Source: a virus
DNA: 64,000 bases
Strand: one strand, 5' to 3'
IMG/VR virus record: IMGVR_UViG_3300013099_000021
Span: 1-64,000 of that record
In this document: piece after piece, positions 1 to 64,000 of the stretch
How the letters are laid out: each line of letters opens with the position of its first letter
Numbering within the stretch: position 1 is the first letter of the stretch
Notes under the pieces: generated by a model
The model's database searches: none
What the model was told of the DNA's origin: nothing
What the model saw: only the letters and a program-made list of their open reading frames with translations
Program-made: the position numbers and the translations under genes

Positions 1-130
1 GCGTCCATAGTTTCATTTGTTTAGTTGAAAAATTGGGCAGCCAATATAGATTAATCCACGACAGAGGCGTGTTGCTTGTTAGCGCAGTGGTTTCTATATT
101 GGTATCGCTATTTTTACTGCCCAATTTCAT
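1..130 (-). CDS. Partial CDS running off the left edge, function unknown
   Basis: An open frame starts with ATG at 130, two bases after the TAG stop of the gene to its right, and stays open to the window edge (43 codons, beginning MKLGSKNSD). The tight stop-to-start spacing is typical of this operon. An alternative start in another frame lies at position 8 (MDA...), whose leader AAACTATGGA matches the leader of the preceding gene. I cannot decide between them from the fragment. The stretch also contains a strong inverted repeat (30-50 with 93-128). No family recognised. Confidence 0.4.
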   Translation of the reverse strand, partial: MKLGSKNSDTNIETTALTSNTPLSWINLYWLPNFSTKQMKLWT

Positions 131-132
131 GT

Positions 133-552
133 CTATTGGTTGAGTGCTGCTTTGAAGCCTTCTCTTCTATGTTTTTGAGCTTCATTATATTCTTCGGATG
201 CCTTAAACATAAATTTATTTTTTTCATATGGAAATAACTCCTCAATCCTCTCCTCCGTTATCGGGTGGGGGTAGACTGATTTAATTCTCTCCCCCAATAT
301 ATCACAAGCATCAGACCATCCTTCATTGTATTCACCGTAGCTACGAGGATAACCCGCTTCTTTGTATGGGTGCATATCTTCTACTGTGGAAATAATCTCC
401 TCAATCTTCTCGTTGATCGGGTGGGGTTTCTCAGCTAGTCTATGCTGGTGGTATTTTTCTGCAAATTCAACCATATTTGTCCCGTTATACGCACACCATG
501 AATGAGGTACAGATATACCATATTGTTTTTTAAAAAATTCTTTTGCATCCAT
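133..552 (-). CDS. Small early protein with internal repeat, unknown function
   Basis: 139 residues from the ATG at 552 (MDAKEFFKKQYG). An in-frame ATG at 579 would add nine residues and overlap the previous gene by 11 bp; I prefer 552 because an A-rich leader precedes it. The protein carries two copies of a short repeat, PHPINEKIEEI and PHPITEERIEEL, about 75 residues apart, which are also visible in the DNA as two GGGTGGGG-containing segments. No catalytic motif, membrane segment or signal peptide. It belongs to the leftward cluster of small genes downstream of the 3066-3097 promoter. Confidence 0.7.
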   Translation of the reverse strand: MDAKEFFKKQYGISVPHSWCAYNGTNMVEFAEKYHQHRLAEKPHPINEKIEEIISTVEDMHPYKEAGYPRSYGEYNEGWSDACDILGERIKSVYPHPITEERIEELFPYEKNKFMFKASEEYNEAQKHRREGFKAALNQ

Positions 553-568
553 AGTTTCTATTTTGCTT

Positions 569-1006
569 TCATGGTTCATATATCATGGTGAGGCTTGCAT
601 CGAGCCGGTAACCGTTCTTAGCGAACTTATCAGCCAGCTCACTCAGCTCATAGAGGAGGTTACTGGTGCTGGATGGATCCCGCTCAATCTTCGTGTCAAC
701 AGGAATAGCATCCTGCATCGATTCAGGCACCTCTACCGGGAACTCCTCCACGATGGGTGCCTTGCGCTTTGGTGCTTTGCGTATAGGTTTGGAGATCCCT
801 TTATCGTTTCGCAAAAGAAAGGACCTCATCTTCTCCACCGTGGGTTCCCTCACATTGACGGATACGGGGTCGAACTCCATTATTTCCTTCACCAGGCCGT
901 GTGATATACCAATCTCGTTTACCACACTGGAATGTGTCCAGCCGGAATCAAGCAGGGTTTGAATAGCATCTCGGACTAATCGAATCAATTTGTAATTATC
1001 ACTCAT
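569..1006 (-). CDS. Putative helix-turn-helix protein
   Basis: 145 residues from the ATG at 1006. This start overlaps the upstream stop as ATGA, so it is preferred over the longer frame from 1039. Residues about 5-45 (LIRLVRDAIQTLLDSGWTHS... and VVNEIGISHGLVKEIM) read like a helix-turn-helix, with a basic linker (KPIRKAPKRKAP) near the middle and an acidic, Pro-rich tail. A DNA-binding role is an inference from these helices; no named family was recognised. Confidence 0.65.
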   Translation of the reverse strand: MSDNYKLIRLVRDAIQTLLDSGWTHSSVVNEIGISHGLVKEIMEFDPVSVNVREPTVEKMRSFLLRNDKGISKPIRKAPKRKAPIVEEFPVEVPESMQDAIPVDTKIERDPSSTSNLLYELSELADKFAKNGYRLDASLTMIYEP

Positions 1007-1194
1007 GTAGTAAATCCCTCCTTTGCAATGTTTAACCAATCAATAAGTTTTTGAATTTCTTGACGATTGTAGAGGTTGGCTTGAAAATAAATTTCTTTTA
1101 GCTTCAGTCCATCCAATCTGTGATTATCATCATCGGAGCTAAATACTGCTATTCGTTCGTCAGGTAGTGCTGCAATTCCTTTAAAGTTTTCCAT
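1003..1194 (-). CDS. Small hypothetical protein
   Basis: 63 residues from the ATG at 1194, which follows the upstream stop in a TGATG overlap. The frame could also open at a GTG at 1197. It ends in an ATGA overlap with the next gene. Sequence is MENFKGIAALPDER then an acidic SSDDDNHR patch and an amphipathic C-terminal helix. No recognisable domain. Overlaps at both ends show it is part of a translationally coupled chain. Confidence 0.6.
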   Translation of the reverse strand: MENFKGIAALPDERIAVFSSDDDNHRLDGLKLKEIYFQANLYNRQEIQKLIDWLNIAKEGFTT

Positions 1195-1418
1195 CACGAT
1201 TTCATTTTAGAAAGCAAGATACTCATATCTCCCAGTTGCTTATTCAGGTTAGAATACCGCATTAAGACATAATTTAGCTCTAATCGTGTCAAATCTTCAT
1301 GGGATTTGATATATCTGGCGTACCAGGGAGCAGTAATCTCCTTGTCACCATCCAGGGTAAAAAACTTCCCATCCACAATCTTACTGCGGAAGGATACATT
1401 TAGTGGGGGATCAAACAT
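1194..1418 (-). CDS. Small hypothetical protein
   Basis: 74 residues beginning MFDPPLNVSF, ATG at 1418. The N-terminal half looks beta-rich and the C-terminal half helical (DLTRLELNYVLMRYSNLNKQ). It shares its last base with the start of the following gene. No family recognised. Confidence 0.6.
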   Translation of the reverse strand: MFDPPLNVSFRSKIVDGKFFTLDGDKEITAPWYARYIKSHEDLTRLELNYVLMRYSNLNKQLGDMSILLSKMKS

Positions 1419-1421
1419 AGC

Positions 1422-1898
1422 TTAATCTTTTAGCACCGTATTTTCCTCCTCAACCTTTTCCGGATCCCCTTTGAACGGCAGCTTACCCTGGGCGTTCTTA
1501 TCGTTCCAGAAATATTCCCACAACTCACTGCGTAGAGTATTCAGCTTTATCACCAGCTCATCGGTAGGATCATCCACCATGGCTATCTTACCACTGGTCA
1601 CGTTTACTGAATCATCGTGGGTGGTATCAAACTTCCCTTTGATGGTCAGGAAGAATGTACCGTCACTCTCCGTCACAGCAAACTCATTCGGGGTAAAATG
1701 ATCACTCAATGAATGGCTTACTGAATAGTACGCCTCAGCCATATCATCTTTAAAAGCCATCAGCGCCTCACGTAGATCAGGATGAACAATCTCATCATCC
1801 TCAATAGAGTGGTTACGACTATCCAGCTTATCGAAATAGTCAATCTTTACTATCCGGCCCACCTTGCAGGCAAGAATCTGTACATTTTCAAGTTTCAT
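1422..1898 (-). CDS. Hypothetical protein
   Basis: 158 residues, MKLENVQILACKVG at the start, acidic overall with a Glu-rich tail (PEKVEEENTVLKD). The pattern of alternating hydrophobic stretches (FAVTESDGTFFLTIKGKF) suggests a beta-sheet core. The gene is followed three bases later by the next frame. No recognised domain and no membrane segment. Confidence 0.65.
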   Translation of the reverse strand: MKLENVQILACKVGRIVKIDYFDKLDSRNHSIEDDEIVHPDLREALMAFKDDMAEAYYSVSHSLSDHFTPNEFAVTESDGTFFLTIKGKFDTTHDDSVNVTSGKIAMVDDPTDELVIKLNTLRSELWEYFWNDKNAQGKLPFKGDPEKVEEENTVLKD

Positions 1899-1919
1899 AG
1901 TTTTGATATTTAAGTGTAA

Positions 1920-2312
1920 TTATTCATTGTCACGGATATATTTAAGTTTCTCAGGATCCAATGGATCCACATAACGCTTCTTCTCAGGAAACTCCTCCTC
2001 CGCTTTCTCACGCAAAGTATCAATAAAGATCTCCACCGCAGAGTTCCAGTACGAGTACAGGGAGTTGATCCCACGCTTAAACAGATCCTCCTCACCTTTT
2101 AAAAACACCAGGCCAATGTTCTCCTCCGCTGCCTTGTCAAAGGCCGCCCTCTTCTCTTGCTCCGTGGCAAAAGGAAGCTCACCCCGTTCTACACGGGTCA
2201 GAAACGTCTGTTGGAATAAACCCAAATGCGCATCATAAGCATCCGTAGCCTCCTCCAACTTCGCCTGCAGGATCTTCTCAATCCTCTCTAATTCTAAAAT
2301 TGTGTATTGCAT
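1920..2312 (-). CDS. Hypothetical helical protein
   Basis: 130 residues from the ATG at 2312 (MQYTILELERIEKILQ). The longer frame from 2381 would be mostly inside the previous gene and is rejected. Strongly helical and charged throughout (LERIEKILQAKLEEA, RAAFDKAAEE, DTLREKAEEEF), possibly coiled coil. It overlaps the upstream gene by 35 bp, so coupling is likely. Function unknown. Confidence 0.65.
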   Translation of the reverse strand: MQYTILELERIEKILQAKLEEATDAYDAHLGLFQQTFLTRVERGELPFATEQEKRAAFDKAAEENIGLVFLKGEEDLFKRGINSLYSYWNSAVEIFIDTLREKAEEEFPEKKRYVDPLDPEKLKYIRDNE

Positions 2313-2520
2313 AATCTTTGTATATTTTATCAGTGTACTCCTCCATAAACGACTGGTGACACAACTCCCTGCAAGCATCACAACAGTTGCAGGACCGGGT
2401 TAACTTTATATCCCCAATTAGACTCTCCGGATGACCCGTCATACGCAAATAAGAACAATGCCCCTTACAGGCCATCATCTCATTCTCCGTGGGCTTACCA
2501 CATTCCCCGCAGTTTTCCAT
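2278..2520 (-). CDS. Cysteine-rich putative zinc-binding protein
   Basis: 80 residues. It has nine cysteines, including CGECGK near residue 4, CKGHC near 18 and CNCCDAC near 44, which suggests binding of one or two structural zinc ions. The C-terminus is helical and charged. It sits in the early-type leftward operon, where small zinc proteins often act as host-modifying or DNA-binding factors; that role is not shown here. Confidence 0.65.
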   Translation of the reverse strand: MENCGECGKPTENEMMACKGHCSYLRMTGHPESLIGDIKLTRSCNCCDACRELCHQSFMEEYTDKIYKDYAIHNFRIRED

Positions 2521-2533
2521 TCCATTGTGAGTA

Positions 2534-2773
2534 TTATAATGACATCCTCAAACTCTGTAACTCACTAAACAACTCCCCCTCCATTCTCTCAGACAAAAGT
2601 TCTATCAGGCGCACCACCATCTCACGTAGGTAACTCTCATTACTCCCCACACGCCCCACTTTATTCTCCAACTCCCGCACCTCTCCACGCAAAGACTCAT
2701 TATCCCTCTGCAGTTGATGAAGCTCATGCTTGTCCGCTTTCTGCCGTAAAGCACTCTCTGTCTCATAATTCAT
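2534..2773 (-). CDS. Small coiled-coil protein
   Basis: 79 residues, almost entirely heptad-like (HQLQRDNESLRGEVRELENKV), with a Leu-rich C-terminal helix. It is predicted to be a dimeric or oligomeric coiled coil. No catalytic motif. ATG at 2773. Confidence 0.6.
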   Translation of the reverse strand: MNYETESALRQKADKHELHQLQRDNESLRGEVRELENKVGRVGSNESYLREMVVRLIELLSERMEGELFSELQSLRMSL

Positions 2774-2786
2774 ATCCTATTCAGCT

Positions 2787-3038
2787 TTAAATGTTACGGT
2801 CATGCAAACCATCACTCTTACCAACAAAACGCTGCTTACCCTTCACTATCTCATCCACACGGATGATACGGATACCCTTCCCAGGATAGTCCCGCCAGCG
2901 CTTTCCCTCCCTAGTGAAATGATTCAATAACGTGCCATAAGGAATCCCAACATAACCCGCTAATCCCTTCAACGAAGTGAACCCCTTACAGTATCCCTCA
3001 CCAGCAGGCTTCTCATCAAAAATTATATATATAGTCAT
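2787..3038 (-). CDS. Putative small DNA-binding protein, first gene of the leftward early unit
   Basis: 83 residues from the ATG at 3038 (MTIYIIFDEKPAGEGY). The longer frame to 3119 would read through the promoter and is rejected. The segment SLKGLAGYVGIPYGTLLNHF (about 25-44) resembles a helix-turn-helix in which the second helix reads a target, followed by basic residues. As first gene after the 3066-3097 promoter, and with a 12-nt repeat over its start codon, it is a candidate autoregulator. That is inference. Confidence 0.6.
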   Translation of the reverse strand: MTIYIIFDEKPAGEGYCKGFTSLKGLAGYVGIPYGTLLNHFTREGKRWRDYPGKGIRIIRVDEIVKGKQRFVGKSDGLHDRNI

Positions 3039-3109
3039 AATGGCATCATTTGTACGAATATGTGCCAAATATAAAAAAAATAATATTACTATACAAACAT
3101 TATGGCATC
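3036..3109. repeat. Pair of 12-nt direct repeats flanking the promoter (operator candidates)
   Basis: CATAATGGCATC at 3036-3047 and CATTATGGCATC at 3098-3109 differ by one base and are 62 nt apart. One covers the start codon of the first gene, the other abuts the -33 box. This placement is what a repressor pair would occupy. Confidence 0.5.
3066..3097 (-). promoter_or_regulatory. Bacteroidota-type promoter for the leftward unit 3038-1
   Basis: On the minus strand TTTG (3097-3094), a 20-nt spacer, then TATATTTG (3073-3066). This matches the known Bacteroidota primary sigma consensus TTTG / TAnnTTTG with the usual spacing. The expected transcript start is near 3059, about 20 nt before the ATG at 3038. 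A poly-T tract fills part of the spacer. Confidence 0.75.
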
Positions 3110-3540
3110 TTCCGCCCACCTAATACTGCCATCATTACACACTAGCACCCCTGAAACTGTATGATACAGGGTAAGTGACCGTCTGTCAGAGGTCTATGTT
3201 TATTTACAAGGGTTGCCGGTCCGATCTGAAATCGATTAGCCGGACCCGCCCCCAGTCATTGCCTCTCCTGTGGTCCTTTGGGGTGACCAATGATCAAAGC
3301 GTTGCTGTCTGCCCTGTATTGATGCGCTGTATCCATTGTCATCAGTAGGGTAGGGGTGAGGTTCACAACAACATGACAATGTGGCCTATTTAACATAACT
3401 ATAATTATAGGACGGGTGAGGTGCTGTCATAAAGCGTGTGTCCAATGCGCTGTGTTGTACTGTTCATGCGGTGTGTGGCGTGTCTCTCTACCTATGAAGT
3501 GTGTGAATGAAAACAGTGATAATGTGGTCACTGGTCCGGG
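3110..3540. other. Gene-free control region with palindromes and iteron-like repeats
   Basis: No convincing frame of either strand. Visible elements: a perfect dyad CTGTAT-G-ATACAG at 3157-3169; an inverted repeat GGTCCG/CGGACC at 3218-3223 and 3241-3246; a 9-bp inverted repeat CATTGTCAT (3334-3342) with ATGACAATG (3373-3381); and three copies of ATGCG[CG]TGT at 3322, 3445 and 3466. This density suggests an operator region or a replication origin. Nothing here proves which. Confidence 0.5.
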
Positions 3541-3575
3541 TTTGTTGTTGGGTATGTTGTAATTGGTTAGCTTTG
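3541..3575 (+). promoter_or_regulatory. Possible rightward promoter for the gene at 3616
   Basis: TAGCTTTG at 3568-3575 fits TAnnTTTG. The nearest TTTG is at 3541-3544, giving a 23-nt spacer that is longer than normal, so the match is partial. A transcript starting near 3582 would exclude the GTG at 3577 and favour the ATG at 3616. Confidence 0.35.
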
Positions 3576-3615
3576 AGTGTTGTTGCAACTAAGCAAGACA
3601 GTTATCTCGTCAGCT

Positions 3616-4143
3616 ATGAATCGCCCCGTTCCCTCCAGTCCTTCGCTATCTGTTTCTTCTAGTTCACTGCTCACTACGTTTGTTACTTTAAGTGGTGGTG
3701 AGCGGAGGTTGTTTAAGAGGCTGTACACTGCGCTGTGGCATTACCTGTGGCCTATGAGTGAGTTCGATGCAGTCTCAGTGGTCTATACTCTGCCCTGGGT
3801 GTTGAATCAATCAGATCCAAGGATTACAGTTCACCAGTGGTTTGCCTTATCAAGGCTGTACGTGCTTACTAACGGTGGTGCTGTGGCTTTCAACAACATC
3901 AACAAGGCTTTTGATACCCATGAACGTGCAAGGCTGACCCAAATGATTCACTTGGATCTCCTGCTTCGCACAACCTTTGACCCTGCCCAGCCTCATGCGG
4001 TTAAGCCGAGTCATATTACACGTACTTATGTTTCATTCACTCCTACCGGTGTCAAATACTACAATGATACGGTGAAGCAGATCAATGAACGTGCGCACAT
4101 TGACATCTATCATGCTACAACAGCCGCTACTGATCGCAAATAA
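3616..4143 (+). CDS. Hypothetical protein, possible winged helix
   Basis: 175 residues from ATG 3616 (MNRPVPSSPSLSV). A Ser-rich N-terminus of about 25 residues is followed by a largely helical body. The C-terminal part (SHITRTYVSFTPTGVKYYNDT) resembles the strand-turn-helix end of a winged-helix domain. It is the only rightward gene in this stretch, faces the control region with its start, and ends at a terminator that serves the opposite strand. A regulatory role would fit but is not shown. Confidence 0.6.
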   Translation: MNRPVPSSPSLSVSSSSLLTTFVTLSGGERRLFKRLYTALWHYLWPMSEFDAVSVVYTLPWVLNQSDPRITVHQWFALSRLYVLTNGGAVAFNNINKAFDTHERARLTQMIHLDLLLRTTFDPAQPHAVKPSHITRTYVSFTPTGVKYYNDTVKQINERAHIDIYHATTAATDRK

Positions 4144-4171
4144 AAACCCCAACAGATTGCTCCATTGGGGT
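4142..4171 (-). terminator. Rho-independent terminator of the leftward unit 5493-4195
   Basis: Minus strand: ACCCCAA (4171-4165), a 12-nt loop, TTGGGGT (4152-4146), then a T run. The T tract exists only for leftward transcription. It sits directly after the stop of the convergent gene 3616-4143. Confidence 0.8.
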
Positions 4172-4194
4172 GTGAAAGTCTATTAGATCGCTTC

Positions 4195-4392
4195 CTAGCT
4201 GTCCAAGCCTACCATAAACCTGTTTGGCCCAAACTCTGCCCTCAACCCTCTCAACTCTGCCCTTATATCTTCCTCACATAGATAGATAAACTGGATTGGT
4301 TGGTGTGGTGCATCTTGTGGCCTCAACTCTTCGAGCAGGAAGTCAACAAAGTATTCAATATCTCCGTATGTATATGATATTAGTGCGCTCAT
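4195..4392 (-). CDS. Small hypothetical protein
   Basis: 65 residues, MSALISYTYGDIEYFVDFL, acidic, no recognised motif. Last gene of the four-gene leftward unit, just ahead of the terminator. Confidence 0.6.
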   Translation of the reverse strand: MSALISYTYGDIEYFVDFLLEELRPQDAPHQPIQFIYLCEEDIRAELRGLRAEFGPNRFMVGLDS

Positions 4393-4404
4393 TGTGGTGG
4401 TGTT

Positions 4405-4875
4405 TTAAATGAAATATTGATCAGGTACATCGGTTCCCATTGGTTCACACCCAAAATGATCACCCATATAACACAGGCCATAGGTGTCCACCTTTTTTAA
4501 TACTTCTTCCTCAGTTGACTCGTAGTCAAACAACTCATTGACTGATCCAAAGTATGCCCGTTGATCTGGTGCTTTCCAAACTGGTCTATTCCAACTATCA
4601 ATACCCACAAATATTAGCTGCACTTGCTCGACCTGTTCCCTGTCAACCTCCCAATTTGCTTTGATATTCTCCATACCATTGAGTAAGAACTTTAGATTCT
4701 TTTTGGGGCAGCACATTCCATGTCCTACGTCAATATATTTGCCCTGCTTCTCAACTCCCCCGGCTTTCTCTATTCCTTCTTCAAACTGCTGTTTGTTGAA
4801 GGCGAAGAATATGCCCAACTCTTCAAACAGTTCGCTTTGCTTCTTATCTATATAACTTTTATCTGTTGTTTTCAT
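4405..4875 (-). CDS. Hypothetical protein of a phage-type family
   Basis: 156 residues. It contains a helical N-terminus (KKQSELFEELGIFFAFNKQQ) and a central YIDVGHGMCCPKKN motif with paired cysteines. From memory, similar proteins occur in Bacteroidetes phages, but I cannot name the family. Its leader carries AAACCAATA five bases before the ATG at 4875, a motif shared with other starts nearby. It overlaps the upstream gene as ATGA. Confidence 0.65.
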   Translation of the reverse strand: MKTTDKSYIDKKQSELFEELGIFFAFNKQQFEEGIEKAGGVEKQGKYIDVGHGMCCPKKNLKFLLNGMENIKANWEVDREQVEQVQLIFVGIDSWNRPVWKAPDQRAYFGSVNELFDYESTEEEVLKKVDTYGLCYMGDHFGCEPMGTDVPDQYFI

Positions 4876-5201
4876 TTCGTTATTGGTTTAATCATTGTGA
4901 ATGTGTTCCCCGGCCAATGTTGTGGGGTATAACATGACTCTACTACCATCTTGTGATAGGTTGAATCTTCAATACATCTCAGTTCAAGAACATTATCGTC
5001 AATCGCTCGCACGATAACAAATGTAAGAGTGTCCGGTGGTGCATGAATAATGAACTCATCAGCCCGGTACATGGTCACCTGATCGTTATCTATGGTCGGT
5101 TCCTGCTGCTCCTCCTGCGTCACAGCTATTATAGATATAATGCCGATAGCCAGTACAACAGGAACAACCCACCTTAACGCTTCTTTTCTGTGCTTAGTCA
5201 T
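4872..5201 (-). CDS. Single-pass membrane protein
   Basis: 109 residues. A basic N-terminus (MTKHRKEALRW) precedes one membrane segment at about 12-27 (VVPVVLAIGIISIIAV), so the remainder, an acidic linker and a small beta-rich domain, is probably outside the cytoplasm. Two cysteines in that domain could form a disulphide. Unknown function; envelope modification such as superinfection exclusion is conceivable but unsupported. Confidence 0.65.
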   Translation of the reverse strand: MTKHRKEALRWVVPVVLAIGIISIIAVTQEEQQEPTIDNDQVTMYRADEFIIHAPPDTLTFVIVRAIDDNVLELRCIEDSTYHKMVVESCYTPQHWPGNTFTMIKPITK

Positions 5202-5205
5202 ATCT

Positions 5206-5493
5206 TTAATATTGATCAGCGTGAAACTTCATTATGTACTTCAACAAATCTGCCTGATATGATTTGTTCATGTTCTGGAACCACTCAACTACACAACGAG
5301 TTGAAATATATTCTTCCCCCCTCCTGAAATAGTTCAGTTTACTCATAAAATGAGATAGTAATCCACTCCCTTTCCAAGGATCTTGCTCCCTAATGTGCGG
5401 CGGATCAATGTAATGAAGGAAATGTTGGTAGGCGTTCACAACTCTTAGTTGTTGGCTAACTTCCTGTAATTCAATCGTTTCTGTGTTTTCCAT
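5206..5493 (-). CDS. Hypothetical protein, first gene of a leftward unit
   Basis: 95 residues from the ATG at 5493 (MENTETIELQEVSQQ), preferred because AAACCAATAC lies nine bases upstream, as at other starts. The longer frame to 5550 would include the likely promoter. Helical, with many aromatics (YQHFLHYIDPP, FQNMNKSYQ). No recognised domain. Confidence 0.6.
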   Translation of the reverse strand: MENTETIELQEVSQQLRVVNAYQHFLHYIDPPHIREQDPWKGSGLLSHFMSKLNYFRRGEEYISTRCVVEWFQNMNKSYQADLLKYIMKFHADQY

Positions 5494-5547
5494 CTTGTTT
5501 TTGTATTGGTTTGACACTTCAATAGTAATACATCTATTTAATATAAA

Positions 5548-5559
5548 CAAATATATTTG
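5548..5559. promoter_or_regulatory. Palindromic -7 element between divergent units
   Basis: CAAATATATTTG is a perfect 12-bp palindrome, so TATATTTG (a TAnnTTTG match) reads on both strands toward both divergent genes. I find no TTTG at the right distance on either side, so this is half of a promoter at best. Confidence 0.4.
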
Positions 5560-5647
5560 CGTTATTTATTTGTGATATTCATTTAATAGCCGTACTTTCA
5601 CACCCATAGAGACAGTATATATATAGTATAAACCAATACGATTTACC

Positions 5648-6130
5648 ATGAAACAATCTGACATTCAACAAGTTCAAGACCAGTTGACGCTCTACGCTGT
5701 GCCACAAGCGAAGCTATCAATGGTCAGTGTAGGAGAGAAAAGACCCATAAGATCAAGCCAATCTATTTATGAAATCATGCAAGAAAACTGGGAGGCTGGA
5801 ACCATTGGCGCAACAGAGTCTTTTTACCTGATCATGCTGAACAGAGCAAACAGAGTGAACGGAATAATAAAGCACTCAACTGGTGGGTTATCCGGAACAG
5901 TCATTGATACCCGCTTATTGCTGTGCGCTGCGCTCCTCTCCATGTCATCCTCCATCGTTGTATGCCACAACCATCCATCCGGGAACAAGCAGCCCAGTGA
6001 TGCAGACATTAAGATCACGGAGAAGCTAAAGAAGGCAGCCAAACATATGGAAATAACACTACTGGACCATGTTATTATTACCGAACAAGATGGATATTTT
6101 TCCTTTGCTGATGAAGGTATAATTATTTAA
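5648..6130 (+). CDS. radC: RadC-like JAB domain protein
   Basis: 160 residues. The JAMM/JAB metal site is complete: HNHPSGNKQPSDAD at about 110-123 gives the HxH-S-D pattern, with an upstream acidic residue in NWEAGT. Full-length bacterial RadC is longer and has an N-terminal helix-hairpin-helix that is absent here, as in many phage and plasmid copies. JAB-type RadC is found on mobile elements, but its biochemical role is unsettled. First gene of the rightward unit; AAACCAATAC lies eight bases before the ATG. Confidence 0.85.
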   Translation: MKQSDIQQVQDQLTLYAVPQAKLSMVSVGEKRPIRSSQSIYEIMQENWEAGTIGATESFYLIMLNRANRVNGIIKHSTGGLSGTVIDTRLLLCAALLSMSSSIVVCHNHPSGNKQPSDADIKITEKLKKAAKHMEITLLDHVIITEQDGYFSFADEGIII

Positions 6131-6142
6131 AGCCGGAAAACT

Positions 6143-6298
6143 ATGGATAAGGATAAAATAAAGAAGCTCGTCAATGAGGAAGGTTTAACCATAACTGACC
6201 TTATTGACGTTGTGATAGAGTTAAATGGCATCATCGGAGTGGGCTTAATTAGTCTCGGAGATGGGCTACAAAAATACACACACAATAAAATCAAGTAA
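6143..6298 (+). CDS. Small hypothetical protein (51 residues)
   Basis: ATG at 6143 gives MDKDKIKKLVNEEGLTITDL and ends KYTHNKIK. Mostly helical. It fits neatly between two genes on the same strand, which supports it despite its size. No recognised family. Confidence 0.5.
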   Translation: MDKDKIKKLVNEEGLTITDLIDVVIELNGIIGVGLISLGDGLQKYTHNKIK

Positions 6299-6316
6299 TC
6301 ATTAAATTCAAACGCT

Positions 6317-6490
6317 ATGAACAATGTAGATTTAAAAGTTAACGGAAACATTATGACAATCACAGTAGACCTGTCGAAAGACTTCGGCCCCTCTGCCTCC
6401 GGCAAAACAATTCAGATAGCCTCAACGCTTGGTAACAAGCCTGTGGGCGATGGTATTGCATTTGGACTGAACGTGTACAAGAAGCGGTAA
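6317..6490 (+). CDS. Small conserved phage-type protein (57 residues)
   Basis: MNNVDLKVNGNIMTITVDL then GPSASGKTIQIAST and a terminal GLNVYKKR. The pattern of a short beta strand, SASGKT, ST.GN and a final GLN.Y is one I recall from many small phage proteins of unknown function. SASGKT is not a full Walker A loop, so no nucleotide binding is claimed. The leader ATTCAAACGCT is A-rich. Confidence 0.6.
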   Translation: MNNVDLKVNGNIMTITVDLSKDFGPSASGKTIQIASTLGNKPVGDGIAFGLNVYKKR

Positions 6491-6519
6491 GGTTAACTGA
6501 TGACAGCTTAATGCCAGAA

Positions 6520-6537
6520 ACCGGGAGCAATCCCGGT
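6520..6537 (+). other. Perfect hairpin with GNRA loop before the gene at 6558
   Basis: ACCGGGA, loop GCAA, TCCCGGT. The 7-bp stem and GNRA tetraloop would be very stable. No T run follows on the plus strand (CTTAACC), so it is more likely an RNA-processing or stability element than a terminator. Confidence 0.5.
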
Positions 6538-6557
6538 CTTAACCAATACGCAACGAC

Positions 6558-6878
6558 ATGAAAGCATTACTAAAAGAATTGCAATTTGCATTAAATGGCA
6601 TCCCCCGTACCAAATACTATTACGGCAATGATGAAACAGACACCTACAAACTGGTAGCTAAACTTGATGCTATTGTTAGCCAACTCCCCGACAAGCCTAC
6701 CCCCTTTCAGATTTACAGCGAGACAATGGGCAACAAGTGCCCCCTCTGCAATTCCGAACACATCATCGCACACCCCTTCAATGCTGACAACCTTGACGCA
6801 TGGAGAGATGTTGAATGTGAAGAGTGCGAAGAGACTTGGAGAGAAATGTTCACAATGACAAATATTGACATATTATGA
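6558..6878 (+). CDS. Putative zinc-ribbon protein
   Basis: 106 residues. A helical N-terminal half is followed by CPLCNSEH (about 61) and CEECEETW (about 88), a CxxC...CxxC zinc ribbon. Such ribbons in small phage proteins usually bind nucleic acid or protein partners. AACCAATAC precedes the ATG by eight bases. Stop overlaps the next start as ATGA. Confidence 0.65.
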   Translation: MKALLKELQFALNGIPRTKYYYGNDETDTYKLVAKLDAIVSQLPDKPTPFQIYSETMGNKCPLCNSEHIIAHPFNADNLDAWRDVECEECEETWREMFTMTNIDIL

Positions 6879-7039
6879 AAACAACCAAAGAAATGCTAAC
6901 AGCTTTCCGGGATATTCGCAGGATATGTGAAGAACCCGGCAAATGCTCTGATAAACTGGATCTAATCCATTCTCTTGCAGATGATTTTGTGTACGAACTA
7001 ACAGGAGGTGACAGAGATCAAACACACACACGGCTATGA
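6875..7039 (+). CDS. Small hypothetical protein (54 residues)
   Basis: ATG 6875 overlaps the upstream stop (ATGA), and its own stop overlaps the next ATG in the same way. Sequence starts MKTTKEMLTAFRDIRRICEE and is helical. The two overlaps are good support for a real coupled gene. No family recognised. Confidence 0.55.
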   Translation: MKTTKEMLTAFRDIRRICEEPGKCSDKLDLIHSLADDFVYELTGGDRDQTHTRL

Positions 7040-7302
7040 GATTATTCAAATTAAGAAGGCAGACAGCAAAGACTCACCGCATAGGGGCCAGCACCCCTTG
7101 TCGGTGGGCAGAGATCACCACCGATGATATTAAGATAGTCATTGATGGCTGTAAGACGAACAACTCCCTCCTTATACGGGTAGAGGCCAACGGAGTAATA
7201 TATCAACTCACAGACTCGCTGCTTGAGCTGATGTTGGGCAAGGTAGCGGAGGAGTATTCAAATGAATTTCTAACTTTCAACGTGTACGAGATAAATGGCT
7301 AA
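7036..7302 (+). CDS. Small hypothetical protein
   Basis: 88 residues with a very basic N-terminus (MRLFKLRRQTAKTHR) followed by a beta-rich body. The basic start could contact nucleic acid. Overlaps both neighbours. Not recognised. Confidence 0.55.
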   Translation: MRLFKLRRQTAKTHRIGASTPCRWAEITTDDIKIVIDGCKTNNSLLIRVEANGVIYQLTDSLLELMLGKVAEEYSNEFLTFNVYEING

Positions 7303-7564
7303 ACCGATCAGGATATATCTGTCCCAACAACACCAACCCAATATTGGTAAATGGGAGATTTACAGGGAGGGCAAGCCTACCGGTGAGATGGTCACCAACG
7401 CCACCATACGCAAGATCTTGGACCGGGATCAATACAAGGACTTCCTCCTGGGGGATTCTATTTTCTTGATACCAGGGGAGCGGTTCCGGTGCAGGAGTCA
7501 TAAGGAGAAGGTGGTCAAGGGTGGTAGGACATATCTCAATAAGCGTAGAACCAAAAACAAGTAA
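7295..7564 (+). CDS. Small basic hypothetical protein
   Basis: 89 residues, MAKPIRIYLSQQHQPN, ending with a run of Lys and Arg (LNKRRTKNK). Charge suggests nucleic-acid contact. Overlaps the upstream frame by 8 bp. No family recognised. Confidence 0.55.
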   Translation: MAKPIRIYLSQQHQPNIGKWEIYREGKPTGEMVTNATIRKILDRDQYKDFLLGDSIFLIPGERFRCRSHKEKVVKGGRTYLNKRRTKNK

Positions 7565-7591
7565 GTATTATTTAATAAATTGTAGCGGATT

Positions 7592-7993
7592 ATGAAAAAG
7601 ATAATGGATATAGAGCTTCCTCTCAGGAAAACTCACAGGCTGCATGGGAGCGATCAGGTTATGCTTGATGTGCTATTCGATATGAAGGTACCGGACATGA
7701 ACACCCTCTTAGCTAGACTGAGCAAAAGCGGCACTCCTGCCCTCATCGTTATAAAGGTGGGTGAGCTTAACATCATCATGGTACTGATGTATTTACCACC
7801 GGATATATGGCTGGACTTTGATAATCAGAAGTATCAGGTGTTCATTGCTCCATCGGTGGAGATGGTCATCCATTACTTTGTTGACCGGAGGATGAGGACC
7901 CATGATTCTCTTGAGTTGAGCATACTAACGAAGATGATCGAATTTCTTCAATCATACATCACAAATCAACAACGGGTATCCCATACGTGGTAA
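7592..7993 (+). CDS. Hypothetical protein
   Basis: 133 residues. Mixed alpha/beta, with a hydrophobic strand (ALIVIKVGELNIIMVLMYL, about 51-69) that is too interrupted for a clear membrane segment. No recognised domain. Confidence 0.55.
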   Translation: MKKIMDIELPLRKTHRLHGSDQVMLDVLFDMKVPDMNTLLARLSKSGTPALIVIKVGELNIIMVLMYLPPDIWLDFDNQKYQVFIAPSVEMVIHYFVDRRMRTHDSLELSILTKMIEFLQSYITNQQRVSHTW

Positions 7994-8065
7994 TATGTGA
8001 TTCCCTTGGGTGGGAAGGGGTTTGTATTGGTTTCTCCTTCCTGCCCTCTTTAAAAACTCAACGCT

Positions 8066-8329
8066 ATGGAAAAAGAGATTAGACCAGGAGTATTCATTTC
8101 TGTAATATCGCATGAGAAGTTTGCTGACAGGCTGATCACCCTAACCGGTGAGGATCTGCACCACTTCATTCTAAAGTGCAACAAGTTCAAGCTATCCATG
8201 AAAGCATTAGCGCCAGTGGGAATAAAACCCTATGAACTTCAAATGGCCTGTGAAGAGTTGGATGATGAATTTGATCCGGAGTACGATTACTTCACGGTGC
8301 GAAATGTACCAAACAAAGAAGGGGCCTAG
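8066..8329 (+). CDS. Small hypothetical protein, last of the rightward unit
   Basis: 87 residues with an acidic C-terminus (CEELDDEFDPEYDYF). Its stop overlaps the stop of the convergent gene at 8326, and the terminator stem begins inside its last codons. Unknown function. Confidence 0.6.
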   Translation: MEKEIRPGVFISVISHEKFADRLITLTGEDLHHFILKCNKFKLSMKALAPVGIKPYELQMACEELDDEFDPEYDYFTVRNVPNKEGA

Positions 8330-8341
8330 CGCCCCTTTTTT
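8319..8341 (+). terminator. Rho-independent terminator between convergent units
   Basis: AAGGGGC, loop CTAGC, GCCCCTT, followed by TTTTTT. On the other strand the same stem is followed by a T-rich CTTCTTTG, so it may act in both directions. It lies exactly where the rightward and leftward units collide. Confidence 0.85.
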
Positions 8342-8799
8342 AATGCCTTGAAAAACCTCTCATTCAGCTTACCGACCTTGGCTGTTTGTTCCAATGGAGA
8401 GTATTTATAACCGATGATTCCCCCTTGTGTAGTTGGGAAAACCTTCTTATACTCCTTCTTCAATTCTTCCTCCAAAGCCTTTAAAGGACCCCAATCGGCT
8501 GATTTAACGTCTAATGCGTAAGATATTCGGGCTTCTTCTGTGCCTTGGTCCAGTAGAGCGTGTTCTCCGGGCGTTAAAAGCACAATGTTCTTGGCATAAT
8601 ACTTAAAGTAGGGATATTTGTTCTGCCCTTTAGCCAGGACATGAGCAAAGCAGTTGAAGAATAGATCTGTATTAACAAACTCCCGGAGGAATAGATTAGA
8701 TACCATCGATTTCTTATTGGAGTTAATCCAAATCTGTTTGAAGATAGCAACCTGGGTTAGCTGCGCTCCCCGGCTTACTCTGTTATACTGGTGGCTCAT
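8326..8799 (-). CDS. Putative HNH-like nuclease
   Basis: 157 residues from the ATG at 8799, which overlaps the upstream stop. The central segment CFAHVLAKG...YPYFKYYAKNIVLLTPGEHALLDQG (about residues 50-87) has the H, N and second H with a following D in the order of an HNH beta-beta-alpha-metal site. The match is by motif order only, with no zinc-knuckle cysteines. Alternatively an inactive relative. Confidence 0.5.
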   Translation of the reverse strand: MSHQYNRVSRGAQLTQVAIFKQIWINSNKKSMVSNLFLREFVNTDLFFNCFAHVLAKGQNKYPYFKYYAKNIVLLTPGEHALLDQGTEEARISYALDVKSADWGPLKALEEELKKEYKKVFPTTQGGIIGYKYSPLEQTAKVGKLNERFFKALKKGR

Positions 8800-9043
8800 A
8801 ACTTGATTTTTCAATATCGACTTGAAATAAATGCCTGGTGAATGGGTGTAAGTTAACAAACTCTGATTCGGGAGGAAAGATCTCGGCCATATAAACATCA
8901 TCAGGACAAAATCTATATCTGGCTGCCTTCATCTCCTTGTAGGAGGGCATAACGCCTCTTGCTGAAATAGACAGGTGCCATCCTCCACCGTCAATAGTGA
9001 CAATGATAAAACAGCGACCCGTCTTAAATACTCCTTCCTTCAT
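8783..9043 (-). CDS. DUF7694-like small protein
   Basis: 86 residues. GWHLSIS near 21, PSYKEMKAARYRFCPDDVYMA in the middle and a final FVNLHPFTRHLFQV match, as I recall it, the small DUF7694 family found in phages, of unknown function. Its ATG follows the stop of the RyR-Acb2 gene by one base. Confidence 0.65.
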   Translation of the reverse strand: MKEGVFKTGRCFIIVTIDGGGWHLSISARGVMPSYKEMKAARYRFCPDDVYMAEIFPPESEFVNLHPFTRHLFQVDIEKSSYEPPV

Positions 9044-9044
9044 G

Positions 9045-9683
9045 CTACAACTTCAAATTATCAGCCGTAGGCTCTATCTTAGCATTAGAGGGATTGTAGC
9101 TGTTTGGGTAAGGGTTAGGCTCATTAAGCCTCTTCAGATCCATTCCCAGCCACATAATAGCCTCCTGTACCTTTGTAATGGCAAGCGACCTCTCCCTGGA
9201 ACCATGACACCCCTTTATGTTTTGCAGTTGAGCGTCCAGGCCAACACGGAGGAGTTTGTCTGCCTTGACATCTTTCCGGTGAGCTTCTTCTTGATCAATA
9301 ATCCTCTGATCCTCAAAATTGAAATGAAATGGCTCCTGGACCAGGGAATCGACAATGCTTGCAAACAAGAGATCCTTCTTCTGCTGAAATACAGGTAACT
9401 TGTCGAATGTAACGATACAAGGGTGTGTCTTAGCACCGGGATCTTTCACCTCTCCCCACTCCCAACCATCATCAAGTTTATCTTTCACCCAGTTATTGTG
9501 CTGCGCTTCATGCCCTGCTCTCGGATTTTCAAGCCTGAACTGAACACCTTTAATGGCTGAATCCTGTTGCCATTTAGGTGCCTCAAACCAATCTGATTGA
9601 CTGTCATCACCATTAGCCTCGCACCATGCCTTGTTAGCCTGGTGGCATACAATGGCCACGTAAATAATCATACTTTCATTCAT
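9045..9683 (-). CDS. RyR domain fused to an Acb2/Tad1-type hairpin domain; candidate anti-CBASS/anti-Thoeris sponge
   Basis: 212 residues from the ATG at 9683. Residues about 5-115 (HQANKAWCEANGDDSQ..W, GHEAQHNNWVKDK, DGWEWGEVKDPGAKTHPC, QQKKDLLF) are a RyR domain as seen in phage proteins. The C-terminal part, about 155-212, has SRERSLAITKVQEAIMWLG and then NPYPNSYNP...EPTADNLKL. The first of these matches the helical hairpin shared by the Acb2 and Tad1 sponges, which sequester CBASS cyclic oligonucleotides and Thoeris signals. The fusion is visible here; its activity is inferred. It has its own promoter and a leader hairpin. Confidence 0.7.
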   Translation of the reverse strand: MNESMIIYVAIVCHQANKAWCEANGDDSQSDWFEAPKWQQDSAIKGVQFRLENPRAGHEAQHNNWVKDKLDDGWEWGEVKDPGAKTHPCIVTFDKLPVFQQKKDLLFASIVDSLVQEPFHFNFEDQRIIDQEEAHRKDVKADKLLRVGLDAQLQNIKGCHGSRERSLAITKVQEAIMWLGMDLKRLNEPNPYPNSYNPSNAKIEPTADNLKL

Positions 9684-9704
9684 AATTTGATATTTAAGGT
9701 TTAT

Positions 9705-9740
9705 AAAAAAAGGGTAGTAAGCCATCTCAGCTAACTACCC
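9705..9740 (-). terminator. Intrinsic terminator or attenuator upstream of the RyR-Acb2 gene
   Basis: Minus strand: GGGTAGTTAGC (9740-9730), loop TGAGATG, GCTTACTACCC (9722-9712), then seven T. One T-T mismatch in the stem. It ends the recombination operon, but it also lies downstream of the promoter at 9771-9802, so transcripts from that promoter must pass it. Confidence 0.8.
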
Positions 9741-9770
9741 CATCTAATTGTCATAAGTAAGAGTTCTCTA

Positions 9771-9802
9771 CAAATGTAGGGAATCAAATACTATTTAACA
9801 AG
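9771..9802 (-). promoter_or_regulatory. Bacteroidota-type promoter for the RyR-Acb2 unit
   Basis: Minus strand TACATTTG (9778-9771), identical to the -7 box at 22105, with CTTG (3 of 4 matches to TTTG) 20 nt upstream at 9802-9799. The -33 box lies within the 3' end of recT. Expected start near 9764, giving an 80-nt leader to the ATG at 9683. Confidence 0.6.
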
Positions 9803-11319
9803 GTGTTAATCTCTGCCGTTGTTGCTTTGTAGCAAAAATCCTCCTTCACCCTGTACTCTTGAAACTGGGGGAACTTGGTTTTAAGCATGGTGTCAAAGAC
9901 TCCGTTATCAACACCGGCCACGTTAGCCATCTCTTCGAATAAAGTCTTAACCTGATCAAAACCCCTCTTGCCATCCACCAGGTCAGGAACATCGATGTTG
10001 AACTTATTGGTGTCCACTCTTTCCTCGATAGGAGGCAAAGGATCTAGTTCCGGCTCTGGTTCCTGATTGCCCACTGGCTCCACCTCGATCTCATCAGTGG
10101 TCCTGGACTCATACTCGGCCTGTTGAGGATCTTCCGGTATCTTCTCTCCTATTGGTGGCATCTTGGCCACTGTGGAAGGATCACTTAGATCTGGATTTGC
10201 TGTTGGATCAAACTTCTCAATCATTCCGACCACATTACCCTCATAGAAGGAAAGGATAATCAACCGGAGCTTCTTATTGGTATTCTTCCCTGGATCAATT
10301 TCCCTGGCCTTGGTCATCAGCCCATCACACTCAATTATAGTATTGAGATCTGCTGTGTCCATCTCCTTCATCTCCTCCATAGAGTAAACCATTACGAACC
10401 CCGGTGTGCCGTTAAGCATGGTGCCCTTGCTCTCTCTGGCTGGTTGATCGTCCTGGGTAACTGGATATGACTCTCCCAGTGTAGAAGGATACTTCTTCGC
10501 CTGACTGTCATCGGGCATAGCATCATGCTCTACTGGTGGTGGTGGCTCCAAATCCCCTGCTCTCTTGTCGATCTGGGAATTAGCCTTGCTGGTCAGATCC
10601 TCGCTCCTATTCTTGGAGAAATCCTTATCCGGGATAATAACCTCTGTGCCTTGATTGGTGGTGACTACAACAGTGGTGTCCTGTGGCAGATCCATCGCTT
10701 CCTCAGTGGTGTAACTACCACTCAGCACATCAGGAAACAGATCCCTGGCAAGGAAGCCAAGCACCCTGTATGCAATCATCCTCTCCGGATACTTGTACCA
10801 TGCAGATTTAAGGTACTTCCAACCATCCTGCCCATTGATCATCTTCTGAGTAATCCACAAGCCTGCTCTCTTAGCCTGGTCTACACCAAAGGTCCTGGAC
10901 ATGGTTTCCTGTGTATCGGATCTCTTGGCAGTAATGGTACACTCATAACTTTCGTCACTAAGCGAACCAGTGATAGTTTCTTTCCAAGTTCCCGGGGCGA
11001 GCTTACCTGATTTGAAGATAAGCGTCTTAGCTGCATCTCCCTTGATACTGAGCAGACCGTTCACTGGGATAATGTGCTGCAGAGCTACCAATGGCTTTAG
11101 GCCAAGGTCATCACCATGCACACAAACCAGGATAACCGAAGCTACATTCCCTTTGGCGTAGTCCGGCTTCCCTTTGTCATTCTTCTCGTAGAAATGATCA
11201 GGGGCCAGCCTGCTGTCCAGTATCATCTGTGCAGCCACCTTCATCTCATCTAGATTTTTAATTGCAGTGTCCAGGAATGTTCCTGTTCCGACTACTGCCA
11301 CTTTTCTTTCTTGTTCCAT
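9784..11319 (-). CDS. recT: RecT-like ssDNA-annealing protein with long acidic C-terminal extension
   Basis: 511 residues. The first half has the RecT pattern: LGLKPLVALQHIIPVNGLLS (about 74-93), a middle FGVDQAKRAGLW, and KYPERMIAYRVLGFLARDLF (about 177-196) followed by GSYTTEEA. RecT proteins pair complementary single strands and usually work with a 5'-3' exonuclease, here the YqaJ gene at 17044. RecT is normally 250-350 residues; the extra C-terminal half is acidic and Pro-rich with a final small helical domain, perhaps a partner-binding tail as in SSB. Confidence 0.7.
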   Translation of the reverse strand: MEQERKVAVVGTGTFLDTAIKNLDEMKVAAQMILDSRLAPDHFYEKNDKGKPDYAKGNVASVILVCVHGDDLGLKPLVALQHIIPVNGLLSIKGDAAKTLIFKSGKLAPGTWKETITGSLSDESYECTITAKRSDTQETMSRTFGVDQAKRAGLWITQKMINGQDGWKYLKSAWYKYPERMIAYRVLGFLARDLFPDVLSGSYTTEEAMDLPQDTTVVVTTNQGTEVIIPDKDFSKNRSEDLTSKANSQIDKRAGDLEPPPPVEHDAMPDDSQAKKYPSTLGESYPVTQDDQPARESKGTMLNGTPGFVMVYSMEEMKEMDTADLNTIIECDGLMTKAREIDPGKNTNKKLRLIILSFYEGNVVGMIEKFDPTANPDLSDPSTVAKMPPIGEKIPEDPQQAEYESRTTDEIEVEPVGNQEPEPELDPLPPIEERVDTNKFNIDVPDLVDGKRGFDQVKTLFEEMANVAGVDNGVFDTMLKTKFPQFQEYRVKEDFCYKATTAEINTLLNSI

Positions 11320-11338
11320 ATAATTTTGATTTTTAAGG

Positions 11339-11908
11339 TTATTTTACTTGTTTAAATTCGACTACCTCGAACACGCCAAACTCACCCTTATGTTCTGGCC
11401 TGTAACTTCCAATACCAAACATGGTCCCGGCAAACTCTAATATTGACTCAACGGTTTGTTTGGTGATCGTGTCATTCTTCACGTTAATAGTGAAGGAGAG
11501 GGATAAATCATTCCACCTGGGTCTGATCGCAATGATTCGTGCCTTGACATTCCGGTTTACGGCACTACGCTTGTCAATAGTGTCGAAATCCCTGACAATA
11601 ATCTCCTCCGGAGAGACTGTGAATAGACCGGCAACGATGTTTGTCATGGACTTTCGACCATTGCCGACCTTTGCTTTCACCTGTGTCCCTCCATTTATTA
11701 GGGATTGCTTGATGTGTTCAGAAGGAACGAAACATTCCCCCTTACTGTTGCGATAACAGTGGAACTCTGCACGAACGAGATCCTCTTGGTTTACATCATC
11801 TCTCTCAATGATTTTACCCCTGTTCTTTTCCCATTCTTCTAATTTCTGATCATCCATCCGATGTTGCATATACTTCTCGGTGTGGATCTTTACTCTAAAT
11901 TGTTTCAT
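11339..11908 (-). CDS. Uncharacterised phage protein with GIGxxRP...GxFG motif
   Basis: 189 residues from the ATG at 11908 after the A-rich AAAATTCAAAGCT; a TTG at 11932 would add eight residues. Key segments: FVPSEHIKQSLINGG (about 61-75), IRPRWNDLSLSFTI (about 126-139), and GIGSYRPEHKGEFGVFEV near the C-terminus. I recall a widespread virus family with RPRF...GIGDWRP...GRF but no assigned function; the Gly-rich end resembles RAMP-type nucleic-acid binders, which is only a hint. It is the first gene after the pentamer array, whose transcript forms its leader, so it is a prime candidate partner of that array. Confidence 0.65.
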   Translation of the reverse strand: MKQFRVKIHTEKYMQHRMDDQKLEEWEKNRGKIIERDDVNQEDLVRAEFHCYRNSKGECFVPSEHIKQSLINGGTQVKAKVGNGRKSMTNIVAGLFTVSPEEIIVRDFDTIDKRSAVNRNVKARIIAIRPRWNDLSLSFTINVKNDTITKQTVESILEFAGTMFGIGSYRPEHKGEFGVFEVVEFKQVK

Positions 11909-11928
11909 AGCTTTGAATTTTAAATTAA

Positions 11929-12295
11929 ACAAAAAATTACTGAACGAAACTAAACTCTACTTGACCTCACAAAACATCACATAACTAAACTTCAAAATAC
12001 TGCACCTAACTCGACTTTACTTTACCTTGCGTTACTAAACATCACATCACACAACAGTACCAAACTTTAAAATACTATACATAACAGGACCCCACTTTAC
12101 AACACAAAACCAAACATCAAAATACTTGACTTCACAACACTTCACAGAACCCAACTTTACATAACATAACAACAAATTACTTTACAAAACTCAACTCAAC
12201 GGCACATAACGTGACACTACCTCACTATACTTTAAAATACTATACCGCACAAGACAATACCCTACCCCACATAACGTCACATGACCCTACCTCAA
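11929..12295. repeat. Phased pentanucleotide array: (ACNNN) x about 73, AA punctuation every about 60 nt
   Basis: On the plus strand AC recurs at every fifth base from 11929 to 12290 with no phase slip. About 66 of 73 slots are AC, one is GC (12029), and the others are AA at 11934, 11994, 12069, 12119, 12174, 12234 and 12294. The three bases between are highly variable, so it is not a simple tandem repeat. In the operon transcript it reads GUNNN. It starts at the stop codon of the polymerase-like gene (12292) and ends about 20 nt before the next ATG. It has no codon structure. Function unknown; protein wrapping or loading is a hypothesis. Confidence 0.95.
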
Positions 12296-12870
12296 TAGTT
12301 TAATTGGTTGTGTTTCGATGTCCAGTTTCGGTCCCCTGGTGGATTCCAGGGTATTCCCAAAAAGTCAAAGAACGCATATTCAGTATCAAAGACCGGGGGC
12401 TTTGTTTCCTTCCCCTTAAACTCCTTTTTCAGGGTCCATTTAGATGCTTTTTTGTCACATTCAGCCTTACGCCTCAATCCCCACTCGGTACCGCACCATC
12501 CTAACCGGTTCCATGTAATTGCCAGTTTGATATGGCTGAAAGCAGAAGATCCTGTTCTGATTGCCAAAATTCGACCATAATCATGGCGCTGCGCTATATA
12601 AAGTTCCACCTGGATCTTGTCTTTAGGGTACTTAAACCGCTTTAGACGCTTACCATTGACAACCATCCCTGGATACTTTTCATGGAAGAGATTGTCCAGG
12701 CTGTTAAAAGCGCTCTCAGTGCAAACTATCTCAATATCGCCAACCTCCTTACATCCCCTGCGAACACTACCAGCTATCTCCCTGACATCTGTGTATGGTT
12801 CGATGAGGATAAGGAACCGTCTGGCTACATTGAGTGCCTTTTCTAATTTGATCTTTTCTCCGCTACTCAT
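12292..12870 (-). CDS. Family-X DNA polymerase-like nucleotidyltransferase
   Basis: 192 residues from ATG 12870, overlapping the upstream stop by 8 bp. IAGSVRRGCKEVGDIEIV (about 32-49) is the polymerase-beta type GS...G and acidic pair, here D-x-E. A third acidic residue is likely the E of IQVELYIAQ, followed by RTGSSAFSHI. Phage relatives are single-domain nucleotidyltransferases that may fill gaps or tail ends; the substrate is not evident. The gene's stop abuts the pentamer array. Confidence 0.75.
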   Translation of the reverse strand: MSSGEKIKLEKALNVARRFLILIEPYTDVREIAGSVRRGCKEVGDIEIVCTESAFNSLDNLFHEKYPGMVVNGKRLKRFKYPKDKIQVELYIAQRHDYGRILAIRTGSSAFSHIKLAITWNRLGWCGTEWGLRRKAECDKKASKWTLKKEFKGKETKPPVFDTEYAFFDFLGIPWNPPGDRNWTSKHNQLNY

Positions 12871-13546
12871 CTCTGAGCTTTTTCGCAAAGTACGTCTGTC
12901 CCTTTCCTGTGATCTTTGTTGTCCTGCTAGTGAAAGTTTGATCTGCTGCTCCAATGGTTCTCTCAATCACTTCAAATAAACCTTGCTGAACATAGTTCTG
13001 ATACGGTTCATTGCCTCTATTAAGGTACCCATTGTCCCGGAACCACTTAAATAACCTGTTCTGGCCTATCTCAAAACCGTCATCGCTCAAAATCTTTGCG
13101 AAGTGTCTTGTTAGAATAGAGTTATCACTTCCGGAAACAGCATCAGCAAAAACAACCTTTGATCTGTCATTTTCGATTTTCGCTTCAAGGGCAAGTCGCT
13201 TTTGATACTCCTCCTGCCAGTTCTGAACCAGTTTAAGAACTGTCTCTGGATTGGTGAAGTCAATAGCTTTCTGTTCCAGCTCCTCCCACCTACGGTTAAT
13301 CTTTATCCTTAACTCAACACTATACCCAGTCATCAAGTCAAATGTCTGTATCCGGCTTAGAAGAAATTGAGGCTGCTCTTTGTTCTGCTCGTTCCGATAA
13401 GAGGACCGCTCAAGTTTGGGCAGTCCTAATTTCTCGTAGTTAACATTCAGAGTTTCAATATCACGAAGAACGTGCTTGTGTTGCTTCCCTGTCAACTCCG
13501 CAATCTCACGGCTTGACATCGACTGCTTATTTGCTAATTCTTCCAT
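12863..13546 (-). CDS. Rha-family regulator with KilAC-like C-terminus
   Basis: 227 residues from ATG 13546 in a TAATG overlap. Residues about 8-95 (SSREIAELTGKQHKHVLRDI..., FLLSRIQTFDLMTGYSVELRIKI...) are the Rha domain. The C-terminal part (SDDGFEIGQNRLFKWFRDNGYL, ITGKGQTYFAKKL) is the KilAC antirepressor domain. Such proteins are DNA-binding regulators in phages. Its position inside the replication operon suggests timing control. Confidence 0.8.
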   Translation of the reverse strand: MEELANKQSMSSREIAELTGKQHKHVLRDIETLNVNYEKLGLPKLERSSYRNEQNKEQPQFLLSRIQTFDLMTGYSVELRIKINRRWEELEQKAIDFTNPETVLKLVQNWQEEYQKRLALEAKIENDRSKVVFADAVSGSDNSILTRHFAKILSDDGFEIGQNRLFKWFRDNGYLNRGNEPYQNYVQQGLFEVIERTIGAADQTFTSRTTKITGKGQTYFAKKLRDE

Positions 13547-13860
13547 TATTCCCGATCTACGATACAACTGGTGCCTTCCAGGTTAGTGAACCATCTGGCC
13601 TTGCCACCGCCATCGATGTGCTTCCTCCCTCTCAGGTGGAAATCAATGTTGACCCAATCGCCCTCACGGATATTATTAAGCATATCCATGTTGTCGTTCA
13701 CAAAATCAAATGCGAACTCCTGCTTGTACTTAGACAATACCCACCCTTCCATTACTATGGTGCGCTTCATTAAACTCTCTGTGCCTGGAATTAAACCAGG
13801 CATACCGACCCATAATACCTTGCCGGAGATTGCGAACTCATTTACTTGTGTTTTTCCCAT
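13546..13860 (-). CDS. DUF3127-like ssDNA-binding (OB-fold) protein
   Basis: 104 residues. FAISGKVLWVG at the N-terminus, KQEFAFDFVN, NIREGDWVNIDFHLRGRKH and a final ARWFTNLEGTSCIVDRE follow the DUF3127 pattern, an OB-fold family common in Bacteroidota and considered SSB-like. Placed among recombination genes, it probably coats single strands for RecT and the exonuclease. No acidic SSB tail is present. Confidence 0.7.
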   Translation of the reverse strand: MGKTQVNEFAISGKVLWVGMPGLIPGTESLMKRTIVMEGWVLSKYKQEFAFDFVNDNMDMLNNIREGDWVNIDFHLRGRKHIDGGGKARWFTNLEGTSCIVDRE

Positions 13861-13896
13861 CGTTACGTTTTTTTAGTGAATGTTAAAATATGTTGC

Positions 13897-14775
13897 TTAC
13901 TCTATTTCGTTAACAAATTTCTTTAATTCTGCCCTGTACTTGACAGTTTCCCGGGCCTGTACCACCTGCATCTGATTGTAGAGATCCTGGTTCCAAATAT
14001 CCCATATGGCATCCTCACACATCTGTTGGAGATCTGCCGGCTCAACAGCATCCAGTTCGACCTGTCCCAGGCCCTCCCAGTTAGCGGATCTGCTATCTCC
14101 ATCCTTGATGGGTGCCGGTGGCAACCCTCGCTCGATCACATCAGACTCCATGAGGGCAATCCTCCGAACCTCAACCTCAATGCCCAACCGGTGTAGATTA
14201 GCTTCGATACTCCGTGGAATATCCTCTCCGGATGGATCATAGTCACCGAAGTATAGGATAATAGGACTGAACCCCCCGTTTGCTGCTGCTGAGAACCTTC
14301 GTGCAGCATCGTTGAGAAATGTTAATGATGGATACCCCTTACAGGCTCCCAGGGCAATATCCCATCGACCTGTGACCTTCTGAAATACTCCCTGTAATGC
14401 TTTTTTCTCAATGAACACCTCCGGATAGTACGGCTGCACCTCCCAACGGTTCTTTGAATAGAATTTCATCCAAGACTCAATCTGATCTTTGGCAGTTTCT
14501 ATCGCTTCATCCACATCGGTATATTCATTCGTAGTTTCACCGATCATCTCACGGTCATTGTCGGAGAAGGTATCAAAGTCAACACTCCCTTCCCAACGAG
14601 CCTCGATCATAGCTGACACAACTCGCTTGTAGTGTTGAACGGAATTGGTCATCCCCCGGGAAACAAGCCGATAATGTAAACCCCGGATGGTGAGGATCCC
14701 TTTCTCATAGTTCTGGATCTCTTCCAGAGCATTAGCCTTAATCCAGGTGCGGGTAAATTCATCTCTCTTTGCCAT
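13897..14775 (-). CDS. TOPRIM-domain protein, topoisomerase VI-A-like
   Basis: 292 residues. The N-terminal part ILTIRGLHYRLVSRG (about 27-41) resembles the winged helix that precedes TOPRIM in Topo VI-A/Spo11-like phage proteins. TOPRIM residues are visible: E123 in VFIEKKAL, and D178 and D180 in YFGDYDPSGEDI. A catalytic tyrosine of the 5Y-CAP type is not obvious, so it may be a nuclease or nicking enzyme rather than a topoisomerase. Confidence 0.65.
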   Translation of the reverse strand: MAKRDEFTRTWIKANALEEIQNYEKGILTIRGLHYRLVSRGMTNSVQHYKRVVSAMIEARWEGSVDFDTFSDNDREMIGETTNEYTDVDEAIETAKDQIESWMKFYSKNRWEVQPYYPEVFIEKKALQGVFQKVTGRWDIALGACKGYPSLTFLNDAARRFSAAANGGFSPIILYFGDYDPSGEDIPRSIEANLHRLGIEVEVRRIALMESDVIERGLPPAPIKDGDSRSANWEGLGQVELDAVEPADLQQMCEDAIWDIWNQDLYNQMQVVQARETVKYRAELKKFVNEIE

Positions 14776-14777
14776 AG

Positions 14778-15215
14778 CTATTTGAACTTATTTAATTTGG
14801 TGATCTGAATTTGTATGTATGGCTGCTCACCATAGATCTTATCTGAACAGATGTTGCAGATGCAGGAGTCATCCTTCCAGAAGATCCCATTCAGGGCATC
14901 GGCAACGAACTTGATCAGGTTATCAATATCTGGCTTCCCCGTATGCCACTTGGGGGCCACATCTCTCAGCAAATGGGCATTGGCTCCGGTACGGTAATGA
15001 CCCTTTGGCCGGGAGAAGCAGAACGTCAGCTTAACGTGCAGTGGCTCATCCAATGGAACCTCTGGCTTATTCGCAATGGCTTTCACCAGGAAGTCTGCCT
15101 TATCGCCCTCTGAGGGATCGTAGGTGCCCTTGAATTTACCTTTCTGGAAGGAACGGTGACGTTTAAGTGCCTGGGGCTTCCCAGGGATAATGAAATCAAT
15201 GTCGTAAAAACTCAT
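14778..15215 (-). CDS. rusA: RusA-type Holliday junction resolvase
   Basis: 145 residues, usual RusA length. Start IPGKPQALKRHR; active-site PDIDN at 95-99, KDD at 114-116, and a conserved Lys at about 126. RusA cuts four-way junctions and would resolve recombination intermediates made by RecT and YqaJ. Confidence 0.85.
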   Translation of the reverse strand: MSFYDIDFIIPGKPQALKRHRSFQKGKFKGTYDPSEGDKADFLVKAIANKPEVPLDEPLHVKLTFCFSRPKGHYRTGANAHLLRDVAPKWHTGKPDIDNLIKFVADALNGIFWKDDSCICNICSDKIYGEQPYIQIQITKLNKFK

Positions 15216-15481
15216 GGCTTCAATACTTTTATCATTAATATGAAATGCTTCTTGAACTCGCTCTTGGGGATTCTCTCAACCATCCCCATCCCTTTGTAGT
15301 TTGCAAGGAAGGTGTTTCGTGAGATCCGATAGATCCCATAGGTATGTGCCCTGCCCTTCTTCACCCGTCCCTGGTGAATACAGATCTGAATAGCATAATC
15401 GTTATCGGGATCAAACTGGAAGTAACGCTCACCACGATAACCAAGATACTTTTTCTTTACCCTGTAATATTTATAGCTCAT
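15212..15481 (-). CDS. Small basic hypothetical protein
   Basis: 89 residues, rich in Lys, Arg and Tyr (YKYYRVKKKYLGYRGERYF). Overlaps both neighbours by 4 bp. The charge suggests nucleic-acid contact. Family not recognised. Confidence 0.6.
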   Translation of the reverse strand: MSYKYYRVKKKYLGYRGERYFQFDPDNDYAIQICIHQGRVKKGRAHTYGIYRISRNTFLANYKGMGMVERIPKSEFKKHFILMIKVLKP

Positions 15482-15774
15482 CGCTGCTCCTTCCCTACCA
15501 CCGTAAGATCCGTTGGTACAAATGATTTGATGATGCCGTTACTTATATGCTGGCAAATGCCAATAGTATATGTAACGGGTGTGCGCTGATTGCTGTCCAC
15601 CAGGATCTCATAGGTCAGGCCCCAGTGAAGCAAGTAGTACATTTGCTCCTCATAGGCCAGTTCTTGAATCTTCCTGCTTGGTTCATCCATGATTTCGCCT
15701 TCTGTATCAAGGTAATTGCCCTCGTTATCAGTCACCGGCTCCATCACTTTCACTACTGTCATAGTTTTTCCCAT
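15478..15774 (-). CDS. Hypothetical protein
   Basis: 98 residues, MGKTMTVVKVMEPVTDNEGN; beta-rich start, helical centre, no recognised motif. Overlaps the gene upstream by 47 bp and the gene downstream by 4 bp. Confidence 0.6.
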   Translation of the reverse strand: MGKTMTVVKVMEPVTDNEGNYLDTEGEIMDEPSRKIQELAYEEQMYYLLHWGLTYEILVDSNQRTPVTYTIGICQHISNGIIKSFVPTDLTVVGKEQR

Positions 15775-16096
15775 CGTCCTCTACGTATTTCCATCTGAAA
15801 CCTGCGGAGATCCCCGACTTGGTTTTCCCCAATGCAGCTTTACTGATGCTTGTTTTGTTCATACTGAAAAATCGGGCAGCCTCAACGCAACTGTTCCAGA
15901 CCTTGACAGGTGTGACCCCATCCCGTTCCAGTTGAACGACAGGCTTCCGCTTGGTGTATTGTAATCGACCCTCATCATACCCTGCAGCCCATACACAGTG
16001 TAGGTAGGCCCAAAAGATGTCCTCATCCTGCTCTCTCACCAATCCCAGGTCAACCAACTCGCCCAGGACCTTTTGTGCTACGATCTCTTGTCTCAT
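15728..16096 (-). CDS. NUMOD1-like DNA-binding protein without nuclease
   Basis: 122 residues from ATG 16096 (MRQEIVAQKVLGEL). The C-terminal part, PVVQLERDGVTPVKVW then AARFFSMNKTSISKAALGK and FRWKYVED, matches the NUMOD1 helix-turn-helix module usually attached to homing endonucleases. No GIY-YIG or HNH site is in this protein. It may be a free-standing regulator or remnant of a homing enzyme. Confidence 0.6.
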   Translation of the reverse strand: MRQEIVAQKVLGELVDLGLVREQDEDIFWAYLHCVWAAGYDEGRLQYTKRKPVVQLERDGVTPVKVWNSCVEAARFFSMNKTSISKAALGKTKSGISAGFRWKYVEDDGKNYDSSESDGAGD

Positions 16097-16361
16097 TGCC
16101 GAATATTGAATATAGGAACCCGTTGAGATTATGATAATCTCCACGCTTGTCTTTGGTTAAGTTATGGTACCTTTTTGCTTGTGGGAAGAGGTCCATAGTC
16201 GTTTTGTCATCAGAGATTCGGATCTGCCAGTTCTGGATCATCTTACACTTCAGGCCATAGTCTTTGGCGAATTTATTTATCGCCTTAATGTGCCTGTTCT
16301 GCCTGCCCCTCCGGATCTCCTTGCCTTTTTGCTGAAACTCTTTCCAATCATCAGTATCCAT
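16050..16361 (-). CDS. Small basic hypothetical protein
   Basis: 103 residues, strongly basic (KEIRRGRQNRHIKAINKFAK). DDKTTMDLFPQAKRYHNLTKD in the middle. No named family; nucleic-acid binding is plausible from charge. Overlaps the next gene by 47 bp. Confidence 0.6.
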   Translation of the reverse strand: MDTDDWKEFQQKGKEIRRGRQNRHIKAINKFAKDYGLKCKMIQNWQIRISDDKTTMDLFPQAKRYHNLTKDKRGDYHNLNGFLYSIFGNETRDRSTKGPGRVG

Positions 16362-16363
16362 CG

Positions 16364-17044
16364 TTACCTCCCTTTGTTTGGAATAGGGGTGATATTGTTC
16401 GCCATGTATAAGATCTTCGTGCTACCGGCTGCCCTGGCCCTGGCCTTGGTCATATCTAAAGCATACTCCCTCCGGGGCCACCTCAACTGACGGAGTGTGA
16501 CTTTCTCATACTTCTCTTTCCAGTAAACATTACCAGTTATCAGATAGTTACGCCAATAGGTGTTCCCCCTTCTTCGTAGGTATCGGGGCATATCAACTGG
16601 CTCAATCCATGCTCCCGGAGATAAGTTACACCTAATCACCGCACAATTATACCAGGTGTAAGGATCTCTGGTCATACCGTGTTGAGTCCTAAATAGCCTG
16701 GGCTTTACTTTCTTTAAGTAGGCACCCCTTTCTTCATCAGAGGCGAATACAACAGGAAGCATCCTAAACCAATGGACGGTTTTCGACCAGCCATATTGCA
16801 ACTTTTTTGTGGCAATGAACTCCTCATTTCCCACATTGCAAGCATCGGGCCACCGCTTTTTTGCCATCAGGAGTTTGTACATGATAGGTATGAAAAAGGG
16901 ATCACCAGTCTTTACTGTCCACTCACCCATGTTGGAAACAGCATCACCGATCCCATTTGGATAGAACCCATATAGATCTTTTTCCCAGTCGGGTGACTGG
17001 TGCCGAAATATTCCATGCTCTTCAAAATAGACTGCCTCTGCCAT
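16364..17044 (-). CDS. Hypothetical protein
   Basis: 226 residues, rich in Trp, Tyr and Arg (KLQYGWSKTVHWFRM, RYLRRRGNTYWRNYLI). No catalytic signature recognised. It shares one base with the YqaJ gene upstream, so co-expression is certain. The many aromatics and basics would suit a nucleic-acid or virion-assembly role. Confidence 0.6.
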   Translation of the reverse strand: MAEAVYFEEHGIFRHQSPDWEKDLYGFYPNGIGDAVSNMGEWTVKTGDPFFIPIMYKLLMAKKRWPDACNVGNEEFIATKKLQYGWSKTVHWFRMLPVVFASDEERGAYLKKVKPRLFRTQHGMTRDPYTWYNCAVIRCNLSPGAWIEPVDMPRYLRRRGNTYWRNYLITGNVYWKEKYEKVTLRQLRWPRREYALDMTKARARAAGSTKILYMANNITPIPNKGR

Positions 17045-18147
17045 TAGAATGATTTTTGGTCTAATTTCTCAAATTGCGCTTCGATATAATCTTCAGAAGG
17101 ATTCTCCTTGGTGCGATTGTTATAGGTCCTGCTCTTGGCTCCCTTTCGCTCAGACCAGTTGACAACACCTAACTTGCCGAAGTCGATGCTCTCTGCTCCG
17201 TTGTTACCCAGGAATTGAATAAACTTATTCTTTATGCCGGTACGCTCCTTATCGATCCGACCTTTAATTTTTTTCAGGAAGTTGTCACGCTTGGCTATGG
17301 CATACAGTTCCATCGTGCCATCCACCCTCTCACGCTCCTTAATGAACTTCTCCTCCATAAAGTCCTTATACCCCTCCGAATCGTCTGGATCCGGCTCTAC
17401 TCTCTGGATCTCGGCCTCCCATCTCTCACTCTCTGCCACATCACCTTCCATGTCTGCTGTTTCACGGTTTTCTAGCGCCTTTTGGCCCGGGACCACCCGA
17501 TTGTACCAGAAAGCCTTAGATATAGTAAGGATCCTCTCAACAAGAGCCTCATCCCGGTCTATCTTCTCTACTTTTAACCGGCCACCATCAACGAGCATTA
17601 CTATCTCCGCATAGTCAGCGTCCAAAATGGCCATGTACGTGTGGATCTGTGCCAAATGATAGATAGGCATACCGTCCTCCCACATCTTCGACACCCAGTA
17701 GCTCATGTTCTTACATTCCAAAATAGCCTCCTTCTCCAATGGTTCTCCGGAGTTCAGATTGAAGCCACCCTCGATGTTGATCAGCCGGTCCAGGGATCCA
17801 AACAACCAGGGATAATCAGGATTGACAATATACCCGTTGATGCTCCTACACTTCCGTACAATCTTACCATTGGTGCAGTTCTCCACATAACCATCCTGTG
17901 TCCCATCGTAATACTGCCACACCCGGGCAATATTCTCCTCATTGGTCCTTCCCCAAAACATAGCCTCATTATCATTACGTCTGGCAGGTATGGTGCCAAT
18001 CTTCTCATGGAACAGCCGGACTGCAGTATCATATTTGTTGATTCCAAGGATCGTTCCCATCTCAGAACCTCCTATCCCTCGCTTCCGGAAGTCATACCAT
18101 TCGTCAGTGTGATGGGGTATTGTGTGTATTTCAAGATCTTGTCTCAT
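17044..18147 (-). CDS. YqaJ-type viral exonuclease (lambda Exo fold)
   Basis: 367 residues. IGGSEMGTILGINKY (about 25-39) is the family's N-terminal motif. The PD-(D/E)xK site is D120 (FGSLDRL), E144 and K146 (ILECKNMSYW), with Q167 in LAQIHTYM. It degrades one strand of double-stranded DNA to expose the single strand used by RecT. Residues after about 230 form an extra charged helical region (KFIKERERVDG...) longer than the core family. Confidence 0.85.
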   Translation of the reverse strand: MRQDLEIHTIPHHTDEWYDFRKRGIGGSEMGTILGINKYDTAVRLFHEKIGTIPARRNDNEAMFWGRTNEENIARVWQYYDGTQDGYVENCTNGKIVRKCRSINGYIVNPDYPWLFGSLDRLINIEGGFNLNSGEPLEKEAILECKNMSYWVSKMWEDGMPIYHLAQIHTYMAILDADYAEIVMLVDGGRLKVEKIDRDEALVERILTISKAFWYNRVVPGQKALENRETADMEGDVAESERWEAEIQRVEPDPDDSEGYKDFMEEKFIKERERVDGTMELYAIAKRDNFLKKIKGRIDKERTGIKNKFIQFLGNNGAESIDFGKLGVVNWSERKGAKSRTYNNRTKENPSEDYIEAQFEKLDQKSF

Positions 18148-18148
18148 A

Positions 18149-18439
18149 TTAATTCTCTTTTACGTTATCCTGAATAGTACGAACATTGGTCGCAATACGC
18201 TTTTGGACTTCATCACTTTCTACCCACATCTTTTTGTTTCGTATAATAGAAACTTGAATTTGATATTCCTTGCCTGAAACAGGCGAGGTGACTTCTCCTG
18301 CTGCGTTCACAAGGTCATAATCCATTAACTTTTCTTTCCTGTAAATCTTCCCTTCTACTGAAAAAAGAATGGTGACACATTCTAGTAATGCTTCGGTAAG
18401 ATTTTTTGCCGCTTTAAGTTGTTCCGAATCTAATTTCAT
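18149..18439 (-). CDS. Hypothetical protein
   Basis: 96 residues with a helical N-terminus (SEQLKAAKNLTEALLECV) and a beta-rich centre (KEYQIQVSIIRNKKMW). Unrecognised. One base separates it from the exonuclease gene, so it may be an accessory factor of it. Confidence 0.55.
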   Translation of the reverse strand: MKLDSEQLKAAKNLTEALLECVTILFSVEGKIYRKEKLMDYDLVNAAGEVTSPVSGKEYQIQVSIIRNKKMWVESDEVQKRIATNVRTIQDNVKEN

Positions 18440-18855
18440 AATTTTTCGATTTGTTTAGGTGGGTTTAAATCCAGTTCCAGGGGCTTGACTGCAGCATATA
18501 TCCTGAACCAAATAGTTTGCATGATTTCTTGCTGCTTAACCATTATCTCCACTGGCTGCATACCATGAACGGAGATTTTGTTGTACCACTCAGCATAGAT
18601 CTCTGTCAGCATATCGGTTTGCCCCTCATGCGTCATTATCAGGTCTGTCATGGCATGGTGTAATGCGGAGAAGTTAATCAGTTCGCCCTCGATGCGCTTA
18701 TACTTTGCTACGGCACGATCCTTCTCCCCCTTTTTCCACTTGTATTTAGGGTCCTCTAAGATCTTCTGCGCCTCCTCCGCTTTCTTAATAAGGGGATCCA
18801 GATAGGTAACCTTAAATTGCTGCAGCATCTTGGCTGCTTTCCAGTTATTTACCAT
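18436..18855 (-). CDS. Hypothetical helical protein
   Basis: 139 residues from ATG 18855, overlapping the GroES stop by 11 bp. Long amphipathic helices (LDPLIKKAEEAQKILED, KGEKDRAVAKYKRIEGEL). No recognised domain. Confidence 0.6.
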   Translation of the reverse strand: MVNNWKAAKMLQQFKVTYLDPLIKKAEEAQKILEDPKYKWKKGEKDRAVAKYKRIEGELINFSALHHAMTDLIMTHEGQTDMLTEIYAEWYNKISVHGMQPVEIMVKQQEIMQTIWFRIYAAVKPLELDLNPPKQIEKL

Positions 18856-19099
18856 GATTGAAAAATATTTGCTCCTCGATGATGAAGTGGTGTTCAACGC
18901 CATCGATATTAATTATGCTGGCACCCTTGCGTTTGTACTCAACATTATCCCCTTGTGAAGTTATCCTGCAACCAGGACCACAATCCACAACCCTCCCAGT
19001 ATTGGGTTTATCCTTAACAGCGGGATTGATAATGCCCCCCTTGGTCTGCTCCGGAGTCTCATCCGGAAGTATAAGTATTGCTTTGCCTTGTATTTTCAT
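18845..19099 (-). CDS. groS: GroES-like co-chaperonin
   Basis: 84 residues. KAILILPDETPEQTKGGIINP carries the mobile-loop region, GRVVDCGPG the core strand, and EHHFIIEEQIFF the final strand; all are in the GroES order. The family is about 95 residues; the roof loop is reduced here. Phage co-chaperonins (like T4 gp31) replace host GroES to fold capsid protein with GroEL. Placed in the early or middle operon, not beside the capsid gene. Confidence 0.8.
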   Translation of the reverse strand: MKIQGKAILILPDETPEQTKGGIINPAVKDKPNTGRVVDCGPGCRITSQGDNVEYKRKGASIINIDGVEHHFIIEEQIFFNHGK

Positions 19100-19105
19100 A
19101 GTTTG

Positions 19106-19330
19106 TCAATTAAAATATGCTAACTCAACTTGCAGAACTTCCAACTGCTCCCTCTTTTCTGGTGAATGACCGCCTCCGGAAAAGAACTCTCCGGATCCGA
19201 CAATAAACGCTTCTGTTGCGCCTTTCTCTGTGCGATACTCAGTTTTCAGGCATAGAGTTGTTTCACAAATAAATAAACTACCGGCTGATAGCTTCCCCAG
19301 TGTCGTTACTTTCTTAATAGTCATTTTCAT
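19106..19330 (-). CDS. Small hypothetical protein
   Basis: 74 residues, MKMTIKKVTTLGKLSAG, beta-rich, with a Gly-rich turn (GSGEFFSGGGHS). Short protein of unknown role between GroES and the primase-helicase. Confidence 0.55.
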   Translation of the reverse strand: MKMTIKKVTTLGKLSAGSLFICETTLCLKTEYRTEKGATEAFIVGSGEFFSGGGHSPEKREQLEVLQVELAYFN

Positions 19331-19339
19331 AGCTTTGAT

Positions 19340-21322
19340 TTAAAATGGTAAGTCATCATCGTCTGGATCATCGAACATCTTTGATTGCTGTATTCGATTA
19401 TCAGGATGTGCAATTTCCTCTTCTTTTTCCTCAACTACTTTCTTCGCTCTACTGACAACGGAGAACCTTCCCCACGTACTCATCTCCATCTTCACCCTGT
19501 TCTCATGGCCCAGTTCCTCAAACCGGATCTTCTCAGTCCGTATAATAGTGGGTGCCTTCTCAACGACCTCGTACTTCTCATCCTCATCACAGGTGCCAAG
19601 ATCAAGCCCCAGTGGATTGTAGTCATTGGTGTACTTCTTCATCTTGTACCGGTGGATCAGAACTCCGATGTCAGCTTTCTCCTTCCAGGCAGAGGATCCC
19701 TTAATGTCATAAAGTGACGGCATCCGGTAATTCTCACCGGTCATCTCGATCTTCTTCGGATGAACAATCACATTACCAAACATCTCCCAGTAATCATTGA
19801 AATCGATCATACGGTCCAGTTGCTCACTGATAAACTGTGTCTCGGTCTGCCACTTTGGTTGTTGATGCTCGATCTTATTCCAGGCATCGATCACATAGCC
19901 GAAGATGTTCTCAGTCTTTTTCAGATAGACCAGATACTTCTGGATGGAGTCAAGGGTGTTCACCTTGTCCGGTGTCAGTTGACCCCCGAAATCCTCATAT
20001 CGAGTCTTGTTGGGTGCGATGATGAAGAAATGCTTCTCAGCAAACCGCATGGCTTTCTGATACATCTCATCGCTCATACTGTTGTGCTGGCCCTTCTGGA
20101 TGGACATCCCTGTTAACGCCTCGGCAATCTTAGCATACTCCCTGGCCACTGGCCGGTTCTCCGGAGTGAACATCGCCCACTTCAATCCTAAATCATCATT
20201 GTGCTTGATCATCTCAGTAAGCCACCACCGTACCCACACACTCTTTCCGGATCCCGGAACACCTGTGGTAAACTGGATGAGCTTCTGCTTAACAGTGAAC
20301 AGGAAATCAACCTCCTCAACGCCACACCCTAACCCTGGGGTAAACCCTCCATCTCGTAGTTTTTGGAGATCATCACGTACCTGGGAGGCTTTGATCACAC
20401 CAGCAATAGGTACAGATGTGGAATTTTGCATACAGTCATCAACACCTTTCTTCCCCAGTGCAAGCAGCTTCTTTTTCTCATCACCCATAAAGACCTCGTT
20501 AATGTCCTTATAGCCCACTGGGTACCGGATGATCCTGCACTTGTCCTTGCCCAGTAAGATTGATAGATGGTGCCTCAACACTCTCCCTGCAGCATCATTG
20601 TCCACCGCAAGGTAGAATATGTCGATGTCCTTCAATATGCTGATCACGTACTTGTCCTCCAACCAAGCAAACTCCTTATCAAAGGTCTTGCTCTTTGCCG
20701 ATGGCGCTCCCTGGGGCACTGATACTGTATTGATATAATCACACTCTTTCCAAGTCAACATATCCCACTCACCCTCTGTAATGATCAGTATGTTGTTGTT
20801 GTACTTCTGGCCCTGGTCATTATGGGTTTTAATGTTTTGCAGCCCGAAAGGAATTATCTTGGTGCCAATCTTCTTCGGCAACTGGGTCCACTTAGGATAC
20901 TTGTTCCCCTTCTTCCAATCCATGTCCAGGAACTTCACGTTCACCAGAGTCAGGTTCATAAAATAAGGGAACCCGATAATTGTAGCCGGTCCCCTCTGTG
21001 ATTCATACAATCGAGCTTCCTTTGCCGTCTTGATGCTGATCCCTCGCTTCATTATATAATCCCGGACCTTCATCGTGAAAGCCTTCTGAACATTCGGGAT
21101 CTTACTATCCGCCCTCACTTGCTCATACTTGTCTTGTGCATCCAAGTTCCCGGACCACCCACAATGATGGCACTTATACCACCTGTTCCCAATCTCATCG
21201 TTAACAGTCAAGCAACGGGCACCTTTGTGCCTCTCCCTGGTGTTATCGCACTCGGGACAAATCGTGTAATAACGTGTCTGCCCTGTCCTGGTCTGGATCC
21301 TTAAATCTTCAAACTGCATCAT
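19340..21322 (-). CDS. Bifunctional primase-helicase (T7 gp4 / DnaB type)
   Basis: 660 residues. Zinc-binding C22, C25, C51 and C54 (CPEC, CHHCGW); TOPRIM acidic residues in ITEGEWDML (about 176) and LAVDNDAAGR (about 235); a RecA-type helicase domain with Walker A GVPGSGKS (about 353) and a Walker B-like IFGYVIDAW (about 490). It makes primers and unwinds the fork. The order is that of T7 gp4. Start could be 21322 or 21319; both overlap the upstream stop. Confidence 0.9.
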   Translation of the reverse strand: MMQFEDLRIQTRTGQTRYYTICPECDNTRERHKGARCLTVNDEIGNRWYKCHHCGWSGNLDAQDKYEQVRADSKIPNVQKAFTMKVRDYIMKRGISIKTAKEARLYESQRGPATIIGFPYFMNLTLVNVKFLDMDWKKGNKYPKWTQLPKKIGTKIIPFGLQNIKTHNDQGQKYNNNILIITEGEWDMLTWKECDYINTVSVPQGAPSAKSKTFDKEFAWLEDKYVISILKDIDIFYLAVDNDAAGRVLRHHLSILLGKDKCRIIRYPVGYKDINEVFMGDEKKKLLALGKKGVDDCMQNSTSVPIAGVIKASQVRDDLQKLRDGGFTPGLGCGVEEVDFLFTVKQKLIQFTTGVPGSGKSVWVRWWLTEMIKHNDDLGLKWAMFTPENRPVAREYAKIAEALTGMSIQKGQHNSMSDEMYQKAMRFAEKHFFIIAPNKTRYEDFGGQLTPDKVNTLDSIQKYLVYLKKTENIFGYVIDAWNKIEHQQPKWQTETQFISEQLDRMIDFNDYWEMFGNVIVHPKKIEMTGENYRMPSLYDIKGSSAWKEKADIGVLIHRYKMKKYTNDYNPLGLDLGTCDEDEKYEVVEKAPTIIRTEKIRFEELGHENRVKMEMSTWGRFSVVSRAKKVVEEKEEEIAHPDNRIQQSKMFDDPDDDDLPF

Positions 21323-21648
21323 GGTAGCATGGCCTCACTCTTCTCGTTACGAACAATGAACTTAGGACCCATCCCTGCAAGATCAGCAAACGGATAGGTG
21401 TAATCCAACTCCGTCACCAGTTCCTCATTCCGGTAAGCCGGTCTGGTCTTGTTGGTGATGGTACTCTCCTTAAACCCTGTGAGGTCACTGAACTGCTTCG
21501 TGGTCCAGATGTTGTGTCTCAGGATCTCAGTTATGGCAGCCCTATGCTCATTGTCCAACCCCCTTACATCCATAACCCTGTCGATCAGCTCATCATCTTT
21601 CTTGACAAGCCTGATGGGTGCTTTTACTATTCCAATTTTATGACTCAT
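21319..21648 (-). CDS. Hypothetical protein, possible winged helix
   Basis: 109 residues. HRAAITEILRHNIWTTKQFS and DLTGFKESTITNKTRPAYR read as a helix-turn-helix. Directly upstream of the primase-helicase with an ATGA overlap, it might be a loader or regulator; unproven. Confidence 0.6.
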   Translation of the reverse strand: MSHKIGIVKAPIRLVKKDDELIDRVMDVRGLDNEHRAAITEILRHNIWTTKQFSDLTGFKESTITNKTRPAYRNEELVTELDYTYPFADLAGMGPKFIVRNEKSEAMLP

Positions 21649-21659
21649 ATCGTTATAAT

Positions 21660-22100
21660 TTACAGTTTTAAGATTAAACCCAATCCTATACCAAGTAACA
21701 CTATCCTGGTCCAGAAATGAAATGGGAATGGTGGCTGTTTTCCCATCAACTTCCGGAGGAACTTATCATACAATTTCGTTTTACCGATGTACTTCCAATC
21801 CAGACCGGCACAAATATTATGGATCCAATCAAATAATCCATACCTCAATGCAAGCCATCCAACTACAAGCTGCAAGACCAACCATCTCCAAAAATGCCAA
21901 GGGCTTGCCAGATAGTCATCATAATGATCAGAGTATATCAGGAATAGTATGATTGTAACCATTCCTGTTAGTTTCACCATTTCCACCAGACCAGCAATGG
22001 TGCCAAGTCTGGCGCTTCCTTCATTCTTACCACGCAGGGCCAGCCCCTCATGAATAGCCTCCATGATGGTTAAGAATAATATAATTGTAAGTAATATCAT
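21660..22100 (-). CDS. Multi-pass membrane protein, first gene of the replication operon
   Basis: 146 residues with membrane segments near 1-14, 47-61, 73-86 and 130-145. No known family. The -7 box ends only five bases before the ATG at 22100, so the transcript start nearly coincides with the start codon; initiation may be leaderless or use the second Met (residue 13). Confidence 0.65.
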   Translation of the reverse strand: MILLTIILFLTIMEAIHEGLALRGKNEGSARLGTIAGLVEMVKLTGMVTIILFLIYSDHYDDYLASPWHFWRWLVLQLVVGWLALRYGLFDWIHNICAGLDWKYIGKTKLYDKFLRKLMGKQPPFPFHFWTRIVLLGIGLGLILKL

Positions 22101-22104
22101 TTAG

Positions 22105-22135
22105 CAAATGTATTTATTATATTCCTTTAAACAAA
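22105..22135 (-). promoter_or_regulatory. Consensus Bacteroidota promoter for the replication/recombination operon
   Basis: Minus strand TTTG (22135-22132), 19-nt spacer, TACATTTG (22112-22105), a full match to TTTG / TAnnTTTG. It is immediately downstream of the late-gene terminator at 22147-22174, so the operon is insulated from late transcription. Expected start near 22099. Confidence 0.85.
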
Positions 22136-22146
22136 TTCTTTTTGAC

Positions 22147-22174
22147 AAAAAAAAAGGGACCCGAATTGGATCCC
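22147..22174 (-). terminator. Rho-independent terminator of the late operon
   Basis: Minus strand: GGGATCC, loop AATTC, GGGTCCC (one G-T wobble), followed by nine T. It comes after the last lysis-cassette gene. Confidence 0.85.
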
Positions 22175-22198
22175 CTTGACCGTACCATAATACGCAGA

Positions 22199-22942
22199 TT
22201 AACCTCCACCGATTGCAAACACCGCAAGGATCACCAAGATAACTCCCGTAGTCACCTGCCAAAAGGTTTTCCCTCGACTTTTCTTCTTGATCTGCTCGTC
22301 CTGGATCCCTATCATCTCATCCTTATTTATGATGATACTGTCAAGATCCTGTCTGCTTTCGGCCATAATCATCATTGACTTGGCCTGTTCATAGACAACC
22401 GTATCCTTCACTACCAACTGGTAATCCTTCTCATCGATCTGAGAAAGGAGGTTCTGGTTCATATCGTACAATGATTCTTTTTCAAGAAATGTAAGATGGA
22501 AGCCTTTTACCTGTGGTTCGTTAAAAGGATACTTCAAATGACCTGGGTACGGGTACGCCTCGTACATCAGGAAGTGATAACTGGCATCCGATGGTATTGT
22601 GAGTAGGCTATCGGACAAATGCTCGTATTCATGCTCTAATGAGCTATAATCGTATTCAAGATCATCGACACGCATCAGGGATACCCCCAGGCTGTCTTTC
22701 AGTTCCTCGATCCGGAGATCCCGGGCAACCAATAGGCTGTCCCTCTCCTTCACATCCTCAAACAGAATATCGTTCCTGACGTTGAGGCCGGTGATTCTCT
22801 CAACCATTTCTTCCATATCTGCTCTGTCGCATCCACTTCGGAATAGTGAGATGACAAAAAACGTGATCAGGACCAATAAGCCTATGGTTTTAATCCTGCC
22901 CAGGTTCTTGCCAATCCAATCTATGATCTTGCCAAGGGTCAT
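22199..22942 (-). CDS. Membrane-anchored coiled-coil protein, spanin candidate
   Basis: 247 residues. An N-terminal membrane segment at about 18-35 (GLLVLITFFVISLF), a long periplasm-facing coiled coil with many Leu and Asp, and a C-terminal hydrophobic segment at about 228-246. With holin and DUF5675 genes just upstream, this is the expected place for an outer-membrane disruption protein. No lipobox seen. Spanin role is inferred from context and shape. Confidence 0.55.
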   Translation of the reverse strand: MTLGKIIDWIGKNLGRIKTIGLLVLITFFVISLFRSGCDRADMEEMVERITGLNVRNDILFEDVKERDSLLVARDLRIEELKDSLGVSLMRVDDLEYDYSSLEHEYEHLSDSLLTIPSDASYHFLMYEAYPYPGHLKYPFNEPQVKGFHLTFLEKESLYDMNQNLLSQIDEKDYQLVVKDTVVYEQAKSMMIMAESRQDLDSIIINKDEMIGIQDEQIKKKSRGKTFWQVTTGVILVILAVFAIGGG

Positions 22943-23172
22943 TTGTCTGATGTTACAAGGGTGCCCTCGTTGTTCTCAAACAGATTCTTTAAGAGGTATG
23001 CCAATACCGTTGCAATAGCAACCATGCCGGCTTTCTTCAGAATCTCAACATCCAGGGGTACTCCTGTCTGGATCATGTTATAGAAGAAAGTGATTACAGC
23101 CGTAACAACTGCGAGTAAGAGGCCCTTCAATAGGTCCCTCCAGTTCAAGGTTAAAAAACTTGATCGTTTCAT
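22939..23172 (-). CDS. Holin-like protein
   Basis: 77 residues. Two membrane segments (about 17-33, GLLLAVVTAVITFFYNM, and about 47-62, KAGMVAIATVLAYLL), a basic N-terminus and a charged tail, as in class II holins. Gene overlaps the spanin candidate by 4 bp. Confidence 0.65.
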   Translation of the reverse strand: MKRSSFLTLNWRDLLKGLLLAVVTAVITFFYNMIQTGVPLDVEILKKAGMVAIATVLAYLLKNLFENNEGTLVTSDK

Positions 23173-23213
23173 AGTGATGTTATTTTGGTTTATACAATGT
23201 TACAATAAAATAC

Positions 23214-23645
23214 TTAAACTATCTCAATAGTGATTTCTTCACCCCGCTTTGTGGCAGCCTTCAGTTCCCTGACAATGATTCGTTCGTACCCTGTTGAATA
23301 GAGAACCTTCCCCTTCTCTTTATTCTCTCCGGGTAGAATACATCCATGGGTATCTTTCGCTGTGTTGCCACGGTGGATCCTTATGCCTGTAAAATGTTTC
23401 ACGTTCAGTACCATTGGGAGAAGCCTCTTAAACTTTGGTGACATACTCAACTCAACATCATAGGTCCCGAATGGAATAGCTGTCTCGCCAAAGACTTTCC
23501 CTTCCCCTGGGTCATCGAGATCTCCATCCCGGTTCACATCCCTCACCTTGTCCTCAATGGTATCACAGAGATATTTCCCATCAATGGAAAGAGATCCGAT
23601 TGTGTAATGGGATCCCTGATACCTCCTTTTTAGCAGAAGTTTCAT
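23214..23645 (-). CDS. DUF5675 protein, probable peptidoglycan-related lysis factor
   Basis: 143 residues. FTGIRIHRGNTAKDTHGCIL (about 85-104) is the conserved H..GN..xDT.GC signature of DUF5675, which resembles the active site of L,D-transpeptidase-like enzymes with a catalytic Cys. DUF5675 genes often sit among phage lysis genes. A cell-wall role is therefore likely; reaction not established. Confidence 0.7.
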   Translation of the reverse strand: MKLLLKRRYQGSHYTIGSLSIDGKYLCDTIEDKVRDVNRDGDLDDPGEGKVFGETAIPFGTYDVELSMSPKFKRLLPMVLNVKHFTGIRIHRGNTAKDTHGCILPGENKEKGKVLYSTGYERIIVRELKAATKRGEEITIEIV

Positions 23646-23647
23646 AA

Positions 23648-23914
23648 TTAGTTTCTTATCGAGTTAATAATGGCAGCGACTATTCCGGCTATGTTGATTG
23701 CCCCGAATATGGTAACCCCCCAAGTCACAATTTTATTTTGCTTTTTTTTTATGTCCTTGATACATCCGGTGTTCTTATGCACCTCATCTACCAACCCTCC
23801 GTCAGAAGGATCATAATTAGGACCACGTAAGCAATTATCCATCTCCATAAGTAGTACCCCCTGCTCCTTTTGAGCAGAAAGGATCTCTGCGATCATCTCT
23901 TTTTGTGTTGGCAT
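23648..23914 (-). CDS. Small membrane protein of the lysis cassette
   Basis: 88 residues; cytosolic helical N-terminus, CLRGPNYDPSDGGLVDEVHK in the middle, and one C-terminal membrane segment (about 65-83). Resembles phage XhlA/holin-accessory proteins in size and topology. No signal peptide. Confidence 0.55.
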   Translation of the reverse strand: MPTQKEMIAEILSAQKEQGVLLMEMDNCLRGPNYDPSDGGLVDEVHKNTGCIKDIKKKQNKIVTWGVTIFGAINIAGIVAAIINSIRN

Positions 23915-23935
23915 AATATTTAAAGTTTACACCGA

Positions 23936-26900
23936 TTAATTACTGGACTTCTTTGCGTCCTTAATATCTTTATTCCCAGACGCCTCCTTGAAAAAGTCCC
24001 TTGGCTTCCCTGTCTCTTCCACTGGAGCGTCCAATGCTTTTCTTATTTCGTGTGCCGTTTTCAAAAGTATTGCTCCCTGCTCTGCCTTTAGATCATAGTC
24101 GGACTGTACACCCTCACTAAAATAGCCATCCAGGGCAATCCTGAAAGCTACATAATGACCCTCTGCCTTCAGGTGTGGGAATTTATTGTACAAAGTCATA
24201 AGATGCTGAACGTGCTTGGACCCGTAGATCTGAGGATCCTTGTAGATACCCAAATCATCCCACTGCAAAGCTACACTTCTGTTTGGATCATCCAGGATAG
24301 GGAGATACTCAAACGCTCCTATCGGATACTCAGCATAGGTAGAGAACTGTGAAAATAGGAAGTAATCCAACATTCTTGGATCGATGAAGGGATTGTCCTC
24401 CTGGTTCCAGGTGATAGCATCGGACCCCTCCATTAACAGCCTGGAAAACTTACTCGCATTGTGCGTTTCCCGGGATGCGATAGCCAGGTCTTTTTCCGAT
24501 GGAGGAATAATATGCTTCTGCCTGAACATATCATAGTTGGCCACCACTCCTATCCCTCCGGAGAACCCACTGGTAATCCCACTTATACTGTAAGGATTCA
24601 TGCTTGATATGAATGAGAACCACCACCCATCACTGAAAGCATCCTTATCATTATATAGAGCCATATCCATGCCCCGTTGAGCAACAGATCCTATTCTGCC
24701 CAGTTCAAACGGCTTAGGTATAATAATCCACCCACGGCCAAAAGGATTGGGGAACCGGTAGAACCCATCTCTCAGGTAGTTTGGATGGCTCAGATATTCC
24801 TCCCTCTCATCATCCGTGATATATCCAAGTGACATATACAGACTGTTGAGGATCGATGGTAGCATACTAAATGCAGCTAAGTGAACTGCGAATCGTGCTG
24901 GATTCTTCCTCGCTGTCCTGGCAATCTTTTCCATGCCCCTCACTGCTGCGCTGGTGAAGATCAACACCTTGTTTATCTCCTTGGCTACCGTCCCGGCTGC
25001 TGCAAAATCCATCAGATCTCTGGCTTGATATGCCGCCCGGACTGCTGCTTCCTGGTGAGTTAATCCATACTTCTTTATACCCTCATTGTATGATGCCATG
25101 TATTGAATCCTACGGGTAGGGCGCTCACTCATGTTAAACTGTCTGTTAACAAACTGAAACCCTTTCCCAACCATGTTATACTTGGTGTTGGGATTCCCTT
25201 TCTTCTTGGCTTTCATCATATATTGATGATGTGGCAGCTTACTCTCCTTTCTTTGAGATCCAATGATCTTTTTTCTCGGCACAAAACCAAACTGTCCACC
25301 ACCATACCTCTCAAAGGCATCGTCAGCCTTTTTGTTTGGTAATATATACCATGGTCGTGCATACCTTTTAGCCGTCCCTACCACTAAGAATTGCCCAAGG
25401 TCACGTATCATGTTCCTGTTGACAAACCTGATGGATTTGGTAATAGCCCTCCGGAGTAGCTGCGGAAAGAAAGAGGCAATCTTCATTCCCAAGCTGTCAC
25501 TGACAGGCAACAGGTCTTTCCATGTCTCATAAAGGTACTTATCACCGAACACCAGGTATTTTTTCTTGCCTTTCTCATAAAAGGATATGTTATATCCACT
25601 TGGTTCTTTGTAATCCTGAACCCATGCGATCTCGCCATGCTTAACCACATCCCCTTCGTGCATATTCCTACCCACAGCGCCCCTTTTAAACATATCAGCA
25701 AAAGTTTGCACTGAATAGTTCATGTCACCAACATCAACCAGGTTCATCCACGACTTTATCATGCTGGACACTGGGTTGTCTATTGGCCTGTCACTACCTT
25801 TGAATGGGAATACAACTTCTCTCGGCTGCAGCCCTGTTCCTGTTGGCCTCTGCTGTTCTTCAAATTCAAGATCCTTGCCCTCAACCATATCTTTTGGCTC
25901 AATAGCCTGCAGACGGTTCATGGCAACATAGTCCAGGTTCTCGTTCTGAATCTGATCTTTGGTTTCTTTGGATATAAGACCTGCCTGATAAGCGTATTCG
26001 GACCATTGCTTGCTGATCTCTCTGTATCTCCTCCAAAACTCCTTGATACCATCATAAAGCTCTGGGTCAGTGATCTTCATCGCCTCAAATTCCTTTACGG
26101 CTGCAACGGCCACATCGTAATCCCTCTGTCCAGACTGTGCAACACCAGTGGAAACAACGTCTGTAAAGTCATAACGACCTGGCGCTACTATTTCACCTTT
26201 CTTGTTATAGGTTGGTTCGTTGCTGATCCATACATCGTCAGGATCCAAGACACCCTCATCCATCCTTGTTATGATGTCATTGATCTTCCCGGCCCACATC
26301 TCAATGATATGAGGGTGTTTAGCCAGTATCTTCAAAGGTGGCAGTCTGTCTGTTGTAGTTTCCAAATCATGTCTGAGAAGCCTTGCCTGGTACTTCTTTG
26401 GTAATTCAACAGCTCTCTCCGAAATACCAACCGCCATAGTTATATCTGTATTCTTTTCCCATTGAGCATTACTTGTTCCTGGAATAGCTTCATACATCCA
26501 GTCGAAAGTCATAGCCTGTCCGGTTTTTGGATCAAGTACCCTGCTTTGATCAAAATCCATAACACCTTTGTCCATTAGGTTCTGAAGTTTCACATCGAGT
26601 CCCAGGTGGTTCCTGACAACGATCTCGAAGTTCTGTAATGGGCTTAGTTGGTTAGGATCGTCAATGTCCGTAATCCCTTGCTGCTTTGCAGCGTATTTGA
26701 AAGCCTCAACAAGTGGATCTATGAAATACCATATCCTCCTACCCATCTTATCAAAGATGGTTGTTTGGAACTGGCCCTCCTTATTCTCCCTGTTCCAGGC
26801 TATACCCTTCCTTCCTACCTTGGGATCCAGACGAGCATTGGTGAGTGTCTGGTCAAGTGCAGAGGATCCGTATAACGTCCTGACATCTTCACTGAATTGT

Positions 26901-29900
26901 TCCAATCCTTCCCAAACCTTTGTGTGAGGCTGCATCTGAGATCTGAACCATTCATAGGTTGTTGGAAATCGGCTCTCCGCTTCTGATGGGTTCACTACCC
27001 AGGCCCGGATAAACTCAGCCATACCCTCAGCCATCCTGTACCTTTCCGGATTCTTATGTCCCCGGGGAGGCTTGCTGCCATACTCCCACAGCTTTGATAA
27101 CTCCGCTTTCAACTCATTGTATATAGGATACGCTTTTGGACCCAGTAACCCGTACTTGTCATCTAAGTAGTGACCTATCTCATGCGCTGCGACATCCTCA
27201 TCACCAAAATGCTTTATACCCAACTTACCAATGGTGGGATCATAGGATCCTACAGCTCTCCTTGCTGATGGCCTGCGAGTGTATTGGATCTTTTTACCAA
27301 GAGCTTTGGATATATCATCCTGGATCTCCCATAGCTTCTTCGGGGAAAAGCCTGGCTTGGGTGGTTTTGGGCTTGGAACAACCCTGTCTTTGTGGGGCGT
27401 ATAAATCATGCCCTTCGTGTCATTATGGGGGTTCGATAACCCTCCCCTGTCTATTGGACCGGTTGATTCTCCTGCTCCATATTCATCCATGGTAGAGGCA
27501 GCATCGGTTTGATCATTCCCTTTCTGGACCTGCTTATGGTCAACCTCCAACATGGTCTTAAATCGCTCATTAAGGACAGTTAGCAGTGGTTGTAGGCTCT
27601 CCTCTGGGAACCTGGCCACCATCCTGTCGTTGATCTGCTCGAACATACCATTTCTGACAATAGACTTTATGACCTCATTGGAGTAATACTTAGAACCCCT
27701 CTGTGTTGAGGCTGGTACTTTCAGTTCGTACATCTGCGGGGAGTCGTAATCCATCTTTTTGATTATGATGTCCCTTGAAACATCCTCCACAAAGGTTTTT
27801 GGTGCTAGTGCCTTGATGATGTTTGCAGCTTTATGGATCGGCATCCTGGCTGTATTGCTTGTCTCATTGATCCAGTTCTCAGGCATGAGGATCCCTTTCA
27901 CTATACTGCCATCCTCCATGGAAAACTTTACCAGCCGGCCTTTTTTATACTTGTTCATGCCCTGCAAAATATTTCCGGTAACAAGATACCTGGTTTCCCT
28001 GGTCCTGCTTTTCTTGATGTTATCCCAGTCCTCCATGATCTCATTGGACTGAGCATTGGAAATGTGATAGCTGTTCCCAATGATTGCGTCCAGGTGATTG
28101 TACTTGCTGACGGGGATCCGGAACATCTTCCGGCTATCTGTGGTAGCAAACTTTAACATCACATTACTGGGCACCCAGGGATTAGCTTTATTCATGTTCA
28201 CATCGAAGGAAACAAACACTCCTTTGTTCATGCGGACAAGGCCCAGTTGCTCATCATCGGTGAACGGAACCTCTAATCCTTTCCCGGGTTCGAAGAAATC
28301 AAAATACTTATTAAACTTGGCTTTGTTCAACTGGGACACGACTCTGAGGTTATTGATGCGATCACTCTCCCTCTCATCTATCTCGTTCTTTTTTAGCTCA
28401 TACTCACGAACCTTATCTTCCGGTGACAAGCCGTCTTTATCTTCGATCTTCTGCCTCCACAACGCTCTCGCCTCTTCTGAGCTGCGCTGTACATTTCGTA
28501 TCTGAGTGTCAAGCTGAGACTCTATGCCCTTCTCCATGGCGGCCCTTAAATCCTCCACATGGTTGTCGGGAACTTTTTCAAGCTGTTCTTCCAGTTGCGC
28601 TTTGGTAAACGGCTTCCTGGTAACATTCACCTCAGCCTCATTCAATACGGTATCGTCACCAAAGTATGAATACCCTCCATTCCCCTCGATCTCAACGGTG
28701 CTTTTCTTGAATACTGCGTCAAGCTCCTCATTGGTAACCATCAGGTCATTGGTGCCTGTGCTGTTCCGATATTCAATATCGTTCCTGTACCGTTCAGCAA
28801 CCTCACGATAAAATTCCTCCTGCATCCTGGATGGAAGGATCTGTATCTTACCTGTAACCCTATGGGCTGCGTTCTGCTTATTGGGATCCTTGCCCCCAAT
28901 GTTTAAAGGATCACCAATTCGCCTGTTAATGTCTGGGTTCTCCTTCAGGTACTCAAACACCACATCATCACCATACTTGTTAAGGAAGTCATCAACATCA
29001 GCAAGGCTTTTGCTATGCTTTTGGTTCCCAGAGGTGTTGGCATCAAGTGATTTCAGCTTCTTAGCGTTCATCATAAACATTCGTGACTCAGCCGGGAGTG
29101 TTGAGGTGACCATGTTATATATTGGCTTATTCAACTGGTCTGCCCGATAGATCCTACCAAACAACTGGACCACTACATTTATATCCAAGTCATTTTGCAA
29201 GGTCCACATAGTCCTTTGGCTGACATCAAGGAAGTCTGGCGATGAGTGCATCGATATACCCGTTGATCCCGCCCTATTCACAATGGCTGCTACACCCGGG
29301 TTGTTGTTAAATCTGGCTACCGCCTTGATCTTATCACCCCTGTCATTGGTTACAAATTCCCCCCTGCTTCCATCTTCGTTAAGTTTGAACATAGTGTGGC
29401 GGCCTGTGATCTCAACAGCCTCGAATCCTGCATCAGTAATCCCTTTTCGTAATATGTCGATAGGGGAGATGGGGATCCCAGTGGTCATCCGTTGGATCTT
29501 CTCCATCATACTGTAATACCTGGACCTTCCGGTTGCCGTTAGATCCTCGGGGTTCAGGTCTGCCTTAACATCATTACCCTGGGCATCCGTTTCCGTGTAC
29601 TTCATCACGGTTTCCATCCCACGTTTGAGGACATGGGAGAAGTCCAATGGGATAGTTTCCCCCTTCTTCAGTTCTAAGTTCTCTACCATTTTCTGAAACA
29701 TAGCCTCCATGGTACTCTTCAGGGCTATGACAGGCTTGCGTCCTGCTTTCAGATCCTCAACGATAAGAGGCACTGCCTCCTTAACCTTGATGGATAGTAA
29801 TAGCTGGTCAATAATATTCCAAACACGGCTGAAGTATGGTGCGTTATTTACCCCTGCCTGAGAGGTGCCTTTCCTCATCCCAACTTGTTTGCCCTCACGC

Positions 29901-32900
29901 TTAATATCCTCGTTCATTCCTTCCAGGACCGGATTGATAAAATCCCTCTGAAAGTCCACGATCTCTTGTAAGACCCCGGTAATGTTATCGAAGTCCTCAA
30001 CCATCCTCTTCCCCAGCTCGGGGTTATAGGTTCTTTGTGAAGGATCTGTATCACCGATCACAACATAATTCATTTCGGCATCCATCTTGAACCCGATCTT
30101 GGCGAACTGTCCTGACTCAGCTAATTGATGTGTTATGATTTCCTGCAGGGCAGGTCCTCCCGCCAGGATCCCATCAATCATTTCCTCCATGGTCATGTTT
30201 GCTTCCTGCAATACAGTTTTCATAGAGTAGAGCGGCATATTGTCTGGGCGCTTGGCGTAAGTGGCCGAAAGGAATAATCCTCCCTGGGTTCCCAATAACC
30301 AATCCTTAAAGAAATCACCAGTATTGCTCATGCCACTAGCCTCATGGCTCTCATCCATAACGAATACCACATCGTTATCACGGATCAGTTTATTCAGGAA
30401 TGATCTCTTCTCTGAATCCCGGCCCTCGGTGGTGAACTGAGAATAGGTAGTCATTATCATCTGAGTTCCCTCTGGTAGCTTATGTGTACCTGGTCTTTTC
30501 TCAGTTCCAATAATCCTATTGTTCTCCTGTGGATCCACCTCCCACTTCACATTCCCATCCTTATCAAAGACCCTCGCTTTCTGTCCTGAACTTGCAAACT
30601 GCTTGTTCATTATGAAGGGTTTGTAGTTTGGGGATCCAATATTCACCATGTCCCTGTAAATATCAGTGAACAGGTCAGCGCCTTTGGTAATGAATATGGG
30701 TAGCTTGCCGTTTTCAATGGCATACCGGATCACTCCTGCAGCTATACGGCCTTTCCCTGTGCCGGTCTGGTGCCCAATGATCATGGCGTTCTTACCCTCA
30801 ATATTATAGATAGCCTGACCAATACCATCAACCTGTTCAGCAAACATACCGGTGCCCTTCATCTCATCCAGGCTATTATAATTCAGCTTTTCACGAACAT
30901 ATTCATCGATGTCACCTATCTCATCACTCAACTGCATTAAGGCATCTTGCATCTCGGATGCTATGGAAGCAGGAACAATAAAGTTCCCGGATCCCAAATC
31001 GCTTAATGGTCTGTGAGATGTTACATCATCAGCACTAATATCACTTATGCCAAGCTCTCGCTTAGTACGCTGATCAGGCTTTCCAATGTTGTTTGTTGGT
31101 AGATCGAGCGCACTTCTTGTTGGCCGAATTTCTCCAAACCGTCCGACCTCTCCCCTTCGTCCCGTCTGATCAGTTCCCCCATCTGATTTATGTATTGTGG
31201 ACTTGACATTATCTGTTCCGCTTGCCCTTGTACGTCCGGCTCCGGGATCAGGTCGAGAAGTGAATGGATTAGTGACTCTCTCGTTGTCGGCTGCTCCTTG
31301 TTCAGCAGGGAGATCAGTTTCTTCGGAAACCGTAGGGTCAACTCCTGAACGCTCTGTGGCTGGATTTTGGTCGGTAGCTCTACCGCCCACAAGCGAATCA
31401 GTTCCTCGCATGGCATCCACTTTTCGTTGTAGGCTATTGTTTTCATTGGCTTTAGTTTTTAATACGGTAATACGTTCACGAACATCGGTCCAGTTCTCCA
31501 CTGGATTAAAGGCTTCTGATTGTAATGGAGCTGCACCTTTCTTCTCAGTCTTTCTTCCGTTGACCAGGATAACTTTAACAGGATAGCTTGCGCCCATGGT
31601 CTTGTACAGATCCCCTGGGAGTTGAATCACATCCTCAACATAGTAGTTCTTGTATAACCAGTTGAAAAACTGAAGATCGTTTTTATCGCCAGGCTTTCCG
31701 CTTCCTACCATCTGGCCGTTCGCTTTCCACTTAATATGGCCTCCGGTAATGATGGCTGCTTTTCCTGTGTTGCTCAGTGACTTTAAAGCATGGGCAACCG
31801 GCACATATTCACCATGTAGCCAGTATCCTTCAAAATCTTCAGTGGTCCCGCCAAAAGGAGGATTGATATGTACTGCATCTACGGTCTGGACATCTAATTG
31901 GTCCTGTATTCCATGAGTGCTGTCCTTGTTAAATACCCTATACCCTTGTTCGATAAGGTTTTGATACCTACCCTCATCGATCTCATTGGCCCGGACACCC
32001 CTACGGTCTGCACTGATCAACAATGCCCCGTTCCCTGCACTGGGATCCATGACATTATCGACACTTTTGGCATTGGTGTACTCTCCCATCAGGAAAGCCA
32101 GTGGCACAGGTGTGCTGTACTGTTGCTTCTCCTTAATGGCACTGGTCCGGTATGATAAGGTTGGAAATGTAGAGTACAATCCCTGGATCCTTGAAAACTG
32201 ATCAGCTTCATTTATGGTGTTGTCCATAGCTATGCTACGGGCAACTTCCACCATGGCCAGCTCTGCCCTCTCACGGATGGCAGTCTTGTTGGTGACACCC
32301 CACTTGGCAGCTATCTTGATTAATTCTCTGAAATCAGCAATAGGCTCACCTTTCCAAATACGGTTCTTCACCTCCCAGGTAAATGCTCTCTGACGGATAA
32401 GTTTATGCTTTGCCTCTGTCTCGCCAAGGGACCTGGTGAAAAAAGCTATTGAATCGTCAACCTTTTTCTGTGAAGAATCCTGGTGACCTTTATCCAAGGC
32501 CCGGGCATGGGATCCTATCCCGTACATAGCCATGATTGGAGATGATGGATAGAACTGGTCAGCCAAATACTTTATTTCCTGTATCCCTTTTCCTGTAAAT
32601 CCTAACTGAGCAAGTATCTTGTGGTGTTCATTGGTCAGTTTAACAAGCCGGTTCAGATCCTCTTTCCTTGCGTTTTTCAATACATAAGGGGTGAGGGGAT
32701 CCCCACGCTTAACATTACTCTCCAGAAGGTCCATTACATTTTCCAGTGTATAGTCCTCCTCAACGGGGATCGGAGCGAATATAATCTTCCCGGTTTGAAT
32801 ATCATCTTGCCGCTTTTCAAACTCGGCCACCCTTCGCTTGCTTGCGAGATCCTGCTCCCATGCCAACTCAGAACCATCATAAGTTCTTGGCTCCCTATAC

Positions 32901-35900
32901 ATCTTCTTTTCAAGCTGCTCGGCTTTGGCCATGTCACCTATAGACTTGTAGATGTCAATGATCTTGGTCAGCTCGGTCCTATATTCTTTGTTGTCGAACG
33001 GCTCAACCTCAGTGGCTTTCCCTTTTGCAATCAAATCCCTGAACTTGTCAACGATGACAGCTTTCTTGCTCTCTCCTTTGATTGATACAGGATCCTCTAT
33101 GATGGCTACGGTCAGCTTCTCAAACTCTGCAGGAGCTTCACCAAACAATCCTCCCAGATCTTTCACCCTCTGATCCCTGGGGTCCGTCCAATCCTCAACC
33201 CGGACTACCTTAACCTCCTTATTCAATTCAGGAATAAAGAACACCTTACCCACAAGATCTGAATACTCCGACTGTGTAGGGATGGTTGTCTGTCCTGCAG
33301 CTTCGTTCCCGGCAGTAGACTTTGACTGTTCAAGGTTATTAATCTCTCTGTTAATGGCTTCGATCTGAGCATCAAATGGCTGCAACGCTTTCTTGATATT
33401 CTCGTCTGATGGATCAAATGTTTCATCAAACATACCTGGTGCGCCAGTCTCTACTTTGGTGTCACCGAACAGCCCTTTGCGACCAGTAAGTTCGGAATAC
33501 TTCTTCTGCTTCTGCTTCTGGATGGTTTGGATCTGATTACGCTTATCCGTGATCTGCGCATCGATTTCGTTGATTACCCTTTCTCTTTCCCTTTTATTTT
33601 CTCCGGGTTTTGTGACCTTAGCTTCGCCAGTGTCAAGGCGTTCTTCACCAGGCTCGGTGACGGCTGCTTCTTCTGTTTGCTTGATTTCATCTTCGATATT
33701 TTTTAGGTAACGACTTTTTTCCTCCTCCGTCATAAGACCCATCTTAATGGCCTCATCGACATTTTCAGGACTCAGCTCACCAAACTGGTTGGTGAACTCG
33801 TCCAGTTTAGCGTCAGCAATAAGGTTGTCTATTTCCTCAACTGAAACGCTGGTAGCAGGGTGCCTCTTTGTCTTTTTTATTTCGATAGCCCCAACTGCCA
33901 ATGAATTTTCCAGTGCATCAAGTAGCTTATTCGCTGCAACGGTTTTCTTTCCTTCCTCAATATTTTTGATGCCCGAAGCGATTTGACTGGCCTTTAAGTC
34001 CACATCATAATCCATTAAAAATCCGGGATACGTGATGACCTTATTCACAAAATCAATAAACCCCTGATCCTCATATTCGTTGAGTGCAAGGTGCGCATCG
34101 ATCTCTTCCTTGGGAGTGCGCATCTCCGTTTGTTTGATCTTCTTGCCATTCTCATCCTTAACAACCATCTGCCCATCTACCATGCCGACAATGTATCCAA
34201 GATCCGCAACAGCCCTGCTTATCTGTTGCATCAGGTCCCCCTTAATCTGAGTGTGAGTGGCTGGCGTTTTGTTCCATTGGGCAACTCGAATTACCAGTGT
34301 GTCATGTTTCCTTTCCCTGGCTTTGGGATCCTCTACTGGTGGAGGTGCTGGTGGTTCTACCGGCTCCTCTGTTGGTGGGGTGGGTTCTTCAAATACTTCC
34401 CCGGCCAGGACATTTGTAATATGATCCTCAATGGAGATGCCTTTATCCATTTCTCCTTTCTGAACAGTAGAAATATCCTGCCACACATACCACATAGCTT
34501 TGTCAAACTCCTCATCGGTGATGGTGGGTGCAAGCTCACGGATCTTCTTCTCAATCGTGGGTTGGATCTTCTGTGCAAATTCGTTTACCTCGTCCTGCCA
34601 CTGATCAACTGCTGCCTGCTCATCCTTCTCAATCTTCGCAATCTGATCTTCCAATTTCTTACGATCTTTCTTCTGGTCCAGGCTCAACCTACCCTTAAAT
34701 TCTTTTTTGAGGCGTTCTTCGAGATCTGCTTTATCCTTGGTGATCTCCTCCACCTCTGCGGCAACGGCATCCTCCAAGACAACGAACCTCTTATTAACAT
34801 CGCCCAACTTACCAGATAGGATCAAAGCTGGATCCCCAAGGCCCTGGATGGGTTCACCCGTAGGTTCTTCCTCCACAACCTTCTCCACAACAACTGCCCC
34901 TGCCGTACCAGGTGGCTCCTCTGGTGGCTTCTTATCATCCCTGATCTTTCGTGCAAGCTCCATGGCTTTGTACACATTAAGGTCAAGATCCGGCTGTGGT
35001 AATCGTTCGATGGGGTGGATAGACAGGGCCTCTGCCAATTCCTCAATGGAGGCGTAGTCCTGTCCTCCATATCTGATCATGCCTTCCTTCACTGGTGGCA
35101 TGGCTTTTCTTTCCTCAATAGCTGTTAAGGATTCCTCTTTTATTGCCTCGGCTTCAGCCCTTAATATTGCATAATCTTCTGGGGTGTTGATTTTATGCCG
35201 GCCCGCTCCAAATAAGCCTATTGAATTATCAACGGTAAGATGATCTTCGGCATTTTTGACGCTGCCAGTTAGACCCTCTTTCTCCATTTTGTCAATAGCT
35301 TTAACGACACGATCAGCCACCTCCGTTCTTTCCTGAAGCTGATATTGGTCCATGAAGGGAGTTTCAACAAACCTCTCAGGTCTTTTCTCAACTACTTCTG
35401 GCTTTGGTGGTACTCCTTCATCAGGCTTTCCCTCGACTCCTTCGGTAATTGTGCTAACTTTAATCTTGTCTGTAAGTTCAACCTCTTCGGTGACGAACTC
35501 TCCTTTTTCGGCTTGCTCATTGATCCTATTATTTAGCTGTGTGATCTCAAATTCCAAGACAGACATCATCTCATCGATCTGCTCCGTAGTCTGCTTACGC
35601 TTGGGATCGGACTTCAGTGCTGCCAGCTTCTTATATTCTCCATAAAGGTTGTCGGCTGCCATCTTCAGCCGGTCATTCATTACAGGCTCTCCCCTGTCAA
35701 TAGCATCAAGGGTTTCATCGGTTGCGTCCTCAATGGTAATCCCAGGTGTATCTGGAATATTGTACTTCTCCTGCTCCTCCTTAATCCGCTTGTCATCAAA
35801 GAATTTCCGTTCAGACTTCACCTTCTCCACATACTCAGGATCCAGTTTAAGACCGGCTGCTGTTCGTTTTGGTGGTTTTGGTGGTTCCGTTGGTGTGGGT

Positions 35901-37369
35901 GGTTCCGTTGGTGGTCCTGTTGGTGCTTCTTCCCCTGGCTTTGGTTTTGGTACTGCCTTATCGATACCCTTGATAACTGCTCCACCGGCTGTAAAGTATG
36001 CTCCACCGGCTGCTCCTGCCCAGAACGCATCCCAGGCTCCATCCATAGGCTCTGCATCCGGTCTTACGCCAGTGTATTTGTCTGTAAGGTTTTCGCCAAC
36101 TGCGTTCACAAGTTCCTCGACTCCTTCCTGTACTGGGGCGGTCCATAAACCAACCTTCATATACATGGACTTTATCCATCCCCTAAGACCGGTCTTAACC
36201 AGTTCTTGTGTGGCTTCCTTCCCAATCTTCTTGATAGACCCTTTGATGAGGTAACCCAGTCCGGCTGTGCCCATTTCTGTACCAGCCTCAATAGTTCCGG
36301 TAATGGCTCCATTTAGTAAGGCCATTCCTTCTGGTGTTCCTTCTTCTATCAGACGCTCATACTTTTCGCCACCGGTCATCAATCCAATGGTAGCTAATCC
36401 GGCAGGTCCTCCAAAGGCAGCCATCATACTCATGGGTAAGCTCTCGGCTCCTTGCAGCATTGCTGCTCCAACAGCTTCCATTTTATCTCCGGCCTTCCAC
36501 AGCTCAGTAATTGTTTTATCGTACCGTTCGCTACGCTCCAATAACTTCTTCTCCCTTTCTTCCCAGTTCTTGTAATAATCTGTTTTGGTGTCGATAAGCT
36601 CCTTGACATCATTGGACGCTTTTAAAGCCTGTACTGGGGAGAATTTGCCAAATCCAACCTTAGCTGCAAACTCCCCGGCCTTATCCGCTTTAGCTGGATT
36701 GACCCCTAGTTTTTTCATTTCCCAAGCTAATAACCTACCAGGTGCTTCAAGTAGTTTTTCAGCCATCTTGGATCCTTTTTTTGACCATCCGGGCAGCTTG
36801 GCCATTCCAGCCAATACACGCTCCCCGACATCTCCCATATAAGATCCGGAGTCCGGCTGCCCTTCTTCACTTGGCAGGGAGGCCAGTAAGCCTTCTGGTT
36901 CTCCATCAGGCATAAGAAGTTTGGCTACATCATTGATGTCTAAATTCTTGTCGGGAACGGGTTCTTCTTCGGCTGCAGCCTCTTCCTCTCGCTGCGCCTC
37001 TGTCTTGGGCTTCTGATTCTTGGGCCAGTCCATAGGAGGGACTGGATCCTCTGGTAGATAATCTTCAAAGGATGGGATGGGGAAAGGATCTATCTCTGAT
37101 GGTGGTGGTGGGAATTTCGATGTGAGGTATTTTTCCCTGGCTGAAGCAACCTGGGTGGGGTCAGCCCCTCCCTCCATTTCAATAGGAACCAGGTAATCAT
37201 CAAAATACTTATTCAGCCTTTCAGCTTTTTCCTCGTCAGAAGATTGGATGTAAGAGGGGTCATTGAGCATCCTATTCTCGTAGAACTGCGCTTTCTCACG
37301 TTCCGACAAACCCCTTCTTTTTGCAGTAGGGTTGTATTGAGGTTCCTGTAAGGTTTCTTTCTTTCCCAT
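23936..37369 (-). CDS. Giant polyvalent protein: DNA methylase + helicase + metalloprotease + LPD38-like domain
   Basis: 4477 residues. N-terminal Pro-rich region and a Gly/Ala-rich hydrophobic zone at about 300-480 that may insert in membrane. About 1700-1990: adenine-type methylase with QYSTPVPLAF, DPSAGNGALL (about 1770) and NPPF (about 1835). About 2130-2950: superfamily-2 helicase (strawberry-notch/DarB type) with GTGKGR (about 2200), DESH (about 2334) and QLFGRIYRADQ (about 2731). HEIGH zinc-protease site near 3395. About 3960-4170: LPD38-like region. Such polyvalent proteins are packaged in the virion and injected to protect incoming DNA. It lies after the internal virion proteins, in keeping with that. 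Confidence 0.85.
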   Translation of the reverse strand: MGKKETLQEPQYNPTAKRRGLSEREKAQFYENRMLNDPSYIQSSDEEKAERLNKYFDDYLVPIEMEGGADPTQVASAREKYLTSKFPPPPSEIDPFPIPSFEDYLPEDPVPPMDWPKNQKPKTEAQREEEAAAEEEPVPDKNLDINDVAKLLMPDGEPEGLLASLPSEEGQPDSGSYMGDVGERVLAGMAKLPGWSKKGSKMAEKLLEAPGRLLAWEMKKLGVNPAKADKAGEFAAKVGFGKFSPVQALKASNDVKELIDTKTDYYKNWEEREKKLLERSERYDKTITELWKAGDKMEAVGAAMLQGAESLPMSMMAAFGGPAGLATIGLMTGGEKYERLIEEGTPEGMALLNGAITGTIEAGTEMGTAGLGYLIKGSIKKIGKEATQELVKTGLRGWIKSMYMKVGLWTAPVQEGVEELVNAVGENLTDKYTGVRPDAEPMDGAWDAFWAGAAGGAYFTAGGAVIKGIDKAVPKPKPGEEAPTGPPTEPPTPTEPPKPPKRTAAGLKLDPEYVEKVKSERKFFDDKRIKEEQEKYNIPDTPGITIEDATDETLDAIDRGEPVMNDRLKMAADNLYGEYKKLAALKSDPKRKQTTEQIDEMMSVLEFEITQLNNRINEQAEKGEFVTEEVELTDKIKVSTITEGVEGKPDEGVPPKPEVVEKRPERFVETPFMDQYQLQERTEVADRVVKAIDKMEKEGLTGSVKNAEDHLTVDNSIGLFGAGRHKINTPEDYAILRAEAEAIKEESLTAIEERKAMPPVKEGMIRYGGQDYASIEELAEALSIHPIERLPQPDLDLNVYKAMELARKIRDDKKPPEEPPGTAGAVVVEKVVEEEPTGEPIQGLGDPALILSGKLGDVNKRFVVLEDAVAAEVEEITKDKADLEERLKKEFKGRLSLDQKKDRKKLEDQIAKIEKDEQAAVDQWQDEVNEFAQKIQPTIEKKIRELAPTITDEEFDKAMWYVWQDISTVQKGEMDKGISIEDHITNVLAGEVFEEPTPPTEEPVEPPAPPPVEDPKARERKHDTLVIRVAQWNKTPATHTQIKGDLMQQISRAVADLGYIVGMVDGQMVVKDENGKKIKQTEMRTPKEEIDAHLALNEYEDQGFIDFVNKVITYPGFLMDYDVDLKASQIASGIKNIEEGKKTVAANKLLDALENSLAVGAIEIKKTKRHPATSVSVEEIDNLIADAKLDEFTNQFGELSPENVDEAIKMGLMTEEEKSRYLKNIEDEIKQTEEAAVTEPGEERLDTGEAKVTKPGENKRERERVINEIDAQITDKRNQIQTIQKQKQKKYSELTGRKGLFGDTKVETGAPGMFDETFDPSDENIKKALQPFDAQIEAINREINNLEQSKSTAGNEAAGQTTIPTQSEYSDLVGKVFFIPELNKEVKVVRVEDWTDPRDQRVKDLGGLFGEAPAEFEKLTVAIIEDPVSIKGESKKAVIVDKFRDLIAKGKATEVEPFDNKEYRTELTKIIDIYKSIGDMAKAEQLEKKMYREPRTYDGSELAWEQDLASKRRVAEFEKRQDDIQTGKIIFAPIPVEEDYTLENVMDLLESNVKRGDPLTPYVLKNARKEDLNRLVKLTNEHHKILAQLGFTGKGIQEIKYLADQFYPSSPIMAMYGIGSHARALDKGHQDSSQKKVDDSIAFFTRSLGETEAKHKLIRQRAFTWEVKNRIWKGEPIADFRELIKIAAKWGVTNKTAIRERAELAMVEVARSIAMDNTINEADQFSRIQGLYSTFPTLSYRTSAIKEKQQYSTPVPLAFLMGEYTNAKSVDNVMDPSAGNGALLISADRRGVRANEIDEGRYQNLIEQGYRVFNKDSTHGIQDQLDVQTVDAVHINPPFGGTTEDFEGYWLHGEYVPVAHALKSLSNTGKAAIITGGHIKWKANGQMVGSGKPGDKNDLQFFNWLYKNYYVEDVIQLPGDLYKTMGASYPVKVILVNGRKTEKKGAAPLQSEAFNPVENWTDVRERITVLKTKANENNSLQRKVDAMRGTDSLVGGRATDQNPATERSGVDPTVSEETDLPAEQGAADNERVTNPFTSRPDPGAGRTRASGTDNVKSTIHKSDGGTDQTGRRGEVGRFGEIRPTRSALDLPTNNIGKPDQRTKRELGISDISADDVTSHRPLSDLGSGNFIVPASIASEMQDALMQLSDEIGDIDEYVREKLNYNSLDEMKGTGMFAEQVDGIGQAIYNIEGKNAMIIGHQTGTGKGRIAAGVIRYAIENGKLPIFITKGADLFTDIYRDMVNIGSPNYKPFIMNKQFASSGQKARVFDKDGNVKWEVDPQENNRIIGTEKRPGTHKLPEGTQMIMTTYSQFTTEGRDSEKRSFLNKLIRDNDVVFVMDESHEASGMSNTGDFFKDWLLGTQGGLFLSATYAKRPDNMPLYSMKTVLQEANMTMEEMIDGILAGGPALQEIITHQLAESGQFAKIGFKMDAEMNYVVIGDTDPSQRTYNPELGKRMVEDFDNITGVLQEIVDFQRDFINPVLEGMNEDIKREGKQVGMRKGTSQAGVNNAPYFSRVWNIIDQLLLSIKVKEAVPLIVEDLKAGRKPVIALKSTMEAMFQKMVENLELKKGETIPLDFSHVLKRGMETVMKYTETDAQGNDVKADLNPEDLTATGRSRYYSMMEKIQRMTTGIPISPIDILRKGITDAGFEAVEITGRHTMFKLNEDGSRGEFVTNDRGDKIKAVARFNNNPGVAAIVNRAGSTGISMHSSPDFLDVSQRTMWTLQNDLDINVVVQLFGRIYRADQLNKPIYNMVTSTLPAESRMFMMNAKKLKSLDANTSGNQKHSKSLADVDDFLNKYGDDVVFEYLKENPDINRRIGDPLNIGGKDPNKQNAAHRVTGKIQILPSRMQEEFYREVAERYRNDIEYRNSTGTNDLMVTNEELDAVFKKSTVEIEGNGGYSYFGDDTVLNEAEVNVTRKPFTKAQLEEQLEKVPDNHVEDLRAAMEKGIESQLDTQIRNVQRSSEEARALWRQKIEDKDGLSPEDKVREYELKKNEIDERESDRINNLRVVSQLNKAKFNKYFDFFEPGKGLEVPFTDDEQLGLVRMNKGVFVSFDVNMNKANPWVPSNVMLKFATTDSRKMFRIPVSKYNHLDAIIGNSYHISNAQSNEIMEDWDNIKKSRTRETRYLVTGNILQGMNKYKKGRLVKFSMEDGSIVKGILMPENWINETSNTARMPIHKAANIIKALAPKTFVEDVSRDIIIKKMDYDSPQMYELKVPASTQRGSKYYSNEVIKSIVRNGMFEQINDRMVARFPEESLQPLLTVLNERFKTMLEVDHKQVQKGNDQTDAASTMDEYGAGESTGPIDRGGLSNPHNDTKGMIYTPHKDRVVPSPKPPKPGFSPKKLWEIQDDISKALGKKIQYTRRPSARRAVGSYDPTIGKLGIKHFGDEDVAAHEIGHYLDDKYGLLGPKAYPIYNELKAELSKLWEYGSKPPRGHKNPERYRMAEGMAEFIRAWVVNPSEAESRFPTTYEWFRSQMQPHTKVWEGLEQFSEDVRTLYGSSALDQTLTNARLDPKVGRKGIAWNRENKEGQFQTTIFDKMGRRIWYFIDPLVEAFKYAAKQQGITDIDDPNQLSPLQNFEIVVRNHLGLDVKLQNLMDKGVMDFDQSRVLDPKTGQAMTFDWMYEAIPGTSNAQWEKNTDITMAVGISERAVELPKKYQARLLRHDLETTTDRLPPLKILAKHPHIIEMWAGKINDIITRMDEGVLDPDDVWISNEPTYNKKGEIVAPGRYDFTDVVSTGVAQSGQRDYDVAVAAVKEFEAMKITDPELYDGIKEFWRRYREISKQWSEYAYQAGLISKETKDQIQNENLDYVAMNRLQAIEPKDMVEGKDLEFEEQQRPTGTGLQPREVVFPFKGSDRPIDNPVSSMIKSWMNLVDVGDMNYSVQTFADMFKRGAVGRNMHEGDVVKHGEIAWVQDYKEPSGYNISFYEKGKKKYLVFGDKYLYETWKDLLPVSDSLGMKIASFFPQLLRRAITKSIRFVNRNMIRDLGQFLVVGTAKRYARPWYILPNKKADDAFERYGGGQFGFVPRKKIIGSQRKESKLPHHQYMMKAKKKGNPNTKYNMVGKGFQFVNRQFNMSERPTRRIQYMASYNEGIKKYGLTHQEAAVRAAYQARDLMDFAAAGTVAKEINKVLIFTSAAVRGMEKIARTARKNPARFAVHLAAFSMLPSILNSLYMSLGYITDDEREEYLSHPNYLRDGFYRFPNPFGRGWIIIPKPFELGRIGSVAQRGMDMALYNDKDAFSDGWWFSFISSMNPYSISGITSGFSGGIGVVANYDMFRQKHIIPPSEKDLAIASRETHNASKFSRLLMEGSDAITWNQEDNPFIDPRMLDYFLFSQFSTYAEYPIGAFEYLPILDDPNRSVALQWDDLGIYKDPQIYGSKHVQHLMTLYNKFPHLKAEGHYVAFRIALDGYFSEGVQSDYDLKAEQGAILLKTAHEIRKALDAPVEETGKPRDFFKEASGNKDIKDAKKSSN

Positions 37370-37379
37370 GGATTAGAAA

Positions 37380-39011
37380 TTAGGGAGTTTGGTTAAGTTG
37401 ATTATACATCTCGGCCATGCTGCTTTTCAGCTCATTGATCTCATATTCCTCAGCACCCATCTTAGTCAGGAAGGCATTATTGATACTCGACCATGGGGTG
37501 ATAACTGTCTTTCCATGCTTGGAAACATAATCGCTCCATGAAATTGATCCCATCGCTTTCTCTTCCTGTGCTGCACCATATACAGATCGGGTGAGTAGGT
37601 ATGGCTCGTATGACATAGCAATGCCTTGCTTCATTAATTCACGCTGCACCTCCATGGGAATAGGCTTTCCTGGCTTAACGGTGTACTTCTTAACTTTCTT
37701 ATTGCCTTGTGCGTCAGTAACCTCTAATTCAACAGGCACATCTCCATCCCCATTATAGGTGGGCATATAAGAAACTGAAGCTGCCTTGTGGGATCCAACC
37801 TTCGTTCTGTCTGGCTCGGAACCGGTGCTGGTGTCTATCGCATCAGCCGGTGTCATAGCGTCAAACACCTCATCCACGCCAGTAAGAGGCATATTGTATG
37901 ATTCAAACTCCATTTCTTCTGAACTGGAAGTTTCGGGTGTATCTTCCTTCTTCTTGCCCCTCCAATTCGTTGTATATGTTGCAGGGGTGGTGCTTGATGA
38001 TTTCATTATTATCGGCTCCATCATGGCCTGGGTATCGATCACTCCGTCTACCCTGGGGATCCCGGCTCCTAATCCGGAAGGTGTATCTTCATCAGCCTTG
38101 GGTAGCCTGGATGTTTTCTCCGATGTGGTGGTTCCATGTAGACCGGAAAACTTGTTAGCATACCATTCCTTCGCATCCATTACAACGCCATCAGCATTTT
38201 TCTTATCGGTAGCTACCTCATAAGAAGCGTCTATGGCATTTTTCATGTTAGGCTCGGCCATCTCGTATCCTATCTGGTAGGCTTTGTGTACAATTTTTGG
38301 ATCAGCACCGGTTACCTGAGTGGTGGTCATGGTATTTGTGAGAGGATCAATCTTTATATCGCTTCCCATAACCTGTTCTCCCTCAATCATAGATCCAACC
38401 TTTTTGGCATAACCGATAATATCCTGAGGCTCGGGCCTAAACACTACCAAGGATCCTCCGTTTTCTGCAAATGGTTGAGCAAATTCATCAACACTTTTAG
38501 CTTGATTCATGGCTTCAACATTAGCGTCAGTCAGTTCCCAATCAATCTTCTCTCTGTTGGTTGGATTTCGTATTACCGAAAGATCCTTCTCATAGACATC
38601 TGAATAATGTTTATAGATAGGTACGTCGGAAGCTACCTTATTCTCCAATCGCCCCATGGCCATTTTAAGATCCTCCCCTCCTTTTGTCTTGGCTAATCCG
38701 GACCAATCACCCGCCTCCTGGTCCTGCTTAAACATACTGCTCAGTTGAACAACATCCTTATTCAGACTCCTTGATATATTAGCGTTAACACCCTCAACGG
38801 TAGGCATCCTATCCATATAGTCCATATACTCCTTCTGGTCCATCTGCCTATCCGTAACCTTTTTTATTCGCTTTGTTTCAAGGTTATATCTGATCGTCTG
38901 AATAGGATCGTAAGAACTCTTACCAAGATCGGGTACGCCTATACCTAAAGGATCAGCACCCGCTGGTACACTGAAATTCACATCGCTATAACTCGTTCCC
39001 TTTGTTGCCAT
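37380..39011 (-). CDS. Putative internal virion protein
   Basis: 543 residues, no signal peptide or membrane segment, Ser/Thr-rich with long low-complexity linkers (TSSSEEMEFES). It lies between the tail-hub-like and polyvalent genes, where podoviruses encode ejected core proteins. Family not recognised. Confidence 0.6.
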   Translation of the reverse strand: MATKGTSYSDVNFSVPAGADPLGIGVPDLGKSSYDPIQTIRYNLETKRIKKVTDRQMDQKEYMDYMDRMPTVEGVNANISRSLNKDVVQLSSMFKQDQEAGDWSGLAKTKGGEDLKMAMGRLENKVASDVPIYKHYSDVYEKDLSVIRNPTNREKIDWELTDANVEAMNQAKSVDEFAQPFAENGGSLVVFRPEPQDIIGYAKKVGSMIEGEQVMGSDIKIDPLTNTMTTTQVTGADPKIVHKAYQIGYEMAEPNMKNAIDASYEVATDKKNADGVVMDAKEWYANKFSGLHGTTTSEKTSRLPKADEDTPSGLGAGIPRVDGVIDTQAMMEPIIMKSSSTTPATYTTNWRGKKKEDTPETSSSEEMEFESYNMPLTGVDEVFDAMTPADAIDTSTGSEPDRTKVGSHKAASVSYMPTYNGDGDVPVELEVTDAQGNKKVKKYTVKPGKPIPMEVQRELMKQGIAMSYEPYLLTRSVYGAAQEEKAMGSISWSDYVSKHGKTVITPWSSINNAFLTKMGAEEYEINELKSSMAEMYNQLNQTP

Positions 39012-39022
39012 TGTTGTAGAAT

Positions 39023-39700
39023 TTAAGAATATGATGCTTCTGATCCTTTTCCTTGACCTATTAAGGACCCAAGTTCACCGCCTGCATCACCTAATGTACC
39101 GGCTATGCCGCCAAACGCTTCGGCCCAGGATCCCATTTTATTTTTAAGACCCTCCCACTGTCCCTGACGGCCCATGGTGTCAAGCTGTGCTGCTTTGTTC
39201 TGAGCGTTGAGGTATGGGTCAGCCTCATTCCACCCCCAGGCTTGGTGCTGCCAATCGCCAAGGCCCTCTAAGGCTCCCATGTATTGATCCCTCCTCCCTT
39301 CCTTGAATTGAGCGTTATCAACACCCAGATTGGATTGTGCATCCATGTTCTGTGCATAGAGATTCGCAACACCGCCAAAAGCCTCTGCACCAGTACCCAT
39401 CTCCTTCATGGCGTTCACACCACTGGCTGTTGCTTTATTGATTTGGTTCGTCATAGTAGTCATCCCGGGCATATTCTCAAATTGACCTCCCCGGGCCATC
39501 TCCGTCATCATCTGAATAGCCTGTGGGGTTTGCATCTCCGGACGTTGATATGCTGCGGATAAGGTTTGAGCTTCATCCATCATGCCCTGCCCAAGCTGCA
39601 TTTGCTTCTTCCCCATCCTTGAACCCAAGGCTCCCTGTAAGATGCCGGATGTCAGGTCTATCCCTTTACTTATTATAGTTCCCCAAGGTGTTGCTCCCAT
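39023..39700 (-). CDS. Putative internal virion / ejection protein
   Basis: 225 residues, Gly/Ala/Met/Gln-rich. N-terminus GATPWGTIISKGIDLTSGIL and repeated Ala/Gly helices resemble small ejected core proteins of short-tailed phages, which line the DNA channel. Assignment from composition and position. Confidence 0.5.
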   Translation of the reverse strand: MGATPWGTIISKGIDLTSGILQGALGSRMGKKQMQLGQGMMDEAQTLSAAYQRPEMQTPQAIQMMTEMARGGQFENMPGMTTMTNQINKATASGVNAMKEMGTGAEAFGGVANLYAQNMDAQSNLGVDNAQFKEGRRDQYMGALEGLGDWQHQAWGWNEADPYLNAQNKAAQLDTMGRQGQWEGLKNKMGSWAEAFGGIAGTLGDAGGELGSLIGQGKGSEASYS

Positions 39701-39716
39701 GATATTATTTTTTAAA

Positions 39717-42700
39717 TTATTTGCTTCGTTCGCTTGGTGTTGATATTACTGCAAGGTTAGAGATGGTAACCTTATCAGTGATCCCTACTGCGTTCTGGAC
39801 CTTCATATCAACTCTGATATATAGTCCTCTCATCTCACGGCCATTCATTTCCTTCTCTGCCTGCGTCCCCGGACCAGGGGTATTTATATCTCTCAGGATC
39901 TCGCAATAAAATACGCCTTCCTTTTCCTCAATATTCACATCATAGATGTTGGTTTCCATCTCACCGGAAACGGCTGTTGCCTTCTCGGGTATAGTAATAC
40001 TATTAAATTGTGGGCGGCCACCTGTCATGTAGGCATGAATAGCCTTGTAGATTTGAACCTTGGCGGGATCAGAAACTCCATAGAATACCAACTTAGGTGT
40101 TCTTGGGACTCCTGTAATTCTGTTATAATCTGTCCCGACCCACCATTCATAAATTCTGTCGGAGTTTGTTTGAAATAATCTCTTACCAAACCAGTACATA
40201 ACCCCTCTCTGAAATGATACGTCAATTTGACTCTTCCACCTCTGCTCTGTTTCACTGAACGTAATTATCTCCGGTGTATCGGAACCCGTCCCAAAGAGAC
40301 AGAATAATTCATCCGTGGCCATGGAGAATCCAAACTGAACCCACACGTTATGTTGAAAAGGATATGCGGCCAAGGTGTTAGCTTTATCAATGAAATACCT
40401 CCGCATTTTCTTGGAACTTACATCCTCTGGACCATTGGCCGCATCCCTTACAATGATTGCTTCCGACTCATCCCAAAAGTATAAATGCCTATTGTGAGTT
40501 ATCACACTATCAGGATGCCTTGTTCCCCAGTTCTCCATTGCGGGACGAACTGAACCAAATACTTTATCTGTAAACAGGTATTGAGCCTCACCAGCAGCGG
40601 TAAAGGACTCCTGACGGCTGATGTAGATGCTCACGACCTTCGTGTACTGTACGACCTTTAAAACGAACCCTACAAGGCGTAGGCCCTCGATTGGACCATG
40701 CTCATCTTTCAGGTCCTTATAATCATCAAACTCAAACTCTGCAAGACGATTCAACTGGGATCCGATACTGACCTTCCCACCATGCCTTAATCGCTTCGTT
40801 AAAACATTCTGTTGCTGACTATCGATATTTGGTATTGGATTACCTTGTGAGGTGAGTTTATTTGTCAGATAGAAATCAGACGCATACTCGCTCTCACAGT
40901 ATATTGGAAAATCGGCATTATCAAATACGTTCCTGAAATTCCTCCAATACTTCCAGTTATCGTGAGATGTGTTGTTGATCGATGCAGGCGTTAGCGGATA
41001 ACCACTTGAATTTAGAACTTGATTTACATCCCCCCTGTGATACTTATTACCATACACATCTACGCCAATAGCGAAGGTCATTCCTGTAGTGAAATACAGG
41101 TTTGACTCAGTTACGAATGGACGATAGATCTCTACCCAAAGATTATCAGGCCATATATTTGGTGAGGATCCCGATGCCGGGGTGAATGTTATATCATTAT
41201 TCATTGGGAAATACAACCACTGATCAGTTGTCTCAACAGCGCTTGTTCCATCACCAATATCATTCTCGTTTTCAATATCATCGAAAATAGCTACGATCTC
41301 CACATCGTAGATTGCATCATTGATCTCTGTAAGCACCCCAGAAGTGTTAACCTTCCCCATAATCCTGATCCGGTCACCTTTCTCCCACACATACTCTTCA
41401 ACGGACCAGTTTAATAGACTATCCCGGGTAAGCTCTTGTGGTTTCTTTACACGGATCCTAAAATAGTCAGATGAGGTTGCGGGGGAGCCGGCAATTTCAT
41501 GGTTATCTCCTTCTTTACCATACGCAAAGTTGTATCCCAGTAATTGTAGGTGCCATGAGGTTGACTTATTTCCTGCATAAACAATCTCGTAGCTTGCGGC
41601 TTGTGGAGGGGGCAGATGGCTTAGTTTGAATGTTATCTCCGGTCTACGCCCTACATTACTATCTGTGCTTTCTGTTGGGAATGGAATATATTTCGTCATT
41701 TCCGTTACACCGTTGAGAGGCGTAATCCTCCCCACAATGTCCCTGTAGATTACCGCCCAAGCATGAGTCGCCCCGGTCTTTAGTTGAGGGTACTTATCAA
41801 TTTTATTTATCAGGGCCTCGTAATAAAACTCATAGCTCCATGTTTCGTATGGCAATGGAGCGTGTGGACCTTCAAAGAACCATGCACATAAAATATAACC
41901 TGACGGGGGAGATGCAAAACAGGTATCTACTGCGCCAGGGTAACTTGTGTTTATTGCGTTCTGGATCCCTGTTTTTACTGTTGAGGGATAAGCGTCTGTC
42001 CCGTTGTAGATGTAATTGATATAATGCCAAGTGTCTATGGCAGAGAATTTCATTCTGATCTTAAACGTACAGGCACCAGGATTAGATGACGGTATAGTGA
42101 ATTGTAAAAGGTGTTCCCAATCATCAGCCGGTCCTACCCATCTCATCACTGGATGGACGTTTAGCCACACGGTCTGCAGTGTGATAGCTGATAGATCCTG
42201 CCACGCCAGCTCAATCTCCGCATCGACACCAATACGGCTATATCCCTCTGTTATGTGAGCAAACGACAGACGGTTACCCTCGATCAACTCCATGTGCTTT
42301 GCCCGGATGGGCACATAATGGAATAGATTAAATACATCGACTGACGGAATTACTTGTCCAGACTTGTCGTTGTAGAAGTACACATACATATTAATCCCCG
42401 CAGCCCTCACTCTATAATCCTTATCATTGACAACATAAATCTCATCGATGACGAACCAGGTGGAAGGATCCTCTGATGTTCTAGCCACTACCCGAATGGA
42501 TCTGACTTGCTCATTCCCGGTATTTATCTGTAAGCGGATGGTGTTGTTGTGTGAAGGATCCGTTTCAGGTTTCCCATTTATTCCTTCCTCCTGTGATGGT
42601 GCAGGGACAAGGCTTGGTGGGGCGTATGTGCTTCTGCGGTAATCCATGTACACATACTGGTATGAAAACTGCCATGTCCTCCCTTTCAGTTGGTTCACGG

Positions 42701-43466
42701 CCACCGATGGGGTAGGCATATACTGGGCCAGTGGAGAAATCAGTGGAGGTAGTGCTGCCAGTGTGAAATTATTCGGATCTATTGGATCCAGGTACACATC
42801 AACCACTGTTGCAATAGGATCATAATATGCGGGTGCGTTAGGTGGATAATCGCCTTGGTATTGGGTGTTCTGAAGAATATCATAAACATAGTCTTGATAA
42901 TAAACAATATCCCCTACATTATACCCGACACCCTGGGCATAGCCGTAGTCGTAATACACCACAACTTTATGGATCCCTGCATCCCAAGTTGTTTCCATCT
43001 TCTCCACATCGATCTGACGAATATCATTCACATTGTCCGTGAAGATCAATCGGCCATCAACGATCCGTGGGTTGTAGCACTTTTGCATATCAGCATCCCA
43101 GGCTTTGATATTCCAATCGTCTGCCAATCCCTGAAAAATGATCTTAAATGTGTTGTCCAGGATGTTGTGCTTATAGATGACAAATTGCCCTATACTAGAC
43201 ACCTCTCCATAGACCAATAGATATGCACGATCATTCTCCTCATCAAGGGCTACCCCCAAATGAAGCCATTCGCTTGTGGAGCTTCCCATGTTAGGGAGGT
43301 ACAAATCTAAAGAAGATTTAATTGAAGATATTAATCCCTCATCACCCTGTTGCTGTGTCACGCCAGAGCGTAGGTTCCTCATCTCCTCATAATCACCTTT
43401 TTCAAAGTGTCTGGGATCATCATCGGTGTTAAGACCACCTATCGGAATAATATCTTCGTTACGCAT
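39717..43466 (-). CDS. Large tail-hub / stabilization-type protein
   Basis: 1249 residues. It starts MRNEDIIPIGGLNTDDDPRH, the 'GGLN..D' start I recall for the crAss-like stabilization protein, and is beta-rich with many Tyr and Trp throughout. It follows two connector-type genes and precedes internal proteins. Probably part of the tail barrel or neck. Functional name is by analogy. Confidence 0.6.
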   Translation of the reverse strand: MRNEDIIPIGGLNTDDDPRHFEKGDYEEMRNLRSGVTQQQGDEGLISSIKSSLDLYLPNMGSSTSEWLHLGVALDEENDRAYLLVYGEVSSIGQFVIYKHNILDNTFKIIFQGLADDWNIKAWDADMQKCYNPRIVDGRLIFTDNVNDIRQIDVEKMETTWDAGIHKVVVYYDYGYAQGVGYNVGDIVYYQDYVYDILQNTQYQGDYPPNAPAYYDPIATVVDVYLDPIDPNNFTLAALPPLISPLAQYMPTPSVAVNQLKGRTWQFSYQYVYMDYRRSTYAPPSLVPAPSQEEGINGKPETDPSHNNTIRLQINTGNEQVRSIRVVARTSEDPSTWFVIDEIYVVNDKDYRVRAAGINMYVYFYNDKSGQVIPSVDVFNLFHYVPIRAKHMELIEGNRLSFAHITEGYSRIGVDAEIELAWQDLSAITLQTVWLNVHPVMRWVGPADDWEHLLQFTIPSSNPGACTFKIRMKFSAIDTWHYINYIYNGTDAYPSTVKTGIQNAINTSYPGAVDTCFASPPSGYILCAWFFEGPHAPLPYETWSYEFYYEALINKIDKYPQLKTGATHAWAVIYRDIVGRITPLNGVTEMTKYIPFPTESTDSNVGRRPEITFKLSHLPPPQAASYEIVYAGNKSTSWHLQLLGYNFAYGKEGDNHEIAGSPATSSDYFRIRVKKPQELTRDSLLNWSVEEYVWEKGDRIRIMGKVNTSGVLTEINDAIYDVEIVAIFDDIENENDIGDGTSAVETTDQWLYFPMNNDITFTPASGSSPNIWPDNLWVEIYRPFVTESNLYFTTGMTFAIGVDVYGNKYHRGDVNQVLNSSGYPLTPASINNTSHDNWKYWRNFRNVFDNADFPIYCESEYASDFYLTNKLTSQGNPIPNIDSQQQNVLTKRLRHGGKVSIGSQLNRLAEFEFDDYKDLKDEHGPIEGLRLVGFVLKVVQYTKVVSIYISRQESFTAAGEAQYLFTDKVFGSVRPAMENWGTRHPDSVITHNRHLYFWDESEAIIVRDAANGPEDVSSKKMRRYFIDKANTLAAYPFQHNVWVQFGFSMATDELFCLFGTGSDTPEIITFSETEQRWKSQIDVSFQRGVMYWFGKRLFQTNSDRIYEWWVGTDYNRITGVPRTPKLVFYGVSDPAKVQIYKAIHAYMTGGRPQFNSITIPEKATAVSGEMETNIYDVNIEEKEGVFYCEILRDINTPGPGTQAEKEMNGREMRGLYIRVDMKVQNAVGITDKVTISNLAVISTPSERSK

Positions 43467-44230
43467 TATCGTTTCGCTGTTTGTTTAGTATGCTTCCAAA
43501 CGTGTCTGAGGTATTCCTCTTTCGTAAATGCACTCTGGAAGAAATCAAGTGCATGGACCTGCTCCTCATACTGGTCCTTCTTTCTCTCCTTCTCAGTGGC
43601 AGACACCTTGCTGTCATTCTCGATCAACTGCCACAATGCAAATGCCCTCAACGCAGAAACAGCTTCCCGTGGGATAACCGTGGTTCCTTGCAGCTTTATA
43701 CCGGTGGAGATGTATTCTAAAACGATCTCTGCCCGGGGAATAGATCCTGAGAATATAATCGTTCTCATCTCCCTGTCTATCCGGTAGAACGCCTGATCAA
43801 CTCCACCAGACAGCCCATACAGTCCACCTATGAATTGGCCGTTCCGGAAGTGATCTGTGAAATACATGAACTCCCCGGATCCGGAATCATCATCGGTATT
43901 GCCTACTGGGGCACCATCAGCAAAGGTTCGGGGGAATAGGATCTGCTTATGGTTGGTCAACACTCTCAGCTTCCCACCCATGGGCACCCCTATTCTCAAC
44001 CAATCAACAAAATCCGCAGGGAGATCAACGGTCTTTGCATCAGACATCCTCAGATATACAACCTCGATGTTATCCAGGTGCCAAAGGTTGAGATCCGAAT
44101 AACCCTCGATGATGATCTGTTCCAGGAAGGAATAATGTCTCATGGAGTAATCCCTTAACCTATTCAACACACTCATCACAACATAGGTGATAGTAGTTGT
44201 TCCTGTGGTTTTTGGTGTCGTTAAGCTCAT
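43466..44230 (-). CDS. Connector / tail-tubular-like structural protein
   Basis: 254 residues from ATG 44230, in an ATGA overlap with the upstream stop. LWHLDNIEVVYLRMSDAKTV and DLPADFVDWLRIGV have the flavour of head-tail connector proteins in Bacteroidota podoviruses; the C-terminus is helical (SATEKERKKDQYEEQVHAL). Specific ring position not assignable. Confidence 0.55.
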   Translation of the reverse strand: MSLTTPKTTGTTTITYVVMSVLNRLRDYSMRHYSFLEQIIIEGYSDLNLWHLDNIEVVYLRMSDAKTVDLPADFVDWLRIGVPMGGKLRVLTNHKQILFPRTFADGAPVGNTDDDSGSGEFMYFTDHFRNGQFIGGLYGLSGGVDQAFYRIDREMRTIIFSGSIPRAEIVLEYISTGIKLQGTTVIPREAVSALRAFALWQLIENDSKVSATEKERKKDQYEEQVHALDFFQSAFTKEEYLRHVWKHTKQTAKR

Positions 44231-44853
44231 TGCTGTCTGGCTTTATTGTCGTTTACAGTATCCTCTGGTGGCTTCTCCCTCATCAGAGCGATCACCCCAT
44301 CGATCAGTTGTTTCTCCTTTCCTGCAGGAATAGATATTGTGGCGAAATCATCCACCGCATCGAACGGCACAATCATCTTCACCAGAACGGAAGTAACCCC
44401 ATCCGGGACCAGGGCCACCTGTAATAAGTGGGAATGGTTCCCGGATCCCGCATTTTGTTCCAGGTAGAAGTTCGGCTTCGTGCTGACCGATCCCACATCC
44501 AGGGCATTGAATACCGCATTGGAATTGGTTTCCCGGTATGCAAACACATTGGTTAAATCATTGCCACACGCCACTTGCAGGATCCCCATACCGTTCGGCA
44601 ACTGTACCGGTGGATAAGGTAATGGAACCATATTGTTCGTAATGTTGATGGTATGATTCAGTGCCCATGCGTCCAGGACACTATAATCGCTGTGCATCTT
44701 GCCTTCCATATAGGCTGACATAACAACATCGTTATAGGCCAGTGCAAGTAGGTTGGCTATAACCTCTGGGTGGTACTTGCCCCTTACATCATCCGGGGCA
44801 TCACCACCGGCTAGGTGATCCAACACTAATTCGATGAGTGTGATCTTTCTCAT
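44227..44853 (-). CDS. Structural protein of the connector region
   Basis: 208 residues; helical N-terminus (HPEVIANLLALAYNDVVMSA) and beta-rich remainder. Neighbours are connector and hub genes, so a neck or ring component is likely. Not recognised by motif. Confidence 0.55.
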   Translation of the reverse strand: MRKITLIELVLDHLAGGDAPDDVRGKYHPEVIANLLALAYNDVVMSAYMEGKMHSDYSVLDAWALNHTINITNNMVPLPYPPVQLPNGMGILQVACGNDLTNVFAYRETNSNAVFNALDVGSVSTKPNFYLEQNAGSGNHSHLLQVALVPDGVTSVLVKMIVPFDAVDDFATISIPAGKEKQLIDGVIALMREKPPEDTVNDNKARQQ

Positions 44854-44957
44854 TATTTCCGCTTTTTAGTGGACCTTTTTGGGGTCTTTTTAACTGGGGG
44901 TTTTTTCTTTGGAACCGACCTGACCCTGTGCTTTATTCCTTTTTTAGTACACCCCAT
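44853..44957 (-). CDS. Very small basic protein (34 residues)
   Basis: MGCTKKGIKHRVRSVPKKKP then TPKRSTKKRK. About half the residues are Lys or Arg. ATG at 44957 is preceded five bases upstream by GGAGG, a rare Shine-Dalgarno-like sequence for this genome, and the stop overlaps the next ATG (TAATG). Protamine-like charge suggests packaging with DNA. Confidence 0.6.
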   Translation of the reverse strand: MGCTKKGIKHRVRSVPKKKPPVKKTPKRSTKKRK

Positions 44958-44959
44958 GA

Positions 44960-45337
44960 CTACCTCCTTTTTTTACGTGAGATTACCTTCCCCTTACGGC
45001 TTACATACTTACCGGGACCATGACCGGATGCTGGTACTGTCCGGTAGGCTTTCTTTTTGATCTTGGCTTTAGGCTTTGGATTGGCCATAGCTTTCGACCC
45101 TTCACGGATCTTCACATCAGCGTCCATTGCTTTATACCTGACTCTCTTTGATGGGGACTTGCCTTTGCTTACCTCACGAGAGGAGGCTGCGCTTGCTTTA
45201 TTCCTCTGCTTCACCCCTTTTTCAGCCGTTTTTAAACCCTTTTTGTAGGTCTTAGTGGATCCCTTGAGGTACTTTTTTGTTGCTGCAGCCTTAGCCTTAG
45301 CTGCTCTCTTAATCGGTTTACTAGGTTTTGCTCGCAT
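44960..45337 (-). CDS. Lys/Ala-rich basic protein, histone-H1-like
   Basis: 125 residues, almost entirely Lys, Ala, Arg and Ser (KAAATKKYLKGSTKTYKKGL). No fold motif; resembles the tails of histone H1-like proteins and phage DNA-condensing proteins. Lies in the late operon beside a second basic peptide, so a virion DNA-binding role is reasonable. Confidence 0.6.
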   Translation of the reverse strand: MRAKPSKPIKRAAKAKAAATKKYLKGSTKTYKKGLKTAEKGVKQRNKASAASSREVSKGKSPSKRVRYKAMDADVKIREGSKAMANPKPKAKIKKKAYRTVPASGHGPGKYVSRKGKVISRKKRR

Positions 45338-45354
45338 AATATTGAGTTTTATGG

Positions 45355-46053
45355 TTATACTCCCTGTGCTTTGTGCTGTTCAGCATACTGCTCCAACTGC
45401 TGTTCACGGATATTTATACCGATGTAACCAAGGATCATCATTGTGAGATCCCGATGAAGATGTTTGGGCCATTCATACTCCGTAGGGGATGCCCCTTCGG
45501 TGATATATCCCGTTTCTTGCACATAGTCGAACACTGGGTCCACTGGGTACCTGATGTACGAGAAATCGACCTGTGGTATAGCTGTGGGGTACACGTAGAT
45601 CCCATCACTACGGATGAGGCATACGGGATTCTTTACCGTTGGCTCCTTGATGGAGTTCCCAGCCCTATCTGAATATTCATCCTCCGTCATCATCTCAACT
45701 GGCTTCCAGATAACTTTTGCTGCTCCATCCACCTGTCGTTGATAACCGTAGCGCATAGCATCAAACCTGAAATAATTTGCAGGAAAGGCTACAATGCCAC
45801 TCGCTACGGGCTGTGCTGCCACTCTTTGCTTCAGGAACCTGGTTTCATCGGTCAACCGTTGAGTAGCATCAAGGTATTGCCGTGAGATAGGTGCGCCCAG
45901 TTGATAATCTTCAGGCAACCCCATCTTCACCTTGAACAGGTCCAGGTTAACAACTACGCATAGCTGCTTGAATCTGTCAGGTGCAATCACATTACCCTCA
46001 TAGTCCTTATTGGCTATGTAATTCACCAATCCCCATTGCTCAAAAAGTGTCAT
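45355..46053 (-). CDS. Head-tail connector-type structural protein
   Basis: 232 residues. Mid part FRFDAMRYGYQRQVD and FSYIRYPVDPVFDYVQE; C-terminus LGYIGINIREQQLEQYAEQH. This combination recurs, from memory, in Bacteroidota phage structural proteins near the ring genes. Probably a neck ring component. Confidence 0.55.
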   Translation of the reverse strand: MTLFEQWGLVNYIANKDYEGNVIAPDRFKQLCVVVNLDLFKVKMGLPEDYQLGAPISRQYLDATQRLTDETRFLKQRVAAQPVASGIVAFPANYFRFDAMRYGYQRQVDGAAKVIWKPVEMMTEDEYSDRAGNSIKEPTVKNPVCLIRSDGIYVYPTAIPQVDFSYIRYPVDPVFDYVQETGYITEGASPTEYEWPKHLHRDLTMMILGYIGINIREQQLEQYAEQHKAQGV

Positions 46054-46061
46054 AGTTTCTA

Positions 46062-46577
46062 TTATTTTGTGTCATCCACCATCCAAAAGATCAGGTCCAT
46101 AGTCGGTTGCGGACATTTCTCATGTGCTTCCATAAGGGTGAGGGGCACCATGAATGTTTCGTATTCAGAAACATCATCCAGAAACTCCTCATTATACTTT
46201 TTCACCTTCGCCTCATGCTTCTCGATCTCCTCCTTGAATTTCTTCTCCACCTTGGTCAGGTCCTTACGATAAGCACTTTTCTCATCGTTCTGCCCCTCGA
46301 TGTCATAGATCATCTGAATCTCCCCTGGGTTCTTCCCTGGAACTTTCTTCAGTTTAGGCTGACCATTATCATCATTCACACAATGCTTCTTCGCCAATTC
46401 CTCCCTCTCCTTGGTAAACTTCTTCATCTCATCGGATTCGGCAACAGCCTTCTCCATATCATCAATTACCTCCTGCACCAAACGCTTGTTTTTGTTGACA
46501 GCATAAGTAACCCTGGGGTGTTCAAATTTTGCCGATTTTAAGCCTCTCATAAACGCATACAAATCTCTTTTTTTCAT
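46062..46577 (-). CDS. Helical structural-region protein
   Basis: 171 residues, highly charged coiled-coil helices (LTKVEKKFKEEIEKHEAKV). Resembles small DUF1617-like proteins near connector genes in other phages, but weakly. Possibly an assembly factor. Confidence 0.5.
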   Translation of the reverse strand: MKKRDLYAFMRGLKSAKFEHPRVTYAVNKNKRLVQEVIDDMEKAVAESDEMKKFTKEREELAKKHCVNDDNGQPKLKKVPGKNPGEIQMIYDIEGQNDEKSAYRKDLTKVEKKFKEEIEKHEAKVKKYNEEFLDDVSEYETFMVPLTLMEAHEKCPQPTMDLIFWMVDDTK

Positions 46578-46612
46578 AGTCTGAATTTTTGTTGATTAAT
46601 AATATTATAAAG

Positions 46613-49600
46613 TTACGAATTTTCTAATTCTAATACTCTGGCTTCAAGGCTCGCAATCCTGCTCTCCTGCGACTCCTGTACTGCATCAACCTCTACCAAT
46701 GACTTGACGATATATGGAATAAGTGCCGTATCAGCGTACATCGGAACGTCAACCCCATTCTCATCTACCCGGTGTCTGATTGCTTCGGGAAAGTTTATTT
46801 CCAGATCTTCTATTACGAACCCAACCAGTTCCGCTGGATCACCTCCTCTGGCTGCGATCTCGTCCTTCTCCCTCTGTGAACGACCAATATAATTGTACCG
46901 CTTGGGCTGTGATCTTACGTCCCGAAACTTTGCCATTGATGATTCTGTCAATTCACGGATGTTGGCCTTATAATTCCGTGAGGAAACTGCATTGTAAAGC
47001 CTGAAACTGGTTGTGTCGGCAAGGAGCGTTCCGACAGTCGTTCCGTCCCCATCAACACACCATAGGTAAGTATTATCGGAAGTGGTCAAGGTGTCGAGTC
47101 CGGCCTGGATATAGATGCCATGCGCTCCTACTATATTCCCGTCTGAATAAAGTTTCAATGCGTAATGAGTACCAGAAGCGTTACTGTCATAGATATACAG
47201 CTTATCATTGGTGTTTGGAGCAGCGCCCAGGCCGATATGACCGTTGAGATCTATCTGAAAGTCGGCTGATGTGCTAAAGGCTGTTGATGAATGAATCTGA
47301 AACCTGGAAACTGAATAGTCGTATCCCATGAAGAACCTGGTCGTGGTATCATTACGAAAACGAATAGTTGAATCAGCGGTGGAGGCTGCTGTAAGATAAA
47401 TATTCGCTGTTGATGATGCAGCGTCAATAGCTAATGATGATGTGGTTGAACCAAATATGGTAAAGCCAGTGGCGGTTTGAGCCGTCCTTGCTGTTGAGGC
47501 AAGTGATGTCCCAATGGCCGACACAAACGCCAATGCGGAATGATCCCATCCGGTTACTGCCTTTGTGGTGGTAACCTGCCTGTAAAAAATTGCTGCGTCA
47601 GTTGTCGCTGAATATGAGGATACAAATGCCGAAGCGGCTCCAATGGAGCTTTTCACATAAAGAGTACCGTCTATTGTAGCTGAGATTCCACATCCAAAGG
47701 ATCCGTTTACCTCAAGATCGTATGCTGGTGAATCCGTTTCAATTCCAAACCTTTTATTGCTTGCATCGTAAAAGAGACCATTATCCGCTACGTTACTTCC
47801 AATCCTAATATCATCATAGTCTGATACTCCGTCCCAGTAATAAACACCACCCCAAGTGGTTCCTGGGGCCAGTGTTATCCTTTTGGTTCCAGAATAAACA
47901 TTAACGGAGCCAGTAACAGTAAATGCCGATCCATCCCATTTTAAGGAGGATGAATAATCGAAGTTCAGACCGTCAGTCTGCATATAGGGAATGTAGGTTG
48001 CAGTACCGAAATCAACGGATGTTCCAGCTAATGTAGATACTGCTCTTTTTGTAAGTAATCCTGTGGCATCATCAATAGCAATTACATGATCCTCGGTGTC
48101 ATCATCGCCTAATCCAATCCAATATGAAGCTGTAGCATCAATTTTAATATATCGAGTTGTGGAGTATCCTAGTTCGACAGCTCCTCCAACAGAAACGTGT
48201 GCATTTTGATATGACATTGTAACATAAGGATCCCCTGTTGAAATACCTACTTTACCCCATACACTTGCGCCTACTTCAACACCCATGTAAAATCCAGTTT
48301 GACCCATTACAAACCGATAATCATTACTGGAACTATCCTCTAATCGAAAATCATAAGCAGAGGCATCATAGGTAATTACCATGTCCTGAGTAGATGTCCC
48401 CCCCAGGCTAACGGCCCCGCCTGATTCTGTTACTCCTCCTCCGAAAGTGTATCCTGTTCCGGCTCCTGTGAGAAGAGTCCCGTCAGAATAGGCATTACCC
48501 GCATAGTCTACATAGAACTTTGAGGTGCCTGCGTTTCTTAATTCAAGGAGTTTAGACCCGGCAGTTGATAAGGTATTCTCAGTATCAAACATATACCCTA
48601 TTGCAGAAGCTCCATCGGCAACATGGGGGAACATTGATATTCTATCCGTTGCCCCACGCCTATAACGAATTGTTTGGTTAGTAAGACCACCGGCAACAAA
48701 GCTCATAGAATCGTATAGATCAACCATTATTCCTGCCACATCATAACCAAGATCTGCACCTGTACGACTCATATAAAAAAATGGAGAACTGTATGTACCT
48801 GATATTGCACCAAGACTACTACTGAAATAATATGGGGCAGTAGTAGTATTTGTTGTGTTAGCACGAATCCCTCCTGATAATCCAAATATATCTGGACCAC
48901 CGGAAGATGACCCAGTAAATACATATATGGCAGGATTAGACCCCTGGCCTCCTATGTACATATTACTGGCAGTTCCTACGCCTAGATTAAGAATACCATT
49001 ACGCCTAAGTGTCATACTATTACTAAGAGATCCGCCATCCATGGTAGAAAACTCCATGTAAACCTCTTCATCGGAAGCAGTAATATCTGTCCACTTAAAT
49101 GCAATCCTACCGACATCTTCTATCGCTCCCGCTAAGTTTTCCAAACCAAAATTCACAGCTACACCTAAACCTGTGGCTGCGGTTGTTGAGGTGGTTGTTG
49201 TTAGTTTAAGAACATCTAAGATGGTATTTCCAGCAGCATTATCAGCCGTTAAATACAATGTCTGAGCGGTTGTATCAACATAGAACTGGCTACTTGATTG
49301 AATATCACCTGAAGCGGAACCAAAAACTAAATATTGGTTTGTTGCTGTCCCCCAGGATAGATTTCCACCAGTTCCGTAACTCAGTTTCCCTGTCGAAGGA
49401 TCGTAAAAAACCACATCCGTTTCGGAACCAACTGCTGGAAGATGTCCTGTTCCCCCCGTTCCTAAATAGAAATTACCATACGTGGTATCCCTTTGAAAGT
49501 AGACATTCCCTCCGGCTGACACTCCGGCCCCTGCTTTCAATGTAATATCGCCTGCCCCTGCTGCGCTGTTTGTTCCGGTGACAATATCGATACTCGCCTT

Positions 49601-49999
49601 AAAAGCTGAGGCGGGTGTGTAGATCTGATACGTGGTGGCTGCTGCTGTGAACACAATACCGTTACCGGCACCGATCAATAGGCCCTGTGTGGTGTTGTAG
49701 GTTAGGTTTGCTTCTGCGTTTAACGCATCGGCAACAGCCGTAGCTGTAATGATTCTGTCATTAGCCTGGTTAGCCACCGTAACACCTGTAAGAGTTCCAG
49801 GATCGATCCATTTCAGACCTGTCGTTTCAATATCATCTCTGGCTAATATGTACCCATCAGTACCTCCAGCTAAAACGGCAGGCACATTAGACCCATCGGC
49901 AGACAACAAATCTCCCTTAGATATATTAACAAACTTCTCTGAATACTCAATCAGAGTAGCGTGTACGTTCTGCGTTAATAATAGATCGTATTGTGCCAT
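46613..49999 (-). CDS. Tail fibre with S74 intramolecular chaperone
   Basis: 1128 residues. N-terminal 70 residues (MAQYDLLLTQNVHATLIEYS...) match those of the fibre at 50013, a shared virion-attachment domain. A long Gly/Ser/Thr-rich beta-fibre follows. The end, from about 1010 (SSRNYKANIREL, FRDVRSQPKRYNYIG, LVGFVIEDLE, LIPYIVKSLVEV), is a peptidase S74 domain that trimerises the fibre and cuts itself off at the Ser. Receptor binding is expected in the central part. Confidence 0.85.
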   Translation of the reverse strand: MAQYDLLLTQNVHATLIEYSEKFVNISKGDLLSADGSNVPAVLAGGTDGYILARDDIETTGLKWIDPGTLTGVTVANQANDRIITATAVADALNAEANLTYNTTQGLLIGAGNGIVFTAAATTYQIYTPASAFKASIDIVTGTNSAAGAGDITLKAGAGVSAGGNVYFQRDTTYGNFYLGTGGTGHLPAVGSETDVVFYDPSTGKLSYGTGGNLSWGTATNQYLVFGSASGDIQSSSQFYVDTTAQTLYLTADNAAGNTILDVLKLTTTTSTTAATGLGVAVNFGLENLAGAIEDVGRIAFKWTDITASDEEVYMEFSTMDGGSLSNSMTLRRNGILNLGVGTASNMYIGGQGSNPAIYVFTGSSSGGPDIFGLSGGIRANTTNTTTAPYYFSSSLGAISGTYSSPFFYMSRTGADLGYDVAGIMVDLYDSMSFVAGGLTNQTIRYRRGATDRISMFPHVADGASAIGYMFDTENTLSTAGSKLLELRNAGTSKFYVDYAGNAYSDGTLLTGAGTGYTFGGGVTESGGAVSLGGTSTQDMVITYDASAYDFRLEDSSSNDYRFVMGQTGFYMGVEVGASVWGKVGISTGDPYVTMSYQNAHVSVGGAVELGYSTTRYIKIDATASYWIGLGDDDTEDHVIAIDDATGLLTKRAVSTLAGTSVDFGTATYIPYMQTDGLNFDYSSSLKWDGSAFTVTGSVNVYSGTKRITLAPGTTWGGVYYWDGVSDYDDIRIGSNVADNGLFYDASNKRFGIETDSPAYDLEVNGSFGCGISATIDGTLYVKSSIGAASAFVSSYSATTDAAIFYRQVTTTKAVTGWDHSALAFVSAIGTSLASTARTAQTATGFTIFGSTTSSLAIDAASSTANIYLTAASTADSTIRFRNDTTTRFFMGYDYSVSRFQIHSSTAFSTSADFQIDLNGHIGLGAAPNTNDKLYIYDSNASGTHYALKLYSDGNIVGAHGIYIQAGLDTLTTSDNTYLWCVDGDGTTVGTLLADTTSFRLYNAVSSRNYKANIRELTESSMAKFRDVRSQPKRYNYIGRSQREKDEIAARGGDPAELVGFVIEDLEINFPEAIRHRVDENGVDVPMYADTALIPYIVKSLVEVDAVQESQESRIASLEARVLELENS

Positions 50000-50012
50000 A
50001 ATTCGCTATTTA

Positions 50013-51134
50013 TTAGGTCCAATTTGTTGCCAGTGGCGCTCTCCTCCATGTGTCGGTTGCTACACACACATAGATGTAGTCCTCATCATAGGCTATCTGA
50101 TCAACTGTTCCTGTTGATGTTGGGGTGGCCGGTGCTGTCTGCCACAGGATCCCCATCACCTCGGTTGCTGTCAGCGCATCGATATTCCCGGATGTTACCC
50201 TTCCAACGATAGTCTGCTCTGCCACTGTCAACGCCACTGGTGTATTGTCCGTGGTGGCATACAGGATGGTGTGAGCATTAAACGTAGCCTGGGCCACATA
50301 GGTCGTTGCTGCGTTTGCGGTGGTCAGGTAATCGGTGGCTGTCTCATAAGCCATCGTCCCGGGGGCACCCGCACCATCTTTGATTAACGTTCCGGTTGTT
50401 CCGTCCCAAATGGCGAAATATCCGTCAGTGGAACTGGCAGGTCCAGTAACGGCACCATCAATATTGGTTTGGACAATATCCCAGTTCGCTCCAACAGTGG
50501 CATGATCACCGGTTGCTGTGCTGTCGGTGTTACAAAGAAGCCAATCACCTACCTCAACATTCACACCAGACGCTCCACCGATCTTTCCTGCCACACTTAC
50601 GACATACAGATCCCCTGCATCGGCAGCCGGATAATCCGGGTTGGTAGAACAATCGATCACACCCTTATAGACCAGGGCGTTGTTGTCACCAAGAATACCG
50701 TCCACATAGGTTTTGTTGGCGAGATCTGATCCTGCGGAAGGGGCGGTTACAACAGTTGCTTTGGCGAAGGTAGCGTCCTTGGCCTCGATGTCAGCGTAGG
50801 TCGCTCCACCATTCACCTTCACTCCAAACTTGGAAGCACTCTCGGCTGTCAGCTCAATCTGGAAACCATCGTTGTCCAGTTCAAAGGTTAAGGAGGTTGT
50901 TCCGGTGTCTGTGTTCTGAGTGTGACCGGCTGCTATAACCACCCACTTTAAACCGGTTAACTCGGCATCATCACGGACGAGCATATACCCGTCTGTGCCA
51001 GCGGCTAAGACAGTGGGAGTCTGATTCGCTATTGCTGACAGAACATCTCCCTTGGATAGGTTCACAAACTTCTCTGAATATTCTACCAGAGTAGCGTGAA
51101 CATTTTGGGTTAAAAGAATATCATACTGAGCCAT
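50013..51134 (-). CDS. Short tail fibre / appendage protein
   Basis: 373 residues. N-terminus MAQYDILLTQNVHATLVEYS is nearly identical to the fibre at 46613, so both probably dock to the same site. C-terminal AYDEDYIYVCVATDTWRRAP resembles the end of the 1083-residue protein. Beta-rich; no chaperone domain. Confidence 0.75.
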   Translation of the reverse strand: MAQYDILLTQNVHATLVEYSEKFVNLSKGDVLSAIANQTPTVLAAGTDGYMLVRDDAELTGLKWVVIAAGHTQNTDTGTTSLTFELDNDGFQIELTAESASKFGVKVNGGATYADIEAKDATFAKATVVTAPSAGSDLANKTYVDGILGDNNALVYKGVIDCSTNPDYPAADAGDLYVVSVAGKIGGASGVNVEVGDWLLCNTDSTATGDHATVGANWDIVQTNIDGAVTGPASSTDGYFAIWDGTTGTLIKDGAGAPGTMAYETATDYLTTANAATTYVAQATFNAHTILYATTDNTPVALTVAEQTIVGRVTSGNIDALTATEVMGILWQTAPATPTSTGTVDQIAYDEDYIYVCVATDTWRRAPLATNWT

Positions 51135-51159
51135 GATTCATGTTTTTATGTTAATTTAT

Positions 51160-54100
51160 CTAAGGACTTTGCAATAATGCCGTTTGTTTCCATACTGCGC
51201 TGCCGGCTGATCCAGCCACAACACAAACGTAAAGGTAATCATCATCTACCGAAAACTCACCAAGCGCACCCGCATCAACTGAGCTTTGTTTGGCACCATA
51301 ATTTGAATAAAATACACATCTAGTTCCGTCTGCAAGGGCATACTGGGGGTGATCATCATCGGCTAACCCCGTCAGGCCACCATGGTCTGTAATTCCACCA
51401 CCACCTCCCAGTTGGGGCAGCAACCTTAGTACAGCATAGTCAACCTCAATGTAATGAGAGGTGTTTCCGGCCCCATTGTGATAGATCCTTAATGTGGACT
51501 CATTACTACCGTTCATATAGTCAGTATCCAGGGCAATAGGAATATCTATGATCGTAAACGCTGTTTGGTCTGTAAAGGATCCAATGGTGTCCCATCCAAG
51601 GGTGTCGTAGTTGTAAAGCTGAATAAGTACATCATGCGTTGCTCCACCATGGTAATACAGGTATAGGAACACATTGTTGAAATCAGTTACATTGATGTAC
51701 TCAAACCGGATCTCAAACCCTGGATCCCCACTTTCTTCCTCAACTTGTATGACATCACCATCAAGATCCTGCACATCGCTTACCGTTCCGGTGTACCCAT
51801 CAGAGGTGACTACATCTAGTACATCCGGTGGGTAAATGTATGTCAGAGCTAGACTGTCCACATAATCCTTTGTGGCGTAGATCTCGGTGTCCAACACCCA
51901 TGTATCGATGGCTGTCTTTTTCAGGAAAGAGACTGAGGCGAACCCCAGTGCTGCTATGGCTGTAAGGTCTGCATCAAGTAGTTGATACAACCCTGCATGG
52001 TCACCCCATGAATAGGCATCATCCCAATTTGATGACTTGGTATCATACTCTGTTTTCCATGCTGCAATATCCACTCCATCAACCACTCCGGTAATAATGA
52101 GATCCCCGTTCACTTCAAGATCGCTATCGATCAGGATCCCTGCACCCGTTACAAATGATTTGAGTACCACGTTTCCGGAAGCATCGATCCCAATGTGCCC
52201 CTGCTCATCGCCATCGTTATCCTGGAAGGCAATAAGGTTTATTCCTCCCTCTGGTGTTCCCGGGGCAGATCCTGCGCCTATCTGCTTTATGATCAGTGGC
52301 CGGTCTGTTGAGGTGGCTATGGTGACTTGGCCAGTAAAGGTTCCTCCTGTTACAGGAACAAATGCTGCAGCAACAAATTCTACTGCATCGGCTCCTGGGT
52401 TGACGGCAAGGAAATATCCAGCGAACCCTGTGTATGTGGAAGGAGTATCCGGTAGGTCAACAAACGCTGTTGTATCTCCGTAGGTAAGCTCTCCGGTAGT
52501 CTTGTTGTAATAGATTATTGAAGTATTTGTTCCTGTACCTCCGATAGTTGGGAGATAGACTTCATCGTTGATAGTTACTCCTGCTGCTGCGGTAAGTTCT
52601 CCTATGGTATCTACATGAAAGCCAGTGCTAAGTATGTTTGCGATTAAAGTTCCTGCTACCGTAGTTGTGCTGGATCCAATATAAAATTGAATAGTTGTGG
52701 CTGCATTATAACGTGTATCGCCTCCTCCAATCTGTAAAAGATTGTTAACAGGCAAAGAAGCTACATAAATGCCTATAATATTTTCTTCCGAATTAGTATA
52801 GTGTGGGAATACAAGGGCTCCATCTTTAAGTGTATTATCTGTCCTTGAAAGATGGTCTGTAAAATCCGACCCCAATAGTATGTCACGCCCATACTGATCC
52901 AGGTATACTGCATTAGCCAGGGTTAGTTTTGAACCATCATACGTAAAGCCTGCTGAATAATCAAAGTCCGATAACCCTGCATTTGTATATGGGATCTGAT
53001 ATTGTGCTGTACCAAATGTTATGTTGCCAGTAAGTCCATCAACATAATCCTTATTGACCAGGGATAGACCAGTATAACCGGATGAATAATCCGATGCTTC
53101 GACTAATCCATCTACCGTCACATTATAAATTTTGTTATTGGCAGGTGTTATGCTATCGATCACCTTTAGTTCTACTCCACTCGGTATAACGCTGACACTA
53201 CCCTCTGTGGTGCCATTCCCGGACTTCTGTACAATACCACCCGATGCTGATATGCTTTGGCTGACGGTGTTTCCTGCATCCGTACCGGAGAACAGTACCT
53301 CGTTCCCAACCATGTTGATCGTGGTGGGCTGTGTTATTGTTCCTCCCCAAACGACATTGCCACCCCCCTCTGTGAGCGCATTGGAGAACGTATATGAGCC
53401 TCCCACTCCTCCACCGGTCCATGGTGGGCATGGCACCACTAACTCTGATGTAGATCCTCCGCAGATGCCTGCACCGGTGTATTCGACCTGCTCCTGAATG
53501 ATATAAGCCTGTTCATCGGCCTCTTCTGCATCTCCGGACCAGTATGCCTCATTGAGGAGGTGCCAGGCAGTATTGACAATCACCAGGCGTTTTTGATATG
53601 CTTCCTGATTGTTGAGGTTGCAGGCCATCGCCTCACGGTAATATGTGAGCATGGTGTCTATGGCATCATACATCGCTCCAATACAGCCTCCGTACACACA
53701 ATGGGTAAACTCCCCCTCACCTTCCCAGTAGATCCTGAGTAGATCTGGGTTGCGATACTCGACAAAGGAGTTGATAAGTATGGCCCACTCATTCGTGTAG
53801 ATGGGTGTGACCTGTACCTGGGCGTTTGAACTGACCACATCCGGAGGTGGAACGGCCAGTTGTGTTGGGTACTGTATCCTATGCTCACGTATGATCTGGT
53901 GAACATTGGGTCCATACTCTGTCGTGTCTGTTGAGGTTAGAACACCGGTATATGGCCCGGAAGTGGTTGTATTGGCAATCGTGGCCGGATCCAGGATGTA
54001 CTGGTATGTTTTCAGGAAATTGTAATACTCATCCAGGGTGGAATTATACCAGGCAATTTTCAGCGTATAATTCCCTTTCAGAATATTCGCATAGTCTGTC

Positions 54101-54411
54101 AGTGGATCCAGGGGCAGGGTAATCGTTTTGTTGAGGTATCTACTGGTGGCAGGAACAATGTCCGGATCTCCAAAATCCTCGTTCCGGTAGATCTCTCCCT
54201 CCGGGCCGATTAGTATGATCGTGGCCACGGCATCGTTAATATTCCATCCCAGTACACCGTAATCCAGGTTGTCCTGAACGATGATGATCGGGTGGTCTGG
54301 TCTTAGATCGATGGTAAAAACAGCATCCCCGGCTGCCTGTGCTGCATTGACCAGTACACCAGACGTTCCAAACGAACTGTTAATGGTACCTGATATGTTT
54401 AATATTGCCAT
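51160..54411 (-). CDS. Large tail fibre-like protein
   Basis: 1083 residues. A distinct N-terminal 350 residues including a helical segment with cysteines (THCVYGGCIGAMYDAID), then Gly/Thr-rich fibre repeats (SYTFSNALTEGGG, TGGTFTGQVTI), a DDHPQYAL motif typical of fibre tips, and a C-terminal DDDYLYVCV. It is probably a baseplate-linked fibre. Confidence 0.75.
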   Translation of the reverse strand: MAILNISGTINSSFGTSGVLVNAAQAAGDAVFTIDLRPDHPIIIVQDNLDYGVLGWNINDAVATIILIGPEGEIYRNEDFGDPDIVPATSRYLNKTITLPLDPLTDYANILKGNYTLKIAWYNSTLDEYYNFLKTYQYILDPATIANTTTSGPYTGVLTSTDTTEYGPNVHQIIREHRIQYPTQLAVPPPDVVSSNAQVQVTPIYTNEWAILINSFVEYRNPDLLRIYWEGEGEFTHCVYGGCIGAMYDAIDTMLTYYREAMACNLNNQEAYQKRLVIVNTAWHLLNEAYWSGDAEEADEQAYIIQEQVEYTGAGICGGSTSELVVPCPPWTGGGVGGSYTFSNALTEGGGNVVWGGTITQPTTINMVGNEVLFSGTDAGNTVSQSISASGGIVQKSGNGTTEGSVSVIPSGVELKVIDSITPANNKIYNVTVDGLVEASDYSSGYTGLSLVNKDYVDGLTGNITFGTAQYQIPYTNAGLSDFDYSAGFTYDGSKLTLANAVYLDQYGRDILLGSDFTDHLSRTDNTLKDGALVFPHYTNSEENIIGIYVASLPVNNLLQIGGGDTRYNAATTIQFYIGSSTTTVAGTLIANILSTGFHVDTIGELTAAAGVTINDEVYLPTIGGTGTNTSIIYYNKTTGELTYGDTTAFVDLPDTPSTYTGFAGYFLAVNPGADAVEFVAAAFVPVTGGTFTGQVTIATSTDRPLIIKQIGAGSAPGTPEGGINLIAFQDNDGDEQGHIGIDASGNVVLKSFVTGAGILIDSDLEVNGDLIITGVVDGVDIAAWKTEYDTKSSNWDDAYSWGDHAGLYQLLDADLTAIAALGFASVSFLKKTAIDTWVLDTEIYATKDYVDSLALTYIYPPDVLDVVTSDGYTGTVSDVQDLDGDVIQVEEESGDPGFEIRFEYINVTDFNNVFLYLYYHGGATHDVLIQLYNYDTLGWDTIGSFTDQTAFTIIDIPIALDTDYMNGSNESTLRIYHNGAGNTSHYIEVDYAVLRLLPQLGGGGGITDHGGLTGLADDDHPQYALADGTRCVFYSNYGAKQSSVDAGALGEFSVDDDYLYVCVVAGSAGSAVWKQTALLQSP

Positions 54412-54412
54412 G

Positions 54413-54955
54413 TTAGTTCATTTTAACCGCCAACTGATTATAGTTAAACTGGGCCTGATCGCCAGTGTTTATATCAACCGGTGACGGAAGTTCTTTTTTG
54501 AATAACATATTTCCATCTATCAACGAATCCATAATAGCAAAATGAGTGACCGTTACAAGCGGATCGTCATTCGGCTGCCATGTGGCAACGGGAATGTTCT
54601 TCGCTCCTTCATCTTTGTACTCCCATCCTGACAGCCCTCTCACGATGGGAACCCGGGTATAGCCATCGTAGGCCGCCTCCACGTTCTGATCTCCACTTTC
54701 GCCCGGATCCCCAGTGAGCAATGCGATGTACAGGTTCCCTTCAATGTCGGAACCTTTCAGTCCATTCTGATCACCTAAACCCACAAGATCTTCATTCATA
54801 AACAACAACTCAATAACTGCCTGTTCCATATAGTCGGTGGCATCATCAGCACCAATGCCTCCACCCGTACCTGTGTTAGGGCTTCCTAGCAACTCCCGGA
54901 TCGTTCCGGATGAAAGTGTAGACGCTATTAATATTTGTTCTCTTACCGTTCCCAT
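54413..54955 (-). CDS. Fibre-associated structural protein (paralogue of 59546-59980)
   Basis: 180 residues. LYIALLTGDPGESGDQN, YDGYTRVPIVRG, VTHFAIMD and FKKELP follow the same order as in the 144-residue protein at 59546. This compact beta fold is widespread near phage fibre genes. Exact role unknown. Confidence 0.6.
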   Translation of the reverse strand: MGTVREQILIASTLSSGTIRELLGSPNTGTGGGIGADDATDYMEQAVIELLFMNEDLVGLGDQNGLKGSDIEGNLYIALLTGDPGESGDQNVEAAYDGYTRVPIVRGLSGWEYKDEGAKNIPVATWQPNDDPLVTVTHFAIMDSLIDGNMLFKKELPSPVDINTGDQAQFNYNQLAVKMN

Positions 54956-56163
54956 TACGGTGCATTTTGATTGTCCAACAATTCAAGTGCATTTTCTTCT
55001 GCTGTTGGTATAGCCTCCAAGCTCTGTTCAAGTAAATAGAACTTATATGCACTTGTCTCGTTAAGAATAGTTACCCCATTCCATAATCCTGTGGGAATAT
55101 GATCTCCATTAACATCAATAAGTTTTCCCTCTCCTCTGGCTACGATACTTCCTCCGGTAACAGTGTTTTCAAGCACTGCCTGTCCACTTGCAAGGTCGAT
55201 GCTTACAGATTCACTTCCTGTTTTGTTTCTTAGAGTTATTCCTCCGTTGTACCCCCTTATCGCTAACGACTGACCGCTTCCCCCCATGTCTATTACTGGT
55301 GTTCCAACTCCCGGAACCCCTGACCAACAATCGAGAAAGTGAGCTGTTTCTGATCCTCCCAATGTGATTACCCCTGCTGTAAGTACGCATGATTCTATAT
55401 ATCCTTTAATGTAGGTCAAGTTATCAATAAGACAACCGCTCAATCTTGAATTTCCATCAAGCGTTCCTCTTAGGTGAGCATCAAAATATGCACAATCCTC
55501 AACGTCGGCAATAGCATCAATATCTATAATAGATCTATCCATCCCTTCGCCAATAAAAGTGTAAAATTTTAGAGGTGGTGTAGCAGATGTAATACTTGTG
55601 TCTTTTATAACATAAATAACTTTAGGTAATCCTTGTGATTCCTGAACGGCTACAACAGAGACGTAGTCTTTTGCTGGGTTTACCGGTGTGCCAACATCGT
55701 AATCGCCTCCTACTGTTCCCAGTATTTCATCTAATGTTATACCTCCGTTATATGATGCGAACTGTATAGCCACAAGCTCCTGAAGTGTTGCTGACGAGCT
55801 GTTGGCCAAAACAATCTGTGTAAAAGCGGTTGGAAAAATAGGGCTGCTGACAGGATCTCCGTTTGAGTCAACCGCCACAAGGTTTCCACCAGACACGTTA
55901 CACTGTGTATATGCCGGCCCTGATCGTGCCTCAAATGCCAATAAAGCATTATTCAAGGTCAGGGTAAGCCCAACCACCACACCGCCACCCAAAGGCTCTT
56001 TACCGGCTCCCGCTATGATGCGGGGTTCATCCACCTGTACCACTTCTTCTGTGCGGAGGGTGTCATACAAATCCTGCATGGTGACCTCAATCGAAGGAGC
56101 ATCTACTGTGATAATCCTTGGACTCAAAGACCAGTCAATCGATATATCATTTCTTACGGCCAT
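54955..56163 (-). CDS. Beta-helix-like appendage protein
   Basis: 402 residues. The second half has short beta repeats typical of right-handed beta-helices (CAYFDAHLRGTLDGNSRLSG, LIDNLTYIKGYIESCVL). These are found in tailspikes and adhesins; no depolymerase site is identifiable. The stop shares a base with the next gene's start. Confidence 0.6.
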   Translation of the reverse strand: MAVRNDISIDWSLSPRIITVDAPSIEVTMQDLYDTLRTEEVVQVDEPRIIAGAGKEPLGGGVVVGLTLTLNNALLAFEARSGPAYTQCNVSGGNLVAVDSNGDPVSSPIFPTAFTQIVLANSSSATLQELVAIQFASYNGGITLDEILGTVGGDYDVGTPVNPAKDYVSVVAVQESQGLPKVIYVIKDTSITSATPPLKFYTFIGEGMDRSIIDIDAIADVEDCAYFDAHLRGTLDGNSRLSGCLIDNLTYIKGYIESCVLTAGVITLGGSETAHFLDCWSGVPGVGTPVIDMGGSGQSLAIRGYNGGITLRNKTGSESVSIDLASGQAVLENTVTGGSIVARGEGKLIDVNGDHIPTGLWNGVTILNETSAYKFYLLEQSLEAIPTAEENALELLDNQNAP

Positions 56164-56314
56164 TTTGTTTGATCTTCTTTATGCCATCCTCAAGTCTATC
56201 GGTAATAGCTCTAAGCTCCATTGGATGGAATGTACCGTGTAATTCTATCCAGTGCTGTCCGGGTAGGACGTTCCCTACCCGGTCCTTCTTCTTTACAGGT
56301 TTCAGGTTAGCCAT
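56147..56314 (-). CDS. Small protein (55 residues) in the fibre cluster
   Basis: MANLKPVKKKDRVGNVLPGQ then HWIELHGTFHPMELRAIT and a basic tail (IKKIKQNGRKK). ATG at 56314 lies two bases after the upstream stop; it overlaps the next gene by 17 bp. A stable 9-bp hairpin sits inside its coding sequence (56259-56282). Confidence 0.65.
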   Translation of the reverse strand: MANLKPVKKKDRVGNVLPGQHWIELHGTFHPMELRAITDRLEDGIKKIKQNGRKK

Positions 56315-56316
56315 TA

Positions 56317-58011
56317 TCAAGTGGCCTGTGGATCGTCTGCAAGAATCGGTGTGAACGGTAATCCGTTGGCCGCAAACTGCGCATCCTGGGTATATGGCTT
56401 ATAACCATATTTCCGAGTAACAGTTCTGCACCAGAACGGAGTTCCGCTGTAAATGATATTATCAGAAGATTCTGAAGCAGCATCGGCCAACACATCTAGG
56501 AGAGGAACATAAACATCAGCATCATCCGCTTCTCCTGTTGGATCGGTAGTAACGGTGAAGATGCTTCCGGTAAAAGAAGTATAGACATATTGCGTATCGC
56601 CAACCCTTACAATCCCTGTCTGTGGAGTCTTGTTGATGTCAATAGCCTCATTGACTTCAAGGTGAGTAGCATCGGAAGCTGGTTGATTATGAGTGTATTG
56701 ATCTTTGATAATCGTTCCCCCATCACCCGTAATCTCTGCAACAAACACATTCGTTGTAGAAAGATTGGTGTGAGAGGCAATGACCTTCTGGTAATCAGGT
56801 GGTGCCTGCTGATCACCGTCAGCATCGATCAGAACGAAGTCGGCAGTAGTATAATCAGATAACCAGATACCTCTTGCTCCGTAAAAAGTGGTTCCGGCAA
56901 GTGTACCGAATGGTGCAACCTTTACATCGGCATAGGTTCCTTCAAGTGCTGACCGATATTCTTGTCCTTCATCTGAATTAACAGTTGAAGCAGAAGCGTA
57001 TCGCACGATCCACTTCAGCCACTCATAGTGCTGCTTCATTGTAGCACCGTTACCATCCACATCTGCCTTGTAAGGCTGTAGGCCGTCACCATTGTTCAAG
57101 TCTCTGGAAATATCAGCGAATACGGGTAATACTAGAGTATATCCGGCAACCACATCTGTAAAAGCGGTGGCTCCATCATTGGTGGTTGATTGCCCGGTTG
57201 CTGTCTGTGCCTCCCGGTCACTATATTCAGTCAAGGTTTCAGATATTACAAATGGTCCTCCCCTAACAGCGTTCAGGTAAATATCATTAGTAACAATCTT
57301 CTCAATCTTACCAACAGCCCCGGATGTTCCTCCGACAACAAATGTTCCAGCAACAAAACCTGCAGCACTGGTGACGCTCAGGTAAAGTTCGCCAGAATCA
57401 TTGTTACCGTCCTTTGAGGTGTTTATACCAACAGGGGTCCTACCATTTGAAATATCGGCAAAGTTGTGGTCGTAGAAATCACCAAACTCTCTGGCAAATA
57501 ACCAAATCCCCCCTTCAATAGCTGCTCCTGCAGCATTGTTTGATTCAATCCAGACACCAGTATCTTTTACCAGAACCAATATATCTACGTTGCCTGTTAT
57601 CCACCAAGGAGTCACTTCAGCATCATCTTGAATAAGATAGATCTGTGTTCCCTCAGTTTGATCTCCAATGGAATAAGCATTGGACCAGAAAGAGTCTGCT
57701 GTGGCAGTTCCAGAGCCGGCAGGATCCTCAATATCTCCCCCTTCCAGGTACTTGAAGTCATCTGCATGGCCGAAGGTCCAACCATTCAGCCACTTAAACA
57801 CTGTCGGGGTTTGAGATTCAATACCATACGCATCATCCATCTGGGCTGTTGCGGCAAACTCCCCCGCCAGCCATTGGAAAAATTCAAGTATAGGCCCTAC
57901 GTAGGTGTTATCACCAAAGGCAGCGGGTAGATTAGTCCCTGTGCCCGAATCATCATTTGTGACTGTTTTAGCGTCATAGTCTATCGCCCAATCCGCTGAG
58001 TTAAATGCCAT
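56317..58011 (-). CDS. Appendage protein with RKYGYKP C-terminus
   Basis: 564 residues. Beta-rich, Asp/Gly/Thr-rich. It shares the C-terminal RKYGYKP and terminal DPQ-T with the 502-residue protein at 58037, so the pair are likely paralogues or share a capping module. A beta-helix or fibre fold is plausible; receptor target unknown. Confidence 0.65.
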   Translation of the reverse strand: MAFNSADWAIDYDAKTVTNDDSGTGTNLPAAFGDNTYVGPILEFFQWLAGEFAATAQMDDAYGIESQTPTVFKWLNGWTFGHADDFKYLEGGDIEDPAGSGTATADSFWSNAYSIGDQTEGTQIYLIQDDAEVTPWWITGNVDILVLVKDTGVWIESNNAAGAAIEGGIWLFAREFGDFYDHNFADISNGRTPVGINTSKDGNNDSGELYLSVTSAAGFVAGTFVVGGTSGAVGKIEKIVTNDIYLNAVRGGPFVISETLTEYSDREAQTATGQSTTNDGATAFTDVVAGYTLVLPVFADISRDLNNGDGLQPYKADVDGNGATMKQHYEWLKWIVRYASASTVNSDEGQEYRSALEGTYADVKVAPFGTLAGTTFYGARGIWLSDYTTADFVLIDADGDQQAPPDYQKVIASHTNLSTTNVFVAEITGDGGTIIKDQYTHNQPASDATHLEVNEAIDINKTPQTGIVRVGDTQYVYTSFTGSIFTVTTDPTGEADDADVYVPLLDVLADAASESSDNIIYSGTPFWCRTVTRKYGYKPYTQDAQFAANGLPFTPILADDPQAT

Positions 58012-58036
58012 AATTTCTATTTTTAAGGTTCATTTT

Positions 58037-59545
58037 TTATGTTTGTTGTGGATCAACTATCAATGTTACTGGTATATCCTTTGTGCCTGTGGCTGGTACA
58101 TCAGCAATAGCCACCCAGGGTTTGTATCCATATTTTCTTACTCTCCATGTCGCTCCTGCTACCGCACCATCTGTATGGGATACCTGAGCTATCCCTGTGG
58201 TTACATTTGTTGTGGTGTTCATTATATATGGAACGGCATTATCATCATCAATATATGCAAAAGCACTCCCAACAGGATCGCCAGCTTCATCCCTCACGGT
58301 AAGTATCAGGGTAGATGAACTGGAAAACGTAACAGTATCTCCACCCGGATTGTATGAGTTTCCATTTGATGTTCCGGAAAGAGCAATCGTAACAGCACCA
58401 CCAGAAGTATTATTCACATCATAATCACTGGCATTGTCATCATGCACAATATTGCTAAAAGCGGGAGTGGCATCACTACTAGCATCAATCTCAATATCTT
58501 CATCACAAATAGCAAATGTAAGATCTGAAATATTTGTATCACTGGATGGCCAAAGTACAGCACCACCTTCTGTTCCCGCATAGTTATTTATATTATTATA
58601 TTTAAATGTTCCGGTACTTGGGTCAATCTGAAAGCAATCATTAAATACTGCTGATTGTATATCACTAGTTGAAGCAAAATTGATAAGTCCTGCTCTTGTA
58701 CAATTCATTCCATTAATAGTAACATCTGCAGTAGCATCACTGGCATCAAATAAAAATCTATATGTATCAGCCGTACCAGAAGCTCTTAATGTCAAAGCAT
58801 TTATAACAGTTGTATTCCCTGATCCCTGTAGCTTAAACTGGTAAGATCCAGCTTTAATATAAGGTTCCTCTTTAAATACAAGAACTTCATTAGTTGAATT
58901 AAATGTAGTGGTAGTGGCTCCATTACCAATAAGTATCTGCCCTTGAGAAAAGATTATATCTTGTATATTCTCTAATACCCCATATTGGTTTGCTTCTAAT
59001 TGATCGATTGCAGCAATATCAGTTATATCAAAATCTGTTCCGGTAACAGTTAATCCTGTACCATATCGCATAACATCAATCCAGTTATTAATAACTGAAC
59101 GAATATTCCCAGAAGAACTATTATCAACAATAATATCTATATCATTTACATTACTACTAACAAAAGTTCCAATCTCTGTACCACCAGCAAGATCAAGCAC
59201 AAAACACTTCCATGCTCCATTCCATATCTTTGTTGTCTGATTAGCTATTTCATATTCCCGATAATTTCCTGCAGTTGATATAATCTGAACCTTGACAGTA
59301 GTATAATAGTTTGTAAGGTCAGATTTAAACCATAGATATAAATGAGTATTTGTTGCACTCATGTCATGTGAGCTTCCATCATTCCATGCAGCGGTTTCAG
59401 AAGAATTTTTACTTACCTGCCATGATTCAGAATTGGTTCCTTGAATATGTGTATTATAAGCATCAGCACCATCGGTCCCACCCCAGTTGCCACTGTTATC
59501 ATTATTATCTAGCAAAGTTAAATTTGCTGTTACTGCTGCTGCCAT
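58037..59545 (-). CDS. Appendage protein, probable paralogue of 56317-58011
   Basis: 502 residues. N-terminal lectin-like beta strands (WQVSKNSSETAAWNDGS), a beta-helix-like middle (IDQLEANQYGVLENIQDI), and C-terminal RKYGYKPW and VDPQQT. Asn-rich and lower in G+C than its neighbours, which may mark exchange with another phage. Confidence 0.65.
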   Translation of the reverse strand: MAAAVTANLTLLDNNDNSGNWGGTDGADAYNTHIQGTNSESWQVSKNSSETAAWNDGSSHDMSATNTHLYLWFKSDLTNYYTTVKVQIISTAGNYREYEIANQTTKIWNGAWKCFVLDLAGGTEIGTFVSSNVNDIDIIVDNSSSGNIRSVINNWIDVMRYGTGLTVTGTDFDITDIAAIDQLEANQYGVLENIQDIIFSQGQILIGNGATTTTFNSTNEVLVFKEEPYIKAGSYQFKLQGSGNTTVINALTLRASGTADTYRFLFDASDATADVTINGMNCTRAGLINFASTSDIQSAVFNDCFQIDPSTGTFKYNNINNYAGTEGGAVLWPSSDTNISDLTFAICDEDIEIDASSDATPAFSNIVHDDNASDYDVNNTSGGAVTIALSGTSNGNSYNPGGDTVTFSSSSTLILTVRDEAGDPVGSAFAYIDDDNAVPYIMNTTTNVTTGIAQVSHTDGAVAGATWRVRKYGYKPWVAIADVPATGTKDIPVTLIVDPQQT

Positions 59546-59980
59546 TTAATCAAGGTTTACTGTCAATGTGTTAGGTCCAAATTGGGGTTGTACTTCAATC
59601 GAAATGAGTGCGGGTGCGGGTAGCTCACCATGGTAGATCATATCATCACCAGATAGTGTCTTGCATATCCCAAAATGGGTGTCCGTTTCTGATCCACCGG
59701 TACATTCGGGGAAATTCACATCTGCAAAGTTCCTCGCCTGTCCGTTGGCCTCTGTCCATCCGGTTCCTCCCCTGGGTACTGCTACCCGGGTATATCCACC
59801 CCAAGCAGCTTCATTGGTAATATCACCAGCCTCTCCGGGATCCTGGCTTAATAGACAGATATAGACATCCCCGGGGACTACTGATGGGAGTAGGCCGCCT
59901 GCATCGCCCAGGTTGGTAATGGCCTCATTCAGTAGGATATGTCTGAGGACTTCTGATTCAAAACTGTTTGTTGCTCCCAT
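59546..59980 (-). CDS. Fibre-associated structural protein
   Basis: 144 residues. VYICLLSQDPGEAGDITNEA, GGYTRVAVPRG, FPECTGGSETDTHFGI; same fold signature as the gene at 54413. Commonly found near phage head or fibre genes. Function unknown. Confidence 0.6.
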   Translation of the reverse strand: MGATNSFESEVLRHILLNEAITNLGDAGGLLPSVVPGDVYICLLSQDPGEAGDITNEAAWGGYTRVAVPRGGTGWTEANGQARNFADVNFPECTGGSETDTHFGICKTLSGDDMIYHGELPAPALISIEVQPQFGPNTLTVNLD

Positions 59981-60055
59981 GTCTGTTTACTTTATGTAAG
60001 TATGCCGTACCCCTACTTGAAGGATACGGCACAAAGAACATTCTATTTATCGACT

Positions 60056-60979
60056 CTACTCCGGAGTTGCATCCAGAACAGGTTCCTCTGCTCCTTCTGC
60101 CGGGACAAATGATTGTCCTTTCAGGGCTGCAGCAATTTCCTGTGCAAACTTCCTGTTCCCAAGATAGTATGCGTAAAGAGCTTCGTAAGGGTCTTTCGAT
60201 GCTCCAATCTCAGCAAAGGGTAGATTCTTCTTTCCATGCTCAGTCACCCAGGCCCAGGTTTTCTTTGGGACTGTGTAGATAATGATCTTCTCATCGACAG
60301 CTTGTTGTAAACTTGCCCTAACATCTAAGGCTTGTTTGGCATCAACGAGTTTGAGGAATTTAGAAATGCCCTCTCTTTTATCCGTGTTGATCACGCTCTC
60401 TACAGCCAGCTTAACCTGGGGCAATGACAGCTCATCAACATCGGTAATGAAATAAGCCTTTGCGATTTTCCTCAACCGGTCCTCTCCCAAGCCCAGCTTG
60501 GTTGAATAGATAAGGGCCTTCACATCGGCCAGGGCCTCTTCCTTTTTTGCTTTTTTGAAAGCATCACCAACCAGATCCTCAAAGATGCACTTAGATACCT
60601 TTCCATTGAAGTTATCTCCTCCCTCCAAGAAGGGGCAGCAATATTGCAGCCAGTAGACAAGTTCAATATCTGTATCGAGCAATAACCTTGTTCCTCTAAG
60701 TATCAGGTTGTATGGTGACCAAATAGTACGTCCATCTGTACCTGTAATCTTATTCTCAGCATAACGCCAACTCTCAGTACCGGTTTTCGTCTTGACCGTT
60801 GCGGACATTGGAAAGGATATTGAGTTTGGTTTGTCCGGGCGAGTATTATGCTTGCTCCGGCTTTTCTTTATCCGATTTTGCGGATATACTAACCGAATGG
60901 GGAACTTGGGAAACTTCTTCTTCAGCTTCGCTAGGTCCGCCATTGTTAACTTGTAGATCTCGTCATTCCTATATAACAT
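60056..60979 (-). CDS. Hypothetical late protein after the capsid gene
   Basis: 307 residues, Lys-rich N-terminus (LKKKFPKFPIRLVYPQNRIKK), then an alpha-helical body and a Pro/Glu tail. It lies downstream of a terminator that follows the capsid gene, so it is expected at lower level than capsid. Unrecognised; head or assembly role likely from position. Confidence 0.6.
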   Translation of the reverse strand: MLYRNDEIYKLTMADLAKLKKKFPKFPIRLVYPQNRIKKSRSKHNTRPDKPNSISFPMSATVKTKTGTESWRYAENKITGTDGRTIWSPYNLILRGTRLLLDTDIELVYWLQYCCPFLEGGDNFNGKVSKCIFEDLVGDAFKKAKKEEALADVKALIYSTKLGLGEDRLRKIAKAYFITDVDELSLPQVKLAVESVINTDKREGISKFLKLVDAKQALDVRASLQQAVDEKIIIYTVPKKTWAWVTEHGKKNLPFAEIGASKDPYEALYAYYLGNRKFAQEIAAALKGQSFVPAEGAEEPVLDATPE

Positions 60980-61004
60980 AGCTTTGAAAATTTAATGTAA
61001 AGTG

Positions 61005-61032
61005 AAAAAGGAAGGGGTATTGCACCCCCTCC
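61005..61032 (-). terminator. Terminator after the major capsid gene
   Basis: Minus strand: GGAGGGGGT, loop GCAAT, ACCCCTTCC with one G-T wobble, then TTTTT. Located 16 bp after the capsid stop. With no obvious promoter behind it, it probably acts as a partial terminator that sets capsid above downstream expression. Confidence 0.8.
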
Positions 61033-61047
61033 TCTAAATTGCATTTA

Positions 61048-62430
61048 TCATGCAGGCTCCATCAAGACAAACTGGTTTCCACCACGGAAATGCGCACCGA
61101 CATGGCATCTCTGATATGTGTCACGCTTGTCAAACTCAGTAACCTTCAGTCCTTCTCCGGCACCACCAACTTGCCAGGCTTCCATTCTACGATTATATCG
61201 ACCAAGGCCACGGTACCTGGTACCAATGGACTCAACCATATTTCCGGAAACTGGATCCTTCTTCTTGTTGATAGGCATGAACAGACCAAGTTTGGGTCCA
61301 ATATTCTCATACCCTGCTGCACCGTACAACTTGGGGTTGTTGAGAACACCCATCCGCTTGAACAAGAATGTTCTTTCGGATTTGGTCAGATACTTGAAGT
61401 TCACGGAAGCGGCCAGTGACTCGTTTGAGTTAAACAGAACCTCATTCGCTGTTTTATGAGCGAAGATAATGTTGGTGTCTGTAAAATAGGTTTTTAAGCT
61501 ATTCTCAATGTCCTGGTGCAACTTGATCCCAAGTAATCCAAGGATATAGTTACCTGCTCCTTCACGGTCAAGGGTATTGTCCATCTCGTCAAATTCCAGA
61601 ACATCAAATGCTCCGGCAGTGTACGATTGCTCATTTCCTACCCTACGGGTATAAGGAATCATTCCCTCAGTGGTCTTAATCGGGCGACCAGTATCAGGAT
61701 CGATAAGCAATGCGTTGACGGTTCTCTTACCATACAGTAGCGCACCATCGATGCGCAGGGCAGTACGATAATCAATATCTACTTGACCAAGGTGATAGTA
61801 CGCAGGGATCTTCACACCCTGAGTAGTCACATTGAACCAGGTTTGATTTACCATTTCAGAACCAGTGTACCCGATTGTCTCTTTGATGATCTGAGCATCG
61901 TTCTCATACTCCCAGGTTCCCCTGATAGCAGATTCCGGCTGTCCCGATCCCTCTGAGAAGGCGTTGGTGATGATGATCAACTCCTGCAATGCTGTGAGTG
62001 CGGGGAATTGCTCTGTATCATCATTAAGCCTTACGGTTACTGATGGTGCTGCTGGCGAACTCACATCGATGTCGATAACCGATCCGGTCACTTCATTGGG
62101 GAATAGGATAATATCCCATTTCCTCAGATAGAAGTTGTTGTTGGCATCCAAAGAGTTGGCATCGATTACAAACACAATGTTCGCTCCGATTGCCGGCTGC
62201 GCCACGATTGCGTCAACGATGATAACTTCATGGATTCGATTCTCTTCATAATGTGAGTACGTATCGAGTGATACTTCCTTCTCAAATCCCATGGACCTGA
62301 GCAGTTGGAAGTAGGAGGCACCCTGATCACCATAACGGCTGAACAGGACGTTCATTTTCTCCGGCTTGTGAATATCGAAACCGGAAACGATGTCTGAGGC
62401 GTATATTTGCGCAATAGCATCTGGATTCAT
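61048..62430 (-). CDS. Major capsid protein
   Basis: 460 residues. It directly follows the scaffold gene and precedes a strong terminator. Sequence is of typical capsid composition: acidic N-arm region, RTALRIDGALLYGKRTVNAL mid-protein, YENIGPKLGLFMPINKKKDP and a C-terminal FRGGNQFVLMEP. HK97 fold assumed from context and length, not from a visible signature. Confidence 0.7.
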   Translation of the reverse strand: MNPDAIAQIYASDIVSGFDIHKPEKMNVLFSRYGDQGASYFQLLRSMGFEKEVSLDTYSHYEENRIHEVIIVDAIVAQPAIGANIVFVIDANSLDANNNFYLRKWDIILFPNEVTGSVIDIDVSSPAAPSVTVRLNDDTEQFPALTALQELIIITNAFSEGSGQPESAIRGTWEYENDAQIIKETIGYTGSEMVNQTWFNVTTQGVKIPAYYHLGQVDIDYRTALRIDGALLYGKRTVNALLIDPDTGRPIKTTEGMIPYTRRVGNEQSYTAGAFDVLEFDEMDNTLDREGAGNYILGLLGIKLHQDIENSLKTYFTDTNIIFAHKTANEVLFNSNESLAASVNFKYLTKSERTFLFKRMGVLNNPKLYGAAGYENIGPKLGLFMPINKKKDPVSGNMVESIGTRYRGLGRYNRRMEAWQVGGAGEGLKVTEFDKRDTYQRCHVGAHFRGGNQFVLMEPA

Positions 62431-62479
62431 AATATTTCAATTTTTAGTTAAACATAATACACACCTCTTACTTACTCAA

Positions 62480-63685
62480 TTACTGGTTATAAGCATCCAT
62501 CTCTGCATTAAAAATATCATCCTGTATCTTCTCATCATCGGAAAGAACCGGTGCTGGTGTTACAGGTGGAGTATCATTATTGCGGTCAGGTGATGGATTT
62601 GCATAGACAGCATGGACCTCTTCCTCCGTCATTCCCCTCGCTTTCTCAAATACGGAATGTACGATGTCTGGCAGCTTATTAATCATCAACTGGTTATAAA
62701 CCATAGTAGAGATTGTTTTCACGTTTGTTTCGTTAAGTTCCATACGGTTCTGAACGGCATAACCTTTGACAAACTCAGTGATCTCCTTTTGTTCGGATTC
62801 TGAAACTTCATAGTCCAGGAGAGCCTCTTTACTGTCCTTGATGGGTATTTTCAGCTTTGCCAGTGCGGTACTGACGTTTTGGCCCACACTATTCCAACCT
62901 GACTCTAAGGTTGCTTTCGCCTCCGGGGTTAACTCCTTTGGCTGTTGAGGATCATCGTCTGGTGTCGGGACAATTAACTTGTCCTTCAATTCTTGTAATG
63001 CCCTCTTTGCGGTGGCTCCATCTGCCTCCATTCCAATTTTATTGACTTCAAGATCAGACTCGTCAACCTGGTCTGGATCCACGTTGTACTTCTTCTCGAA
63101 ATACTTGCGTATCTGTGGCTCCTTACCAGAAAGTTCGGGGTGATCGAGTACGTATTTGGTTGTTAACGCTTCCATGGAATCCATGGTCGCAACCTCCGCA
63201 CTGTTGATCTTACTAAAAACCCCATAATCGCCTGTGCCAGTTTCTTTCACGAACTCGTTAAATAAAGCCATCTCGTCATTTGCGAAATTTGTTTTGGGCT
63301 TCGACTCAAGTTTGCTTTCAAGATCAGTCTTTGTCTGTCTCAGACTCACGACCTCATCCATTAAACCGACTATATTGGCACTCTTGGCCTCATCTACCGT
63401 CTTAAAACGATCTCCGAAAATCTCTTTCAGCATATCGCCTTGCGGTGGACTGGCCGGATCTACTACTGGTGGTGTTGGTGTTGGCGGATCTCCTATTGGA
63501 GGATCTGCTACCGGTGGATCCGGTGTTGGTGTTGGAGGATCTGCCACTGGCGGATCTGCCACTGGCGGATCTGCTGGTTCGCCTCCTGCTTGCTCTACCA
63601 AATTCGCTGCATCGATTCCTTCAATATCCTGAAGGGCTGCGAACTCAGGGTTGTTCTGGATTTCACTAAATGATTGTTTTGTCAT
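62480..63685 (-). CDS. Scaffold protein with Pro-rich repeats
   Basis: 401 residues, acidic. Pro-rich tandem segment (ADPPVADPP, TPTPDPP) at about 36-80, long coiled coil (DEVVSLRQTKTDLESKLESK), helical C-terminus. Placed right before capsid, as scaffold genes are. No protease motif was seen. Confidence 0.65.
   Translation of the reverse strand: MTKQSFSEIQNNPEFAALQDIEGIDAANLVEQAGGEPADPPVADPPVADPPTPTPDPPVADPPIGDPPTPTPPVVDPASPPQGDMLKEIFGDRFKTVDEAKSANIVGLMDEVVSLRQTKTDLESKLESKPKTNFANDEMALFNEFVKETGTGDYGVFSKINSAEVATMDSMEALTTKYVLDHPELSGKEPQIRKYFEKKYNVDPDQVDESDLEVNKIGMEADGATAKRALQELKDKLIVPTPDDDPQQPKELTPEAKATLESGWNSVGQNVSTALAKLKIPIKDSKEALLDYEVSESEQKEITEFVKGYAVQNRMELNETNVKTISTMVYNQLMINKLPDIVHSVFEKARGMTEEEVHAVYANPSPDRNNDTPPVTPAPVLSDDEKIQDDIFNAEMDAYNQ
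63475..63590. repeat. Short tandem repeats in the scaffold gene
   Basis: Repeats built on GGCGGATCTGCCACT and GGTGGATC encode ADPPV/ADPPT units. The repeat count could change by slippage and alter linker length. Confidence 0.7.
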
Positions 63686-63687
63686 AA

Positions 63688-64000
63688 CTAAGCCGTTTTT
63701 TGTGATTGTTCTGCTTGTGCAGCATCGAAAGATTTCTCCAAGCTGATTTGTTGCATCTTCCTTTCATGCTCATTATTGTTGTTGCGATCTTCCAGGTCCA
63801 ACTTATTTGTGTCCTGTTGAATTTTAAGGTCGCTCTCAAATTTCTTTGTCTGACGATCCTGGTCACCTTTGGTGGCGGCTGTCTGTTGTGCGTTCTTAGC
63901 GTCCAGGTCCATATTCTCCCTCTGGATCTTTAACTGACGATCCTTATTTTTCTTGCTGCGGAAGTTTAATACAATCTCTGCCAGCTTCTCATTGCCAGCC
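63688..64000 (-). CDS. Partial CDS, C-terminal part of an upstream late gene (portal candidate)
   Basis: The frame is open to the right edge, so the ATG at 63912 is probably internal. The visible ~103 residues (from LAEIVLNFRSKKNKDRQLKI) are charged and Gln/Lys-rich coiled coil, ending AQAEQSQKTA. Portals often end this way, and the gene lies before scaffold and capsid. Portal identity is inferred from order. Confidence 0.5.
   Translation of the reverse strand, partial: AGNEKLAEIVLNFRSKKNKDRQLKIQRENMDLDAKNAQQTAATKGDQDRQTKKFESDLKIQQDTNKLDLEDRNNNNEHERKMQQISLEKSFDAAQAEQSQKTA

Follow-up and report, generated by a model that had tools for sequence, protein, structure and literature searches.

Here we report a phage gene that encodes, in a single chain, an RyR domain joined to a tailed helical hairpin of the Acb2/Tad1 type, together with a recurrent physical linkage between RyR domains and sponges in other phages and records. 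Both halves resemble proteins already described, whereas their combination in one chain appears to be new. The gene lies in a window of 64,000 bases, the first part of a virus record of 70,816 bases, and had been singled out in a preliminary description as an RyR domain fused to an Acb2/Tad1-type hairpin, a claim that held: the open reading frame carries both domains, and the combination recurs in other phages. Sponges such as Tad1 and Acb2 bind several signals through one fold. Phages also appear to gain breadth by joining separate sponge folds, repeatedly and in different orders, and as judged from sequence one such protein might disable two types of bacterial immunity simultaneously, which would matter for phages facing hosts with several nucleotide-signaling defenses. 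The fusion also hints at what the NPYP-tailed hairpins, a large family in phages of Bacteroidota (crAss-like phages included), may do. No description of RyR-sponge fusions was found in the literature searched, although some may be covered by Hadary 2025 (doi 10.1101/2025.08.24.671296), which is cited by the preprint on the RyR-domain family RyDEP (PMC13232231).

The gene and its neighbors are listed in Table 1. Read from an upstream ATG, rather than from the MNESM start, the protein would have 226 amino acids. Compared with four relatives, both halves of the gene vary most at third codon positions, as expected for a real, conserved gene. It lies in a replication and recombination region that also encodes a RecE-like exonuclease, RusA, a primase/helicase and a KilAC antirepressor, and the downstream DUF7694 gene is a possible operon partner. 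No sigma-70-type promoter or terminator pattern was found between positions 8700 and 9850, and no tRNA genes were found in the window. The fusion is flanked by the DUF7694 and RecT-like genes in two other loci as well (L002 and L157); L157 and a further locus, L289, represent the same phage as L002 or a near-identical one. Since within the stretches compared this gene order is common to the window, L002 and L157 only, and absent from the other fusion loci, the fusion occurs in different phages.

Table 1. Positions of the fusion gene, its parts and its neighbors in the window
Feature	Position	Strand	Remarks
DUF7694 gene, next downstream	8783..9043	-	86 aa; PF24746, E = 3e-16
Fusion gene, RyR + tailed Acb2/Tad1-type hairpin	9045..9683	-	212 aa; homologues align from MNESM
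Conserved C-terminal tail, residues 188-212	9048..9122	-	near-invariant P191, Y192, P193, P198, D208
Helical hairpin, residues 123-187 (helices 123-157, 163-187)	9123..9317	-	PF24729, Tad1/Acb2 profiles, model
S162-R163-E164, start of second helix	9192..9200	-	common to Tad1 and Acb2 homologues (alignments)
RyR (RyDEP-family) domain, residues 1-116	9336..9683	-	PF02026, AlphaFold2 model, RyR3 Repeat12 fold
D104	9372..9374	-	counterpart, by spacing, of catalytic D117 in phage DyoEdafos RyDEP
H87	9423..9425	-	counterpart, by spacing, of H100 in RyDEP, which coordinates phosphate
W65	9489..9491	-	counterpart, by spacing, of W78 in RyDEP, which braces the adenine
H62	9498..9500	-	counterpart, by spacing, of catalytic H75 in phage DyoEdafos RyDEP
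RecT-like annealing protein gene, next upstream	9784..11319	-	

Several other genes of the window deserve mention in their own right. A 224-aa protein (12292-12966, minus strand) has weak, below-cut-off matches to DNA polymerase beta thumb and palm domains and is conserved in L002 and L157. A free-standing RadC-like JAB-domain protein (5648-6130, plus strand) sits among a run of small plus-strand open reading frames. A giant polyvalent protein is encoded by an open reading frame of 4477 aa (23936-37369, minus strand) that matches the Strawberry-notch helicase C domain, AAA_34, LPD38 and N6_Mtase; we take it to be reminiscent of DarB-type antirestriction proteins.

The N-terminal half was recognized as an RyR domain by profile comparison, a check proposed along with the original assignment: PF02026 matches residues 59-104 above its curated cut-off (E = 5.2e-9, 36.7 bits against 27.4). 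An AlphaFold2 monomer model, built on a 122-row alignment with a mean pLDDT of 89.5, has block means of 93-98 up to residue 110, and VIA-align placed residues 1-120 on Repeat12 of human RyR3 (Z = 10.0, rmsd 3.0, 120 residues aligned). Four residues (H62, W65, H87 and D104) were equated with pocket residues of RyDEP by their spacing and by the matched range, in which residues 56-111 of the query correspond to residues 70-125 of the 35TM chain. All four are kept in 70 of 70 RyR-filled rows of one alignment (A3) and, in a wider set, in every one of 102 distinct RyR rows.

According to the published account of this family, DyoEdafos gp78 (RyDEP) counters Thoeris and opens 2'cADPR and 3'cADPR as an inverting glycosidase; H75 and D117 form its catalytic dyad, and W78 and H100 contact the ligand (PMC13232231). 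The same account reports that six of eight homologues bind 2'/3'cADPR, that none of these six cleaves them, and that two of the homologues, one from a Ruegeria phage and one from a Pectobacterium phage, are nanomolar sponges active in B. subtilis (PMC13232231). The RyR domain of the window shares 47% identity with its counterpart in a Ruegeria phage, vB_RpoP-V12, and 44% with the one in a Pectobacterium phage, Nepra. All four pocket residues are present in RyR domains of one Ruegeria and one Pectobacterium phage, so that they do not separate a hydrolase from a sponge; since cleavage is reported, in that account, for DyoEdafos only, the RyR half of the window protein is more likely to sequester 2'/3'cADPR than to cleave them. 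The preliminary suspicion that this domain binds nucleotide-derived ligands is supported in part, at the level of a family that sequesters or cleaves these molecules (PMC13232231).

The C-terminal half had been assigned to the Acb2/Tad1 hairpin on the strength of the segment SRERSLAITKVQEAIMW (residues 162-178), and the profile evidence agrees with that assignment. In the full-length protein, PF24729 (Acb2_Tad1_hairpin) matches residues 153-179 with E = 7e-6, its 26.6 bits falling slightly short of the cut-off of 27; the C-terminal module alone scores 28.2 bits (28.4 in a genome search), which exceeds it. The match spans only positions 26-52 of the 58 in the profile. The same family matches all 20 relatives of the module (best E = 5.7e-9). 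A profile of these 20 modules searched against the PDB retrieved Tad1 chains only, with CmTad1 (8kbb) at E = 5.2e-7 and the others at about 0.07-0.09, and a chance match is ruled out by the agreement of the 20 relatives and of the PDB matches. Finally, hhalign aligned the module to an Acb2-type alignment with 97.4% probability over 24 columns, against 0.1% for the RyR profile used as a negative control.

Two long antiparallel helices are predicted for this half (residues 123-157 and 163-187 of the monomer model, pLDDT block means 74-98), followed by the tail, modeled with low confidence (41-76). Among the matches listed by Foldseek and by VIA (50 rows for the latter), the hairpin had no Tad1 or Acb2 chain, only generic helical hairpins; as the RyR half fills the listing, this is no evidence against the hairpin. 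The best match among viral predicted structures was M4PQN8 of Sulfitobacter phage phiCB2047-B (E = 1.1e-12, 200 columns, 38% identity), with an rmsd of 18.3 across both domains, so that the domain arrangement differs; a crAss-like Acb2/Tad1 hairpin protein was also among the viral matches (E = 6e-3). The elements that precede the hairpin in known sponges are missing: the alignment comparison found neither of the Acb2-type N-terminal motifs (YHxPKxGQPEKY or FNPSGD) before the hairpin of the window, and the N-terminal beta-sheet domain of Tad1 is absent from the fusion protein, its place being taken by RyR. In the Acb2/Tad1 hairpin, the Arg of SRE sits in the cyclic-trinucleotide pocket.

Directly after the second helix comes the sequence PNPYPNSYNPSNAKIEPTADNLKL, a tail whose conservation beyond the hairpin had been pointed out beforehand and is confirmed by an alignment of 63 distinct modules drawn from 81 sequences: P191, Y192 and P193 are present in all rows, and S195, P198 and D208 in about 98%. 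The tail is not peculiar to the fusion, since free-standing proteins of 75-100 aa consist of the same hairpin and tail, and it is thus part of the hairpin module. Of 153 loci, 70 contain the tailed hairpin without an RyR domain, and six records of 50,697 contained it in a search whose query was inexact in its six leading letters. Named carriers are Tenacibaculum phage Gundel_1, Bacteroides phage BK735P4, cr111_1 and ctcc615; as these are phages of Bacteroidota, crAss-like phages or phages of the gut, the phage of the window probably infects a member of the Bacteroidota. The YNPSN of the tail might be an echo of the FNPSGD of Acb2, which we offer as an idea only.

The tailed hairpin is also fused to unrelated domains, namely Phage_gp49_66 and DUF1508. 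The former fusion, detected with our own profile (L008, 650-1252), is followed 50 bp downstream by an RyR gene of its own; the latter occurs in one protein of L031 (4806-5225). Tailed hairpins with N-terminal extensions were seen in L073, L056 and L030, and in Tenacibaculum phage Gundel_1 (L155, 5968-6539) the free-standing tailed hairpin gene adjoins a DUF2829 (Tad2-like) gene.

Searching 326 loci with local profiles revealed 13 distinct RyR-sponge fusions. Eight carry the tailed hairpin (the window, L001, L002, L003, L004, L005/L006, L007 and L082, the hairpin of the last being detected by our own profile only). Three carry an Acb2-type hairpin, in the order RyR-hairpin in L131 and phiCB2047-B (L154) and in the reverse order in L207, with Pfam E-values for the hairpin of 4.5e-25, 5e-8 and 8e-14, respectively. 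The remaining two carry a Tad2-like domain (L116, E = 3e-22; L159, E = 1e-17), and L116 has in addition a separate hairpin gene 338 bp upstream of its RyR-Tad2 fusion. That the fusion is an assembly artefact is ruled out by its occurrence on unrelated contigs, by separate adjacent genes elsewhere and by phiCB2047-B, a sequenced isolate. A tree of the RyR domain (102 rows, 120 columns) is poorly resolved and would allow a single origin or several for each label; that the joinings were separate is argued instead from the variety of partner domains and from the inverted arrangement in L207. Related C-terminal extensions of about 150 aa were noticed by eye in two Pseudomonas RyR proteins (L156, 2995-3825, and L169, 5944-6831), and that of L156 matches no Pfam family.

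The linkage extends beyond fusions. RyR loci were gathered with the fusion alignment (in IMG/VR the best 80 of 463 confirmed, in GTDB all 31 of 31), and, after exclusion of 12 near-duplicate loci, 96 records (G000-G095, that of the window included) were searched for PF24729 and for the Tad2-like family PF11195. PF24729 was found in 13 of 47 and 7 of 49 records, PF11195 in 3 of 47 and 5 of 49; the set is somewhat biased, as the loci kept had been ranked by their match to a fusion. Twelve records found by way of the tailed hairpin were set aside (that of the window, L001, L002, L003, L004, L006, L007, L008, L009, L015, L082 and L157). Among the 84 left, PF24729 occurs in 11 and in nine of these is fused to RyR (L131) or lies within about 0.6 kb of it (L166, L181, L140, L098, L146, L172, L116 and L134), the distant cases being L171 at 5.4 kb and L100 at about 27 kb. 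PF11195 occurs in seven, being fused in L116 and L159, within 35 bp in L148 and L124, and not near RyR in L105, L171 and L172.

With one random place per record, 0.5 occurrences of PF24729 and 0.27 of PF11195 would be expected within 1 kb of RyR, against the nine and four that are fused or closer than 1 kb (P = 4e-15 and 1e-5 for all 84 records; 4e-7 and 9e-4 for the viral records alone). Random placement thus does not explain the linkage. About a dozen further loci have RyR and a sponge as separate neighboring genes; same-strand neighbors of this kind include those in L008/L009, L015, L226, L218 and L281. No sponge lay within the stretch fetched in 174 of 215 RyR loci, duplicates counted. In L171 (81-526 and 8844-9101), from Paenibacillus, a Tad2-like gene directly precedes an Acb2-type gene, with the RyR gene lying about 5.4 kb beyond and a second Tad2-like gene further on.

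From the domain assignments and the linkage, we lean towards the reading that the fusion is a phage counter-defense protein in which RyR binds cADPR isomers while the hairpin oligomerizes and holds a second nucleotide signal. The RyR half would take up 2'cADPR or 3'cADPR and block Thoeris effectors; the hairpin and tail would drive assembly and offer a second ligand site, most likely for cyclic oligonucleotides such as cA3, or for a cADPR isomer. Tad1 and Acb2 are described as forming hexamers in which dinucleotides and trinucleotides have pockets of their own, gcADPR being grouped with the dinucleotides in Tad1 (PMC12043709). The N-terminal motif of Acb2 and the beta domain of Tad1 help to form the dinucleotide or gcADPR pockets. 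Because both of these elements are missing here, a surviving trinucleotide-type site, or a new one formed together with the tail, would be likelier than a copy of the dinucleotide site. RyR would occupy the position of the Tad1 beta domain, and as RyDEP is reported to be a dimer (PMC13232231), three such dimers could make up the hexamer. We infer that both halves bind ligands, that the protein is oligomeric and that it protects the phage. The initial proposal of a dual sponge stands in part: both domains pass profile tests, and the varied fusions and neighboring genes support a joint counter-defense role of RyR and sponges, but the known ligand elements of the hairpin are absent. More tentatively, the fusions may represent modular multi-signal sponges, with the RyR pocket for cADPR isomers joined to interchangeable cyclic-nucleotide sponges (Acb2-type, tailed-hairpin or Tad2-like). 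In the tailed-hairpin version the RyR dimer would sit on a threefold hairpin core in place of the beta-domain dimer of Tad1, giving a hexamer with separate pockets that would disarm Thoeris plus CBASS or a cA3-using type III CRISPR system.

The same absence of the N-terminal ligand elements of Acb2 and Tad1 would also suit a protein in which signal binding falls to RyR alone, the tailed hairpin serving as an oligomerization handle for avidity or stability. The fusion of the tailed hairpin to unrelated domains in other phages also fits such a general assembly role, and records with lone tailed hairpins seldom contain a Tad2-like gene as well (1 of 50). We nevertheless regard this explanation as unlikely: other RyR fusions carry full Acb2-type hairpins or Tad2-like domains, both of ligand-binding sponge families, the conservation of the tail exceeds what assembly alone would seem to require, and the tailed-hairpin module mostly occurs alone. 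The retention of both catalytic-dyad residues, H62 and D104, raises the question of an enzyme joined to a sponge, in which RyR would hydrolyze 2'/3'cADPR like RyDEP of DyoEdafos while the hairpin sequesters a second signal. This is improbable, given that the tested homologues other than DyoEdafos are reported not to cleave despite high conservation (PMC13232231), that RyR domains of one Ruegeria and one Pectobacterium phage share the same four residues, and that an unsystematic inspection of the neighborhood showed no NARP1 partner. Least probable of all, and very much so, is a structural or regulatory protein in which neither half handles immune signals; RyR genes do stand in varied contexts, some of them among structural genes (Cellulophaga phage phi38:1), and one is labeled 'minor head protein' in Erythrobacter phage XM05, but the reported activity of the RyDEP family (PMC13232231), the invariant pocket residues and the linkage to sponge families all speak against it.

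Among known systems, RyDEP itself (DyoEdafos gp78, PDB 35TM) shares with the window protein the PF02026 family, the four ligand or catalytic residues by spacing, and a phage origin; the RyDEP study is reported to have used isolated R12-like homologue domains, whereas the window protein has a second sponge-type domain, and the words Acb2, Tad1, Tad2 and fused do not appear in its main text (PMC13232231). Tad2-like domains are fused to RyR in L116 and L159, and PF11195 has no match in the 70,816-base record to which the window belongs. Tad1 (CmTad1 8kbb, cbTad1 7uav) has the same C-terminal hairpin with the motif (S/C)RE..A.T...E..MW, and differs in its N-terminal beta-sheet domain (PMC12043709), which RyR replaces in the window protein, and in lacking the long conserved C-terminal tail. 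Acb2 belongs to the same hairpin family, and unlike Acb2 the window protein has no YHxPKxGQPEKY or FNPSGD motif and carries the added tail and the RyR domain. SUFG_00048 (M4PQN8) of phiCB2047-B likewise combines RyR and an Acb2_Tad1_hairpin in one protein, of 188 aa; its hairpin is of the Acb2 type, with the FNPSGD motif and without the NPYP tail.

What the first reader, a model, noticed from the sequence alone, without database searches (positions are those of the whole stretch)
11929..12295. Phased ACNNN pentamer array, about 73 units without indels
AC occurs at every fifth base across about 365 bp (about 66 of 73 slots), while the intervening NNN vary freely. Only two of five positions and the phase are under selection. 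A duplicated microsatellite would keep NNN similar, so this is not a slippage product. It lies in the recombination operon, as the leader of an unknown gene and recT. In the transcript it is GUNNN. TRAP protein recognises NAG triplets at similar 4-5 nt spacing, and DnaA-trio elements are 3-nt phased ssDNA tracks. By analogy this may be a binding track with one subunit per 5 nt. I know of no such element in phages.
Basis: seen in the sequence. Interest (0 to 1): 0.93.

Follow-up and report, generated by a model that had tools for sequence, protein, structure and literature searches.

The report
VIPR guide-RNA array in a phage
The odd five-base rhythm in this phage is a string of six guide RNAs for a small CRISPR-ancestor-like protein (a VIPR system, first described in a 2026 preprint), in a form where the fixed motif is reduced to two bases, and at least one guide spells out a gene of a closely related rival phage.

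Summary
AC stands at every fifth base in 66 of 73 slots (11929-12293), while 1000 dinucleotide shuffles reach at most 27. It is a VIPR array (preprint PMC13142463). The neighbouring gene (11339-11908, minus) encodes a Vipr/RAMP protein: its family profile hits 'SUSP1 Vipr protein' (PDB 36pp, E 2e-26), and its AlphaFold model matches Cas7-type CRISPR subunits.

Read on the vipr strand, the array is six guides of 9-14 units, (NNNGU)n, each closed by an in-register AUUUU/AAUUU pentamer. The published motif is GGY/NN. Here, and in a supported clade of related loci, it has decayed to NGU/NN.

Guide 12239-12293 decodes as codons interleaved with GU (E-RHDYGRILAI). Its gapped 18-base pattern has one match in all of IMG/VR: the homologous polX-like gene of a syntenic, vipr-less relative. 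Two of the three N's match targets (N2 10/11, N3 9/11) and the third does not (4/11). The published 1-nt-skip rule therefore holds, and the skipped base is the codon wobble. A second phage shows the same geometry.

'NNN vary freely' is wrong: two of three are the message. Transcription, RNP assembly and interference are inferred here.

The parts
11339..11908 (-). vipr gene (189 aa, ATG at 11908; the listed ORF starts at an upstream TTG, 11932). RAMP/Cas7-fold guide-RNA-binding protein, phrog_4652
   Evidence: Profile A1 hits PDB 36pp 'SUSP1 Vipr protein' at 1.8e-26. AlphaFold2 pLDDT 93.5; Foldseek best hits are type VII Cas7 and Csm backbone subunits. phrog_4652 2.2e-15.
11929..12293 (-). vrRNA array; guide strand is the minus strand (units NNNGU), read as ACNNN on plus
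   Evidence: In all clade loci with an array, it lies on the strand that makes (NNNGU)n co-directional with vipr.
12239..12293 (-). guide 6 (first in transcript), 11 units, decodes E RHDYGRILAI; targets the polX-like gene of rival phages
   Evidence: Unique gapped match in IMG/VR; N1/N2/N3 matches 4, 10, 9 of 11.
12179..12233 (-). guide 5, 11 units
   Evidence: Block between U-rich separators.
12124..12173 (-). guide 4, 10 units
   Evidence: target scan gave only chance-like hits in unrelated phages.
12074..12118 (-). guide 3, 9 units
11999..12068 (-). guide 2, 14 units counting the GCGTT unit at 12029
   Evidence: GC units occur in other clade arrays.
11939..11993 (-). guide 1 (last in transcript), 11 units
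12234..12238 (-). in-register separator, AUUUU in the transcript; same at 12119-12123, 12069-12073 and 11994-11998; AAUUU at 12174-12178 and 11934-11938
   Evidence: L139 has the same architecture independently, with separators AAAAA/AAAAT/AAATA 9-12 units apart on the AC strand.
12292..12966 (-). polX-like gene (DNA polymerase beta palm/thumb-like; likely ATG near 12870), own homolog of the gene that guide 6 targets
   Evidence: Pfam thumb 3.7e-5, palm 0.0036, both below the curated cut-off. Homologs L143 78%, L144 74%.
12559..12591 (-). own copy of the targeted stretch (QRHDYGRILAI); Arg CGA and Leu TTG where rivals have AGG and CTN

Best explanation
A two-component VIPR cassette, vipr plus a fused array of six vrRNAs. 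The array is transcribed on the minus strand, probably with polX upstream and vipr downstream (inferred). Vipr subunits bind the RNA at one per NNNGU unit, gripping the GU (inferred from the published system and the RAMP fold). In each unit two bases (complements of N3 and N2) pair with target DNA and the third (complement of N1) is a non-read slot. The target is therefore read as NNx NNx NNx with the skipped base on the codon wobble (supported here by two target cases). A U-rich pentamer ends each guide, acting as a minimal tail or cleavage site (inferred). Guide 6 is a sense copy of a conserved codon block (DYGRILAI) in the polX-like gene of closely related phages that lack VIPR. Binding there would block expression of that gene in a co-infecting rival or resident prophage (inferred). 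The clade differs from published GGY/NN systems in having lost the first G of the motif and in its fused array.
For: Protein: PDB 36pp SUSP1 Vipr profile hit 1.8e-26, Cas7/Csm fold hits E 2e-6. Association: of 120 IMG/VR stretches pulled by array pattern alone, 51 of 71 with degenerate units carry a vipr homolog in the stored DNA versus 4 of 49 microsatellite-like ones (Fisher 8.5e-13; median distance 154 bp). Consensus: on the vipr strand the ACCNN arrays are GGT/NN, and a SUSP1-like phage (VpaE1) shows GGY/NN beside its vipr. The NGU/NN loci form a clade (support 0.996) next to GGT/NN. Target: the only IMG/VR match to guide 6's 18-base gapped pattern is the syntenic polX homolog in L143. The first 8 units match 16/16 read bases in L143, L144 and L189, with N1 only 2, 3 and 4 of 8. 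The N2N3/skip-1 register stands out against 11 alternatives (19/22 versus at most 16/22; 1 of 2000 shuffles). Second case: L135's guide versus its neighbouring exonuclease-like gene, 19/22. Published rule and function: PMC13142463.
Against: Only one of the window's six guides has an identified target. In both clade cases the matched sequence is a homolog rather than a proven natural target, so low N1 matching is partly confounded with wobble divergence. Two post hoc cases have N1 mismatches that are all synonymous, which could mean N1 mirrors an unsampled target; however, over 25 guides N1 shows no coding consistency (p 0.72). There is no transcript evidence, and no clear promoter or terminator was found. 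The structured 3' tail of published vrRNAs is absent.
Confidence: 0.9

Rival explanations
1. Same VIPR cassette, but in this clade all three variable bases are read, so each unit carries a whole target codon (a contiguous 3-nt code with GU spacers).
For: N1 is as variable as N2 and N3. In guide 6 and the L135 guide the N1 differences at matched codons are synonymous.
Against: N1 matches three rivals at only 2, 3 and 4 of 8 while N2N3 match 16/16. No stop depletion attributable to N1 over 25 guides. A contiguous-sequence search of phage records found nothing.
Confidence: 0.08
2. A protein-binding track without guide function: an RNA leader or ssDNA element that only needs GU every 5 nt, bound by a TRAP-like ring or recombinase.
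For: Constant 2-nt spacing and variable NNN; location in a recombination operon.
Against: The gene beside it is a Vipr RAMP. NN content matches a homologous gene of a relative. Guides differ while scaffolds persist in other loci.
Confidence: 0.02
3. Degenerate microsatellite or assembly artefact.
For: Perfect period without indels.
Against: NNN shows no lag identity. The same element recurs beside vipr in independent contigs from many metagenomes, including L139 with 80 units.
Confidence: 0.005

Closest known systems
VIPR systems (Vipr + vrRNA; preprint PMC13142463; PDB 36pp), type II SUSP1 clade
   Same: Phage-encoded Vipr RAMP of about 190 aa, tandem pentanucleotide guide RNA next to it, guides of 9-14 units, two read bases per unit with a 1-nt skip on the codon wobble, target in a competing phage.
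   Different: Motif NGU/NN instead of GGY/NN; guides fused in register with only a U-rich pentamer between them instead of a structured tail; no conserved accessory (vap) gene in the clade. The preprint mentions 'a related consensus' and other array layouts in supplements that I could not read, so this clade may be among them.
CRISPR class 1 (type I/III/VII) Cas7 backbone and crRNA
   Same: RAMP fold; periodic protein on guide RNA.
   Different: 5-nt not 6-nt period, interrupted code, no Cas1/Cas2 or repeat-spacer CRISPR array, single protein.
TRAP (trp RNA-binding attenuation protein) NAG repeats
   Same: Short RNA motif at about 5-nt spacing (from my own knowledge).
   Different: Unrelated protein; spacer bases carry information here.
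TIGR-Tas (PMC12045711, title and abstract only)
   Same: Phage-borne array of short guides.
   Different: Different protein; not tested further.

Membership tests
VIPR | Vipr-family RAMP protein | tested here: met
   Profile hit to PDB 36pp SUSP1 Vipr, 1.8e-26; Cas7/Csm fold.
VIPR | Adjacent noncoding tandem pentanucleotide array, GGY/NN or related consensus | tested here: met
   Array about 20 bp from the vipr start codon. GGY is relaxed to NGU, so met only in the 'related consensus' sense.
VIPR | 9-16 units per guide | tested here: met
   11, 14, 9, 10, 11, 11 units.
VIPR | Noncontiguous code with 1-nt skip in target, skip on codon wobble | tested here: met
   Guide 6 and L135 guide; one of six window guides resolved.
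VIPR | Targets competing mobile elements | tested here: met
   The guide 6 match lies in close relatives G001/G002 in which no Vipr homolog was found.
VIPR | Structured invariable 3' tail on the vrRNA | tested here: not met
   Only AUUUU/AAUUU pentamers between guides; no Rfam match. The published tail is described for the SUSP1 clade; other layouts exist among types, so this feature does not define the whole family.
VIPR | vap accessory gene | tested here: inconclusive
VIPR | vrRNA transcribed and bound by Vipr | not testable with these tools
   Needs RNA-seq and pull-down.
CRISPR class 1 | CRISPR repeat-spacer array with Cas1/Cas2 and several cas genes | tested here: not met
   Neighbour genes are RecT, polX-like, an antirepressor and others; no cas family among the ten neighbours scanned; no PADLOC hit for the vipr product.
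Microsatellite | Similar neighbouring units | tested here: not met
   NNN identity at lag 1 is 0.296 versus 0.299 shuffled.
TRAP binding site | TRAP ring protein and NAG triplets | tested here: not met
   Units are NGU, and the partner protein is a RAMP.

The most novel reading that the evidence does not exclude
In this clade the loss of the first G of GGY turned the skipped slot into a readable one, giving a contiguous three-base code: guide RNAs that spell target codons separated by GU, each guide ended by a U-rich pentamer.
Probability: 0.08. Interest if true: 0.85.

Novelty: new variant of a known kind. Interest (0 to 1): 0.62.

Why it matters
VIPR was reported only in 2026 as the proposed ancestor of CRISPR guide proteins, with a GGY/NN motif. 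This clade shows that the fixed part of the motif can shrink to two bases without changing which bases are read. It is a natural experiment on what a RAMP subunit must recognise, testable against the solved SUSP1 Vipr structure. The fused, U-punctuated array is the most compact multi-guide layout I saw. The identified target gives a concrete rival pair of related phages, with a hint that the carrier recoded its own gene to avoid itself.

Tried and rejected
Contiguous NNN code: concatenated NNN searched against fetched loci and phage records, no match above shuffles, and a coding-consistency test of N1 was negative. Codon-phased open peptides first seemed to prove a 3-nt code; they do not, since many frames are open. 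Targets for guides 1-5: no excess in 2.2 Mb of fetched phage DNA scanned on both strands. Guide 4's 16-base pattern gave 9 IMG/VR hits, none in loci with detectable homology to the window phage, so taken as chance. L141's first guide in 295 genomes of its order: none. Single-sequence homology search for the window vipr found nothing; the three-sequence alignment worked. Structured RNA around the arrays: no relevant Rfam match; a tmRNA and a tRNA elsewhere in two loci. Promoter and terminator scan: promoter-like hits only slightly above shuffles, some inside the array, and no terminator. I first took the AC strand as the RNA; the orientation table and VpaE1 show the guide strand is the GU strand. 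Self-avoidance by first-base recoding of Arg and Leu codons is suggestive only (4 of 23 R/L columns differ, among them both in the target core; hypergeometric p about 0.024).

Full report
1. The observation. In the plus strand AC recurs at every fifth base from 11929 to 12293, in 66 of 73 slots without indels. A thousand dinucleotide-preserving shuffles of the stretch never exceed 27 in-phase copies of the best dinucleotide, and the autocorrelation is about 0.53 at lags 5, 10, 15 and 20. The other three bases are mutually independent and no more alike between neighbours than after shuffling. Six of the seven exceptions are AAAAT or AAATT pentamers in register, so the array is punctuated.

2. 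It is a recurrent element with a partner gene. Of the 71 with degenerate units, 51 carry a homolog of the gene next to the window array (11339-11908) in the stored DNA, against 4 of 49 microsatellite-like stretches (Fisher p 8.5e-13; median distance 154 bp). The family is phrog_4652, of unknown function, with no Pfam, NCBIfam or PADLOC match.

3. The protein. A profile of 38 members (A1) finds one strong match in the PDB: 36pp, 'SUSP1 Vipr protein', E 1.8e-26. The AlphaFold2 model (pLDDT 93.5) matches type VII and type III (Csm) CRISPR backbone subunits in Foldseek. The invariant glycines sit in AGxxxGxGxxRPxxxGxxGRF, which fits the RAMP glycine-rich loop. A 2026 preprint (PMC13142463) describes VIPR systems: Vipr RAMP proteins with vrRNAs of 9-16 pentanucleotide units alternating GGY and NN, read with a one-nucleotide skip in the target and used between competing phages.

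4. Strand and motif. In the loci whose motif is ACCNN on one strand, 14 of 15 have the array on the strand opposite to vipr, so that on the vipr strand it reads GGT/NN. The SUSP1-like phage VpaE1 has GGY/NN arrays on the vipr strand beside its vipr gene. In the window and its relatives the same orientation gives NGU/NN: the first G of GGY has become free. These loci form a clade with 0.996 support beside a GGT/NN sequence. One relative, L141, lies in a genome labelled Draconibacterium (Bacteroidota), the only host hint for the clade. Other loci in the collection use GAC/NN, CAC/NN, GTC/NN, GTT/NN and ACA/NN-like motifs. I cannot tell which of these the preprint already lists in its supplement.

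5. Array layout. Read in transcript direction the window has six guides of 11, 11, 10, 9, 14 and 11 units, each closed by AUUUU or AAUUU. L139, whose Vipr is 49% identical, has an 80-unit array with the same layout: separators AAAAA/AAAAT/AAATA on the AC strand, 9-12 units apart. Others of the clade, such as L141, L131 and L137, have separate arrays with longer spacers. No neighbouring gene is conserved across the 13 clade loci, so vipr plus array is the moving unit.

6. A target. The guide at 12239-12293 reads, in transcript sense, GAG-GU-AGG-GU-CAU-GU-GAC-GU-UAU-GU-GGG-GU-AGG-GU-AUU-GU-CUU-GU-GCG-GU-AUA-GU: codons for E-RHDYGRILAI with GU between them. The adjacent polX-like protein contains QRHDYGRILAI. 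A gapped pattern of the two read bases of nine units (18 bases, wobble free) has exactly one match in IMG/VR: the homologous polX-like gene in L143, a phage syntenic with the window phage and 65-88% identical in most of its large proteins. In L143 and L144 polX and recT have no vipr between them, and no Vipr homolog was found in the rival sequences examined. Guide 4's 16-base pattern, used as a yardstick, gave nine hits, all in loci without detectable homology to the window phage. At most about one hit would therefore be expected anywhere for 18 bases.

7. Which bases are read. Against L143 the guide matches 4, 10 and 9 of 11 at N1, N2 and N3. Its first eight units match all 16 N2N3 bases in L143, L144 and L189, but only 2, 3 and 4 of 8 at N1. 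Among twelve register/skip models only N2N3 with a one-base skip stands out, and 1 of 2000 unit shuffles reaches it. The phage behind L135 repeats this: its guide matches its neighbouring exonuclease-like gene (IERFDYDQGIA versus VNRFHYDQGIA) at 19 of 22 read bases and 2 of 11 N1. In both the skipped base is the codon wobble, as published. L038, with another motif (ACR/NN), matches a neighbouring baseplate-type gene at 37 of 48 read bases and 6 of 24 N1, again with the skip on the wobble.

8. Caveats. These matches are to homologs, and wobble bases diverge fastest, so low N1 matching is partly confounded. In the two clade cases the N1 differences are synonymous, which left open a contiguous three-base code. 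A test over 25 guides found no sign that N1 is coding-consistent. The carrier's own polX has Arg CGA and Leu TTG where the rivals have AGG and CTN, both at read positions. This would spare it, but such changes occur at 4 of 23 comparable codons. Transcription, processing at the U-rich pentamers, RNP assembly and repression are inferred from the preprint, not shown here.

9. Verdict. Membership in VIPR is well supported. The NGU/NN motif and the fused, U-punctuated array make it a new variant of a known kind, unless the preprint's supplement already covers it.

Noticed in passing
L038:6535-6654: 24-unit ACR/NN array in a 14.4 kb phage contig with no detected Vipr homolog; its read bases match the neighbouring baseplate-type gene (6267-6338) at 37/48, with the skip on the wobble. 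Either the vipr gene lies elsewhere or a different protein uses the array.
   Followed up: partly
L141:10590-10902: Three arrays separated by nearly identical ~50 nt sequences containing a tRNA T-arm-like hairpin (antisense of CCCTGGTTCGATTCCGGGG), possibly a processing signal.
   Followed up: no
L018 (arrays on minus strand), L063: GAC/NN arrays separated by a perfectly conserved ~37 bp sequence (GTGTTTATCACTCAGACAAGGAGGCTGTTTTTCCTGAC) while the units differ completely: CRISPR-like repeat-and-variable anatomy.
   Followed up: partly
loci: Array motifs by Vipr lineage: GGT, GTC, GTT, GAC, CAC, AAC, ACA and NGT plus NN. The CAC loci and the GAC loci carry the AC strand co-directional with vipr, which may be a different register from GGY/NN.
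   Followed up: partly
L137:10570-10864: Two arrays whose guides share seven consecutive read dinucleotides and differ there only at N1, as if two versions of one target were addressed.
   Followed up: no
window 9045-9725 (-): Protein with RyR-domain and Acb2/Tad1 hairpin-domain matches (Pfam, the latter just below cut-off): possible counter-defence sponge next to recT.
   Followed up: no
L142:7012-7398: Vipr-like match (33% identity over query residues 57-189) at the end of a contig labelled Diapherotrites archaeon.
   Followed up: no
window 23939-37372 (-): A single open frame of about 4,470 codons, with homologs in the rival phages.
   Followed up: no
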